Of a stretch of 64,000 bases of DNA, positions 1 to 64,000 are shown piece after piece. Under the pieces are notes generated by a model that saw nothing but the letters and a program-made list of their open reading frames with translations, did no database searches and was not told the DNA's origin. Where the stretch lies: positions 41,596,219 to 41,660,218 of the forward strand of contig OX424560.1 in the NCBI GenBank assembly GCA_949152475.1. Reading direction: 5' to 3'. The DNA comes from Terebella lapidaria (taxonomy: Eukaryota; Annelida; Polychaeta; Terebellida; Terebellidae). Position 1 is the stretch's first letter. Each line of letters opens with the position of its first letter. Position numbers and translations under genes: made by a program.

Positions 1-3000
1 GTGGTTCTCTCCATCTCCAGCATGTCCACGATCTGGTTTTTACATTCTAGGAGTACTTCCAGCGAGCCCGGGCCGTGAAGACCACCAAGAGCGCCGTGGT
101 TCTCTCCATTTCCAGCATGTCCATGATCTGGTTTTTACATTCTAGGAGTACTTCCAGCGAGCCCTGGCCGTGAAGACCACCAGGAGTGCCGTGGTTCTCT
201 CCATCTCCAGCATGTCCACGATCTGGTTTTTACATTCTAGGAGTACTTCCAGCGAGCCCGGGCCGTAAAGACCACCAGGAGCGCCGTGGTTCTCTCCATC
301 TCCAGCATGTCCATGATCTGGTTTTTACATTCTAGGAGTACTTCCATCGAGCCCTGGCCGTGAAGACCACCAGGAGCGCCGTGGTTCTCTCCATCTCCAG
401 CATGTCCCTGATATGGTTTTTACATTCTAGGAGTACTTCCAGCTAGCCCTGGCCGTGAAGACCACCAGGAGCGCCGTGGTTCTCTCCATCTCCAGCATGT
501 CCATGATATGGTTTTTACATTCTAGGAGTACTTCCAGCGAGCCCTGGCCGTGAAGACCACCAGGAGCGCCGTGGTTCTCTCCATCTCCAGCATGTCCATG
601 ATCTGGATTTTACATTCTAGGAGTACTTCCAGCGAGCCCTGGCCGTGAAGACCTCCAGGAGCGCCGTGGTTCTCTCCATCTCCAGCATGTCCATGATCTG
701 GTTTTTACATTCTAGGAGTACTTCCAGCGAGCCCTGGCCGTGAAGACCTCCAGGAGTGCCGTGGTTCTCTCCATCTCCAGCATGTCCATGATCTGGTTTT
801 TACATTCTAGGAGTACTTCCAGCGAGCCCTGGCCGTGAAGACCACCAGGAGCGCCGTGGTTTTCTCCATCTCCAGCATGTCCGTGATCTGGTTTTTACAT
901 TCTTGGAGTACTTCCAGCGAGCCCTGGCCGTGAAGACCACCAGGAGCGCCGTTGTTTTCTCCATCTCCAGCATGTCCATGATCTGGTTTTTACATTCTTG
1001 GAGTACTTCCAGCGAGCCCTGGCCGTGAAAACCTCCAGGAGCGCCGTGGTTCTCTCCATCTCCAGCATGTCCATGATCTGGTTTTTACATTCTAGGAGTA
1101 CTTCCATCGAGCCCTGGCCGTGAAGACCACCAGGAGCGCCGTGGTTCTCTCCATCTCCAGCATGTCCCTGATATGGTTTTTACATTCTAGGAGTACTTCC
1201 AGCTAGCCCTGGCCGTGAAGACCACCAGGAGCGCCGTGGTTCTCTCCATCTCCAGCATGTCCATGATATGGTTTTTACATTCTAGGAGTACTTCCAGCGA
1301 GCCCTGGCCGTGAAGACCACCAGGAGCGCCGTGGTTCTCTCCATCTCCAGCATGTCCATGATCTGGTTTTTACATTGTAGGAGTACTTCCAGCGAGCCCT
1401 GGCCGTGAAGACCACCAGGAGCGCCGTGGTTCTCTCCATCTCCAGCATGTCCATGATCTGGTTTTTACATTCTATGAGTACTTCCAGCGAGCCCTGGCCG
1501 TGAAGACCACCAGGAGCGCCGTGGTTCTCTCCATCTCCAGCATGTCCATGATCTGGTTTTTACATTGTAGGAGTACTTCCAGCGAGCCCTGGCCGTGAAG
1601 ACCACCAGGAGCGCCGTGGTTCTCTCCATCTCCAGCATGTCCATGATCTGGTTTTTACATTGTAGGAGTACTTTCAGCGAGCCCTGGCCGTGAAGACCTC
1701 CAGGATCGCCGTGGTTCTCTCCATCTCCAGCATGTCCATGATCTGGTTTTTACATTCTAGGAGTATTTCCAGCGAGCTCTGGCCGTGAAGACCACCAGGA
1801 GCGCTGTGGTTCTCTCCATCTCCAGCATGTCCATGATCTGGTTTTTACATTCTAGGAATATTTCCAGCGAATTCTGGGCGTGGAGACCACCAGGAGCGCC
1901 GTGGCTCTCTTCATCTCCAGCATGTCCATGATCTGGTTTTTACATTCTAGGAGTACTTCCAGCGAGCCCTGGCCGTGAGGACCACCAGGAGCGCCGTGGT
2001 TCTCTCCATCTCCAGCATGTCCATGATCTGGTTTTTACATTCTAGGAGTACTTCCAGTGAGCCCTGGCCGTGAAGACCACCAGGAGCGCCGTGGTTCTCT
2101 CCATCTCCAGCATGTCCATGATCTGGTTTTTACATTGTAGGAGTACTTTCAGCGAGCCCTGGCCGTGAAGACCTCCAGGATCGCCGTGGTTCTCTCCATC
2201 TCCAGCATGTCCATGATCTGGTTTTTACATTCTAGGAGTATTTCCAGCGAGCTCTGGCCGTGAAGACCACCAGGAGCGCTGTGGTTCTCTCCATCTCCAG
2301 CATGTCCATGATCTGGTTTTTACATTCTAGGAATATTTCCAGCGAATTCTGGCCGTGGAGACCACCAGGAGCGCCGTGGCTCTCTTCATCTCCAGCATGT
2401 CCATGATCTGGTTTTTACATTCTAGGAGTACTTCCAGCGAGCCCTGGCCGTGAGGACCACCAGGAGCGCCGTGGTTCTCTCCATCTCCAGCATGTCCATG
2501 ATCTGGTTTTTACATTCTAGGAGTACTTCCAGTGAGCCCTGGCCGTAAAGACCACCAGGAGCGCCGTGGTTCTCTCCATCTCCAGCATGTCCATGATCTG
2601 GTTTTTACATTCTAGGAGTACTACCAGCGAGCCCTGGCCGTGAAGACCACCAGGAGTGCCGTGGTTCTCTCCATCTCCAGCATGTCCATGATATGGTTTT
2701 TACATTCTAGGAGTACTTCCAGCGAGCCCTGGCCACAAAGACCTCCAGGAGCGCCGTGGTTCTCTCCATCTCCAGCATGTCCATGATCTGGTTTTTACAT
2801 TCTAGGAGTACTTTCAGTGAGCCCTGGCCGTGAAGACCTCCAGGAGCACCGTGGTTCTCTCCATCTCCAGCATGTCCATGATCTGGTTTTTACATTCTAG
2901 GAGTACTTCGAGCGAGCCCTGGCCGTGAAGACCACCACGAGCGCCGTGGTTCTCTCCATCTCCAGCATGTCCATGATCTGGTTTTTACATTCTAGGAGTA

Positions 3001-6000
3001 CTTTCAGTGAGCCCTGGCCGTGAAGACCTCCAGGAGCACCGTGGTTCTCTCCATCTCCAGCATGTCCATGATCTGCTTTTTACATTCTAGGAGTACTTCC
3101 AGCAAGCCCTGGCCGTGAAGACCTCCAGGAGCGCCGTGGTTCTCTCCATCTCCAGCATGTCCATGATCTGGTTTTTACATTCTAGGAGTACTTCCAGCGA
3201 GCCCTGGCCGTGAAGACCTCCAGGAGCGCCGTGGTTCTCTCCATCTCCAGCATGTCCATGATCTGGTTTTTACATTCTAGGAGTACTTTCAGCGAGCCCT
3301 GGCCGTGAAGACCTCCAGGAGCGCCGTGGTTCTCTCCATCTCCAGCATGTCCATGATCTGGTTTTTACATTCTAGGAGTACTTTCAGCGAGCCCTGGCCG
3401 TGAGGACCACCAGGAGCGCCGTGGTTCTCTCCATCTCCAGCATGTCCATGATCTGGTTTTTACATTCTAGGAGTACTTCTAGCGAGCCCTGACCGTGAAG
3501 ACCTCCAGGAGCGCCGTGGTTCTCTCCATCTCCAGCATGTCCATGATCTGGTTTTTACATTCTAGGAGAACTTCTAGCGAGCCCTGGCTCTGAAGACCAC
3601 CAGGAGTGCCGTGGTTCTCTCCATCTCCAGCATGTCCATGATCTGGTTTTTACATTCTAGGAGTACTTCCAGCGAGCCCTGGCCGTGAAGACCACCAGGA
3701 GTGCCGTGGTTCTCTCCATCTCCAGCATGTCCACGATCTGGTTTTTACATTCTAGGAGTACTTCCAGCGAGCCCGGGCCGTGAAGACCACCAGGAGCGCC
3801 GTGGTTCTCTCCATTTCCAGCATGTCCATGATCTGGTTTTTACATTCTAGGAGTACTTCCAGCGAGCCCTGGCCGTGAAGACCACCAGGAGTGCCGTGGT
3901 TCTCTCCCTCTCCAGCATGTCCACGATCTGGTTTTTACATTCTAGGAGTACTTCCAGCGAGCCCGGGCCGTAAAGACCACCAGGAGCGCCGTGGTTCTCT
4001 CCATCTCCAGCATGTCCATGATCTGGTTTTTACATTCTAGGAGTACTTCCAGCGAGCCCTGGCCGTGAAGACCACCAGGAGCGCTGTGGTTCTCTCCATC
4101 TCCAGCATGTCCATGATCTGGGTTTTACATTCTTGGAGTACTTCCAGCGAGCCCTGGCCGTGAAGACCTCCAGGAGCGCCGTGGTTCTCTCCATCTCCAG
4201 CATGTCCATGATCTGGATTTTACATTCTAGGAGTACTTCCAGCGAGCCCTGGCCGTGAAGACCTCCAGGAGCGCCGTGGTTCTCTCCATCTCCAGCATGT
4301 CCATGATCTGGTTTTTACATTCTAGGAGTACTTCCAGCGAGCCCTGGCCGTGAAGACCTCCAGGAGTGCCGTGGTTCTCTCCATCTCCAGCATGTCCATG
4401 ATCTGGTTTTTACATTCTAGGAGTACTTCCAGCGAGCCCTGGCCGTGAAGACCACCAGGAGCGCCGTGGTTTTCTCCATCTCCAGCATGTCCGTGATCTG
4501 GTTTTTACATTCTTGGAGTACTTCCAGCGAGCCCTGGCCGTGAAGACGACCAGGAGCGCCGTTGTTTTCTCCATCTCCAGCATGTCCATGATCTGGTTTT
4601 TACATTCTTGGAGTACTTCCAGCGAGCCCTGGCCGTGAAAACCTCCAGGAGCGCCGTGGTTCTCTCCATCTCCAGCATGTCCATGATCTGGTTTTTACAT
4701 TCTAGGAGTACTTCCATCGAGCCCTGGCCGTGAAGACCACCAGGAGCGCCGTGGTTCTCTCCATCTCCAGCATGTCCCTGATATGGTTTTTACATTCTAG
4801 GAGTACTTCCAGCTAGCCCTGGCCATGAAGACCACCAGGAGCGCCGTGGTTCTCTCCATCTCCAGCATGTCCATGATATGGTTTTTACATTCTAGGAGTA
4901 CTTCCAGCGAGCCCTGGCCGTGAAGACCACCAGGAGCGCCGTGGTTCTCTCCATCTCCAGCATGTCCATGATCTGGTTTTTACATTGTAGGAGTACTTCC
5001 AGCGAGCCCTGGCCGTGAAGACCACCAGGAGCGCCGTGGTTCTCTCCATCTCCAGCATGTCCATGATCTGGTTTTTACATTCTAGGAGTACTTCCAGCGA
5101 GCCCTGGCCGTGAAGACCACCAGGAGCGCCGTGGTTCTCTCCATCTCCAGCATGTCCATGATCTGGTTTTTACATTGTAGGAGTACTTCCAGCGAGCCCT
5201 GGCCGTGAAGACCACCTGGAGCGCCGTGGTTCTCTCCATCTCCAGCATGTCCATGATCTGGTTTTTACATTCTAGGAGTACTTCCAGCGAGCCCTGGCCG
5301 TGAAGACCACCAGGAGCGCCGTGGTTCTCTCCATCTCCAGCATGTCCATGATCTGGTTTTTACATTGTAAGAGTACTTCCAGCGAGCCCTGGCCGTGAAG
5401 ACCTCCAGGAGCGCCGTGGTTCTCTCCATGTCCAGCATGTCCATGATCTGGTTTTTACACTGTAGGAGTACTTCCAGCGAGCCCTGGCCGTGAAGACCAC
5501 CAGGAGCGCCGTGGTTCTCTCCATCTCCAGCATGTCCATGATCTGGTTTTTACATTCTAGGAGTACTTCCAGCGAGCCCTGGCCGTGAAGACCTCCAGGA
5601 GCGCCGTGGTTCTCTCCATCTCCAGCATGTCCATGATCTGGTTTTTACACTGTAGGAGTACTTCCAGCGAGCCCTGGCCGTGAAGACCACCAGGAGCGCC
5701 GTGGTTCTCTCCATCTCCAGCATGTCCATGATCTGGTTTTTACATTGTAGGAGTACTTCCAGCGAGCCCTGGCCGTGAAGACCACCAGGAGCGCCGTGGT
5801 TCTCTCCATCTCCAGCATGTCCATGATCTGGTTTTTACATTCTAGGAGTACTTCCAGCGAGCCCTGGCCGTGAAGACCACCAGGAGCGCCGTGGTTCTCT
5901 CCATCTCCAGCATGTCCATGATCCGGTTTTTACATTGTAGGAGTACTTCCAGCGAGCCCTGGCCGTGAAGACCACCAGGAGCGCCGTGGTTCTCTCCATC

Positions 6001-6880
6001 TCCAGCATGTCCATGATCTGGTTTTTACATTCTAGGAGTACTTCCAGCGAGCCCTGGCCGTGAAGACCACCAGGAGCGCCGTGGTTCTCTCCATCTCCAG
6101 CATGTCCATGATCTGGTTTTTACATTGTAGGAGTACTTCCAGCGAGCCCTGGCCGTGAAGACCTCCAGGAGCGCCGTGGTTCTCTCCATGTCCAGCATGT
6201 CCATGATCTGGTTTTTACACTGTAGGAGTACTTCCAGCGAGCCCTGGCCGTGAAGACCACCAGGAGCGCCGTGGTTCTCTCCATCTCCAGCATGTCCATG
6301 ATCTGGTTTTTACATTCTAGGAGTACTTCCAGCGAGCCCTGGCCGTGAAGACCTCCAGGAGCGCCGTGGTTCTCTCCATCTCCAGCATGTCCATGATCTG
6401 GTTTTTACACTGTAGGAGTACTTCCAGCGAGCCCTGGCCGTGAAGACCACCAGGAGCGGCGTGGTTCTCTCCATCTCCAGCATGTCTATGATCTGGTTTT
6501 TACATTCTAGGAGTACTTCCAGCGAGCCCTGGCCGTGAGGACCACCAGGAGCGCCGTGGTTCTCTCCATCTCCAGCATGTCCATGATCTGGTTTTTACAT
6601 TCTAGGAGTATTTCCAGCGAGCCCTGGCCGTAAAGACCACCAGGAGTGCCGTGGTTCTCTCCATCTCCAGCATGTCCATGATCTGGTTTTTACATTCTAG
6701 GAGTACTTCCAGCGAGCCCTGGCCGTGAAGACCTCCAGGAGCGCCGTGGTTCTCTCCATCTCCAGCATGTCCATGATCTGGTTTTTACATTCTAGGAGTA
6801 CTTCCAGCGAGCTCTGGCTGTGAAGACCACCAGGAGCGCCGTGGTTCTCTCCATCTCCAGTATGTTCATGATCTGGTTTT
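1..6880 (+). repeat. 95-bp satellite derived from an SLC5A7 intron/exon junction, at least 72 units
   Basis: Units of exactly 95 bp follow one another from the window edge. The word GTGGTTCTCTCC falls on positions 1, 96, 191, 1711, 2186, 3706, 5416, 6176 and 6841, all equal to 1+95n, so there is no net length drift over 72 units. Each unit contains a 3' splice site (TTTTTACATTCTAG then GAG) followed by 86 bases of coding sequence that recur, nearly unchanged, as the start of the real transporter exon at 6796. The unit therefore looks like 86 exon bases plus the last 9 or more intron bases, joined at a run of five T. Variants are shared in blocks, which shows duplication of groups of units. 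The array continues past the left edge of the window. It encodes no protein of its own. Confidence 0.95.
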
Positions 6881-8430
6881 TCTCCATCCCTCCCGTTCTG
6901 CTGGGAGCAGTGGCTGCCTCTGCAGGTGTGTACATGACATTTAGCACACTGTGTGGATGTTAAAGTAATCAGTCCTCGGACATTATCCAGGTAGGCAATT
7001 TACGAAACATATTTACTCAAGACTGATATTGCTGTAATCTAGTTGGCAAGCAGTTCTGAAAAAATTCCAACAGGTATGCAGTAGAAAAAGGTAGGCCTAC
7101 ACTGTCTGCCCCACACTCTCTGCCTTGATGACGCTAATATGGCTTCGGATGTAAATGTTTGGTCGAATGTTGTCTCAGTTCCAAAAGCTGTTCATTTTAA
7201 AATTAGGCTTTCTTGCGGCTTCGCCGTGATTTCACGTTGGAAATGGGTAGATAAATACACCAGGCCATGTGACAGATACTACACAAGAAGTAACACCACG
7301 ATTATGGTACAATATGCTGGTACATTTATGAGACATTCGGTGAAAATTTAGTAATGGGGTAGGTCCTAGGCAATGTACCTCTTCCTCTCGAGGCCATCGC
7401 ATACATTCACTTGTGTTTGTAGATTGGAACCAGACAGAGTACCTTGGCTTTGGGACGATCCCTGTCCCGGCCTGCGACTACCCGCTGGCGCTGCCGATGG
7501 TGATGCGGTTCCTGACTCCGACCCCGGTGGGGATTGTTGGCCTGGGGTCAGTGTCCGCCGCCGTCATGTCCTCCACCGACAGCGCCATCCTCGCCACCAG
7601 CTCCATGTTCGCGGTCAACATCTACACGCCGCTCCGTAACGCAGTCACTCAGTGCTGCTGCAAGAGGCTCAAGGTACGAGTTCTTCAGACAAAGCTCTTT
7701 CTGTGTGCAATGTTCTCTGGTATAAGTTACACATGGAGCTTGTTGTCTAGCGCTCAGCAGATTTGAAAACTAAAGGACAGACCGAGTAGGATGGTGACTT
7801 CAAACTTATAACAGTTATTGTGTTGTGTTACAGCTGACGTCGGACACGGAGGTTGTGTGGGTGATGAGAGGTACGATGATTGTAGTCGGAGCTGTGGCTA
7901 CCATCGTCGCCATCACGGCCACCTCCATCTACGGGTTGTTCGTGTTGCTAGGCGACCTCGTGTATGTGGTGCTGTTCCCACAGTTCGTGTGCGTGGTGCA
8001 TGTGTCATTCAGTAACTCGTACGGGTCGTTCGTGGGTTACTGGGCCAGCCTGCTGCTAAGACTGGCTGGCGGGGAGCCGTACCTGGGCCTGCCACCCCTC
8101 ATCAAGTACCCGTACTATGACGAGGTCCAGGGGGTCCAGCAGTTCCCGTTCCGTACAGTGACGATGCTAATCGGACTTCTACTGCTCGTCACTGTGTCTC
8201 TGCTCGCTCGGGAGTGCGCCAAACGATCTGCTACGTTCAGGAAACTCGACAGTTATCTTTTCGAAAGCTTTACAGCTAAAAGCGATGATAATGACAACGC
8301 AGACGCCAAATTCAGTAATAAGTCGATGAACACTGACGAAAAGGAACTGGATCCTTTACAACCCAAAGTAGCTGAGGACTCAAACAACCAACAGGAGACC
8401 AGCCAACTGATGCATGACAAATACCAATAG
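6796..8430 (+). CDS. SLC5A7: High-affinity choline transporter (SLC5A7/CHT1-like), last three exons
   Basis: This is a partial gene for a sodium- and chloride-coupled choline transporter of the SLC5 family. Such transporters sit in the plasma membrane of cholinergic neurons and bring in choline for acetylcholine synthesis. The exons are 6796-6925 (starts EYFQRALAVKT, ends phase 1), 7423-7673 and 7834-8430 (stop TAG), all with GT-AG introns. Family marks are DWNQT at the second exon start, GLGSVSAAVMSS.DSAIL, the WVMR segment and RLAGGEPYL. Several hydrophobic membrane segments are visible. The C-terminal tail (after about 8260) is hydrophilic and acidic and ends in DKYQ. Everything upstream of residue EYFQ lies left of the window, beyond the satellite. 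The exon at 6796 is itself the last copy of the 95-bp satellite unit, so this gene's acceptor is preceded by about 72 near-identical acceptors. The family call is firm; orthology to vertebrate CHT1 rather than a paralogue is likely but not proved. Confidence 0.88.
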
Positions 8431-9036
8431 TTACAATAGTGGTATTACCACAGGCCAATAGAGAGATCATTACATCTCTCAAACCGTGTATCATCTGGTA
8501 TCATACAGGACTATCTGAGGACAAGCAGGGGTGTTGAGGGTTGTGGAGGAACCGGGCACATTGTCCCGCCCGGGGCACAGTCTGGGTGGTTTCTAAAATA
8601 TATTTGGAGGAAGTAAAATTAGGTCCAATCGTTATACACTGTTCAACTTACGTACATAATATCCTGACACTTTTTTCGAGTGGTATGACGCCGGTATCAT
8701 GGACTGATCCAGCATTTAGGGGAGAGGTTGGAACCGAGTGAAGCGAATTCTTCTGTTCAAGGATCCCAGAATCGTTTATGTTCTATAGCCTCCTTGCCCC
8801 TCCTGGGTATAAACTCCACTTGACTAAGATACCCATTGATTTCACTGTTCTTCAAATGACTGCAAATGCAAAAATTAGCCCAAGGGCTAAGAACGATTAC
8901 TGAAGAAATGTAGATTGTTACGCCACTTTTTTTCTACCAAACTGTCGTTTCAACATTTAAGGTTATTAAAGGTCAAATTCACTGAAACTGTTATATATGA
9001 TTTCCCATTTGAATGTTCCAATATTTAAAGCTCTAT
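8431..9036. other. 3' flank of the choline transporter, no gene seen
   Basis: This stretch follows the transporter stop codon and probably includes its 3' UTR. No canonical AATAAA is evident close to the stop. No open frame with splice signals or a recognisable protein was found on either strand. Toward the end the sequence becomes AT-rich and enters a repeat neighbourhood: the phrase around 8870 resembling TTAGCCCAAGGGC returns in variant form near 9416. Confidence 0.5.
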
Positions 9037-9047
9037 CGCACGGAGGT

Positions 9048-9243
9048 GACACACCAGTGAGTGAAAAAACTTCCTTTTGCCTTCATTTGCGATAGCTTTG
9101 ATTGTGCTGACGTTTTGATGATTTTGCTAAAAGATCACAATGAAAAGTTCATCGTGGAAGCGGAAATATCGCGAGGGAACGTGAAAAGTTAACCAGGGAA
9201 CGCAAAAAGATTAAGAGAATGTGGAAACAAACACTGGTGTGTC
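9048..9243. repeat. Hairpin-forming inverted repeat, MITE-like relic
   Basis: GACACACCAGTG at 9048-9059 is repeated as its exact reverse complement at 9232-9243. The match continues loosely outward (CACGGA at 9039-9044 against TCCGTG at 9256-9261). The spacer is AT-rich and non-coding. This layout fits a small non-autonomous inverted-repeat element; no target duplication was identified. Confidence 0.5.
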
Positions 9244-9449
9244 CTCTCAGGGGCTTCCGTGACCGACAATTTAAGGGCGACGACACTTATACACAACAGA
9301 AATGGGGAACATATGGGTATTATAAGACATATTTTGATAAAATGATCAACAAAGTCCAAAATTGACCTCTGTCATCGAAAATGGCAGCCATTTTGAAAAA
9401 AAAGGCAACAAAAAAATTAGGCCAAGGGCCGAAGATAGGTTACCGGACA

Positions 9450-10530
9450 ATGTTTAATATTTTAGATGTTAGCCAGGTCACTGGTTGAATTCAAGGTCAA
9501 GAGAATATTCAGCATATATAACATTAAGCATATATCATGTCCACAGTTGATTGCTAAGCTGTAAATTCAATAATCAGAGAGATATTAGCAATTTTGTGCT
9601 GTGGCCTTGAAAATGAAGGGGCAAAGGTCAAATTCAAGGTCATAAAAATATTCAATGTACATCATTTTCTATATCATGTCCACAATTGATTCCCAAGCCA
9701 TACAGTCAATAGAGGAGCGAGATATGAGTCAGTTTGTCTTTGGACCTTGAAAATGAGGTCAGAGGTCACGAGAATATTCAGCATATATCATTTCCTATAT
9801 GTCCACAATTGATTCCTAAGCTGTAAAGTCGATAATAAGTGAGATATTAGCCTGTTTGTCCTGTGACCTTGAAAATCAGGTCAAATGTCAAATTCAAGGT
9901 CATGACAAGAATCTGCATATGTCATTTCCTATATGTTAATAATTGATTGCTAAGCTGTAAAGTCGATAACAAGCGAGATATTAGCCATTTTGTCCTGTGA
10001 CCTTGAAAATGAGGTTGAAAGTCAAATTCAAGGTCATCAGAATATTGGGCATATATCATTTCCTATATGTCCACAATTGATTCCTAAGCTGTAGAGTCGA
10101 TAATAAGCGAGATATAAGCCATTTTGTGCTCTGACCTTGAAACTGAGGTCAGAGGTCAAATTCAAGGTCACGAGAATATTCAGCATATATTATTTCCTAT
10201 ATGTCCACAATTGATTCCTAAGCTGTAGAGTCGATAATAAGCGAGATATAAACATTTTGTGCTCTGACCTTGAAACTGAGGTCAGAGGTCAAATTCAAGG
10301 TCACGAGAATATTCAGCATATATCATTTCCTATATGTCCACAATTGATTCCTAAGCTGTAGAGTCGATAATAAGCGAGATATAAGCATTTTGTGCTCTGA
10401 CCTTGAAACTGAGGTCAGAGGTCAAATTCAAGGTCACGAGAATATTCAGCATATATCATTTCCTATATGTCCATAATTGATTCCTAGTCTCTAATCTCAA
10501 TATCAAGTGAGATATTAGGCATAATGTGTC
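9450..10530. repeat. ~133-bp tandem array containing AGGTCA half-sites
   Basis: About eight imperfect units are present. The later ones are spaced 133-134 bp (the TGACCTTGAA word at about 9864, 9998, 10132, 10265 and 10398). Each unit has TGACCTTGAA, then GAGGTCAGAGGTCAAATTC, then AAGGTCA, a block reading TCATTTCCTATATGTCCACA, and a block around AGTCGATAATAAGCGAGAT. Earlier units (9480-9860) are more diverged and vary in length. The array carries no coding capacity. Confidence 0.85.
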
Positions 10531-11569
10531 CCATTATACAGCATAGGAGAATTTAACATGGGAAAGTCCAATTTGGGCCGAGTTTAGGCCAAAATGGCCC
10601 ACTTCAAGCGCAACGAAATTTATAGACATCATAGGAGTACATATGAGGAGTCTTATGTATCAAAAAGAAAAAAAGTTACTGAACAGATTTTGAGAAAATG
10701 GCCGCCAAAGTCCAAAATCAGACATTTTTCGTCGAAAACGGCCGCCATTTTGAAAAAAATGCGAAAATCAAAAAACTAAAAAATACCTCCTTCTTGAATT
10801 ATTTTTAAGTATTTTCGTGCGAAATTTCAGAAAAATTCGCCCGTAAACAAAAAAAAATAAAAATGTGGATGACGACGACGACGACGACGACGACGGACGA
10901 CGGACGACGGACGCCACGCCACGCCAATAGGTTATCGGACCATAGGTTCGGTAACCTAAAAAAGTTTTTGTGGAGGGGCGGACGACGGACAGCGAGACGG
11001 ATACAATTGAAGCTATATGCCAATAAGTTTAATATCGAACCATGGTACGGTAACCTAAAATGGAAGCGAATCCAGGATGTTTCGGCAGGGGTCCTTTAAT
11101 GTTCTGACCTTTCCCTGACCATCTCTGAGTAAAAATTGCACAAAAAATCGATATGATCACCTTGCTATCAAACATACTTTCATTTTATTCTTTCTAGTAG
11201 GGGGGGAGGGGGGGGGTGTCCTTCTCAATATTTAACGAAAATCTTGAAGAGTTCCTATGTAATGTTGTCCTAATTTAGTGTATATAAAAGTCATTGTACA
11301 TTTTTGTCGATACACGCACACATATATATATAACAGTATGCTGGATCTGTAGCCTTGTGACTGGTTCTCACTGTGTATTCGTTGTCGTGGCAATTCTGGA
11401 CTGTCGGGTACAAAAATATGTGTAATTCAAACACAAAACACATTCATTTACATTAAAAGATGTATTCATGTACCCATTATACTTTTATATGTACCCGCTT
11501 CATATACATATGTAATATACTCGTTCTCTTCTTCCATCAAAATCTGATGTCGTGAAATGATAACGCAAT
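10531..11569. other. AT-rich spacer with a GAC microsatellite, no gene seen
   Basis: This stretch follows the 133-bp array and may be the tail of the same composite repeat. It includes a GAC-rich run at 10868-10915, two variants of a GGTAACCTAAAA word (near 10950 and 11050), a G-rich tract near 11200-11217 and an AT-rich section after 11270. Short open frames across the GAC run are low-complexity and have no protein-like features. Confidence 0.5.
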
Positions 11570-12447
11570 CTAGGGAAGCTTATTAGGGACATTCAATTTT
11601 TTTTTATTTATGATTTAACTTTTTTTCTGAAGAATAATTTACTCCCTGGGAAAAACCAGAGAAACTGGGAAATAAATATTTAAAACCCGGAATTAAATAT
11701 TAAAACCGGGAATTAAGTATTTAAACCTGGAATTAAATGTTCAAACCGGGAAATAAATATTTAAACCTGGAAATAAATGTCCAAACCCGGAATTAAATAT
11801 TCAAACCTGGAATTAAATGTTCAAACCTGGAATTAAATATTATAAAACCTGGAATTAAGTATTAGAACCGGGAAATAAATATTCAAACCCGGAATTAAGT
11901 ATTAAAACCCGGAATTAAGTGTTCAAACCGGGAAATAAATATTCAAACCGGGAAATAAATGTTCAAACCCGGAATTGAATATTCAAACCCGGAATTAAGT
12001 ATTAAAACCCGGAAATAATTACACAAACCGGGAAATAAACATTCAAACCTGGAATTAAATGTTCAAACCCGGAATTAAGTATTTAAACCAGGAATTAATT
12101 ATTAAAACCCGGAATTAAGTATTAAAACTGGGAAATAATTATTTAAGCCCAGAAACATTTATTTCCAGGTTCTAATATTTAATTCCCGGTTTTAATATTT
12201 ATTTCCCGGGTTTAAATGTTTAATTCTGGGTTTTAATATTTATTTCCGGGTTTGAATATTTATTTCCCGGTTTGAACATTTAATTCCAGGTTTAAATACT
12301 TAATTCCCGGTTTTAATATTTAATTCCGGGTTTTAAATATTTATTTCCCAGTTTCTCTGCTTTTTCCCAGGGAGTAAATCATCAGGGAGAAAAAAAAAGT
12401 TAAATCATAAGTAAAAAAAAGTGAATGTCCCTAACAAGCTTCCCTAG
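11570..12447. mobile_element. 878-bp MITE with inverted ends and internal ~20-bp AACCGGGAATTAA repeats
   Basis: The element starts CTAGGGAAGCTTATTAGG and ends with the near-exact reverse complement (CTAACAAGCTTCCCTAG). Both arms continue inward through a poly-T/A segment, TACTCCCTGGG and a run of units of about 20 bp of the form AAACC(C/T)GGAATTAAATATT. The repeat runs switch orientation near 12150. The 4-bp direct repeat CAAT flanks the element (11566-11569 and 12448-12451), a likely target-site duplication. No coding sequence is present, so this is a non-autonomous DNA transposon or foldback element. A diverged relative with the same internal motif lies near 46000. Confidence 0.82.
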
Positions 12448-12646
12448 CAATCAGATTCAAATGCATTTTTTTTCTAAATAAATTGGGACCAAGGGTCCTG
12501 TAACCTGCCGGTTGTCGTTTTCCTTACAGGTTATTGCTACCCGTCACTACAGGTCAATTCGACTCAGCTTTATCAAGCGCATGTCAATGTTTAGCCGTTT
12601 TTAGTACGCATTATTTGCATTATATTTTGCAACTAATTGTAACGTT

Positions 12647-12706
12647 TGACGCCCGCTACCTAGGGCGTAAGCGCCCCACATCTGAGCACAGTTACGGCGG
12701 GCGTCA
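12647..12706. repeat. Short inverted repeat with 10-bp perfect arms
   Basis: TGACGCCCGC at 12647-12656 is matched by GCGGGCGTCA at 12697-12706, with 40 bp between. It lies in the unannotated DNA just left of the LTR retrotransposon. It may be a relic of a small palindromic element or a chance GC-rich hairpin; no function is claimed. Confidence 0.4.
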
Positions 12707-13099
12707 TAGTTACATAACTACGACCAGGTAGTCCGCCGAACAAGTCGGCTCTCAAGTCACCCGCCCTTATGAAAGTATTGTAACGGTTTTGGGGCGTACC
12801 CAAAGTTTCCCCTAGGTAATTCTATTAGTGTTTTGTGATATTATGGTTGAATAACCGTTTATTAATATGTATATGTGTTTAAAGGTTCATACGGTTCCGT
12901 ATTGTTAATGTTTAAAAGGTTTTCCGTCTCGGAACTTGGTATATTTGTGATGTTGGTAAAGCCGGAGACGGAGCCGGAACCGGAGACGGAACCGGAGACG
13001 GAGTCGGAACAATGGAGTACAAAAACGTAATGACGTTATTTCCGGAAGGTCATGTGATCAGCCTCGTTTTCGGTTTAAAAGGTGACGTGTCAGCCACTG

Positions 13100-13204
13100 A
13101 TTGGTTCTAGAGTGTTTTTAGAAATCCGGAAAATATCAGTGTTTTGGCTGACTATGACGTCACAATAGGTTGGTCACGTGACGTGGGTCTCAGGTTTATA
13201 AAAG
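13100..13204 (+). promoter_or_regulatory. LTR core promoter: CCAAT, CRE, E-box, TATA
   Basis: In order: an inverted CCAAT box (ATTGG, 13100-13104), a perfect CRE (TGACGTCA, 13155-13162), a palindromic E-box (TCACGTGA, 13174-13181) and a TATA box (TATAAAAG, 13197-13204). Transcription would start about 25-30 bp later, near 13228. The 3' LTR keeps the same boxes at 24233-24240, 24242-24249 and 24265-24272. Box order and spacing match the internal block at 20403-20472. Confidence 0.75.
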
Positions 13205-13345
13205 CCCCCGCTTCACAGCGGACGGCGGAGTTGGTGTCCTGACGTCGACCTGCGCAGACCCCTTCTCCCATAGCAGCGTACTCCCTTGTTCCGGATAGAG
13301 TCATCCAGATGATAGCAGTTAAGTCTTCCGACTGTGCACTTGGAA

Positions 13346-13351
13346 AATAAA
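13346..13351 (+). terminator. LTR polyadenylation signal AATAAA
   Basis: AATAAA is followed about 25 bp later by a GT-rich stretch (GAGTTGTTTTTCCGTGTTCG), the usual downstream element. The copy in the 3' LTR (24414-24419) would end the genomic transcript and defines an R region of roughly 140 bp. Confidence 0.65.
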
Positions 13352-14249
13352 CATGAAAACTTCAACCGAGTTGTTTTTCCGTGTTCGTTAGGGAACTGGA
13401 AGTTATAATAAAGTTAGTTCACCGGAAAAGACAGTAATACGGAGTAAAGGGAGATAAGACTACAGTCGGTTAAGACCAAGTTGTAACGACGTCTTAGGGT
13501 GATCCAAGAACCCAGATCACCAAAGAAGGAGACGGAGGTGGAATTCAACGGAGCAACTACGGAGGCGGTATCGGACGGAGCACTTGCAGAGGCGGTACCG
13601 GACGACGGAGTTGCAGAGGCAGTACCTGACGGAGCGGTTGCGGTAACCGGAAGTGAGAGAGCGGTTGCAGTATTCGGAAACGGCAACGTTCCTGGATTCT
13701 TTATTCCAGATGCAACGGAGCAACTACGGAGGCGGTATCGGACGGAGCAGTTGCAGAGGCGGTACCGGACGACGGAGTTGCAGAGGCAGTACCTGACGGA
13801 GCGGTTGCGGTAACCGGAAGTGAGAACACTTCCGAGATACTCCATTTCAGGTGCAGTCGCAGGTTGCGGTGAGGCGGAGCCAACCGGAGCAGTTTGCAGT
13901 GCGGCGGAACCTGGCAGAGCGGTTGCAGTATTCGGAAACGGCAACGTTCCCGGATTCTTTATTCCAGGTGCAGTCGCAGTTTGCAGTAAGGCGGAAAACG
14001 ACGGAGCTGTTGCAGTAAAGCGGTATCCCGACGGTGCAGTTGCAGATTAGCAGTCGGACAACGGTTAAGAGGTCCATTCCAGACCACGCTACCAACCTTA
14101 GAGACTTCTAGCCGGAGTTCAACCGTACAGCAGTAGCAGTTTCCCGGAGTTTTACCGTTTCAGCTCCGGTTAAACAACAACTCACCCACCTCCCTAGAAA
14201 ACCGGTTTATCAAGACGTCACAGAAGGGTGCAAACCCGTTACAACTTTT

Positions 14250-14267
14250 TGGTGGCAGCGGTGGGAT
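14250..14267 (+). other. Primer-binding site, complementary to tRNA-Leu 3' end
   Basis: TGGTGGCAGCGGTGGGAT begins six bases after the LTR. It is the reverse complement of an acceptor end ATCCCACCGCTGCCACCA, which I recognise as the 3' end of animal tRNA-Leu (AAG/UAG type) including the added CCA. All 18 bases pair. Minus-strand DNA synthesis would be primed here. Confidence 0.75.
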
Positions 14268-14277
14268 CATCTGCAGT

Positions 14278-15414
14278 ATGAATACTAGACGGGGCAAATT
14301 GGCGGAACAGCAGCTGAAGACAGCCGTGTCGGACACGGAGCAGCCTGTAGGAGCAGTAGGAGCTGAGCCGTTGCAGATGCCGGTTGCGGAAAAGGAAGCA
14401 GTTCGTCCTGCCGAGCGAAAGCTGTTGCAGCCGGAAATGCAGAAAGCAGTTGCAGAAGAGCCCCTTCGTGTTCCTCAAGGAGTACAGCCTGCAGAGCAGT
14501 TAGCAGAGGCAGAAATTAACTTTCCGGACCAGACTGGCGATCGGGAACCGGATGCGGAACCGGAAGGCGGAGAGAATTTAGTCGACAACCTGACCAGATT
14601 ATTGGCGACCCAAATGGAGGTGTTTCAGCAGCACCTGGCAGTAACCGGAAAGCAGCAGCAGGCAGAAGCAGTACAACAAGCAGCACCAAGGGCAGGAGTA
14701 GCCAGATTAATGACGTACGACGGAACTGATCCGTGGCCGGAGTATGAGGCTCACCTCCTTGAATACGCTCGGTACTACCGTTGGACAGCAGAGGAAAAGG
14801 CGCTGAACTTATGTGTCAGTTTGAGGGGTAACGCCCGCAGCATACTACTGGATCTGTCCGCGGAGCAGAGACGCAGCTTTGATACGGTTGTGGCGGCATT
14901 AAAACAGCAGTTTTGTCCGGGGGAGAAAACATTTGTTTTTCAGGCGGAATTGCAGACACGGAAATTGCAGCCGGAGGAGGAGCTGTCCGAGCTGGCCAGA
15001 GACATACGGAGCAAGACGCGGCTAGCTTACCCAAAAGCAGATCCGGCAACAACAGAAGTGCTCATGAAGATGCATTTCTGCAACAGTCTGACTAACCGAG
15101 ATATGCGGTTGTCGGTATTGAAAAGCCACCTGGAAACGCTGTCGCAGGCCCTGGCTTTCGCTACCGAGTATGAGAGTATTATGAAGACGGACAACAGCAG
15201 ACCAGCGGAGCGACACCGGACGAGGCAGCTGAACACGGAGCCGGAGTGGAGCCAGCAGGTGAACGAATTGCGGAAGCAAGCCGAGCAGACTCAGCAGCAG
15301 TTGGCGGATCTGATGACTCAGGTCAAGGAAGCGGTTAGCCGGCAGCAGCAGCAGCGCAGTTCCCGAGCGGATTTAGAATGCTTCATCTGTGGCCGGAAAG
15401 GGCATTTTGCCTGA
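14278..15414 (+). CDS. gag: Gag polyprotein (capsid and interrupted nucleocapsid)
   Basis: This is the structural protein of the retrotransposon particle, 378 codons from ATG. Residues 1-110 are charged and Glu/Ala/Gln-rich. About residues 140-300 form the retrotransposon Gag capsid region (marks: TYDGTDPWPEYEAHL, LRGNAR, VVAALKQQF, LARDIRSK). A Gln-rich helical stretch follows. The C-terminus begins a CCHC zinc knuckle with C368, C371 and H376. A TGA at codon 379 interrupts the knuckle, and the final Cys of the CX2CX4HX4C pattern is the second codon after the stop. The change fits deamination of a CGA codon, or possible readthrough. After the TGA the same frame stays open to a TAG at 15553 through a poly-Gln region. 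Confidence 0.85.
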   Translation: MNTRRGKLAEQQLKTAVSDTEQPVGAVGAEPLQMPVAEKEAVRPAERKLLQPEMQKAVAEEPLRVPQGVQPAEQLAEAEINFPDQTGDREPDAEPEGGENLVDNLTRLLATQMEVFQQHLAVTGKQQQAEAVQQAAPRAGVARLMTYDGTDPWPEYEAHLLEYARYYRWTAEEKALNLCVSLRGNARSILLDLSAEQRRSFDTVVAALKQQFCPGEKTFVFQAELQTRKLQPEEELSELARDIRSKTRLAYPKADPATTEVLMKMHFCNSLTNRDMRLSVLKSHLETLSQALAFATEYESIMKTDNSRPAERHRTRQLNTEPEWSQQVNELRKQAEQTQQQLADLMTQVKEAVSRQQQQRSSRADLECFICGRKGHFA

Positions 15415-15617
15415 GACTGTAGGCAGCCGAAGCAGCAGCAGCAGCAGCGTCAACCACAACAGCAGCAGTCGCCGCGACAACAGCAGCAGCAGCAGCCGCA
15501 GCAGCAACAACAACTGCAGCAGCCACGACAGCAGCAGCAGCAGCCGGAAAACTAGAGCGGGTCGCGGAAAAGGGGAAATCCGGGACCCGGAAGAGAGGAC
15601 ACCCCCATAACCGGCAG

Positions 15618-17954
15618 GTGGTTCACGGACCCGGTCCCAGGGGCGAGGTGGGCATGTGTGTGACAGCCAGAGTATGCGGAGAGCCAGTAACGCTGATAAT
15701 CGACACCGGCAGCACTGTCACAATGCTCAACCTACAAACCTGGGAACGGATCCGGAAGCCCGGTATGAAGCTGAAGCGGTCGCCGATTCGTCTTTCAATG
15801 GTTGACGGAAGTAACATACGGACGCATGGCCGGAAAGAACTCCCACTCAACATCGCAGGAGTAGCTGAGACCGTGACGTTTGAGATTGCAGACTGTGAAG
15901 ACGAAGGAATACTGGGAATGGATTTCATCCGTTCCCGGATATCCGGCATAAATTTCGACCGAATGACCATGCAGATGGGCAGCCAGGAGGTGTTCCTCAC
16001 CATGTTCGAGCAGACCAGGGAGCCGTTTCCGATCAACGCTGTAGCAGATTACCAAATTCCGCCGGAAACGGAACAGCTGATAATAGGACAAGCAGAGAAC
16101 GTCTGGGAAGCAGAAGGAGTACTAGAAATGCCACAGGAGCCTACTGAGAAAAGACCTTGGCTGATCGGGAGAACTTTATCCCGGATAAGGCAAGGAACAG
16201 TCCCGGTTCGAGTGATCAATGTGTTGGCGGAGCCGGTTATCATCAAGAAAGGAGCGCAGTTGGCGACCATGACCACCTTAGCAGCCGGTTGCAGTGTTGT
16301 GCCGTTGGCGGAGCGGAGCAGGAAGGTGCAGATTTCCACGGAGTCGGAGGCCGGGCGGAATTGGAGCGGGTACGAGAAGCTGCGGCAGTTAGCAGAGCAG
16401 ACCCAGGATGCAGTGCCGAGTCATTTCCGCGAGAGAGTAACCGACCTCCTATTTCGGAATAAGCCGACCTTCAGTAATGATGCCGGAGAACTGGGGCAGA
16501 CCAACGAGGTACAACATCAGATAAACACGGGCAGTCACCGGCCGATTAAGCAGCCAACCAGACGAATTCCGCCAGACAAGAGAGAGCTGGTGAGCAGTCT
16601 GATTCAGGAGATGAAAGACAAGAACGTCATTGAAGAAAGTAGCAGTCTGTGGGCTTCCCCGATTGTCCTCGTGAAGAAAAAGGATGGGACCACCCGGTTC
16701 TGTGTCGATTACCGGCGGTTAAATGCAGTCACGGAGAAAGATGCTTATCCGTTGCCGAGAATAGACGACACCATAGCAGCCTGTGCAGACGCCAAATGGT
16801 TCTCCACTCTCGACCTGACCAGTGGCTACTGGCAGGTCGGGATGGATGAAGACGCCCGGAAAAAGTCGGCCTTCTGTGTTCCTGGCGGCCTTTACCAGTT
16901 CAAAGTCATGAGTTTCGGCTTGTGCAATGCTCCGGGTACGTTCGAGCGGTTGATGGAGAAGGTGCTAGGCGGATTGTCCTGGAAGACCTGCCTCATATAT
17001 CTGGACGACATCATAGTCTACAGCAAGACCCTGGAGGATCACATCCGTGATCTTCAGGAGGTGTTCAGCAAGCTGAGAGAGGCAGACCTAAAAGTCAAAC
17101 CGTCAAAATGCAAGTTCTTCCAGCCGGAGGTGTCTTTCCTAGGTCACATAGTCGGCAGAGACGGTATCCGCACCGACCCGGCAAAAACGGAGGCAGTATG
17201 GAAGTGGCGGACACCCACCAACCTGACGGAGCTGCGCAGTTTTCTGGGACTTTGCTCCTATTACCGGAAGTTCGTGCCGAAGTTCTCCGAGATTGCAGCG
17301 CCGCTGAATCACTTGACGGAAAAAGGGGTGCAGTTCCGGTGGCAGACGGAGCAAGAGCAGGCATTTGCAGAGCTGAAGAACCGCCTAGTATCGGCACCGA
17401 TACTCGGGTACCCTAGGGAGCAAGGCCGATATATCCTGGACACGGACGCCAGTGACACCGGGCTGGGAGCAGTACTGTCACAGAAGCAGGGCAACCAGGA
17501 GCGAGTGATAACCTACTTGAGCCGCAGCCTAACCAAAGAAGAACGGAGATACTGTGTCACCCGGAAGGAGCTCCTGGCGGTTGTGTTTGCGGTACAGAAG
17601 AATAAGCAGTACTTGCTGGGACGACACTTCCTTCTTCGCACAGATCATGGCAGCCTTACCTGGCTTATGAATTTCAAGGAGCCCCAGGGGCAGGTAGCCC
17701 GGTGGATTGAGCTCCTGAGTGAGTTTCATTTCGACATCGAACATCGTCCGGGGCGAATCCATAATAACGTGGATGCCTTGTCCAGATCCCCATGCAGCCA
17801 ATGCGGAAAAATCGACTGGAAACAAGCCAAGATAGACGCCTGGAACTACGGAGAAAGGATCCGGCAGACACGAAGTGAAGAAACTCCTCAGCCCAAGCCA
17901 AGGAAGGGGGGACGCCGGAAGCGGTCACGGAGATCGGGCGAGAAGCAGAAATGA
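15618..17954 (+). CDS. pol: Pol part 1: aspartic protease, reverse transcriptase, RNase H
   Basis: The frame is open from 15423 and its first plausible domain residues begin near 15618, so the true N-terminus is uncertain. Counting from 15618, the protease active site DTGS is at about residue 29. RT spans about residues 330-510, with WASPIVLVKKKDG, the LDLTSGYWQV motif and the catalytic YLDD near residues 461-464. RNase H spans about 600-720, with DTDASDTGLGAV, RKELLAVV and TDHGSL. The frame is -1 relative to gag and overlaps gag's extended frame over a CAG-rich stretch at 15423-15553, where slippage could join them. It ends at TGA 17952-17954, before the integrase, unlike the usual single PR-RT-RH-IN frame. 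ATG of the next small frame overlaps this stop (ATGA). Confidence 0.92.
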   Translation: MVHGPGPRGEVGMCVTARVCGEPVTLIIDTGSTVTMLNLQTWERIRKPGMKLKRSPIRLSMVDGSNIRTHGRKELPLNIAGVAETVTFEIADCEDEGILGMDFIRSRISGINFDRMTMQMGSQEVFLTMFEQTREPFPINAVADYQIPPETEQLIIGQAENVWEAEGVLEMPQEPTEKRPWLIGRTLSRIRQGTVPVRVINVLAEPVIIKKGAQLATMTTLAAGCSVVPLAERSRKVQISTESEAGRNWSGYEKLRQLAEQTQDAVPSHFRERVTDLLFRNKPTFSNDAGELGQTNEVQHQINTGSHRPIKQPTRRIPPDKRELVSSLIQEMKDKNVIEESSSLWASPIVLVKKKDGTTRFCVDYRRLNAVTEKDAYPLPRIDDTIAACADAKWFSTLDLTSGYWQVGMDEDARKKSAFCVPGGLYQFKVMSFGLCNAPGTFERLMEKVLGGLSWKTCLIYLDDIIVYSKTLEDHIRDLQEVFSKLREADLKVKPSKCKFFQPEVSFLGHIVGRDGIRTDPAKTEAVWKWRTPTNLTELRSFLGLCSYYRKFVPKFSEIAAPLNHLTEKGVQFRWQTEQEQAFAELKNRLVSAPILGYPREQGRYILDTDASDTGLGAVLSQKQGNQERVITYLSRSLTKEERRYCVTRKELLAVVFAVQKNKQYLLGRHFLLRTDHGSLTWLMNFKEPQGQVARWIELLSEFHFDIEHRPGRIHNNVDALSRSPCSQCGKIDWKQAKIDAWNYGERIRQTRSEETPQPKPRKGGRRKRSRRSGEKQK

Positions 17955-18211
17955 CGGAGGAAGCAGTCCCAAGGAAGGCGGTTGCAGTAGCAGAGAAAGC
18001 AGCGTCCCGGAAGCCGGTTGCGGTGACGGAGGAAGCAGCGTCCCGGAAGCCGGTTGCGGTTGCAGTAGCGGAGAAAGAAGCGTCCCGGAAGCCGGTTGCG
18101 GTTGCGGTGACGGAGAAAGCAGCGTCCCGGAAGCCGGTTGCGGTTGCGGTAACGGAGAAGGCAGTTCCAGGAAAAGCGGATGCGGTTGCAGAGCAGATTA
18201 GGCATGGCTGA
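17951..18211 (+). CDS. Small repeat-coded frame between RNase H and integrase
   Basis: These 86 codons are built from five near-repeats of about 36-45 bp (KAASRKPVAVAV-type repeats). The ATG overlaps the RT frame's stop as ATGA, and the end overlaps the internal integrase ATG at 18204 (ATGGCTGA). The arrangement would allow termination-reinitiation from RT frame to small frame to integrase. Alternatively the repeat expanded and broke a once continuous pol frame. I do not recognise a domain. The tandem structure and the Lys/Val/Ala bias suggest a low-complexity linker. Confidence 0.4.
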   Translation: MTEEAVPRKAVAVAEKAASRKPVAVTEEAASRKPVAVAVAEKEASRKPVAVAVTEKAASRKPVAVAVTEKAVPGKADAVAEQIRHG

Positions 18212-19655
18212 GAATGCGGACCAGGATACTGTGTTGGGGCAGAAATATCGACCAGATGATTTGCGGAGAATGCAGCAAGCAGAACCTTGGTACCCTCTGG
18301 TGACGTCGCTGATCGACGGGGGCGGTACAGCTGGCAGTGCAGACTTTTCCAGCATGAGCAGCGAGGAGAAAGTGCTGTACGGGATGCGGAAGACCTTGCT
18401 GAAAGTCGACGGAGTAGTCTACCGGAAATGGAAAACGGCAGAAGGAACCAGCCGAATGCAGTTAATAACCCCGAAGGAGCTGAGACAGGAGATTTTCCGT
18501 CTGGCCCATCAGAGCCGGACGGGAGGACACCTCGGAAGCAGAAGGATGGCGGCTAGCATTCGGAGGCGGTATTTCTGGCCGGCTATGATGCGGGACATAA
18601 AGCAGTGGGTGCTGAGCTGTGACAAATGTGCGTCAAGAAGTATGCAGAACCTGAGACGATCTCCGATGCAGAAATACCGGGTTGGAGCGCCCATGGAGAG
18701 GGTGGCTATGGACGTGATGGGTCCATTACCTAAATCCACCCGGGGGAACCGGTACATCTTAGTAATCGGTGATTACTTCACCAAGTGGGTAGAGGCTTAC
18801 CCGATGCCGAATCAGGAAGCGGTGACGGTTGCGGACATATTCGTCAACCAGTTTGCAGTGCGGTACGGTATCCCGATGGAGATACACACCGACCAAGGCA
18901 GAAATTTCGAGTCCGACTTGCTGAGAAATGTTTGCAGAATCCTGGGGATTCACAAGACACGGACAACCGCTTTCCGACCTCAGTCGGACGGTTTCATTGA
19001 GCGATTCAACCGGACGCTGCAGCAAATCCTGAGCCTGTACGTAAGCGAGCGGCAGACCAACTGGGATCAGCTAGTACCGTTGGCGATGGCAGCTTACCGG
19101 AGTACCCTGCAAGAGACAACCGGGCAGAGCCCCAATTTTCTGATGCTGGGCAGAGAAGTCAACACTCCGGTAGAGTTACTGATTGGCAGGCCGCCGGGCG
19201 AATCGACAGCAGAAGTAACAGAGTATGGCAGTCAGCTCCGGGAGCGACTAGAAGCAGTATACAAGGCGGTTCGAGCGAAATCTGGCAGAGAGATGGAACG
19301 GCAGAAGAAGCTGTACGACCGGAGGAAGGTCGACAATCAGTTCCAGCCAGGAGACCGAGTGTGGATGGCGGTCAAAACACGGAAGAAGGGCAAGGCACCC
19401 AAGTTGCAGAGGAAGTGGAGCGGTCCAAAGCTAGTGCTGAGCAGATTTACCGACGTGACCTACGAGATTGTAGAGAGTGAAACTCGGCAGAAGGTGGTTC
19501 ACTTCGATTTGCTGAAACCGTATAATGGTGTCAAGCATCCGAGATGGATGAAGCGGAGAATGGCGGATTGCTGGAGGCAGACGGAGCCGCCGAAGCAGAG
19601 TAGCGTTCCGGAGACGGAACAGACGGTCTCTGAGTCGGATACGGACTCGGAGTAA
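18180..19655 (+). CDS. pol: Pol part 2: integrase
   Basis: The integrase inserts the cDNA into host chromosomes. It is in the same reading frame as the RT part but separated from it by several stops. ATGs at 18180 and 18204 are both possible starts. An N-terminal zinc domain (HQSRTGGHLG, then CDKC) is followed by the catalytic core with D178, D238 and E274 (MDVMGPLP, HTDQGRNF, FIERFNR), a DD(35)E spacing. A C-terminal GPY/F-like segment is present (WSGPKLVL...TYEIV). No chromodomain is seen. The tail is acidic and Ser/Thr-rich. Confidence 0.92.
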   Translation: MRLQSRLGMAENADQDTVLGQKYRPDDLRRMQQAEPWYPLVTSLIDGGGTAGSADFSSMSSEEKVLYGMRKTLLKVDGVVYRKWKTAEGTSRMQLITPKELRQEIFRLAHQSRTGGHLGSRRMAASIRRRYFWPAMMRDIKQWVLSCDKCASRSMQNLRRSPMQKYRVGAPMERVAMDVMGPLPKSTRGNRYILVIGDYFTKWVEAYPMPNQEAVTVADIFVNQFAVRYGIPMEIHTDQGRNFESDLLRNVCRILGIHKTRTTAFRPQSDGFIERFNRTLQQILSLYVSERQTNWDQLVPLAMAAYRSTLQETTGQSPNFLMLGREVNTPVELLIGRPPGESTAEVTEYGSQLRERLEAVYKAVRAKSGREMERQKKLYDRRKVDNQFQPGDRVWMAVKTRKKGKAPKLQRKWSGPKLVLSRFTDVTYEIVESETRQKVVHFDLLKPYNGVKHPRWMKRRMADCWRQTEPPKQSSVPETEQTVSESDTDSE

Positions 19656-20402
19656 AGCGGCAAAAGACGCAGAAATATGAGAAGACGGAGTGAGCTGTAG
19701 AGCGGGAGAAGGAGATAGCTGAGACCCTGGTAAAACGTTGAGTTCCGGCAGAGAGCGACCGCAAGAAGTCGGAGCAGTGAGCAAGTGCTGGTTCCGGAAA
19801 CAGGGCGGAGAAAGGAAGCAGAGCGGAAAGCGGTGCAGAGACCGGATAGAGACATCCTAGAGGTTCTGACTGGGTTGAGCGCATAGTCAACCAGTCCAGG
19901 GTAGCGGCCAGGGGTCCGGAAGAACCTGGGTTAGCGGTCTAGTATCTCCAGAGAAGCAGCTACACGTCTTCCGTATTCAGAGAATTAAGACGGAAAAGTT
20001 TTCCGGCTGTAGACATCCAACCGGAGTTTCCACTTAGCAGAGACAGTAAACCGACTGCAGATTGACAGAAACGGAGAAACATCACCCCAGATAGGAAGGC
20101 GCCTCCTTCTGGACAGAATGTATGCAGTTTCCAGTGTCGACAAGCAGTAATACCAGTGAGCAGATATGCAGCTGACGAAGCAGTACAGATGGCGGAAACG
20201 CCCAACTTGCAGTCAGATGTTCGTCTGGCAGGCAGATTCAACTGGCTGAGACTCTATTCAACCCTCCTGATGGCAGAGATACTTCAAAATTGCAGATACT
20301 TCGCTCGGAGAAGCAGTTGAAAGGGAGCCGGAAAAACCCGGAGAATCCGGTTGAGCCGGAGACGGACACCTCTCGATTAACGGTTGAGTTTTTGCATAAT
20401 TG
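19656..20402. other. Non-coding spacer inside the retrotransposon
   Basis: No credible frame occurs between the integrase stop and the first internal promoter block. The sequence keeps the purine-rich, GGAG/GCAG-rich style of the element. There is no envelope-like ORF (no signal peptide or membrane span) here. Confidence 0.6.
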
Positions 20403-20472
20403 TGACGTCACTCCTGAGGCAGCCAATCAGCGTGGAGCTTTTCAAGTCACGTGAGCAGAAAGGGTATAAAAG
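20403..20472 (+). promoter_or_regulatory. Internal promoter block 1: CRE, CCAAT, E-box, TATA
   Basis: TGACGTCA (20403-20410), CCAAT (20423-20427), TCACGTGA (20447-20454) and TATAAAAG (20465-20472) occur within 70 bp. The E-box to TATA spacing resembles that of the LTR promoter. The start of transcription would be near 20500, giving a 5' UTR of about 200 bp before the zinc-finger ORF at 20709. The call rests on motif content only. Confidence 0.6.
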
Positions 20473-20708
20473 GGCCTTGAAATCGGGCTCTGAGAGCAGT
20501 TGAAGAGCAGACCTCGAGCTGTGCACATCGCTGTTAAAGTTTGGCGGAATCGAATCAAGTCCAGCATTTTCCGGCAGCGGCAGATTTTGCAGTGAAAAAC
20601 GACTAAGTGTTTCCCGGAAGACCACCAGTCAGGAGAAGCGGTGCAGCAGAAGCGGTGCAGTAAAAGCGGTGCAGTAGATCGACAACTTCAGTTTCCCGGC
20701 TTTCCGGA

Positions 20709-21374
20709 ATGGCCTACTCGGCGTTCCTTGGAAGACAAGATCGCGGCCGGAGCAGAGATTGGGCAAGCCCTCAGCCCCTGGATTATAGCCGGCTGTGTAA
20801 GCGGTGTGACCGGATGTTCGAGAGTGAGACGGACAGGAGACGGCATGTGTGCCCAACCCAGAGGTATCATTGCTGTTTGTGTGCCTTCTACGGCAACCGG
20901 GCGAACGACCTTAGGCGGCATCTCCGGGAGATGCACGGCTGGAAGTACCCTTCCGGGAACCGTCCTCCTCAGGACGAGGCAACCCTCAACCATGTGGGAA
21001 CCTTCGATTCGGCCTGGCGGGGAACAGCAACGCAGTCCCGGCGGAAGCGGTTCCGGAGATTCTGCACACAGTCTCCCAGGGAGAAACCAGTTCCGGAGAC
21101 TTATGCGGACCAGCTTCCGTTCGGACCTGACTGGGATGCCGGGGCAGCCGCCCCCATCGGACAACCGGAGCAGTTAGATCTACCGGAATGGGCCCCGGAC
21201 CCGCAGGGCTGTCTCCGGGCCGCCGAAGAAGACCAAGCGGAGGATTGGGAGGCGGAAATCCGTGCCAGAGAATACCGGCCTCCATCTCCCACCTCGGAAC
21301 CAGAGACGGATGAGTCGGAGTATGTGACGGCAGATGAGGAATCCTGGACGGAAGCGAAGGCAGTGTGGCAGTAG
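20709..21374 (+). CDS. Accessory ORF 3: two-finger zinc protein
   Basis: 221 codons from ATG, downstream of the internal promoter block. The N-terminal third has a first finger-like motif with C30, C33, H46 and C48 (CX2CX12HXC) and a classical C2H2 finger with C55, C58, H71 and H76 (CX2CX12HX4H). The rest is acidic, with Pro-, Trp- and Glu-rich stretches (for example EPETDESEYVTADEESW), reminiscent of an activation region. No membrane span or enzyme motif is seen. It lies after integrase, where retroviruses place env or regulatory genes. A role in nucleic-acid binding or regulation of the element is an inference. The pairing with ORF 4 suggests the two came from one duplicated cassette. Confidence 0.7.
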   Translation: MAYSAFLGRQDRGRSRDWASPQPLDYSRLCKRCDRMFESETDRRRHVCPTQRYHCCLCAFYGNRANDLRRHLREMHGWKYPSGNRPPQDEATLNHVGTFDSAWRGTATQSRRKRFRRFCTQSPREKPVPETYADQLPFGPDWDAGAAAPIGQPEQLDLPEWAPDPQGCLRAAEEDQAEDWEAEIRAREYRPPSPTSEPETDESEYVTADEESWTEAKAVWQ

Positions 21375-21499
21375 CGGAGGCAGATGGCAGTGTGGCAGTA
21401 GCAGAGGCAGATGGCAGTGTAGCGGTAGACGGAGGCGGTTGGCAGTTTGGCGGAGACGGAGAAGAAAGAGCGGTGGCAGATAGCAGCAACAACAACACG

Positions 21500-21529
<30 letters not shown>
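21500..21529 (+). repeat. Run of 30 A between the two accessory cassettes
   Basis: Thirty consecutive A lie about 125 bp after the ORF 3 stop and 48 bp before the second promoter block. No AATAAA precedes the run closely. It may be a slippage-expanded tract or the poly(A) remnant of a captured transcript. Confidence 0.9.
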
Positions 21530-21531
<2 letters not shown>

Positions 21532-21576
21532 ATTTATCCAAGAAGACCACCAGGAGGAGTTGCAGTTGCTGAGCAG

Positions 21577-21628
21577 CCAATCATCAAGCAGATAAGCCAG
21601 TCACGTGACTTCCAGAGACTATAAAAGG
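21577..21628 (+). promoter_or_regulatory. Internal promoter block 2: CCAAT, E-box, TATA
   Basis: CCAAT (21577-21581), TCACGTGA (21601-21608) and TATAAAAGG (21620-21628) precede the second zinc-finger ORF by about 80 bp. The order and the exact TCACGTGA and TATAAAAG words match block 1 and the LTR; the CRE is absent here. Motif evidence only. Confidence 0.58.
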
Positions 21629-21704
21629 GGCAGATAGCTGTTACCGGATGCAGAAGGCAGTTTGCTGTAGCTGAGTCAACATCGACACTAAGCAGAGAAT
21701 CAGA

Positions 21705-23504
21705 ATGCCGAAAGTAAAGACAACACCCCGCAAGCCCCGCCCTCACCGGTGTGGAGACTGCAACCTAGAGTTCAAGAGCAAGCACACGTTGCTCCGGCAT
21801 GTCACGGAGCAGCACACGAGTGAAGTCACCGTCTTCGCCTGTCCGCAGTGTGACCATTGGAGCAGACGGAAAGAGGGGACACAGAAGCATCTGCAGTCCC
21901 GACACGCAATGGACGCGAACCCGATTCGACTAAGGGTTGGCAGAGAGCAGTTTGAGGAGAAAAGCCTCCGGTCCAAGACGACCCCACGGAAAAGCAAGAA
22001 GCCGGTAACACGGCTTGACCAGTTGTCGGATACGGAGTCGGAGTCGGGAGGTTCGGTTTCGTCCCGGACCCGGTACCGTTCCTGTACCCAGTCGGTGGCC
22101 TCACTAGCAGCCGACGTTCCGTCCACGGAGGCAGGGAGTAGTTCGGAAGAAGAAGCAGAGCTGAAAATCATGGCAAGTGAAGACGAGTTGCAGGACCCGG
22201 AGGATCCGAAGCCGGTTAAGCCGCCGGTGACACGGAGTTCTTCCCGGAACACCTCCCGGAAAAACAGCCCAGACCCATCTCGAGGTACCGGAGCAGATCG
22301 AGACCGCGGAAAGAAGCGGAGTCGCAGCCGTTCGCCGGATAAATCCGGCCGCCATCAACGCCGGGAATATAGGAAGGAGAGCCCGGAGCGCGCCAAGGAC
22401 CTAGGCGGAGAACGTGGCAGAGAGGAGAAACGACACACCCCACCCAAGTCTTCAGGAGGCAGCGTCAAGGGAAAAGGCAAGGCGGTGTATGACTACAAGT
22501 TCCGGCTGTTGGAGGAAGGTTCCAGCGGAGCAGCGGCAGAAGTTGGAGTAGCAGACATTGCGGAAATGCAGAGCAGAGACGATGAGGAAGACCTTTTCCG
22601 GAGCCCACCTCCGAGAACGACTAGCAGTGGCAGAGCAGTGAGCAGCGTGATTGTCCGGCCCGGAGGCGGAGCAGAAAGCAGGTCCAGCGGCCGAGCCGAT
22701 AGCAGAGCAGATAGCCGAGCCGATAGCAGAGCAGATAGCCGAGCCGATAGCAGAACAGATAGCAGAGCAGATAGCCGAGCGGACAGCAGACCCATTGGCA
22801 GATCAGGAGGCAGACCGGAGACCAAAGCGGAAGGCGGAACCCGGAGCAGAGCTGGCAGTGAGACGGAGACCCGAGGATCCACGGAGAGAACTTTGCCGGC
22901 AACCATTCAAGCAGTAGCCGGAAGCAGAACCAGTTCAGCGGCTAGGGATGACGGAATGGAGTCTTCCGCGTCTGACCGAAGCCATGCGGACGTGCAGAGA
23001 GCCCGGAGGAGTATTCTGGTAGATCAAGCCAGAGCTACACCCGGAATCCTGTCTCCGGTGGAAACCCGACCTCGACAGTCTTCCAGTGAGCGGTCCGGGA
23101 GGAGCCAAGTCCGTGCACCAACCCAGAGTCCACCATACACATTCTACCCGTTTGGCGGTCCTTCAACTCAACCGTGTCCGTCCCATTGTTTCCCGGTGAA
23201 TATTGGGGGACGGAGCGCTTCCGTCTTTGCGCCTGCAGTCCCGGAGCACGCCAGATACTATGCAGTACGTTGGGGACCGGAGCAGTGGGGGCCAGCCGAG
23301 ATGAGAGACTCCGGCGTCTACATGGAGATCATGGAGCAGAGAGAGTCACCGTTTGGTCTCGTCCCGACCCGTCAGATCGTCCGGATTCCAGATTGGTCCA
23401 TCCGGGACGAACGCCTCAGGAATGGGTTCTACGTCCCGCCCCAGTGGAGCCTCCATGATCCCGATCTTCTCCCGGTTGATGCCAGAGGAACAAGCTTCGG
23501 ATGA
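21705..23504 (+). CDS. Accessory ORF 4: two-finger zinc protein with Ser/Arg-rich repeats
   Basis: 599 codons from ATG. Two tandem classical C2H2 fingers open the protein: C16, C19, H32, H37 and C46, C49, H62, H67 (both CX2CX12HX4H). A long hydrophilic Ser/Arg/Lys-rich region follows, including RS-like segments (about residues 165-245) and a run of ADSR tetrapeptide-type repeats at about residues 325-360. The last 130 residues are more ordered in composition (Pro, Trp, Tyr, Phe) but match no family I know. Fingers plus RS-rich tail would fit a nuclear DNA- or RNA-binding protein; this is inference. It has its own promoter-like block upstream and ends about 330 bp before the polypurine tract. 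It is the largest non-pol ORF of the element. Confidence 0.72.
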   Translation: MPKVKTTPRKPRPHRCGDCNLEFKSKHTLLRHVTEQHTSEVTVFACPQCDHWSRRKEGTQKHLQSRHAMDANPIRLRVGREQFEEKSLRSKTTPRKSKKPVTRLDQLSDTESESGGSVSSRTRYRSCTQSVASLAADVPSTEAGSSSEEEAELKIMASEDELQDPEDPKPVKPPVTRSSSRNTSRKNSPDPSRGTGADRDRGKKRSRSRSPDKSGRHQRREYRKESPERAKDLGGERGREEKRHTPPKSSGGSVKGKGKAVYDYKFRLLEEGSSGAAAEVGVADIAEMQSRDDEEDLFRSPPPRTTSSGRAVSSVIVRPGGGAESRSSGRADSRADSRADSRADSRADSRTDSRADSRADSRPIGRSGGRPETKAEGGTRSRAGSETETRGSTERTLPATIQAVAGSRTSSAARDDGMESSASDRSHADVQRARRSILVDQARATPGILSPVETRPRQSSSERSGRSQVRAPTQSPPYTFYPFGGPSTQPCPSHCFPVNIGGRSASVFAPAVPEHARYYAVRWGPEQWGPAEMRDSGVYMEIMEQRESPFGLVPTRQIVRIPDWSIRDERLRNGFYVPPQWSLHDPDLLPVDARGTSFG

Positions 23505-23831
23505 CCATTGGTACCAAACACCATTCCACCTCGTCCGCCGTCGGGGAGCAGTTCGCGCCGTGATACTGGTGGGCAGTAGTCGTCGCAAGTCGTCGCAAGT
23601 CAAGTCGGCGCAAGGAGAAGAAAGAAGAACCATTTCCCGGATTCTAGTATAATTAAGAGTTAAAAAGTGGGAAACGGAACAAGCAAGATATCCGGGTACA
23701 GTGACGGTAAACTAGTTAAGAGATACCAGTACCCGGATCACGGAAACAAGTTGTGTTTGATTTTACGGACAGTTTAACGGTTGACAATTTGTATATATGT
23801 GATATTGATCTGTTCGGGACGAACAGAGTCT

Positions 23832-23844
23832 AAGGAAGGGGGAG
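23832..23844 (+). other. Polypurine tract
   Basis: AAGGAAGGGGGAG abuts the start of the 3' LTR (TGTAACGG at 23845). This is the expected plus-strand primer of an LTR retrotransposon. Confidence 0.85.
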
Positions 23845-25150
23845 TGTAACGGTTTTGGGGGCGTACCCAAAAGTTTCCCCTAGGTAATTCTATTAGTGTT
23901 TTGTGATATTATGGTTGAATAACCGTTTATTAAAATGTATATGTGTTTAAAGGTTCATACGGTTCCGTATTGTTAATGTTTAAAAGGTTTTCCGTCTCGG
24001 AACTTGGTATATTTGTGATGTTGGTAAAGCCGGAGACGGAGCCGGAACCGGAGACGGAACCGGAGACGGAGTCGGAACAATGGAGTACAAAAACGTAATG
24101 ACGTTATTTCCGGAAGGTCATGTGATCAGCCTCGTTTTCGGTTTAAAAGGTGACGTGTCAGCCACTGATTGGTTCTAGAGTGTTTTTAGAAATCCGGAAA
24201 ATATCAGTGTTTTGGCGGACTATGACGTCACAATAGGTTGGTCACGTGACGTGGGTCTCAGGTCTATAAAAGCCCCCGCTTCACAGCGGACGGCGGAGTT
24301 GGTGTCCTGACGTCGACCTGTGCAGACCCCTTCTCCCATAGCAGCGTACTCCCTTGTTCCGGATAGAGTCATCCAGATGATAGCAGTTAAGTCTTCCGAC
24401 TGTGCACTTGGAAAATAAACATGAAAACTTCAACCGAGTTGTTTTTCCGTGTTCGTTAGGGAACTGGAAGTTATGTTAAAGTTAGTTCACCGGAAAAGAC
24501 AGTAATACGGAGTAAAGGGAGATAAGACTACAGTCGGTTAAGACCAAGTTGTAACGACGTCTTAGGGTGATCCAAGAACCCAGATCACCAAAGAAGGAGA
24601 CGGAGACGGAGGTGGAATTCAACGGAGCAACTACGGAGGCGGTATCGGACGGAGCAGTTGCAGAGGCGGTACCGGACGACGGAGTTGCAGAGGCAGTACC
24701 TGACGGAGCGGTTGCGGTAACCGGAAGTGAGAACACTTCCGAGATACTCCATTTCAGGTGCAGTCGCAGGTTGCGGTGAGGCGGAGCCAACCGGAGCAGT
24801 TTGCAGTGCGGCGGAACCTGGCAGAGCGGTTGCAGTATTCGGAAACGGCAACGTTCCCGGATTCTTTATTCCAGGTGCAGTCGCAGTTTGCAGTAAGGCG
24901 GAAAACGACGGAGCTGTTGCAGTAAAGCGGTATCCCGACGGTGCAGTTGCAGATTAGCAGTCGGACAACGGTTAAGAGGTCCATTCCAGACCACGCTACC
25001 AACCTTAGAGACTTCTAGCCGGAGTTCAACCGTACAGCAGTAGCAGTTTCCCGGAGTTTTACCGTTTCAGCTCCGGTTAAACAACAACTCACCCACCTCC
25101 CTAGAAAACCGGTTTATCAAGACGTCACAGAAGGGTGCAAACCCGTTACA
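23845..25150 (+). repeat. 3' LTR (1306 bp)
   Basis: It matches the 5' LTR along its whole length with roughly ten single-base differences or indels (for example CAGGTCTATAAAAG against CAGGTTTATAAAAG). It lacks the 167-bp U5 duplication and has an extra GAGACG near 24603. It contains the CRE (24233-24240), E-box (24242-24249), TATA (24265-24272) and AATAAA (24414-24419). Confidence 0.93.
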
Positions 25151-25154
25151 GTAT

Positions 25155-26218
25155 AGTGAAAGTTTGATGTCTGCTTTAAAGATGCTGCCTTCGAATGTAT
25201 GCAATATTTTTTGAAAACTACATTCATATTAAACATGCTAAACTAACTGAATGAAACATACTCACATCAAATGTAATGAAAATAACCAGTCCTTAGGGAA
25301 ATTTTGCTCATTTGAATAGGCGGTTCTCGCGTAAATACAGGAACTGTATCCATCACATGCAGATGTAAACAAAGCATAGAAATGCGAGATAGACTGACAA
25401 TTCCTCGCACATTATGGTATATCACTGATTATTTTCTCACAACTACACTATATATGCACATACGAACTGGCAAATGTACTCGATGTGGACATTTAAGCGC
25501 GATTTGAGCATTTGTTTACATTCGGGTTTGATGGATACACTTCGTTTGCTTATTCACAAAACCGGTACAAAATGGGCACTAAAACGGATGAAAAGACAAC
25601 TCGGGCGGGCTGTAATCGTCAAAATCAGTGAGCACACCTTTTGCTTTAATGCATTAGATGTACGTGTTTAACAAAAATTTGGTTTTGAAAAAAAATATTA
25701 CATACATTTGAAGGCAGCAGCTTTAAATGTCCTGATCATGTGACACTCGCACCCCGAATATCGCCCACAATTATGCAATATTTATCGCGGGGGTTCAGAG
25801 CGATGTTCAAGTAAGACTAACCACAGACAATCAGGGCCAGTCGTTTTGCGTAGGTATCATAATATGATTATAATATAATATATTAGATATAATAATATAA
25901 ATCGGTAGGTGATATAACTTTACAGAAAGTATAAATCGAATGAAACAGAGATCGAGCTATATAATCTGGCATATAGCTGTTAGTAGCCAACGCTTTATTA
26001 ATATTTGTCCTATTCGCGGAGTCCCAATATTCGCCAACTAATGTGTGTTTGTTGTTATAAGCCGCATTTCATTGACACGGACCATGGCATTTATCGATAT
26101 CATATTCATATATGACCTTTGAGTTGCCAGTTTGCCGAATATTCAATGTAGCACTATACTATTCTAGAGATAATGACATAGGCCTATATATCGACATATA
26201 TTGGGGGAATAAGTATAT
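25155..26218. other. AT-rich spacer, no gene seen
   Basis: Host DNA right of the retrotransposon. It includes an AT-only-like stretch at about 25857-25900. No exon with splice signals, RNA gene or strong repeat was recognised on either strand. Confidence 0.5.
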
Positions 26219-27324
26219 TCACGGGGGTCAAGCGAACCTGAATTATTCAGAGGAACTTTGGCGCCCCTGAATTATTGGGAGTTGGGACGTGAGATCTTTG
26301 GAGGAAAACGTGACAGTAGGCTGGTAAAAAAGCCGCAAATAACTCGACTACGATGTGTGAACAGACACACCAATGTCACCATAGAGTATGGGATAAAGTT
26401 CTGTATTAATTGACGATATACAGGTTACTTGGCTTCCCATGTTTATTCACAATCATGTTCACCGATTCTGAACACCGATATAGATGAATCTACCGAGGCC
26501 AATAATACGTGAAAGTACTCTGGTTTTGCATAAACACTCAAAAGTAGGCCTACACCAACTTCAAAGGATATCAATAGTAAAGTAGTACTAGAACATTGGA
26601 TTTTGATTGTAAGGTGTTTTGTTGTGTTTTTGTTTCACCTTATGTGTTTTTTGACCGGGCATGATTTATTGGGAGGGTGCAATATTGATATTTTATAAAT
26701 CATTGCGAATGTACTTATGTTGTAGTTTAAAAGACTATTCAGTGTCTCACTTTAAAAATACATAATCCTCAGGGCACGCACTGACGGAGAAACACCTAGT
26801 GTTCAGGAAGGTAGGTTTATTTTGCATGAATCTTCGAAAGATTCATGTACCTCCTCCCGATAAATCATGCCCCGGCCAAAAAACACATTGATATCACTTG
26901 GATGAAACAAGAACACAATAAAACAGCTAAATTTTACAATTGCAAGCCGATGTTCTAGTATCACCTTACTTCAGAGTTAGGGTACTTTTGAGTCTTCGCT
27001 GACGCATAACCGGAGTAATTCCATGTGTTATTAATCCTGATGGTTTCATTTCTATTGGTGTTCAGAATCGGTGACCGTGATTGTGAATAAATTAGGGAAG
27101 CTAATGAACTCATACATGTGTCAACAAATACATAACTATATCCCGTACTCTATGGTGGCATTGCTTTGTCTGTTCACACATCGTCATGATCGTAGGCGAG
27201 TTATTTACAACTTTTTAGCAACCTACTGTGACGTTTTCCTCCAAAGATCTCACAACCCCCCCTCCCAATAAATCAGGGGCGCCAATGTTCCTCCGAATAA
27301 TTCAGGTACGCTTGACCCCCGTGA
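26219..27324. mobile_element. Foldback element with ~500-bp inverted arms
   Basis: The left arm starts TCACGGGGGTCAAGCG and the right arm ends CGCTTGACCCCCGTGA. Matching blocks continue inward in mirror order: the CTGAATTATT words, GAGATCTTTGGAGGAAAACG against CGTTTTCCTCCAAAGATCTC, the word around ATAGAGTA(T/C)GGGATA, and near the centre GACCGGGCATGATTTAT against ATAAATCATGCCCCGGCC. The arms are diverged by several percent. TAT flanks both ends, a possible 3-bp target duplication. No ORF of note, so it is non-autonomous. Confidence 0.75.
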
Positions 27325-27473
27325 TATTTGTCCTACAGAGGTCTCTAAATCATTCTTACGTTTCCCCAAAAAGAAAATGATACATGAAAATGATGAATGA
27401 TACATGATATATGACGGTCTCCAATGCAATTTATTGACTCGCGATTTGTTTCTGGATCAGAAAAGCTCTGGGC

Positions 27474-27545
27474 ATGGAAACTCTAGCTGAGGTGTACCCA
27501 GAGCGAATCAAACCATTCCTGATGGACGTATCTTGTGCTGATAGT
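27474..27545 (+). pseudogene. 72-bp stray copy of a dehydrogenase exon segment
   Basis: This piece repeats, with one substitution and one missing A, the internal part of the first coding exon of the dehydrogenase gene downstream (28473-28545). It has neither the exon's start nor its splice donor. The neighbouring bases on both sides are unrelated, so it is a short duplicated fragment and not a diverged gene copy. It is not translatable in context. Confidence 0.85.
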
Positions 27546-28266
27546 TGACCTGTGATATTTGTATTGCCACCAGCACTATATCTGTAACATTTGTGGGAAT
27601 TTCTCTTATCTATATATAGTATTTATGTGAAATTGAAATAAAAAGAACGTGGCGAATTTAGAACTCCATATTCAGTTTCACGGTGATGACGTATGTTGAT
27701 TAATGATGCCTCGCTCAGCAAGTGAAATTACCCCGCCAAAAACGTGATTGAAAGTTACACGGTGACAGAGGAACTAAATGTTCATTTGGTTTCATGAAAG
27801 TCAATGTGTTGGGCATTCTACTTGTTAAAACCTTTTTGGCGAACTTAGGACGGATATCTCTTACCTGTTTCCCACATAAACATGCGTTTAATAGCCATAA
27901 TTGCTAGCCAGGTTATACCCACCCCTTCCCAACATCCTACATCCCTCTTCAAACTACACGAGATAAATCATCGTCCAACGGTTTCAAAATTGAGGGAATT
28001 CTTGTACAGCATGTGGAACCGAAAATTATACCTGGCATCTCAAATTGACAAATTCCACAGCAGGGAATGGATATTAAATTCAGGAGAAACTTTTTGTTGA
28101 TTCAATTTGATTGAGAGGAAGGAGAAAGGAAAACTGTTGAGCTTTTGCCCTATAAATGTCTAGGTCTGTACAATCAATCACCTGGATCTCCGAATTCCAT
28201 ACTTTATTGTCCAATCCTCAAGCTCGAGCTTTGCACTCTGACAGAGAGAGCTGGACTCACGCCACG
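27546..28266. other. Upstream region of the dehydrogenase gene
   Basis: Mostly AT-rich with no recognised gene. The last 100 bp hold the likely 5' UTR. TATAAATG at 28151-28158 lies about 110 bp before the ATG and could be a TATA-like element; an in-frame extension upstream of the ATG at 28267 is open but lacks protein-like character. Confidence 0.4.
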
Positions 28267-29792
28267 ATGGACTACCTGTGCCTGTGCCTCGCGCTGTTTG
28301 TCCTGTACAAAGTGCTGGACCGACTGGTGCGGATTCCGCGCCTGTCGGGCCCGACTCCCCGCACTCGGAACCTGCTGGTGACAGGGTGTGACACGGGTTT
28401 CGGGCGCCTGCTCGCCAAGCGGATGGCGGGGAAAGGACATACTGTATACGCTGCATGCTTGACGGAGGACGGATGGAAAACTCTAGCTGAGGTGTACCCA
28501 GAGCGAATCAAACCATTCCTGATGGACGTAACTTGTGCTGATAGTGTCAAGGTGGGCTACCAGTACGTCGCCTCACACCTGGGGGAGAGAGGTATGTGTT
28601 GTGATCATTACTCTGTTCCATCCCAAATTTTCTCGTTTTTCTTGGATTTTGAAAATGTGTACTTGCTGCCTCAGACGGCCTGTGGGCAGTGGTCAATAAT
28701 GCGGGCATCACCGGGTACTCCGGACCGACTGAGTTCCTAAAGCGGGAGCACGTCGATGTTGTCATGAGCGTCAACTTTTACGGCATGCTCCAGGTTTCGT
28801 ACAGCTCTCTACCTGACCGACGCTACATTGTGGCTTCTAACATTCCTTCTCAGCAGCACATCACACACTCGTACAATTATGAAGATTCTAATCGCTGATA
28901 TGTTTTGATATTACCCCGGTGCACAGGTGACAAATCAATTCCTGCCGCTCCTGAAGAGAACCCGCGGCCGCCTGGTGAACACCTGCAGCATTGTTGGCCG
29001 GTACACGCTGCCTTACGGGCTCCCATACACCGCCTCCAAACACGCGGCGGAGGCTCTCTCGGACAGCTACAGGTGGGTACAGCAGAGGACTGTGTGTGGG
29101 TGGCACAACACTCTTGTTACAGCACTCGGGTACAGTGCTTCAAGTATAGCCCTCATGCCAGAACACTGAGGTCAATTCCCCGAAATATTGTTGATATCTA
29201 AAAATTATCCAGCATTTCAAGTTGACTAATATTTGATTAGCTGTAACTGTCGACAGAGTGGAGCTGAAGCCATTTGGGATTTCTGTCCACATTCTGGAGC
29301 CAGGATTATTCCTCACCAAACTGATTGATCCCAAGGTGATGAACGCTACGACACAGGCAGTCTGGGACCAACTCGACTCCACAACACAGCAGGAGTACGG
29401 CCAAAAATACATCAAAAGAGGTCAGTCTGTCACCCCGGTCACCCAGCAATATTGACTCTATTAAGAATAGTGTTTGGAATTCATGACAGTGAATCAAATC
29501 TCTCAAACTAAAGACAAGTTCATACTTTGTCGCCCTAGCGATGTCTCTTGTGGCGGACATTGTCCCGAAGTCAGGTTCCAATAGGTTGACAGACGTTGTG
29601 GATTGTTACGAGCATGCGATTACAGCGGTGTACCCCAGGGGACGCTACATGCCGGGGAAGGACGCCCGTCTGGTTTATTGGCCGCTGAGTCTGGCTCCAG
29701 AGTGGTTCTCCGACGGATTTTTGGATCTCCTGGGGAGGGTAAAGTTACCCCGACCAGCGGGAGTCCATAAATATAAAACTTACTTTCAGTGA
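28267..29792 (+). CDS. Short-chain dehydrogenase, retinol/17-beta-hydroxysteroid type (SDR9C-like), five exons
   Basis: The predicted enzyme oxidises or reduces retinoids or steroids with NAD(P)(H) at the endoplasmic reticulum membrane. Exons: 28267-28591, 28675-28793, 28927-29072, 29257-29420 and 29539-29792 (TGA), all GT-AG, giving 335 residues, close to the RDH/HSD17B6/DHRS9 family size. An N-terminal hydrophobic anchor (about residues 3-18) precedes the cofactor motif TGCDTGFG (about 40-47). NNAG follows in exon 2, and the catalytic Ser...YTASK motif is in exon 3. The end of exon 4 and exon 5 carry the C-terminal substrate-pocket and tail region typical of this subgroup. The ATG chosen starts the anchor directly. 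The exact substrate cannot be told from sequence. The gene converges with secernin, leaving 2 kb between the two stops. Confidence 0.88.
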
Positions 29793-31838
29793 TAGCAATC
29801 TGTAGTCTGCAGGACCGTTGGTCTTAAAAGTGTAACTCAACGTTCATATATGCAAGAAGATTAAGTATGTTGACAGTATCACGAGCCATCACCGACAATG
29901 CTATACTTTGAGAAACCGGGATTATGGATGCCACAAACTAGTCCAGACTTTTTGTCATACACAGCTGATCTCGATTGTACTTACTGTAAAATGACTAATA
30001 TTGGTGGACGATTTATTTGGCGATACGGGAAAAGCCGCCAAATTAAATCATCCGCCAAATTAACTAGATATATAGTAAGCAATATATATGGTTTTCAAAT
30101 CGCCAAATTAAATCTCCGTCAAATGACGAGGGGCTCACAACCGCCAAATTTAATAGCCGCCAATATTAGTTGTTTTACAGTAATGAGCATCCGTAAATGC
30201 CACATTGTATGTTTCTGATAAAGATATATTCAGCACACAACTAGTCTTGAATGTTTGGAAAAAAATCAAACCTGTGCACAAAATTCAAGCTCACACCTCA
30301 AGGACGTCTTTTTTCTGAATCAAAACCGTTTATTTCACCAATAAATATGCGAGCCAATAACATAGCGAAATAAATAATCCAAAATAATGTGACCTGCAAA
30401 GCACAACCGGAAAGCTAGCAGCAAACCTATATGACCAATAAGTGTATAGTTATTGTTGATTATCACACACCATGAAGCATTTAGTCTTTGACCAAAACTT
30501 GCAGTGACAAGATGGTCATACAATTTATGACCCTATGAACATGACTACATGCGACATGAAGGGCTGGTATCGTTATAGTTTGTACAAGTCCTTTCCTGGA
30601 ATACTGTCCGACTGTATTCCAGTCACTACTGTGTCCTAGCAGTAATGTTGTAAATACTCAACACAGCAAGTTCCCTATTCACATGTGATAACTGACAGAG
30701 AATGTTTCAGCGCTGATGGCAATACTGGAATGCTGGATACACCGAGGCAAGATTAGATCAATCTCACAGACTCATACAGATTAATATCACAATATACATT
30801 GGAAGGTAATCAAACATTCAAAAGGTGACATCATAATCCCGTACGGTTTTCTAGCAACAGATACAATTTTGTAATACAAGCACCGCATCAATTACAAATC
30901 TTGCATCTTGTGGGCAAAAAGTGACACCAAATTTGTTTTCCAAGTGCATTTCAAATATCATATTTGAAAGAGATATCACTATGCAAACTGGAATTTTTTA
31001 CACACTGAATGTAAAATACTTGCATGAAAAACAAAATATAAAAGTCTGCAATCAATATATGACGACGTGCAAATGCAACTACATAACAATGCAGTACAAA
31101 AGCTATCAGATCATACGAGGGCAGATGAAGCACCAAATATCATGACAAAACCCATAAATCATGTGAAATACAACTTTTCAATAATGCATCAAAGTGAATT
31201 GAACAAACTGTCCAATAAAATTGAAAGACATGAGATCAAGCATTATGGAGAAATGCATTCAGTAACAGTCAAACTGCTCACTGAAACAAACACATAAAGT
31301 CTCTAACTATAGTCATAAATATCACTGAAAACAATTAAAATTGAACATCATTTGGTCCACACCCTCTTATCTAGAAAGTGAAAGGATAAAGCGATGTATT
31401 CATCAGACTAGCAGGATCGTGTAGAAAGCTCTCTATCGTACTGCGTTACAAAACTCGCCATACAATCAGACTGTAAATTGTGACACCACTGACGCATCAC
31501 TCAAAACAAATATAGCAGTATACACCAAGATTACCCACTGGCCGTACATGTATTGCACAACATAATGACTAGAAACACAAAACCTTCACAGCAGAGCAAT
31601 TCACTAATGCGATAGACTCCGGCTAAATTGAGCCTTTTCTAGCCTCTGGAGTGATATATCAAATCTAATCATGGAGATTAGACACAAATCATGCACATCA
31701 AAAACTCGAGGAAACATGCATTTTTTTCACTGTGTGATACACTGGAAAATACAATACGCCGATAAAAGTTGGTCAATTCCTATGTGCACGGCGTCAAACC
31801 GACAAACTTCTTCCTCCACTGCTGCTCGTCCGCGTGAC
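29793..31838. other. Convergent 3' regions of dehydrogenase and secernin, no gene seen
   Basis: AT-rich. Five CCGCCAAAT-type words occur between 30032 and 30165, part of a small repeat. On the minus strand an AATAAA (TTTATT at 30329-30334 on +) could end a long secernin 3' UTR. No spliced coding potential was recognised. Confidence 0.45.
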
Positions 31839-34516
<2,678 letters not shown>

Positions 34517-35284
34517 CTTTTTCTACATGTCAAAAAGATGAGGGTTGGATGTACAATACGTGGGCAATCTGACACATAGGCTGTGATTGGTTCAAAACTG
34601 GTCACATGGTGCAGATAGCGTGGCACTGATCATGCTGATTGGTTACACCCACATTGGCCCAGAGTGGCACTTTAATTATTCTACATTTGCTCCGATGATA
34701 ATACAAAAAGGTGGGGGCATGATGACATGGGGGACATGATGATATACAAAGGGCTGTGTGTGTGTGGTGTGTGTGTGTGTGGGGGGGGGGGGGGGGTGGC
34801 ATCAGGGAATCTAGATGAAGAAGGGGGCGGAGATTGCCACGATACGACCCTTATGGAAAGCCGGTAGGGACATAGTGTATAACGCGCGTGTATAACGTGA
34901 CCCATTATAACGCCTAACGCGCGTGCATGACGTCTAACTTTAACGCCTAACTTGTAACATATGTTGTGTCGCACTGTCTCGCACACAACGTGCAATAGGC
35001 AGGTACTTATAACAGGTCATGTAACCGTTTAAAGGGTCACATTTGGGAAAATGAATAATGTGCAAAACGGCTTCCGTACGTACTAAGAAATCAATATATA
35101 CTATTTTGACGTGACCTGGGTTGTTTGAAGATTTTCTCACCCAACCGCTCCGTAGAAATTGATGTTGGAATGCATGCACGTGGCGTTGTTTACATACTCA
35201 TTGCTTATGGATCATGTGGATGTGACGTCACAACGTGAACCATGCCCAGATACCACCGTACGTACAATTACGTTTTTTTGTTTT
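34517..35284. other. Upstream of secernin: spacer with GT/poly-G tract
   Basis: Contains a GT repeat at about 34754-34780 running into 16 G (34781-34796), and short TAACGC-type repeats at 34880-34965. It would include the secernin promoter, but no TATA or other core box is clear. No gene seen. Confidence 0.45.
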
Positions 35285-35287
35285 TCC

Positions 35288-35366
35288 AGTGGAATTCGAT
35301 CTGAGCATCATATCAAATCGACATGATAATCCACAACTTCTGATTTCGCCATTCCTGGGCGATAAA
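35288..35366. repeat. Left copy of a 79-bp inverted repeat flanking the DIRS complex
   Basis: The segment is repeated in reverse complement at 42742-42820 with only two or three mismatches. The pair encloses a hairpin element, the DIRS element and a short palindrome, so it may be the true outer end of the nested structure or an older element into which DIRS inserted. Confidence 0.85.
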
Positions 35367-35367
35367 T

Positions 35368-35706
35368 TTCCCAAATTTTAATTGTAAATTTGCCGTTTAT
35401 TGTTATTACTCACCTCTAAACTACTACATGCTCCTTTTCGATCCTTTGGATCGTTCTGGATAGAAATTCGCGTACTGAAAGCAATCCACGATCGTCTGCC
35501 TGCATGACTCGAGCGCTCCTTTTGCCGCCAAAACCGCCGCGCATATGCGCGCGCAGCTGCGCAGAAGCTTCACTTTTCTGTCCAAAAAACGACAAAAGGA
35601 AGCCCCTAGCACACAACTGGCGGGGATGGATGGGAGGGCCTTTACTGTAGTAGTTTAGAGGTGAGTAATAACAATAAACGGCAAATTTACAATTAAAATT
35701 TGGGAA
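35368..35706. mobile_element. Hairpin element with perfect 61-bp arms, DIRS-derived interior
   Basis: The arms 35368-35428 and 35646-35706 are exact reverse complements. The interior (about 35428-35585) is nearly identical to the reverse complement of 42465-42610 near the right end of the DIRS element, including GCGCATATGCGCGCGCAG. It is therefore a small non-autonomous derivative of the DIRS end. No coding capacity. Confidence 0.8.
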
Positions 35707-36019
35707 GTTTATTTTATACATCACCAATCTAAACTACTACATGCTCCTTAGAATCAAAGGATAGGCGGTGGAGCAGTAGTGCTAGAGAGTCATGAAAACA
35801 GACGATAGTCTTGATTTCAAGCGAATCGCTAAAATGCTACATTTTCGATATATCTTTAGTAGAATAATAAAGATACTCACCTAGCGGTGCGATCGCTTGC
35901 CTCCGACATGCACGAATTTCTTCTTCACCCATCGGTGGAAAACGGAACTCTACTTGAGACCGTAATATAAAGAACTCAAACACAAACACAAAGTGTTGCT
36001 TATATACACGTGCATGTTA

Positions 36020-36864
36020 AAACCAAGACTTTTCTGTCCAGCTGGTTCAAACAATAGCCTGCGCTACGACCAGCGGACCCAGTCTAAATCTGGACGACTG
36101 GTCCTGAAGTTCGGCAGCATTGGACAGATTATTTATTTTGTTAAAGGCGACTCTGATGCCCCATACAAATATACTGAAATAGATGTGGTAAATATGGTTA
36201 ATTTTCTGATTGATAATATTTTTGTGGAATTTGGTGGTCGAATATTTCAACAAACTATTGGTATTCCCATGGGTACAAACTGTGCACCATTATTGGCAGA
36301 CCTGTTTTTATACTCATATGAATCAGATTTTATCCAACATTTACAAAGAGGAGGTTCTAAGAAACTAACATGTAATTTTAATTTCACTTTCGATACATAG
36401 ATGATGTATTGTCGCTAAATAATCCCAAGTTTGGTGATTATTTGGATGTCATATATCCTAAGGAACTTGAAATTAAGGATACTACAGAATCCGCTAATTT
36501 TTCCAACTATCTAGACCTGAGGTTGGAGATTGATAATGATTCTAACCTGTCAACTAGATTATATGACAAACGTGATGATTTCAAATTTTCCATAGTCAAT
36601 TTCCCTTTTCTAAGCAGCAACATTCCTATGTCACCGGCATATGGTGTGTTTGTTTCTCAACTTATACGCTATTCCAGAGCTAGTTGCAAATATGAGGACT
36701 TTGTCTATCGAAGTGCCCAGCTAGTCTTTAAACTGCTACGACAAGGATATGTTTTACCAAGACTTATCGCTGCGTTTAAGAAATTCTATGGACGTCATCA
36801 TGATCTGGTTGATAAATACAGCAAATCCATGTCTTCCATGCAACTAGATCTATTTTCATGTTAA
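36020..36864 (+). pseudogene. Penelope-like reverse transcriptase fragment, frameshifted
   Basis: The first part (to 36400) carries the RT motif GIPMGTNCAPLLADLFL. The second (from 36388, frame continuing to 36864) begins with the catalytic-type RYIDDV and continues with typical downstream Penelope RT sequence (NYLDLRLEID, RASCKYEDF). One-base loss just before RYIDDV separates the frames. No N-terminal RT region or GIY-YIG endonuclease is present, so it is a truncated, broken copy. It sits on the plus strand inside the minus-strand DIRS element. Confidence 0.8.
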
Positions 36865-36992
36865 TTTTGGGGAATTCATGACGGGTGCCACTAGTGGGGC
36901 AGGAAATGCTCACTCTTTCCGGAACACCTGATTTCACCTCCTGATGGCCATTTACGGGGGTTCATGAGTTTCCCTGTCATTTTTGTTTTCTC

Positions 36993-38110
36993 TCACTTTG
37001 TATGCCTGATATGACTTTCTGTCCCCGGACTATGAGATTGGATAACGGACCCTGTTTTGTTTGCTCGGAATACTTGATACTGGGTATTGATTCCACGTCT
37101 ATAGAACCCGATGAATGTCGTAGAATTAGTCCACATTCCAGCCCTCACGATATATTCCAACGGAATATTCGACTTGGCCGCCAAAGACATCGAGATGTGT
37201 CGGATTTGGTGGGACGATATTTTGTAAGTGACTCGATCGTCAGCACCTGACTCCGCATAGACAGTCCTCACTACAACCTTCACCCATCGGGATAGTGTAG
37301 CTGTGGAGATATCCGTAGCCCTATTAGGCTGATAGGAAATAAATAACCGCTTGCGATCTTTCCTGATCGATCTGGTACGATCGATGTAGATTTTCAGCGC
37401 TCTTACCGGGCACAATAGAGCGTCCGGCTCATTCCGTCCTACGTAATCCCCCAGTGACGGAATTACGATAGGGGAGAACGCTTTCCCGCCCTCAACCGCA
37501 GCACGTGTTTTAGGCATAAAATCACGTACTGGGTATAAGGAAACGGACCCATCCGCGCCAAATGCGACTCGCGATACGTCGATCGCCGCGACATCTGAGC
37601 ATCTTCGACCACTTGCTAGCATAACTAGCAAGAAAGTCTTAAGAGTTAACCTCTGCAAGGAAACTTCCTTGAGAGGCTCCCAAGGTGCTTTAGTAAGACA
37701 ATATAGCACAAAAGCCATGTCCCAATCCGGTAGAGTAGGAACTCCCCGTGGCCTTTGCGTCGTAAAGGACGCCAAGAGATCAGCAAGGATACGATTATTA
37801 GTTAAATCGATCCCCCTAGCACGGAATACAGGGCCCAGCATGGACCTGTATCCCTCGATCGTAGTAGGCTTCAAATTAAGCCTATCAAAGAGATAGCAGA
37901 GAAAGTCTAGCACTGCATTCAGAGGGGCAGAGAGCGGATCAATGCGCCTTCCGTTACACCAACGTACGAATACTCTCCATTTAGCCTCATACGTTTTAGA
38001 GGAGGATCTCCTATTCTTTCTCGCGAGATGTACGGACACCTGCTGAGAAAATCCTGCCTCCTGGAAGGATCGCTCGATAGCCTCCACACGTGTAATTTGA
38101 GCACGTGGAC
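36993..38110 (-). CDS. DIRS tyrosine recombinase
   Basis: The recombinase would integrate the circular DNA copy of the element. Convincing sequence runs from about 38110 (RPRAQITRVEAIER) to the stop at 36993, roughly 370 residues; the frame is open further upstream but only as the shadow of the RT frame. An N-terminal SAM-like region includes TYEAKWRVFVRWC. The catalytic Arg lies in ASGRRCSD, then SSHQIRH supplies H-x-x-R, and GMWTNSTTFIGFYRRG holds the Trp/His position and the nucleophilic Tyr. The gene overlaps the end of the RT frame by about 190 bp, a known DIRS feature. Confidence 0.88.
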
Positions 38111-40444
38111 GGAATCGTGAAATATATCCCGCCCCGGTTGCTTCAGCAACCTGTCCTCGATCGGGAGAACCCGTGGTACATCGATCAGGAGGGACAGTAG
38201 CAGCGGGAACCACGCCTGCATCGGCCAGCATGGCGCCACCAACAGAATCTCGCACTGAGACCTGGCTACTTTGTGCAGCACTTCTGTTAGGAACCGGGTT
38301 GGCGGGTACGCATACCCGAACATCCCGTCCCACGACTGAGACATCGCGTCCACAGCCAGTGCCTCGCTCTCTGGCAGAGGTGAGAAGTAGACCGGGAGCT
38401 TGTGATTCCGAGAGGTTGCGAACAGGTCTATGTTCGGTGTCCCGAACGCCTGACAAACGCGCCGAAACACCCCCGGATGCAAACTCCACTCCGTGCCTAT
38501 GATCTTGTCCGGTCTCGACAGAGCGTCCGCTAGGACATTCCTGCGACCCGGTAGGTGCCTCGCCCTGATAAACAGACGGGACTTGAAGGCAAACCTGATC
38601 AGACACTCGGCCTCCAAACAAAGCTGACTCGACCGAGTTCCACCTTGTTTGTTTACGTGCGCCACTACTGTGCTGTTGTCTGTGAAGACCAGCCATTTCG
38701 TCCCTGGGGGACTCTGAGGCCCCCAGATCTCGAACGCACGTCTCACCGCTCGCAGCTCTAGGACATTGATGTGCAACGCATCGGTGAAGAAGGTCCGATC
38801 GGGCAGATACTCCGCCAGTGGCATCCCTCGGAAAAGATTCCGATGGTCCCGCCACCAATGCATTGCTTCCCGAGCACGATCGTCCACCGATACGACTTGG
38901 TCTAGTCGATCGGTGAGGATCCGCCATTGCAATGCTAGACACCATTGAATGGGTCTGAGGAAGCACCTGCCGAACGGCACCTGTTTCTCCATCGACGCCA
39001 ACAGACCGATGATGGACAGAAACTGTCGAGCTGTGATCGACGACTGCGTCAGCGCGACATCCATCGCCGCAATCGCCTTGAGAACTCTCTTCCGTGGAGG
39101 AAGAGCTACTCCTCGATCTAGATCGTAATCTACCCCGACATACTCGAACCTCTGTGTCGGGGACAGATGAGACTTCGCCCAATTGGGGATCCAGCCAAGG
39201 CTGGTCGCCAACCTGAGGGCGAACCCGGATTGCTCTATAGCCTGAGACGGGGAGTCGGCTATGATCAACCAATCGTCGATATAATGGTGGAATTGAATTC
39301 CAACCGATCGAAACCTGGCTGCCATCGTCCTTACGATACGGGTGAACACGTAAGGGGCGGTGGCTACTCCAAACGGAAGTACCCTGAACTGATACACCGA
39401 ACCCTCGAAAGCGAACTTGAGGTATCGCCGATCGGCTGGGTGAATGGGCACATGTAAGTACGCGTCCTTGACGTCAATACTGACTGCCCACTTCCCCTTG
39501 GACAGAGCTTTCTGAACGGAAAGCGCCGACTCCATCTTGAACCTGGGTATGATCAGGAATTTGTTGAGGTTTGACAGATCGAAAATGGGACGCCACCCGC
39601 CTGTCTTTTTGGGCACTAGGAAGATGAGAGAATAGAATCCTCTCTCGTCCTTGACCACCTCGATCGCACGTTTCTCTAGCAACTGCTGCACCTCGTGCTG
39701 CAGAAGCTGAAACTTTTCCCGATCGCCGGGCACAGGGAAGAACCACGCTTTGGGTCTGATCGGTGGTTTTCCAGCCTCCCATCTGAAGGTGAGACCGAAC
39801 TTCACCCATGCCACGACTGAATTGTCTGACGACGCCAGATCGCTCCAGTTCTGGACGAACTGAGCCAGGCGTCCGCCGACTGGACCAGGTTGTGGAAGAT
39901 CGAATTCCGACAGAACTGAACCTTCCACAGAGCCTACGCTTTCCCGCAACGAGTCACTTCTTAGCAGAAGATTTCCCTTTGCCCTTGAAGCGTCCACCCC
40001 CTTTGCCTCCACGCTTGCCATCCCCCTGAGGAGGGGGAGGCTGCGCCCCCCGAAAGGGCGGCTGCGCAGAAGCGGGTGCATGTGGTGCCTGAGGTTGGGC
40101 AGGCTTCTGACCCTTGGTCTTCTTGCCTGTCCCAGACCCCGCCGACTTCCCAAGCAAAGCCTTGGCCATAGCCTCATCCCGGAAATGTTCCTGCATGACG
40201 GAAATATCCGATCGAGAGAGGTTGGCGTAGGTATAGCCTGAGAAAAGCGGCCTCCCACGTAGCTCAGCGACGTCCGTAGCGGACACGTCAAGCAGACGGA
40301 GATCGGCATCACGCATGGTGAGATCCAATTGTGCGCCCAGGTGCGCACTGTCACGCTCAGCAGCATGGACCACTCCGGCCAAGACGCCGAGTGCTGCATG
40401 AATGTTGGCGCGACTCCCCTCCTCCAGATCCGCCTCGTCCACAA
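37919..40444 (-). CDS. pol: DIRS reverse transcriptase and RNase H
   Basis: The open frame is 841 codons. The part upstream of about 39950 overlaps Gag and is probably not translated, so the true start is near the Gag stop. RT motifs: FLVPKKTGGWRPIFDLSNLN, SIDVKDAYLHVPI, PFGVATAPYVFTRI and the catalytic HYIDDW. RNase H follows with FFTDAL, ELRAVRRAF, FTDNSTVVAHV and DALSR. After RNase H comes the DIRS-typical segment NIDLFATSRNHKLP and DAMSQSWDG. It makes cDNA of the element. The stop at 37919 lies inside the recombinase frame. Confidence 0.9.
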   Translation of the reverse strand: MWTRRIWRRGVAPTFMQHSASWPEWSMLLSVTVRTWAHNWISPCVMPISVCLTCPLRTSLSYVGGRFSQAIPTPTSLDRIFPSCRNISGMRLWPRLCLGSRRGLGQARRPRVRSLPNLRHHMHPLLRSRPFGGRSLPLLRGMASVEAKGVDASRAKGNLLLRSDSLRESVGSVEGSVLSEFDLPQPGPVGGRLAQFVQNWSDLASSDNSVVAWVKFGLTFRWEAGKPPIRPKAWFFPVPGDREKFQLLQHEVQQLLEKRAIEVVKDERGFYSLIFLVPKKTGGWRPIFDLSNLNKFLIIPRFKMESALSVQKALSKGKWAVSIDVKDAYLHVPIHPADRRYLKFAFEGSVYQFRVLPFGVATAPYVFTRIVRTMAARFRSVGIQFHHYIDDWLIIADSPSQAIEQSGFALRLATSLGWIPNWAKSHLSPTQRFEYVGVDYDLDRGVALPPRKRVLKAIAAMDVALTQSSITARQFLSIIGLLASMEKQVPFGRCFLRPIQWCLALQWRILTDRLDQVVSVDDRAREAMHWWRDHRNLFRGMPLAEYLPDRTFFTDALHINVLELRAVRRAFEIWGPQSPPGTKWLVFTDNSTVVAHVNKQGGTRSSQLCLEAECLIRFAFKSRLFIRARHLPGRRNVLADALSRPDKIIGTEWSLHPGVFRRVCQAFGTPNIDLFATSRNHKLPVYFSPLPESEALAVDAMSQSWDGMFGYAYPPTRFLTEVLHKVARSQCEILLVAPCWPMQAWFPLLLSLLIDVPRVLPIEDRLLKQPGRDIFHDSVHVLKLHVWRLSSDPSRRQDFLSRCPYISRERIGDPPLKRMRLNGEYSYVGVTEGALIRSLPL

Positions 40445-40955
40445 ACTCCTGAACCAAAGTGGTCAGGTGATCCGTCAACGAGAGCTGCCCCATCAATTGA
40501 TGAGACAGCGTCTGCCAGTGAGAAAGGCGAGCCTTTTTCACATAAGCTGACCAGACCGTACCCTGCTTCCGGGAAAGCAGGTGAAGGTTAGGGTCTTCGA
40601 CCGGGACGGAAGTCTGATGTCCACCCTCGGACTCTACAGTCCGATAGGTGTCGATCGACTCAGGTCGAACACGGCTAGTCGGGAATGTCGACTCCGTACG
40701 AGCCACATCCTTCTTAGCCGTAACTCCCTTGTTGATCTTGTCGAAGGACTTGACCAACGCGGGAGCCACAGGGAGCCGGATCGGCCGACGAACTGGCGCC
40801 GACGCGAACCTACCGGTTCCCCGTGAGGGCCCTGGAGCATCGATCGGCAAGTCCATACGCCTTGCGACCGACTCCAAAGCCCACCGGAAGTTAGAACCCC
40901 CGGCCTGATCGGAAGTCTCATCCTCCGAGGAGGACGACTCCTGATCAGCTTCCAC
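39954..40955 (-). CDS. gag: DIRS Gag, C-terminal frame
   Basis: 333 codons starting at a GTG just downstream of a run of eight G. Residues near HYA-type core YTYANLSRSDISVMQEHF match the conserved DIRS Gag core, and the tail is Gly/Lys-rich and basic (RNA-binding type), ending KGKGKSSAKK. It overlaps the upstream Gag frame by 11 bases in the -1 frame. The two frames most likely form one Gag of about 700 residues joined by slippage on the G run or separated by a one-base error there. Confidence 0.7.
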   Translation of the reverse strand: MEADQESSSSEDETSDQAGGSNFRWALESVARRMDLPIDAPGPSRGTGRFASAPVRRPIRLPVAPALVKSFDKINKGVTAKKDVARTESTFPTSRVRPESIDTYRTVESEGGHQTSVPVEDPNLHLLSRKQGTVWSAYVKKARLSHWQTLSHQLMGQLSLTDHLTTLVQEFVDEADLEEGSRANIHAALGVLAGVVHAAERDSAHLGAQLDLTMRDADLRLLDVSATDVAELRGRPLFSGYTYANLSRSDISVMQEHFRDEAMAKALLGKSAGSGTGKKTKGQKPAQPQAPHAPASAQPPFRGAQPPPPQGDGKRGGKGGGRFKGKGKSSAKK

Positions 40956-42060
40956 TCGACCCCCCCCGATCGTTGGACCTCACAAGTCCGATCGAAGACC
41001 TCGATGACCCCAAGGGTACATCAAAGGACGGGCGAGGGAATGCCTGCTCAGCGATCGCGCCCGTCCGGCGACTTACATCCGCGTACACAGGACTTGAGTG
41101 GTCCTGAGGAACGACCCCAGCACCACCCGCCCGATCGTGCCCTGATCGAGGACCAGGAGCACGACCGCCAAGTGAAGACTCCCGATCGCACGAACGATCG
41201 AGAGCCTCACCCCCAAACAAAGGGAACTCTTCCCCCTCGAACCTCGAGACCGAGGACCCGAATGAGCCATCCAAGATGCTCCGCCGATCGAAGCCCGAAG
41301 CCTGATCGTCGCCCACCGAGAGGTCGGACGAAGCCTGAGCCACATCGAAAATCGATGTGGTCTCAGCACCACGGCGCTTAGAGGAAGCACGCTTCCTCTT
41401 CTTGGAAGGCCCAGGGGAAGAGACGACGGACCCCTCCACCTCGATCGGCCCCGACTGAGGGACGACGAAGGTGGAGTGCGGTTCCTTGCCTGCTTTCGCC
41501 TTGGCAGGAACTGAAACCTTCTTCTTAGAAGATTTCGACTTCTTGCCAGCAGGGGGAGCAAGCTCTCCCTGCAACGAAGGGGCAGCCGAAGAACCGGCCG
41601 GGACTCCCTGTCCAAGCAGGGAAGAGAGACCCGGCAGGAGGGGACCCTGAAGGGACGACAGCGACTGTGCAAAGAAGGATTGCACAGCCGCGTTGACCAT
41701 GTCCTGTGTTAGCCCCAGGGGCTGGCTAACACCGGACGCAATCTGCACCGTCACAGGCGGAGTCTCCACCTCCATGGACGACTGGCGGACTTGCGGAGCC
41801 GAAGCTTCCGCAAGCCTCAAAGCATCCTGACGAGCCAACGAGGCTTCAGAATACTTTGCAGTCGCCTGCACGAAGGAAGAGGGACGCCAGAAACGGCACA
41901 GATCACACCTCAAATCCTCCATAGATACCGGGCCATGGTCCAAACAGTCGAAACACAAACTGTGTTTCTCCCCTCCTCGGAGGGTATTGACCAGACACTT
42001 CGGGCATGGACGTTCGTCCATGGCACCGGTACCAAGGGAGGATTGTGAAGTCATGATCAC
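40945..42060 (-). CDS. gag: DIRS Gag, N-terminal frame with zinc-binding cysteines
   Basis: 371 codons from ATG at 42060. An N-terminal Cys/His cluster reads CPKC, then CFDCL..H, then CDLC within about residues 18-56, a likely zinc-binding module. A Pro/Ser-rich region and a Lys/Arg-rich block (KKSKSSKKK, KKRKRASSKRR) follow, the latter fitting nuclear entry or nucleic-acid binding. The frame ends shortly after eight consecutive G (near 40961-40968), exactly where the next Gag frame takes over. Confidence 0.7.
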   Translation of the reverse strand: MIMTSQSSLGTGAMDERPCPKCLVNTLRGGEKHSLCFDCLDHGPVSMEDLRCDLCRFWRPSSFVQATAKYSEASLARQDALRLAEASAPQVRQSSMEVETPPVTVQIASGVSQPLGLTQDMVNAAVQSFFAQSLSSLQGPLLPGLSSLLGQGVPAGSSAAPSLQGELAPPAGKKSKSSKKKVSVPAKAKAGKEPHSTFVVPQSGPIEVEGSVVSSPGPSKKRKRASSKRRGAETTSIFDVAQASSDLSVGDDQASGFDRRSILDGSFGSSVSRFEGEEFPLFGGEALDRSCDRESSLGGRAPGPRSGHDRAGGAGVVPQDHSSPVYADVSRRTGAIAEQAFPRPSFDVPLGSSRSSIGLVRSNDRGGSSGS

Positions 42061-42609
42061 GAAAGGGAACTAACCACACACAGTAACAGGGCGGGCAAAA
42101 TAAGCAAACCTGAGACTGCGCTGAAAAAGAACCCTAAGAGGACTACGAATATATAAACTACAGTATACGACAAAATATATACAGTAGAAAATTAACGTAG
42201 AACTATTGATAGATGTAAACAACAAGTACACTATCAAGTACGACGGATGGACGATAATAGGGTGAACTGGCTATACAAATCGCTGACGATCTAGCAAGTA
42301 ACAAACTATCGACCAATACTTATCCAAATAGACACAAAACGATGTCTATGAACGTGGCAGGTGAAATTCCGTAAGAATATATCGCAAAAGTCTAGTTTGC
42401 AGACTAAATTCTACGAATTCACCGGGAACCAAAATCCAAAGCTGCCAAGCAAAAATGGCGGTGGACAGAAAAGTGAAGCTTCTGCGCAGCTGCGCGCGCA
42501 TATGCGCGGCGGTTTTGGCGGCAAAAGGAGCGCTCGAGTCATGCAGGCAGACGATCGTGCCTTGCTTTCAGTACGCGAATTTCTATCCAGAACGATCCAA
42601 AGGATCGAA
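42061..42609 (-). other. 5' leader of the DIRS element
   Basis: The non-coding lead of the element between its right inverted end and gag. The part at 42465-42609 is the region copied into the hairpin element at 35428-35585 and includes the near-palindrome GCGCGCATATGCGCG. Promoter boxes are not obvious. Confidence 0.55.
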
Positions 42610-42652
42610 AAGGAGCATGTAGTAGTTTAGATTGGTGATGTATAAAATAAAC

Positions 42653-42820
42653 GAGCTGATTGCTTGTTTGCACACGGCTCGGTAGTGTGGCCGCACATGC
42701 ACAGACACGCAATCAGCTACCGAGCCGTGTGCAACAGCTCATTTATCGCCCAGAAATGGCGAAATCAGAAGTTGTGGATTATCATGTCGATTTGATATGA
42801 TGCTCAGATCGAATTTCACT
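42653..42820. repeat. Palindromic insert plus right copy of the 79-bp inverted repeat
   Basis: 42653-42740 folds on itself (GCACACGGCTCGGTAG against CTACCGAGCCGTGTGC). 42742-42820 is the reverse complement of 35288-35366. Together with the left side they make the nested inverted structure around the DIRS element nearly symmetrical. Confidence 0.75.
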
Positions 42821-42967
42821 GGGTGTGAGCAAGGAATTCTACTACATAATTTGATGCAGAAGACATCGTAGGACAATCTGGTGCCAGGTAGATGTCTGGT
42901 CATGCAATCTGAGGCCTGGTCACGCTCGAAGTGTAAACCAGTACGAGACCTGTGCACGCTTGAACCT

Positions 42968-43133
42968 GTGTCCCACTCAAGCCTCCGGCGTTCGAGAGAG
43001 TGGGACACCTGGGTCTAGCCTAAATTACGGAAAGCTGATGGGAATTGGGTATTGGCAGTATTATACCATGGTTTACTACTACGGAATTCCCAATACTCAA
43101 TTCCCATGTCCCCACCGGCTTTCCGTAATAAAT
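42968..43133. repeat. Two small palindromic elements
   Basis: First, GTGTCCCACTC (42968-42978) pairs with GAGTGGGACAC (42998-43008). Second, TTACGGAAAGC near 43024 pairs with GCTTTCCGTAA near 43118, and both arms continue with GGGAATTG.GTATTGG, giving a ~110-bp MITE-like hairpin. Non-coding. Confidence 0.65.
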
Positions 43134-43188
43134 CAATGTCACAAGTATATGGGATAATGGGAAGCTTCAAGACAGGAACTACACCAGG

Positions 43189-43210
43189 GGCCCGTTTCTC
43201 GAAGCACACA
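43189..43210 (+). repeat. Inverted-end word shared with 47150-47170
   Basis: GGGGCCCGTTTCTCGAAGC here reappears as GCTTCGAGAAACGGCCCC at about 47152-47169. The adjoining sequences share GAACCCAGCGCAGATT and GCGAGCGGTCGC-like words. They are two copies, in opposite orientation, of one repeat family; the 4 kb between them is not one element. Confidence 0.55.
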
Positions 43211-43699
43211 CAACCCTTGCGAGCGGTCGCAGATCATTGCGAGCGGTCGCTGACCCGACGCAGAGGGAAAAATCCGTTTCTCGACATGCACGCTCGATAT
43301 GCGAGGCCTCGCAGGCGCAGAATTTCTTGCGTGTGGGAAGGACTGCACGCAGAGCTATCGAACCCAGCGCAGATTTGAATCGTACTGGCATTTTTGTTAT
43401 TTCGGCTGCTACTAGCGGCTGCTAGTACTGTCATATGCTTGATTTATCCATCTGATCAAGCATAGTTTGTCTTTTAACCTATTTTTATGAGACCACAGGC
43501 ATATATGTGAAATTGACTTAGAAAAAGAAAAAGTTTTTCTGCCAATATTGCTTTATATAATCTAATGATGACATTATTTGACAAAACGTGAGCCCGTTAT
43601 AGAAGGGTAGAATGTATGTGAGAAATGAACAACAACAAACCGCTCACCATCATCGTATACATATTTCTATATTAAATACACGTACTCAATGCTGAATAC

Positions 43700-45345
43700 A
43701 CGTGTAACGTCCGGACGCCCAGTACAGGGCGCCGAGTGATACCCTACAGGCATCACGACCAGGTAACAGTCCGTCCGGAGCGAGTCCAGCCGTCATACAT
43801 CACATCATTACACGTCACCTTATCTACAACATGCATATTACACAGTTATGGCAATGTAACCGTGTGTAGAGCCCGAGATGCCATGGGAGCGGAACCACGG
43901 AAACCATACACGAGGGCATGTTGCTGGCCGGCCTCGCCGACGGCACTGACGCAGAGATAGAACTCTGGGGCCGATTGCACCAACGGTAGGTCGTAAATAT
44001 CTGACGCCGGTCGTAGAAACGCCAGTCGTTGAAAAAAGTACGACCCCAATTGCACGCCGGTTGCATCAACAAATTTTGACGACGGCATCTTGACGACCAC
44101 CAGTACGACCGAAACTTTAGGGAATTTTCGAACGATGGCCCTCTCCAACCTTGAAAACAAGTGCGGGGTGGGGGCGGGGGGGGGGGGGGGAGTAATGAAC
44201 TCGCCTCTCGCTTCAAACCGTGGGCTTGATCCAGCATTGGGTTAGATTGCCAACTTTCTCAATTTTTGAGATAGAACTCTGAAATAGGTGAAAAATTACG
44301 GCATTGTGCCCAATTAATACACACGAAATTTCAAGTTGATCCGATTATTTGAAACAAAACTACGGCCAAAAAGCGTGTTTCATTGACGGATGAACTTGAG
44401 TTTAGATGAGAAATAAAACAGCCTCGCGCAATAGGTTCACTTTGAAACGAAGCCCTATAGTTTGAATCGATAGGCGGGTTCAGTCCCAGATTTGAAGCAA
44501 AGGCTGACATCTGGTTCTTCGATCCACCCACTGGTGGCTAGTGAAGGCGATGTGCGGGACTGTTGGTCAGAAGCAGAAGCCTATAAGAAGGGTTCCTGTC
44601 AGAAGACAACTTTTTCCACACGTTTTAGTTGATATTCTGTTTCACTTCACTTGCTTAATTGTGATTATTTAGTCAATAAAGGTAACAAATTTTAATTTAA
44701 AGCCGTATGAAAGTATTTTATTTTCAAGAAAGAAACTGGTTAGAAGAGATTTGTGATCAGTTGCATTAACTGATTAAGTGTGTTTTTGCGTATGTGATAG
44801 TTAGACATTCGATGAGGTGCGGGTATGTGTTTAGTAAATATTCCATAAAATTCGGTGGAGACGGGAGGGGATACCGTAATTATATTCCATACATTTGAAT
44901 AAAAATACAACAAATAGCATGAGGAGTCCACATTTTCAGAAAAAAGTTTCTGCAAACAGGCCCAAATCTATGAAATGCATAGTAATTGCGCTGTTCTATA
45001 AAGCATGAGACTGAGCCTGGTCCTTAGAAACACTCAACCATGGCTTTACGACCACTCTGCGCCTCCTCCTGACTTGGTATAAATATACGACCAGATTTGC
45101 GACAGCGTAGCACTTACGACCTGTTGGTGCAATAGGCGTATCACGAAACGATTGGGATACGACCAGCGTAAATTTTACGACCTGTTGGTGCAATCGGCCC
45201 CTGGATCAGCCCGACAGTCTGCCAGAGCCTGTGTCGCACCATCCCGGGTGGGAAGAGACTGGCGATCCACAGGGCTTGCGCCCCCGAGTCAGCAACTGTC
45301 TCCCCCCAGCCCGGGCCCCCTAAGGAAGTCGTCCCTGAGGCCTGA
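43700..45345 (+). pseudogene. Candidate exons of an unrecognised gene, split by a MITE
   Basis: A GC-rich stretch reads as exon ...43762 (donor CCAG/GTAACA), then acceptor GTGTGTAG at 43869 and an open frame to 43966. When the inserted repeat at 43967-45201 is set aside, the same frame continues at 45202 (ELW then ISPTVCQSLC) to a TGA at 45343-45345. Codons favour G or C in third position, unlike the AT-rich surroundings. I recognise no family. The opposite strand is also open over much of this GC-rich sequence, so strand and reality are uncertain. If real, the copy is disrupted. Confidence 0.33.
43967..45201. mobile_element. 1.2-kb non-autonomous element with GGGGCCGATTG ends
   Basis: Left end GGGGCCGATTGCACCAAC, right end GTTGGTGCAATCGGCCCC. 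The words GTCGTAAA and TTTACGAC mirror each other further in, and a second internal copy of the right-end motif lies near 45118-45135. Flanking candidate coding sequence rejoins in frame when the element is removed. A G-rich tract is at about 44165-44191. No ORF of note. Confidence 0.75.
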
Positions 45346-45523
45346 CTGGCCTTTACGTGAACAGAGACAAGGAGTACATGGCTGCGCTCACCTGTCGTGC
45401 TCAGTCTCTCACACACAACTCCGGCCACACAGAATGTGACCTCGGTATTTATGCTAAAGGCGAGAGCACGAGAGATGACATCAGCAGCCAGCGTTCGGTA
45501 CAGTGGGTCAGAGGATTAGATGG

Positions 45524-45539
45524 CGTTGCCGGGGCAACG
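45524..45539. promoter_or_regulatory. X-box (RFX-type) palindrome
   Basis: CGTTGCCGGGGCAACG has perfect 7-bp arms (CGTTGCC, GGCAACG) around GG and fits the RFX consensus GTNRCC-N-RGYAAC. It lies at the edge of the GC-rich patch that holds the candidate exons. A single motif; no regulated gene is assigned. Confidence 0.4.
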
Positions 45540-45989
45540 CGCGCTTCGAGCTGAAGCAATCAAAACAAAGGCCGTAAAACTAGAATGTTTAAGAAAGACA
45601 CCTGCCCCGATCGTTGGGCAAACTCGCCACACACGTACTCAATATTGAATATGTGTACTCAACGTTAAATACGTGTATTTAATATTAAATACCATACAGT
45701 CAGATATTCTATTCTTTTTTGCAGCACCATGCTGCTTAACATATACCTTGTTTCAAGAGACATTTTGAAAGGCTCACAGCTGAAAATATATCTCTGAACA
45801 GTGATCTGAACCACACTAAATAGTTTTGACGTCTGCCACGGAGTTTGAAGCGTTTGTGAGTATATGTAGGGGAGTATGGGGCACAACACTCCGTCAAGCA
45901 AGAATTAAAAGACCTGGGGTCATGTTCGGCATATATTTTACTGTTAGGCCTATTCAGTTTTAAATACCTAGCTTAGTAAAGCTGTACAC

Positions 45990-46440
45990 ATATAATAACA
46001 ATCGGGAATAAAGTAAGTTACAGTATAAACCGGGAAAACATTATTCAAACCTGAAATATTTTTTAAACCACTAATAAGTTAGACTGAGAAAAATATTCAA
46101 ATAAGAAATAAATTATTGTCTTAGTATCCTTCTGTTATGGTGTTAATGTTTTACCCGGTTTCAATAAGTTATTATCTGAAGTATTTAATTATTTTGAAAC
46201 GAATTGGGATTCCCAAGAATGAATTAGTTAAATAAAAAAAAAAATTCATTACTGATTCCTATAATTTTATACTTTCTATACCGGTTGTAATAATTTCTTC
46301 CCAGTTGAAATAATATATGCATAGATTCAATATTCCAAGTTTGAATAATGCTTATTCGGTTTCAATAATCGGTTCCAAATTTGTAATGAATATCATTTTC
46401 CCAAGTCTCAAAATTTTATCCCGCTGAAACACGTGATGCA
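45990..46440. repeat. Diverged relative of the AACCGGGAATTAA MITE
   Basis: Words such as AAACCGGGAAAACATTATTCAAACCTG near 46030 and, in the opposite sense, CCCGGTTTCAATAAGTTATTA near 46155 reproduce the internal repeat style and the orientation switch of the element at 11570-12447, with much more decay. Confidence 0.5.
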
Positions 46441-48593
46441 AGAATGACTGCCCTGGTACACCATATGGTCGGCCAATAGGGCATATCCATCAAACGCATT
46501 TGACTTGTAAGGGACTATAGCTTAGATACATCCATTTGCTCAAAATAAAATAGGACACAAAGGTATTATTGGCTATTTTATATATATTCATATATATTAG
46601 ATCTATATTGACCTGGTTCATTTTCACAAAGTCAATCGATGTATCTTAGATTGTATGGGCCTAGTTACTGTGTCATTATATCTATAGGCGCGTTTGTTGG
46701 ATATGCACAATTGGGCGATCATACGGTGTACAAAGGCTGTCATTTTACATGAAATAGGAAATTGTCAAGGGTGATTGACTGACCAGTAGGCCTAATGATA
46801 ATAATTAGTCATAACATTTTTACTTTCGTAACTATATTTGATATCACTTTCTGCCACAGGAGTCGAAAAATGTACTGATTAGGCCTATATCTACCCTGTG
46901 TTTGTTTCAGAAGACTGGTAGGCCTACACATATAGAATGCCTAAGGAGTAGGTCTGCCTAGCCCTCCCCTACCATATTTTACGTTTCTATGGTAAACATG
47001 TTCGTTTGCCAGTGAGGAATGACCTGCGACCCCTCGCAGATTTTGCCAGTATGCACTGGCTCAGCGTGGGGTTTGCGTGGCCGTCGGGAAACGCACACAG
47101 ATTCTATCTGCGACCGGTCGCAGAACCCAGCGCAGATTCAAAATTTGCGTCAGCTTCGAGAAACGGCCCCCAGATACGATGCCGTATACGGCATGTTATG
47201 CACCATTGACTTGGCCAGCGTTATATGGTATGCACGAGCCGCGTTATAGGGTCGTATCGTGGCAAGGCGGAGATAAAGTATCAGATCTACGGTAACGGTC
47301 AGGTTAGCATCAGCAGTTTGCATGTTTGAGACCGAGTGTATGTCACTTGGTTTAATGTCAATGTGTCTTGCAGGTAACTTCCTACAAGTCATTAAATTAT
47401 AGAATACATCTTCAAATACCTTCTAAACAGCTGCTAAAAGGTTGAAGAAGCACAAAGCGAAAATTTATGCCGGCCGTCTCAATTTTTTTTCTAATTATTT
47501 TTTTATTCGCCAGGTGGTGCACTATACAGGTGCCCGGTCCCGCCACCTAGCGAGTGCCTGTAATAGCGGACAATCATTCGATATTCGTGACAGGAAGGAA
47601 AAAAGACACATACATTAATAATAACCACACGACGAAACTTAGGCTAGATCTATATCTTTGAAATTCGGTGTGTTCGCATCATATTTGTTGTTTGTTTTGA
47701 GATGTCCGGATGAGTTTAGAGTCTAGGCCTATATATATCTTGAAACACAACGACCAGGTTTGTAGCCTGGACTAAGCTAGATTGAATGCTGTATTTTATG
47801 GCTAGGACTAAGCAGTTTCCGTGGTATTAAGAAATATTTTAGACAATCCAATATCAAGAAAAGAAACAAAACAAACATGCTTCTATGTTTAACCTGTACA
47901 ATACCTGACACAACTAAATGTGAATGTATCTGGCTTTGAAAAAAAAATTGGCATCAGTAACGATTAATCGGTTACGGTTCGGTTAGAAGGCAACGATTAA
48001 TCGATTACAGTTTTCTCTAATCGTGGGACCACTAATTTAAATGGACCTTATATTTGGTACCATGTGCCCTTTATCATCCAAATGTAGGCAGAGATTTACC
48101 GGTCAATCCATGTAATAGATAATCTGATGTACCCACATAATCGTTGAAATATGTTCACTGAATGAGTGATCGTTTTCAAAATAGAATTGGCCAATAAGAT
48201 GGAACAAGATTAAAACTGTCACTACTGAAACTATTGGGTAAAATTAACTGATTATATTGAGTAAATATATTGAGTAAATATGCTCATTATACACTAAAAT
48301 ATTCCAAGGATTGCAGAATTGAACTTACAAGAAATGCATGTGTTTTTGTTTGTCGGAGGTTTACACCTTACAGAAAATGTGTTCAACCATAAACTGCTCA
48401 TCATAATCGTACGGTCAATAAACTAACATTTCATCAGTGACATGAGCAAATCTAAGTATTGCTATCGGCACACAAAATCAACGAAAAACTCCACTCATCC
48501 AAGTTATGGCCAAATCAAATATATCAAAATCACCAAGTCCCAAACAAACAATAGTATATTTAGCTGGACTTCGCCTGTGGTAGGCATGAAATT

Positions 48594-48789
48594 GTTCTAT
48601 TGGAACCATCGAGGTATTCAAGTGTCAGGCGCAGATGAAGCTGTTCTATTGGAACCATCGAGGTATTCAAGTGTCAGGCGCAGATGAATTGGTTCTATTG
48701 GAACCATCGAGGTATTCAAGTGTCAGGCGCAGATGAAGCTGTTCTATTGGAACCATCGAGATATTCAAGTGTCAGGCGCAGATGAAGCT
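48594..48789. repeat. 49-bp tandem repeat, four units
   Basis: GTTCTATTGGAACCATCGAG recurs at 48594, 48643, 48692 and 48741, exactly 49 bp apart, with few differences. The units contain TTCTATTGGAA, a partial palindrome. Non-coding; it lies below the ACLY 3' region. Confidence 0.93.
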
Positions 48790-50280
48790 GCAAAGCAAAA
48801 CAAACACCAGGTCTGATTCCACTATTTATTTGAATTTTGGATGTATACATCGAGATTTATAAACAACTGAGCTAGAAAAAAGTTTTATCCCTAATAACTC
48901 ACCATTTTTACATCCCACAGATAGCATAATTCATTTATCAAAACCAGATAATTTATAACATGGAAACAAACATGAAAATGATTCATAATTATGATAGTTC
49001 CACACAAATAAACTTGCACAAAGTCTCGGTTTTCTCTGTTGACTAGATTTCATTAAGCATTGTATTTATTATTAAATGAAAAATGTCTTTTTCAGATCAT
49101 ACAATAGTTTCCTTTAAAACGTGAAAGCAGCCACATCGTGAAGCAAGCCGTCTGGGCAACAAAAACGTACAAGGTTTCATTGAGGTCATAGTAAGAGATG
49201 TTGACATAATATCTACAACACATCGAACTATATGTAATGTGTAAAACATGAATTGATTGTCAAATTCCTACACAACCCACTACAAAAAGTACTAACACTA
49301 CCCATAGTATGTACTGTATTGTAATACATGTAATGGTAATACAGGTAAACATGAGCAACAGCTTTCAGTCTACATTGTAGGATTGGCAATGAAATCTCCC
49401 AAATATCCCTAAAGTAGAGCTTTAACAACCCAGAGGCAGATCTAGGTCCATCCATACCGAGCACATATGTCACAGAAGTCAACAAACAACAACGAATAAA
49501 TTACATCAAGTCATTCAAGCCTACATTGTCCAAACCAGCACTAACAGAATAATATTGTCATAACGCAGGGTTAAACAATACGCATGCACACAATGTCATG
49601 ATCACAACAAGAGATTATTACAGGACTGAACCCTGACTACCAACCCCCCCCCCCCCCACATCTACCCCACACACAACCCATGGTAAGTAACCATGGTAAC
49701 AGGAATGTCAAGTTAACAGCCGAGACAATTGAGTCTAGATACACTCACCAAAGTCACAAAATTATTGCTTTCAGAATTTGGCAGTTCAAATAAATCACAA
49801 AGTTTGCACAATAGCAGTTCACAAAGTTACTTATGTTTGGAGACAACATTGATTGCTAACTAAGTTCTGCTCTATACGGATTACATACAGCAAATCTAAC
49901 AAAGTTATCAGTCACTGAACTATTCTGGCTTGTACAACCATGCTAACACTCCGGACATATTTTGCAATAGTTTCGATATTCCAACTTCATTAATAAACCC
50001 CACTGGTTCACAATTACCATTCATAATCATGTTTCAAACATTGTAATAATTTTTGTGTTGCCACATTTCAGCAAATCAGCATCTACACAATATCAAACTT
50101 CTTTCAAACTAGAACCAATTGTTCTATAATGAACAACTCACATCGGAGTATGAATATGATTTTTGTATAAAACTACAACAATAACGTCCTGCATTAACAC
50201 AACACACACTGATACAATCCTCACAATAGCCAGACTATGACACGAGGCGTCCGACACCCCGCTGTGTGGCTGCTCCCGGT
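48790..50280 (-). other. Probable ACLY 3' UTR and downstream DNA
   Basis: AT-rich sequence after the ACLY stop (read on the minus strand). Possible AATAAA signals on the minus strand lie at 49065-49070 and 48825-48830. A poly-C run is at about 49645-49659. No other gene seen. Confidence 0.4.
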
Positions 50281-53200
50281 CTACTGCTGTCCAAACTGCT
50301 CCGGCATGATGTAGGAGATGTCGTCCCACGGGTGTCGGTAGAGACCTTGCTTCAGTCGCTTCTGATCCAGATAGTGGCCTGGCGGAGTGACGGAGAACCA
50401 GTAATGAACAGGTAAATTGGTGTGTACACTAACTTGCTTACAGCTAGATTATCAAGGGCTTGGACCAATTTTCACTCCGCTCGTTTTTTATATTTTGGTC
50501 AGTGTTTGGCAGCTTATCATATAGTGACCGAAAAGGCTCCAGAACCTATATATTTCCTGCCATATTTAGTGTGGAGCGCTGACGCGGAGTGCAAATTAGC
50601 CCAAGTCGTTATCAAGACTAGAATTGCCAAGATCAACACATCAGTACACGTTTCCCGGCTGTTTAAGCCAATCGTACTGCAGTACATAACGTTACTGACC
50701 GATGAAGCCGACACTCCGTCCAAGGACAAACAGACCATTCAGTGCTCCGTTCTCAACGATCTCTTGTGACTCCTCCCTGGAATAGGGGAAATACAAGTGT
50801 TTACTATACTGTTTTATATGCCTTTTGGAATTCGAAGAACATGGGAAACATATCCATATCATCCTCAGTTATATTTATCATCACAATATTTTAATGAATA
50901 TCCTGTTAGGAGAGGAAAGTGGAAATGTATATTACAAGGATATAAAAGATTACATACATAGTGAAGCTGCCACACTGTCGGAACAAGTCGACCATCGCGA
51001 CGCCAATCAATCCATCAACATTCAGGATCAGATTGGGTTTCTGTATGAAATAACAATCCACATTGTGTGTTCAAGTACGATAATATCACCACAAATATGC
51101 ATATATGTTTGTTAGATATGTGATACACAAAATATAATGATGTACATTCAAATAAATGTGATGGTATTACCGTATTGACTTCAAAACATCATAAAAGATT
51201 TCAAATTCCGAGACTTTGGGTTTGGCAATCCTCATGACTGTATACAACTGAGCTCTGACATATTTGCCACACAAACCTTGGAGGTTGTGATCTTCTCAAC
51301 CTCACAAGCGAAGTCAAGCAGGGGCGTCGCTGGAAAGTTCTCCTTGGCGTACTTCTTGAGAATGACGACACGCTGATCCGGATTGTTGATCTGTGTGTTT
51401 GGAACGTTATCTTGTGTAAGATTTGGGTCAAGAATCAGCACCTCAGCCAGCAAAGAGTACAAAGATCTTTGGTTATTTCATAAATGTAACTATGAAATAA
51501 ATGTAACTATGAAATCCATTGACCGCTGTGATCGACAACCATTCGTGACTAGACCAAGAAGAAATACACCATGATTTTTACACTATATAATCCCTAATGA
51601 AGGACACTCCACTGATTCACTACAATAGAGGCCTACCCAGCAGCCGGGTGTTGCCATGGTTGCTACAATAGAAGCCCGCCCAGCAGCCAAGTGTTGCCAT
51701 GGTTAATACAATAAAAGCCCATCCAGCAAAGTGTTGCCATGGTTACTACAATAGAAGCCCATCCAGCCGAGTGTTTCCATGGTTACTACAATAGAAGCCC
51801 ATCCAGCCGAGTGTTTCCATGGTTACTACAATAGAAGCCCATCCAGCCGAGTGTTTCCATGGTTACTACAATAGAAGCCCATCCAGCCGAGTGTTGTCAT
51901 AATTAATACAATAGAAGCCCATCCAGCAAAGTGTTGCCATGGTTACTACAATAGAAGCCCATCCAGCCGAGTGTTTCCATGGTTACTACAATAGAAGCCC
52001 ATCCAGCCGAGTGTTTCCATGGTTACTACAATAGAAGCCCATCCAGCCGAGTGTTTCCATGGTTACTACAATAGAAGCCCATCCAGCCGAGTGTTTCCAT
52101 GGTTACTACAATAGAAGCCCATCCAGCCGAGTGTTTCCATGGTTACTACAATAGAAGCCCATCCAGCCGAGTGTTTCCATGGTTACTACAATAGAAGCCC
52201 ATCCAGCCGAGTGTTTCCATGGTTACTACAATAGAAGCCCACCCAGCAGCCGAGTGTTGTCATAATTAATACAATAGAAGCCCATCCAGCAAAGTGTTGC
52301 CATGGTTACTACAATAGAAGCCCATCCAGCCGAGTGTTGCCATGGTTACTACAATAGAAGCCAACCCAACAGTCGAGTGTTTCCATGGTTACTACAATAG
52401 AAGCCCATCCAGTGGAGTGTTGCCATGGTTACTACAATAGAGGCCCATCCAGCAGCCGGGTGTTGCTATGGTTACTACAATAGAGGCCCATCCAGCAGCC
52501 GGGTGTTGCTATGGTTACTACAATAGAGGCCCATCCAGCAGCCGGGTGTTGCCATGGTTACTACAATAGAAGCCCACCCAGCAGCCGAGAGTTGCTATGG
52601 TTACTACAATAGAAGCCCATCCAGCAGCCGGGTGTTGCCATGGTTACTACAATGGAAGCCCACCCAGCAGCCGAGAGTTGCCATGGTTACTACAATAGAA
52701 GCCCATCCAGTGGAGTGTTGCTATGGTTACTACAATAGAGGCCCATCCAGCGGCCGGGTGTTGCTATGGTTACTACAATAGAGGCCCATCCAGCGGCCGG
52801 GTGTTGCTATGGTTACTACAATAGAGGCCCATCCGGCAGCTGGGTGTTGCCATGGTTACTACAATAGAAGCCCATCCAGTGGAGTGTTGCTATGGTTACT
52901 ACAATAGAGGCCCATCCAGCGGCCGGGTGTTGCTATGGTTACTACAATAGAGGCCCATCCGGCAGCTGGGTGTTGCCATGGTTACTACAATAGAAGCCCA
53001 TCCAGTGGAGTGTTGCCATGGTTACTACAATAGAAGCCCACCCAACAGTCGAGTGTTTTCATGGTTACTACAATAGAAGCCCACCCAACAGTCGAGTGTT
53101 TCCATGGTTACTACAATAGAAGCCCATCCAGTGGAGTGTTGCCATGGTTACTACAATAGAGGCCCATCCAGCAGCCAGGTGTTGCTATGGTTACTACAAT

Positions 53201-56200
53201 AGAGGCCCATCCAGCAGCCGGGTGTTGCTATGGTTACTACAATAGAGGCCCATCCAGCAGCCGGGTGTTGCCATGGTTACTACAATAGAAGCCCACCCAG
53301 CAGCCGAGTGTTGCTATGGTTACTACAATAGAAGCCCATCCAGCAGCCGGGTGTTGCCATGGTTACTACAATGGAAGCCCACCCAGCAGCCGAGAGTTGC
53401 CATGGTTACTACAATAGAAGCCCATCCAGTAGAGTGTTGCCATGGTTACTACAATAGAAGCCCATCCAGTGGAGTGTTGCTATGGTTACTACAATAAGGG
53501 CCCATCCAGCAGCCGGGTGTTGCTATGGTTACTACAATAGAGGCCCATCCGGCAGCCGAGTGTTGCTATGGTTACTACAATAGAAGCCCACCCAGCAGCC
53601 GAGTGTTACCATGGACACTGACCGACTTGACCCTGTGACCGATGCCCATGATAAGCTGGCCTTTCTTCCTCATGCTGTTGACAAACTCCATCGGAATCAG
53701 GCCGCTGTCATACGCCTCACTGAACTGCTTGGCCGCGTTGTCCAGGGCGCCTCCGAACCGGTCTCCCTGAAACACAGCAATACAGTCTCGACACTTTGCT
53801 CACACATGGATTATAAACAAACACCAAAGATGCTGACAACACATAATTCTGTTTGATTTGAATGCTACTTACAATAGTGAGGAGACCGGAGGCGAGTGAA
53901 GAGATGAGATCCTTGCCGGCCCGGGCGCAGACGATCGTGTTGTGTGCCCCTGACACAGCCGGTCCGTGGTCAGCCGTCACCATCAGACACATCTCAATAA
54001 ACTTGGACGCATATCGCGGCAGTCTGCCATCATAACAACAAGTATCAGACATAAATGTTCTGTCCTGCAAGGGCTTACCTACTTGACTACTCTCCAGTAC
54101 ATTCATGTTAGAAACTACAGTGTATACAGAGAGTTTATACGTGGGAGAGCTGTTTGGAGCCTCCCCCCGACACTGACCGTTTCTGGAACCAGAGCAGTCC
54201 GAGGACGCCCCCGATCCCGAGGTCCTCCTTGAAAACGTCGGTGATCCGGACGCCGGCATACAGCAAGTCCTGTCCTCGCTCATCACAGATTGATGTCATA
54301 AATGATGCTGGCTTCCGGATCAACCCTAGCTCCTGTACACAGGGAAACAAGTCAGAAAACTCACAGGTCGAATCGACTTGATCAGGATAGTCTAAGTTAT
54401 ACTGTGCGAAATGTTGTTAAAAGCTCTGAGGACAAAAGGAGAGCATTCAATTTGGAGTTTTGAGACACTTCAGATCTAAGAGGCATGCGGATAGTGTTTA
54501 CTGACCCGCGCCCAGTTGAAGTCCATGGGGACAGTCGGTGGAGCCGTCTCCTCCTTTGGACAGATGATTCCCTGGTTCACCAACTCCGTGTACACTTGTC
54601 TGTGGACACACAATCATCAAACTACAGCTGCCTTCGTATACAAAACTTTGAAATGGAGGTCATCTATCACAGCTTCCACCTCATTACAATGCTAGCTCTT
54701 CAGAGCTCGGAACATTAACTTATGCCAAGAAACATGATACATCCAGAAACGTATGTACTCATAATAGGCACAACAAGCTCCCTGCCCTGACCTGATGATG
54801 TCATCGAGCTCGTCGAAGGTTGACGGTGTGTGAGCGCCCGCGGCCCGGAGAGCCTCATTCTTGGCACTTGCCGTCTCTGCCTCGGCGTTAGCACATGAAC
54901 CAGCGTGGCCGAACTGAACCTGTGGGTTGGAGACGGGGGTGGGGGTGTAGTGAATTCAACATCTTGGTTAATCCTGTAATAACCACAATCATTCTCATTC
55001 AAGATGTTTACCTCTGATGTAAACATCTTAGCGCAGGTTCCGATACACCATGCCACGAGGGGTTTGTTGACACGGCCGGACTTGATGGCCTCAATGATCT
55101 TGTATTCCTCTGTGCCCCCGACCTCCCCCAGTACAACCAGCATCTTGACGTCCGGGTCGTCCTGGTAACGCAAGATGTGGTCCATGAATGTTGTCCCTGG
55201 ATACCTGCGGTAATCAGACGGTGGTCATCAGAGGAAGCAAAGTACTCAGATGCATTAGTCTACAGGTACATTAGAAACTCACCTTGTATCTAAAATGTCG
55301 CAAACTAATTTTTACTGATAGATAAATGTACATGTATTCTGAACACATCAACCTTTGTTAATGATGGGAAGCAATACTCAGATGAACCCGGACCCTAACT
55401 GACCTGTCACCGCCGATAGCGACGCCCTCATACACTCCGTCCGTGTTCATGGCGATGATGTTGTTGAGTTCATTAGACATACCACCTGACCGTGACACAT
55501 ACGCCACACTGCAAAACAGAAACGTCACTCAATATTGACAGACAGGCAACCAAGAAATATCGTATATACACTTCAAACACAATCAGGATTTATAGTACGG
55601 TTTATATCCATCAAAATATACTTTCGAGGACGTTTACATTTAGTACAAGCATCAAACAGTGCAGACCTTCCAGGTCTGTACAGCTTAGACGAGAGGATGT
55701 TGTCCAGCATTCCGCCCGTGTTACCGATCTTAAAGCAGCCTGGTTTAATTCCTCCAACCTGTCAACACAAATAGGACAGTCACTTGTGAAAACGTGTGGT
55801 CTGTATTTATCAATTTACACAATTGTAAATTTCAGCAACAAATCAAATGCTTGCTCCAGCTTGAATCACACTAATCATGCTAACAGTTCTACCCAGGTCC
55901 TGGCACTAGGCCCTCTCCCTGACTCACCGTGGCAGGCCCGATGATGGACACACCCTTCTCGTCGGCCTCCTTGTTCAGTTTCCGAGTCAGATTCTCGGGA
56001 ATTCCCTCAGCGATGATTGCTATCGTCCGCACCTGTCCCGGCAAAAAAAACCATCCATTTTTAACTTCTCAAGAAAAAGCCAAAACGTCGCTAAAGTCAG
56101 CTTTTCCTACTGAATTTCATTTTGCATATATATCATCTGGATATATAGAATGCTAATGCAGTGCTGAGACAAGACAACAATTCCAGCAGAATTTCACACA

Positions 56201-59200
56201 TTTTCCCAGAGTCGTAAAGCTTCTGACCTGCGGGAACTGTAGGACCTCCATCGTGCTCTCATAGGCGGAGCGAAGTGACGCAAAGCTGATCACAACATCA
56301 GCCTTCGAGTGTTTCTTCATCGCGTCCTCCATCTTCTTGTACACTGTAACCATAGCAACACAGTGAACACAAAATAATTGAATTTTGAGTTTGTTTAGAG
56401 TTCCAAAATACAAGACCTGTATCCAGTTATACTCCACACAGACTAGAGAAATATCATCTGTTGTGTAGTGTTGGTACAGACCTGGCACGAGGATTTCTTT
56501 GTGTCCCCAATAAAACTTCTGTTTGTGGTCACCGCTGTAATACAGAATCACATCAAATTGTTATCAAACTTTTGGTATGTGCTTACAATGTACCAGGTAG
56601 GTGAATTAGTTTGGATTGCTACATTCAGACCATGAAAAGAACGTGGCAGACCGCCCCCAAGTAATCTACATGATGTTGACCAGTCCATGTCACTCACACA
56701 AAGGGGTAAACCATAGCGGCGACGGACGGTTCACTCCTGGAGCATGAATAGTCAAAGTCGAGCATTCCCTGGACGGCGCGGGACTGCATGCCCCACACGA
56801 TACACTGCGTCTTGTTGGTGAAGAGCGGTTGCTGAGAGCCCCCGGCCGCCAGTCCATTAGCCGCGCCGTTACTGATCGAGTTAGCGATCGCCTGCACCGA
56901 CTCAGAGCTCAGGTTTGCCTCGGATCCCTTACGGCTGGGAGTGGGCGACTGCAAGCAGTAGGGGGGACGCGGATTGTAGGACACAGTTGGCTCGTACACT
57001 TACTTTTACCTAATCAAATTTCTTCTCTCTCTACTTTGTAAATGGGCGAAGTTTTTTGGAGTTTTTTTAGTACTATCTTGTGTACTTAAGAAACTAGTGG
57101 AATTATTTACTTTATTTCTGATCCAAACATTTTATACTCATGTAAAATATCTACTTGAGTTATAGACTTGAGTACAACCATGATGCCATACGTATGAGCT
57201 GAGGATGTTAACGAGATAAATCAACGCGTCAAATTATTATTAGGTATTTAGGTAAAAGCAACACCATGTTAGAGAATGTGGACTGCCATTTACAAGTCAT
57301 GCAGAAACTTTGACATCTATTAAACTTGTTAAAATGTTCTATCTAAATGCATAAATGTACAAAGGCAGTTCAAGTATTCATACAAATGGCAGAAACAGAA
57401 ATATTTTTTGTGCCTTTAAATGTATCTCAGAATTCTGATGCTGAATGAATGCTATGTATAAAACATCTTTACATTTTGTGCTCAACATCGGATACATTCT
57501 GATATGAATGTGAAATACCAGTGTGAGACAAGCAAGCAAACACAATACTATATGTACAAGGCCTTCTGTAACCATGGTAACATACACGGCATGATTGCAC
57601 ACACACGCTATGGAGCTGGTCACCAGCACTGCGTACCTGTACACTAGATCCAGCAGTACCGAGCTATTTGAGAATGCGACACAAACACACAAAATACAGG
57701 TATTACTGATGTGAGCCGATATTTCCTTCCACCCTTCACCAGACACTAGACCATGTACATGTATTATCCCGTTACTTCCTGTGCAGATAATTCGTTGTGC
57801 GTGGACATGTCGGCGATCAGTTACTTATCACAGATCTATGATTCAGACGTCACAGGTGCCACACGAGGTGCTAGTCTCCAGATTGACCGCTACCGCGGTT
57901 ACCGATGTGACCGTGACTTTATCACAACATCCCTCCGACATTTATCAAGTTTATTCTGCTGTGGACTTATCCAAGAAAGTGCTCACTTCTTATTGAAGTG
58001 CCTGTCAGATGTATAAAACTTTCCATACCTTGAAACCAAATTTATCTTTCTCATAGTCATCCTTGGGAATTCCAGAACATACAAGATCATTTAATATCTG
58101 AGATAAATATGAGACTCCAGGAATCACCAACACCTGGTTCTGTTATGTGGTTGTTACGGCAACTAAAACTTACAAACCAGTAAACCAATCTAACAAAACC
58201 CCAAGAGCTAATGTCTGTGGCAGTATTATGATGTTACTGAAAGCCGTAAGTCCCAAAATACACATACTATGGTTAATCCATTACCTGCGAAATATCCTAT
58301 GTTGAGATTTTACAGAAATACCAAATCTTTGAATCATTTGACATCTTAATCAAAATTTTTTAGACAATACCGTAAAGTGAACATTTAATGAAGAACGAAA
58401 ATTAAACGATTCGTCTCGAACCAAAAACAAAGCAAAAGAACAAAATTGAACCCTTTTCTCATCTCAAACCACCCAGTAACCATAGCAACCAATAGGATGA
58501 AATAGACGATGAATATTTCAATTTTTTTCCAGAATAAAAAGTCGCTATTGTAATAAATGCAGTCATACTTCTTGTTCAATAGCTCAAAATAATTTTTTCC
58601 AAATCAAACAGACTCAAAAGGCACAAAGTTGGCTGCAAACAGGTTGCTCGGTAGTGATTTTGTCTCAGGGAGGTCTCGGTTTCAGACTCTCCCCGTCAGG
58701 GAGGTCTCGGTTTCAGACTCTCCCTGTCAGGGAGGTCTCAGTTTCAGACTCTCCCCGTCAGGAAGGTCTCAGTTTCAGACTCTGCCTCTCCATACCTGTC
58801 CACCAGGCAGCAGGAAGTTGGCGGTGGTCATCTGTCGCTTGGCGGGTGGTGGTACTTTCTTCTTGCCGAGCGCCATGCCAACAATAGCGGTCATGTGAGT
58901 CTCAGGCCCAAACACGTGGATCGGCACCCCAAGAGTCTCACCTGTCCCACAGGGTCAGAAGGGTTACCATAGTTACAACTTGGTATCATAAACACCTAAT
59001 ATGCAAGAATTCATGGAACAATCCACTCCTCTGACTTCACTGTTGACAATTATTTATCGCACCACAGAACACATCAATATATGGCAGTGACACGTGAATG
59101 CCAAGGAGGTACAAGTCTCGATCTAAACCGAAGATGTCCGACTTCCCCTCAGTACAGCAGCACCCACCTAGCTCCCTCATGACCCGCAGTCCCTCCTGGA

Positions 59201-61469
59201 AGTTCGGACCTCCGCGGCGTACATAGATCGAGATGTTTCCATTGATCAAACGCTGCTGAAACTCTAACAATGCTCGCACGATACCCTGCATGAACAAAGA
59301 CACATTCCTGCCGTCAAGTAAGATATCCTGAGATTGTCAGATATTCTGAGAGGCAGAGTGGTTAGTTGTTCATAGAAATACGCAAGATGCCTTTGGTTAT
59401 CACTGGTAAACTGCTACACTTAAATGAACCGTCACTGAGGCCCTGACGAGATTGGTACAGGTTTCTGAGTCTTACCTTGAACGTGGCGGCGACATTTGTG
59501 AAGTTAGCAATACCTCCTCCTATGATCAGCACTTTACCTGTAAATAACAATTTCCCACTAATCTTCGCAAGATTTATAAATAACAAATCCTGCAATGTGT
59601 GCAATGTCCTGTGTAAGCTTGTGGTTACATTCAAATCTTATCCACAGTTACCTTGGATCACAGTTACCATGGCGACACATACCCTCTGGGTGTATGTCCT
59701 TGGTCATGAGGCCGAGGATGGTTTTAGCGTACTCGTAGGTCTGCTGTTCAGACGGCGCGCCGCTGTACTCTCCATAGTTAGCCAGCTCCCGACTGCCACC
59801 CATGTCACAGATTGTGTCGCTATAGCAACAGGCAAACAGAAAGTATAACTCGTTTGAAAATTGTATTACAACATAGCTAAATTCTAATGATTATTATAGG
59901 GTAAATCATGACAATACATTCATGTCTCAGACTATGTTGCATGTAGAATATGATTATTGTATGAAATCCCCAAACAAAACCTGTGCCTGCATGTGACAGA
60001 ACAATTCCGTTCTATGTACTCTGCGTGACACGTACGCATATATAACAGAGGCTCCGCCTCCCGCCACCATCGTCCAGATCCGACCTTTCGGGTTCAGGAT
60101 CGTCAGCTTCAGTGACGCTCCACTCTTGGCGTCCAGGTCAGCTATGTACGCCTCCTTCAATGGCAGAATGTTTTGTCAAACGTTGTACAAAATATTTTTT
60201 CAACAGTACTGCAGTCAAATATCCACTCAGAATTTTACAACAAATCAAACTGCACCAACAGAACGTAAATGCTGAAAGGAACAAAAATTTCTAAATTTTT
60301 TCTTTGCGCAGTAAAGGAATCTATTGACCGACCTCGGGGAAAGCCTCTCTGCCGAAGGGTGGAGGGAAGTCCACATCACCCCACTGCGTCTTACAGAGAT
60401 ACTCCGCACACTGGTCGATCTTAGCCGCAAGGTCCAGGATGTAGATCTGTCCCTGACGCACCACTGTAAACACAAAACACCGCTAGCAAACGTGTCTGAC
60501 AACAAACACAGCTGATTGACTGGTAGGCTCGTGATATTTCAATATGTTTCTTGATTTAAAGCATCTTCGTACTTCACAAATTATTAGCAGACGAGGCCTG
60601 ATGAAGCGACTCACCGAGCGGGTTGATTTCCATGTAAGTGAAGAACAAATCAGTGTAGACCCTGAACGCTGACTGTATGAACTTGAGGACGACACTGCAA
60701 ACACAGGCAAATGTCAATATAGGTATTGTTCTGATCATGTACATGTAAATGTAGCAATTCTCCTGTATCATCTGTATGATGACGGCAAGGTCCTAGAATA
60801 CGCACTCCTGGGCTTCCTTGGGCACATGGACGAGCAGTTTCTGTTGGATCTGTGAGTCTGTTGGTTTCGTGTCGATTGGTAGCTCCAGCTTGAGAGCCTG
60901 AACCACACCAAGGCAAACAGGAATTTATCGTCACTTTGAGATTCCAAAAGTTCCAAAATTGTTTTTAATCCACAATGATCTGAAATATGTACCTTTCCTT
61001 AGGATTACCCAGGTTGATTTGAATACGGTTACTGTCAATTATTTATCGTTGTTTATACCTTGGAGTCGACGTCCCCGATCTCCACGCCACCCTCGTGGTA
61101 GAACAGGATGGTCTCGCCTTCTCGGTGTGAGTAGATACAGACGTACATCTCCTCGCTCTAGTGGCCGAGTGGGGGGTTGGGGGGGGGGGGGGGGGAAACA
61201 GCTTGATCAGATCACAAAACAGCTCAGTCATGTAACAAAACAATCATCATGTCTGAGTGAGCTCGCACCTTCTTGTGCTTATTGCTGGAGTTAATTCATT
61301 GGTGAAATCGAGTCCATTTACGGAGCATTACCATGAACAGGATTCACAATTAAATGTACACACAACTGTAATACTCAATTATACACGTAACTCAGGTGTA
61401 ACTCACTTGTTCATGTTTCACGAATGGCTCAATGACAAAGTTCTTCAGCTTTCCACAAGCAGCGCCGAT
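50281..61469 (-). CDS. ACLY: ATP-citrate synthase (ATP-citrate lyase), 26 exons, 5' end missing
   Basis: This cytosolic enzyme splits citrate with ATP and CoA to acetyl-CoA and oxaloacetate for lipid and acetyl-group synthesis. Minus-strand exons: 61469-61407, 61157-61059, 60897-60806, 60694-60615, 60463-60333, 60154-60036, 59819-59683, 59537-59476, 59285-59168, 58941-58796, 56948-56698, 56534-56482, 56343-56228, 56032-55928, 55758-55667, 55508-55404, 55204-55012, 54919-54792, 54599-54506, 54332-54178, 54023-53873, 53766-53623, 51390-51277, 51040-50958, 50776-50700, 50378-50281 (TAG). All are GT-AG and phase-consistent, about 1001 residues. Seen: YMEINPL and [13 protein letters not shown] (ATP-grasp side), [17 protein letters not shown] (citrate site), a Ser-rich linker with RKGS, and FGHAGSCAN holding the phosphorylated His (human H760). 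The citrate-synthase-like module shows [21 protein letters not shown] and NVDGLIG (human H900, H975, D1026). About 95 N-terminal residues lie outside or were not found. Confidence 0.97.
51624..53613. repeat. ~40-bp minisatellite filling an ACLY intron, about 49 units
   Basis: Units read GTGTTtCCATGGTTACTACAATAGAAGCCCATCCAGCCGA; the simplest are exactly 40 bp (51731, 51771, 51811) and longer variants carry CAGCAGCC. The array occupies most of the intron between the ACLY exons 53766-53623 and 51390-51277, and on the transcribed strand begins about ten bases after the splice donor. Variants are shared in blocks (for example 52434-52730 resembles 53150-53490), showing multi-unit duplication. Each unit holds GTTGCCATGGTTAC or GTTTCCATGGTTAC. 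Confidence 0.95.
58664..58787. repeat. 31-bp tandem repeat next to an ACLY splice donor
   Basis: Nearly four copies of a unit containing GGTCTCGGTTTCAGACTCTC lie within the intron immediately after the ACLY exon 58941-58796 (minus strand), starting only about ten bases from the donor. Confidence 0.9.
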
Positions 61470-63616
61470 CTGAAACATCAGGAATCAGAGATGTGTATTT
61501 AGACTTATTATAGCTCTGGATAACGGTGGTTGTATAATGTCATCATCGTGATGAGCCTCACAGTCAGAAGACATTGCAACACAAGCAAACAAACCACCAC
61601 AAACCATTCTGTATAATTTGTACTACTTGCAATTCAATAACAATGCTACCGGTAATTGTCTCTACCAGTATAGCAATGGTTCACTTTATGATTTTCTTCA
61701 AAAAGATGATATTTCCAATCATTGTAATGAACAAACTTTGTGACCACACTCCACACATTCATATTGATTAAAATCTCGACAAAGCTCTAAGTTGTTGGGA
61801 CAAGTAACGGACACTCGTACTGGGTCAAAAACAACAGTTAATTCCCAGAGGCTGAGGATGTTTTGAAACACACACAATCTGTTGTTGATATATGTCATGG
61901 ACACAGTTTTTGTGATGTTTGACACAGAACTATGGTCTGGTACAGAATATGTTGCAGTAACCTACATTCTTGTGTACCGAGAACTTTTCCAGATAATGTT
62001 TATAATCTTTTTTAGCACAGATGACTATAACATGTATACATGTTATACTGAAGCATTACAAATATGGCCGTAGCTGTATATTTTACTGTAGCTTTTACAG
62101 TTTCCCTAATTATTCATCAGCATGACGACTTGCTGCATGAACCTGATGATAATGTGTGTCTAAAGGGTCGGGAGCAATGGTCAATGGCAATCTTTGCCAG
62201 ATGTTGTCAGCCTGCGGACACTGGACAGACAGACAGGGAGGTGGACAGACGGACATAAGACATGGTCTGCATTCTGAACATTGTAAACACCAGACCGACA
62301 AGTAGCAGAAATCAAGTGTTGAGCAATTGTCAACATTATGAAAACAGATGGAAATGTCTAAATAAACTTATGATAATATGTCACTGACCTATCATTATAT
62401 CAATAAACCAGATCCCAGTTGTATTTTGTATACTCAACAAATTGTGAATTTTATGTAAATGACTAAATATGCTAAGATAATGTAAATCAATATTATGTGA
62501 TGTGGCACAATCCATACTCTCCAAACTTTATAACAGAACTCTGCAAACAAACTAAAATGACCATGCAACACTGTGATCACTCAATTATATTTCACAGGAA
62601 ATTACAGTTATTATTAACATCATAATTATGTTACAATTTATGAGGAAATAGACAAGCCCTCAATTGAGAAACTGATACATCTACATGTATATGATGAGGG
62701 CACACACAGACAATGAGATATTAACTGCATGAACATCTGGTGCCGGGATAGATGTATTCATGTGTGACTGGTAGTATGTATATGGGCTCGATGATGAGAT
62801 TTTATCAATTTATTTTTTTAATATTCAATGCTCAGTACCTGCATTAAACTAATTCTGTCCACAAACTCAACCCCCCTCCCCCCCCACCCTCCCTTCGCCT
62901 CCACTGATCATTACAATCATTCACATTTGCAGCACACAATCACTCAGGACATCTCCAGAAATAGCAAGATTTCCTTATCAGCAGATAGCAAACTACCACG
63001 CACCCAATCTGATGTTTGTGTATTTCTTGTGATCATAATTAGCAATCAGCACTATTATCATCAACAGTTGTCATTCGGGTCATGTTATTTTCCACTTCAT
63101 GCTTTTGGGTACATACAAGTACTGAAATTTGCAACAAAAAATAAAGAAATAGGGATGATTTCAACAACACGAAACCTTTCCTTCAATAAATTTCATTTAT
63201 TGTCGAAAAACACAAGGACAAATATCAATAGAGAACAAACATAGATCGAAACCTGAAGCAGACATCAATATCCTGAAGGTCATTGATTTTGAAGGCATGA
63301 ATTCTATGGATAAATCTAATTTGTAGCTGTTGACAAAGTAAATGTACCAGTTTCTGATCCGAAATTTACATAGTAACGTTTTGATCAATGAAAATATATG
63401 TTGAATATTGACTTTCAGCAATACTATTGATAATATCAAGGCTGGTATTGTATTGATTCCAGTGTTTTTTTATGTGTTTCGATGATAAGTTTTCAGTTGA
63501 CTTGACCTAAATGACTGCTTATACCAGCTTGAAGATTCCTGAGCCATTCCAAGCCATTAAACATTGATGATTATTGATTGAACTTTCCAGATGATCGACA
63601 AAAGATAAGAACACAC
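61470..63616. other. Region upstream of the first visible ACLY exon, no gene seen
   Basis: AT-rich, probably an ACLY intron. I looked on the minus strand for the missing N-terminal ACLY exons and did not find them. No other exon with both splice sites was recognised. A C-rich tract lies at 62871-62893. Confidence 0.45.
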
Positions 63617-63774
63617 CTCAAATTCTCAACACGGTACATTATTTCAGTAAACATAATCATGGCTGTATCACGGTTCTGAACATGTATGTAGTCAACAGCC
63701 ATCAAAGCAACTTTAATACCAGGCATCCATTTTTTTGGCACATATCTTGACAAGTCTGTACAATGACTTGGATC
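63617..63774 (-). CDS. Candidate internal exon of an unknown gene
   Basis: On the minus strand, acceptor ACCTTGCAG precedes 63774 and donor TTGAG/GTGTGT follows 63617. The 158 bases between are open in phase 0 (start DPSHCTDLSRYVPKKW, end FTEIMYRVENLR) and end in phase 2. The composition looks like an alpha-helical, possibly repeat-type protein. It does not match ACLY, and its phase does not join the next ACLY exon. It could belong to a gene nested in or beyond an ACLY intron, or be chance. I do not recognise the family. Confidence 0.4.
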
Positions 63775-64000
63775 CTGCAAGGTCAAGCTGAAGGTCAGAT
63801 GTGTATTTGCTAATCTGTCAGTGGTGCCCTGTACCGCTCTGTGTCCCTTTGTGTCACTCTGTCATGTATCAAATCTCTTATGTTGATCGAGCACTACTGA
63901 AAATTTTCACTTTGTTTGTTATTTGTAAATGTTCTTAACCTTCTGAGAGACTCAGACAATCTTTTGTGACATACAATGTCATGTACAGTAAGGATTTCAC
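63775..64000. other. Right edge, nothing recognised
   Basis: Non-coding-looking sequence with a small run of TGTGTC-type repeats (63835-63865). No exon or RNA gene seen. Confidence 0.4.

Follow-up and report, generated by a model that had tools for sequence, protein, structure and literature searches.

A choline-transporter-like gene within the analyzed window (a stretch of 64,000 nucleotides) carries, directly in front of one of its exons, a tandem array of at least 71 copies of its own intron-exon boundary. The array fits a known kind, the "mirages" of amphioxus genes, and is extreme in its number of units, which is about ten times that of the mirages compared here by count. We consider it likely that the array is a very long, neutral mirage-type minisatellite, which is removed together with the intron and needs no function. 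Several observations point to this reading, namely that the unit repeats the gene's own boundary, that the array closes with the real exon, that the variation among units is neutral, and that blocks of units have been duplicated. Expression and correct splicing of the gene are presumed as part of this reading.

Structure of the array and the adjoining gene

Tandem Repeats Finder reported a period of 95 bp with 72.4 copies across positions 1-6881 (95% matches, 0% indels, score 12586), and these figures exclude a chance origin of the 95-bp periodicity. When placed in register with the exon border, the array comprises 71 full units (51-6795) and 50 bp of a further unit (1-50). Since it continues past the left edge of the window, 71 units is a minimum. 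The original prediction of about 72 units becomes, in register, 71 full units plus the 50-bp remainder as a lower bound. The features of the array and the gene are the following.

1..6795, plus strand: tandem array with a 95-bp unit (86 bases matching the exon and 9 intron bases), from the repeat finder and the register with the exon
51..335 and 526..1570, plus strand: 14 units that recur 39 and 38 units later, at 3756..4040 and 4136..5180; mark of multi-unit duplication
6782..6795, plus strand: authentic 3' splice site TTTTTACATTCTAG, identical to the consensus of the array copies
6796..6925, plus strand: authentic exon, 43 codons and 1 base (EYFQRALAV...AASA), with its donor GT at 6926; transporter homology from residue 2
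6877..6881, plus strand: TTTTT in the exon, the point where exon and unit diverge (units TTTTTACATTCTAG, exon TTTTTCTCC)
7423..7673, plus strand: next SLC5A7-like exon, from open frame and homology
7834..8430, plus strand: last SLC5A7-like exon, with stop codon, from open frame and homology

Each unit opens with GAGTACTTCC...ATCTGGTTTTT, which corresponds to the initial 86 bases of the exon, and closes with nine non-matching bases, ACATTCTAG, which end in AG. This composition bears out the prediction that the satellite arose from the gene's own splice acceptor. The 86 exon bases per unit were also given correctly, and the number of other bases is nine rather than 14, because 86 plus 14 counts the TTTTT twice. 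As predicted, the last array unit passes straight into the intact exon at 6796-6925 and its donor. Beyond the point of divergence, the real exon reads ATCTGGTTTTTCTCC, whereas the array units read ATCTGGTTTTTACATTCTAG. The TTTTT at 6877-6881 is a possible microhomology of the founding duplication, with the original intron end lying upstream of the window.

A coding repeat was rejected because the 95-bp period is not divisible by three and stops number 74, 73, and 68 in the three frames of 1-6925. A dispersed satellite was likewise rejected for the window, where matches to the unit from 6961 on are only 12 to 15 bases long.

The exons at 6796-6925, 7423-7673, and 7834-8430 join in frame to give 325 open codons with GT/AG borders. 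The joined product matches the solved high affinity choline transporter 1 (SLC5A7; E = 6.8e-60) and the Pfam SSF family (25.3 bits; cut-off, 22.8). The transporter alignment begins at residue 2, which makes the exon border at GAG credible; the upstream exon lies outside the window. Among the best 120 of 148 matches, choline transporters of many animals are found at identities of up to 52%, none of them near-identical. The top-scoring match in this set is Branchiostoma belcheri (49%), with molluscs and echinoderms close behind, and the named matches include Branchiostoma at 46 to 49% and molluscs and sea urchins at similar identity. In a tree of 35 of the 120 listed matches, the transporter clusters with five gastropod proteins (support 96/90) and has a long branch. 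Had the window come from a well-annotated Branchiostoma species, a near-identical protein would be expected, so the host may be another lancelet or another animal.

Sequence change among the units

The 71 full units share a mean pairwise identity of 95.6% and comprise 44 different sequences, with 56 distinct variants at 48 sites. For the variant counts, the first 81 unit columns were taken as exonic and the last 14 as intronic. Silent changes make up 14 of the 49 distinct exonic variants, compared to a fraction of 0.294 (14.4 of 49) expected if change of this spectrum were free of constraint, and the exonic variants are spread over codon positions 1, 2, and 3 as 17, 15, and 17. In addition, six of the 71 units have an in-frame stop within their own exon part. 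Variability is not reduced in the last 14 columns relative to the first 81 (0.028 versus 0.023). Of the 71 units, 64 retain the acceptor AG (0.90), which ranks below the median dinucleotide (0.97) and is the 15th least conserved of 94; there is no sign of selection to keep the acceptors. Hence, the units show no sign of being kept as exons or as acceptors, and they change like unconstrained DNA. This neutral pattern lends no support to silencing or decoy regulation by the array, both of which had been put forward in the original prediction.

Within its first 86 bases, the real exon departs from the unit consensus at four positions. The sole protein-changing difference is a Phe in the real exon and a Ser in the unit consensus; in five aligned relatives, this residue is Phe (two), Ile (three), or Ser (none). 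Homogenisation between the array and the real exon was rejected, as none of the 71 units comes nearer to the exon than four differences. The similarity of units to the exon rises only weakly with position (Spearman -0.28, p 0.02, with units that are not independent). The boundary unit, i.e., the real exon, thus stands outside the homogenised part, as it does in mirages.

Blocks of units recur at a distance within the array. At a lag of 38 units, 12 consecutive units (431-1570) differ on average at 0.75 sites, with five differences in the first of them; the longest comparable run in 40 shuffles of the unit order was 5. Shorter recurrence steps of five and eight units are also present. These block duplications suggest unequal exchange or slippage and, in this one sequence, point to past changes in the length of the array.

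Splice-site choice, known relatives, and alternative readings

The acceptor positions number 72 with the real one included, and AG is present at 65 of them, 64 of which lie upstream. The predicted succession of some 72 near-identical 3' splice sites therefore stands for 64 of the 71 upstream units, the AG being absent in the other seven. Apart from one that lies too close to the window edge, the upstream acceptors (70 of 71) have surroundings, from -80 to +80, that are 91 to 97% identical to those of the real acceptor. Because these surroundings are nearly equal, local strength can hardly choose the acceptor. The choice of the last acceptor would then have to come from downstream, which makes exon definition the simplest account, with the only good donor lying 130 bases after this acceptor. 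By a crude match count over seven positions, the donor at 6926 scores 6, the best GT of the consensus unit scores 3, and the best GT of any unit scores 4. Within the reach of this score, the intervals between the acceptors are free of donors, as had been claimed. The unit contains a single match to yTnAy, eight bases before the G of the acceptor. A branch point eight bases from the acceptor G is too close, and this match was rejected as a candidate.

Joined in phase 0 and read to the end of the gene, every one of the 64 upstream acceptors with AG runs into a premature stop, and none reads through. This agrees with the prediction that any earlier acceptor would go off frame and meet a stop. The stop follows after 40 codons for 51 of the 64 and after 3 to 56 codons for the other 13 (36 codons, n = 3; 56, n = 3; 4, n = 4; 3, n = 2; 38, n = 1). 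The truncation would occur with any number of units, divisible by three or not.

We propose that the array would have started with a tandem duplication of the intron-exon boundary, perhaps via the TTTTT common to the intron end and the exon. Unequal exchange or replication slippage may then have brought the array to its present 71 or more copies. The real exon, held by selection on the protein, would have remained outside the homogenised part. During splicing, the exon would be defined backwards from the donor at 6926 to the nearest acceptor, and the array would leave with the intron. The array is probably drifting passively. If the gene is expressed, the locus constitutes a natural experiment in splice-site choice, with 64 or more AG-bearing upstream acceptors in almost the same surroundings as the real one, which alone has a good donor at a normal exon distance.

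The suggestion that a satellite of this origin had not been described is not supported. "Mirages" are minisatellite-like duplications of intron-exon boundaries in amphioxus genes, including Adh3, the globins BflGb6 and BflGb9, troponin C, and PGBD5 (PMC3087553, PMC3902484; the latter cites the Adh and troponin C cases). The mirages described there are all from amphioxus. For the globin mirage, the authors' RT-PCR suggests regular splicing, and the terminal units lie outside the homogenised cluster (PMC3087553). In PGBD5, 60- and 108-bp repeats over splice sites have 2 or 7 and 3 or 6 units, respectively, depending on the assembly version (PMC3902484).

The array shares with these mirages its minisatellite-like tandem repeats and a unit that spans the boundary and adjoins the authentic one, the upstream exon lying outside the window. 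BflGb6 also combines an intron 3' end with the 5' part of an exon in AG-bearing units and has terminal units outside the homogenisation (PMC3087553). The present array differs in its choline-transporter-like host gene, in its unit length (95 bp, compared to 150 to 160 bp in BflGb6, 157 bp in BflGb9, 60 and 108 bp in PGBD5, and 10 to 72 bp in Adh3), and in its number of units (at least 71, in contrast to 3 to 6 in BflGb6 and 2 to 7 in PGBD5; PMC3087553, PMC3902484). If the host is a lancelet, the array extends the copy number of mirages about tenfold over the counts of 2 to 7; if it is not, mirages reach beyond lancelets. As the mirages compared by count have 2 to 7 units, an array of at least 71 could behave differently.

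Mirages have also been used in a model of intron gain, in which an internal unit could turn into an exon (PMC3087553). The tandem duplication of splice-site-bearing segments is common to that model and the present array. However, none of the present units offers a good donor match, and therefore no new exon is at hand. Among other accounts of amphioxus genes, a VCBP3 study describes whole or partial exon copies in introns, some with splice sites (PMC2632668), and passages of a huntingtin study mention tandem repeats and assembly errors and do not mention boundary repeats (PMC2206037). At the thresholds set, our literature search returned no paper linking a choline transporter to a minisatellite, to satellite DNA, or to amphioxus, none on satellite DNA arrays derived from an exon or splice acceptor, and none under the exact phrase "mirage minisatellites."

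A donor-side counterpart is the variable number tandem repeat (VNTR) in intron 18 of human ABCA7, which begins with the donor of exon 18 and reaches 10,678 bp (PMC5954066). There too, a tandem repeat lies directly at an exon border, its unit bears a splice signal, and retention of one unit shifts the frame. It differs in its position on the donor side and in its 25-bp intronic unit, whereas the present array is on the acceptor side and made mostly of exon sequence. Exon 19 skipping and reduced expression are associated with VNTR length, whereas one-unit retention is independent of it (PMC5954066). The ABCA7 repeat is a counterpoint to a harmless boundary array and raises the alternative that the array acts as a length-dependent brake. 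Use of an upstream acceptor would lead to a stop and destruction of the transcript, or the exon would be skipped, so that longer alleles would yield less transporter. The premature stops from all 64 AG-bearing upstream acceptors and the near-equality of the surroundings in 70 of 71 are consistent with such a brake. On the other hand, the acceptors show no sign of selection, with AG lost in seven of 71 and conserved less than the median dinucleotide, and the published mirages are reported not to disturb regular splicing (PMC3087553, PMC3902484). In addition, the use of the ABCA7 repeat-unit splice site was unrelated to VNTR length, which went with exon skipping alone (PMC5954066). Taken together, we regard a brake as unlikely.

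A bolder version, to which we give a small chance, sees the array as an unstable rheostat that depends on allele length and perhaps varies somatically. Dozens of acceptors would compete with the real one, the transcript would be lost whenever one of them is used, and length would set the amount of transporter. If true, the 64 or more AG-bearing competitors would make the locus a natural and very strong test of exon definition versus first-AG scanning.

The original prediction also allowed for a gene copy already out of use, in which the array would grow unopposed. Such an array would endanger a working exon, and the transporter is without a close relative (best identity, 52% among the best 120 of 148 matches) and sits on a long branch in the tree. 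However, this explanation is disfavoured by the three visible exons, which together keep an open frame of 325 codons and have GT/AG borders, exons further upstream lying outside the window. Moreover, the real exon has retained its Phe, in contrast to the Ser of the unit consensus, which none of the five relatives has. We therefore hold disuse of the gene or allele to be improbable. An assembly error, by which a few true units were expanded or the length was misjudged, is very improbable: a mirage locus has been misassembled before (PMC3087553, Additional file 4 legend), but 44 different sequences among 71 units without indels are unlike a looped assembly, and the block repeated 38 units later bears its own changes. 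The length of the array may nevertheless be wrong.

Other repeats and genes in the window

About 1 kb downstream of the transporter gene, a 134-bp tandem array (9476-10522) is rich in RAGGTCA, which we take to represent nuclear-receptor-like half sites. Of the 36 matches to this motif in the window, 21 lie in 9493-10436; 19.3 are expected window-wide, and 36 was reached in none of 100 shuffles.

Two regions contain pieces of mobile elements. Reverse transcriptase and integrase pieces occur in 12960-24952, where the repeats at 12960-14045 and 24028-24952 have consensus units in common, as long terminal repeats would; this is presumably a Gypsy-like retrotransposon region. On the minus strand, 36993-42069 carries a reverse transcriptase piece and a tyrosine-recombinase-like piece (24.8 bits, below the Pfam cut-off of 27.1), and we assume it to be a DIRS-like element.

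A retinol-dehydrogenase-like gene lies on the plus strand at 28156-29790 (Pfam adh_short). No Branchiostoma appears among the names of its listed matches (best 120 of 178, many without a name). The gene at 31840-34522 on the minus strand, presumably secernin-like, includes a 73-residue piece without a Pfam match.

A second long array, at 51619-53614, consists of 48 copies of a 43-bp unit and occupies the greater part of an intron in an ATP-citrate-lyase-like gene on the minus strand, with exons between about 50300 and 57000. The two exons flanking the array match human ATP-citrate synthase, and we take the remaining exons of this gene to be ATP-citrate-lyase-like as well. The array begins after the first eight bases of the intron, the donor GT being at 53622-53621. 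No exon sequence was seen in the 43-bp unit, which contains an acceptor-like TTCTATTGTAG on the gene strand.
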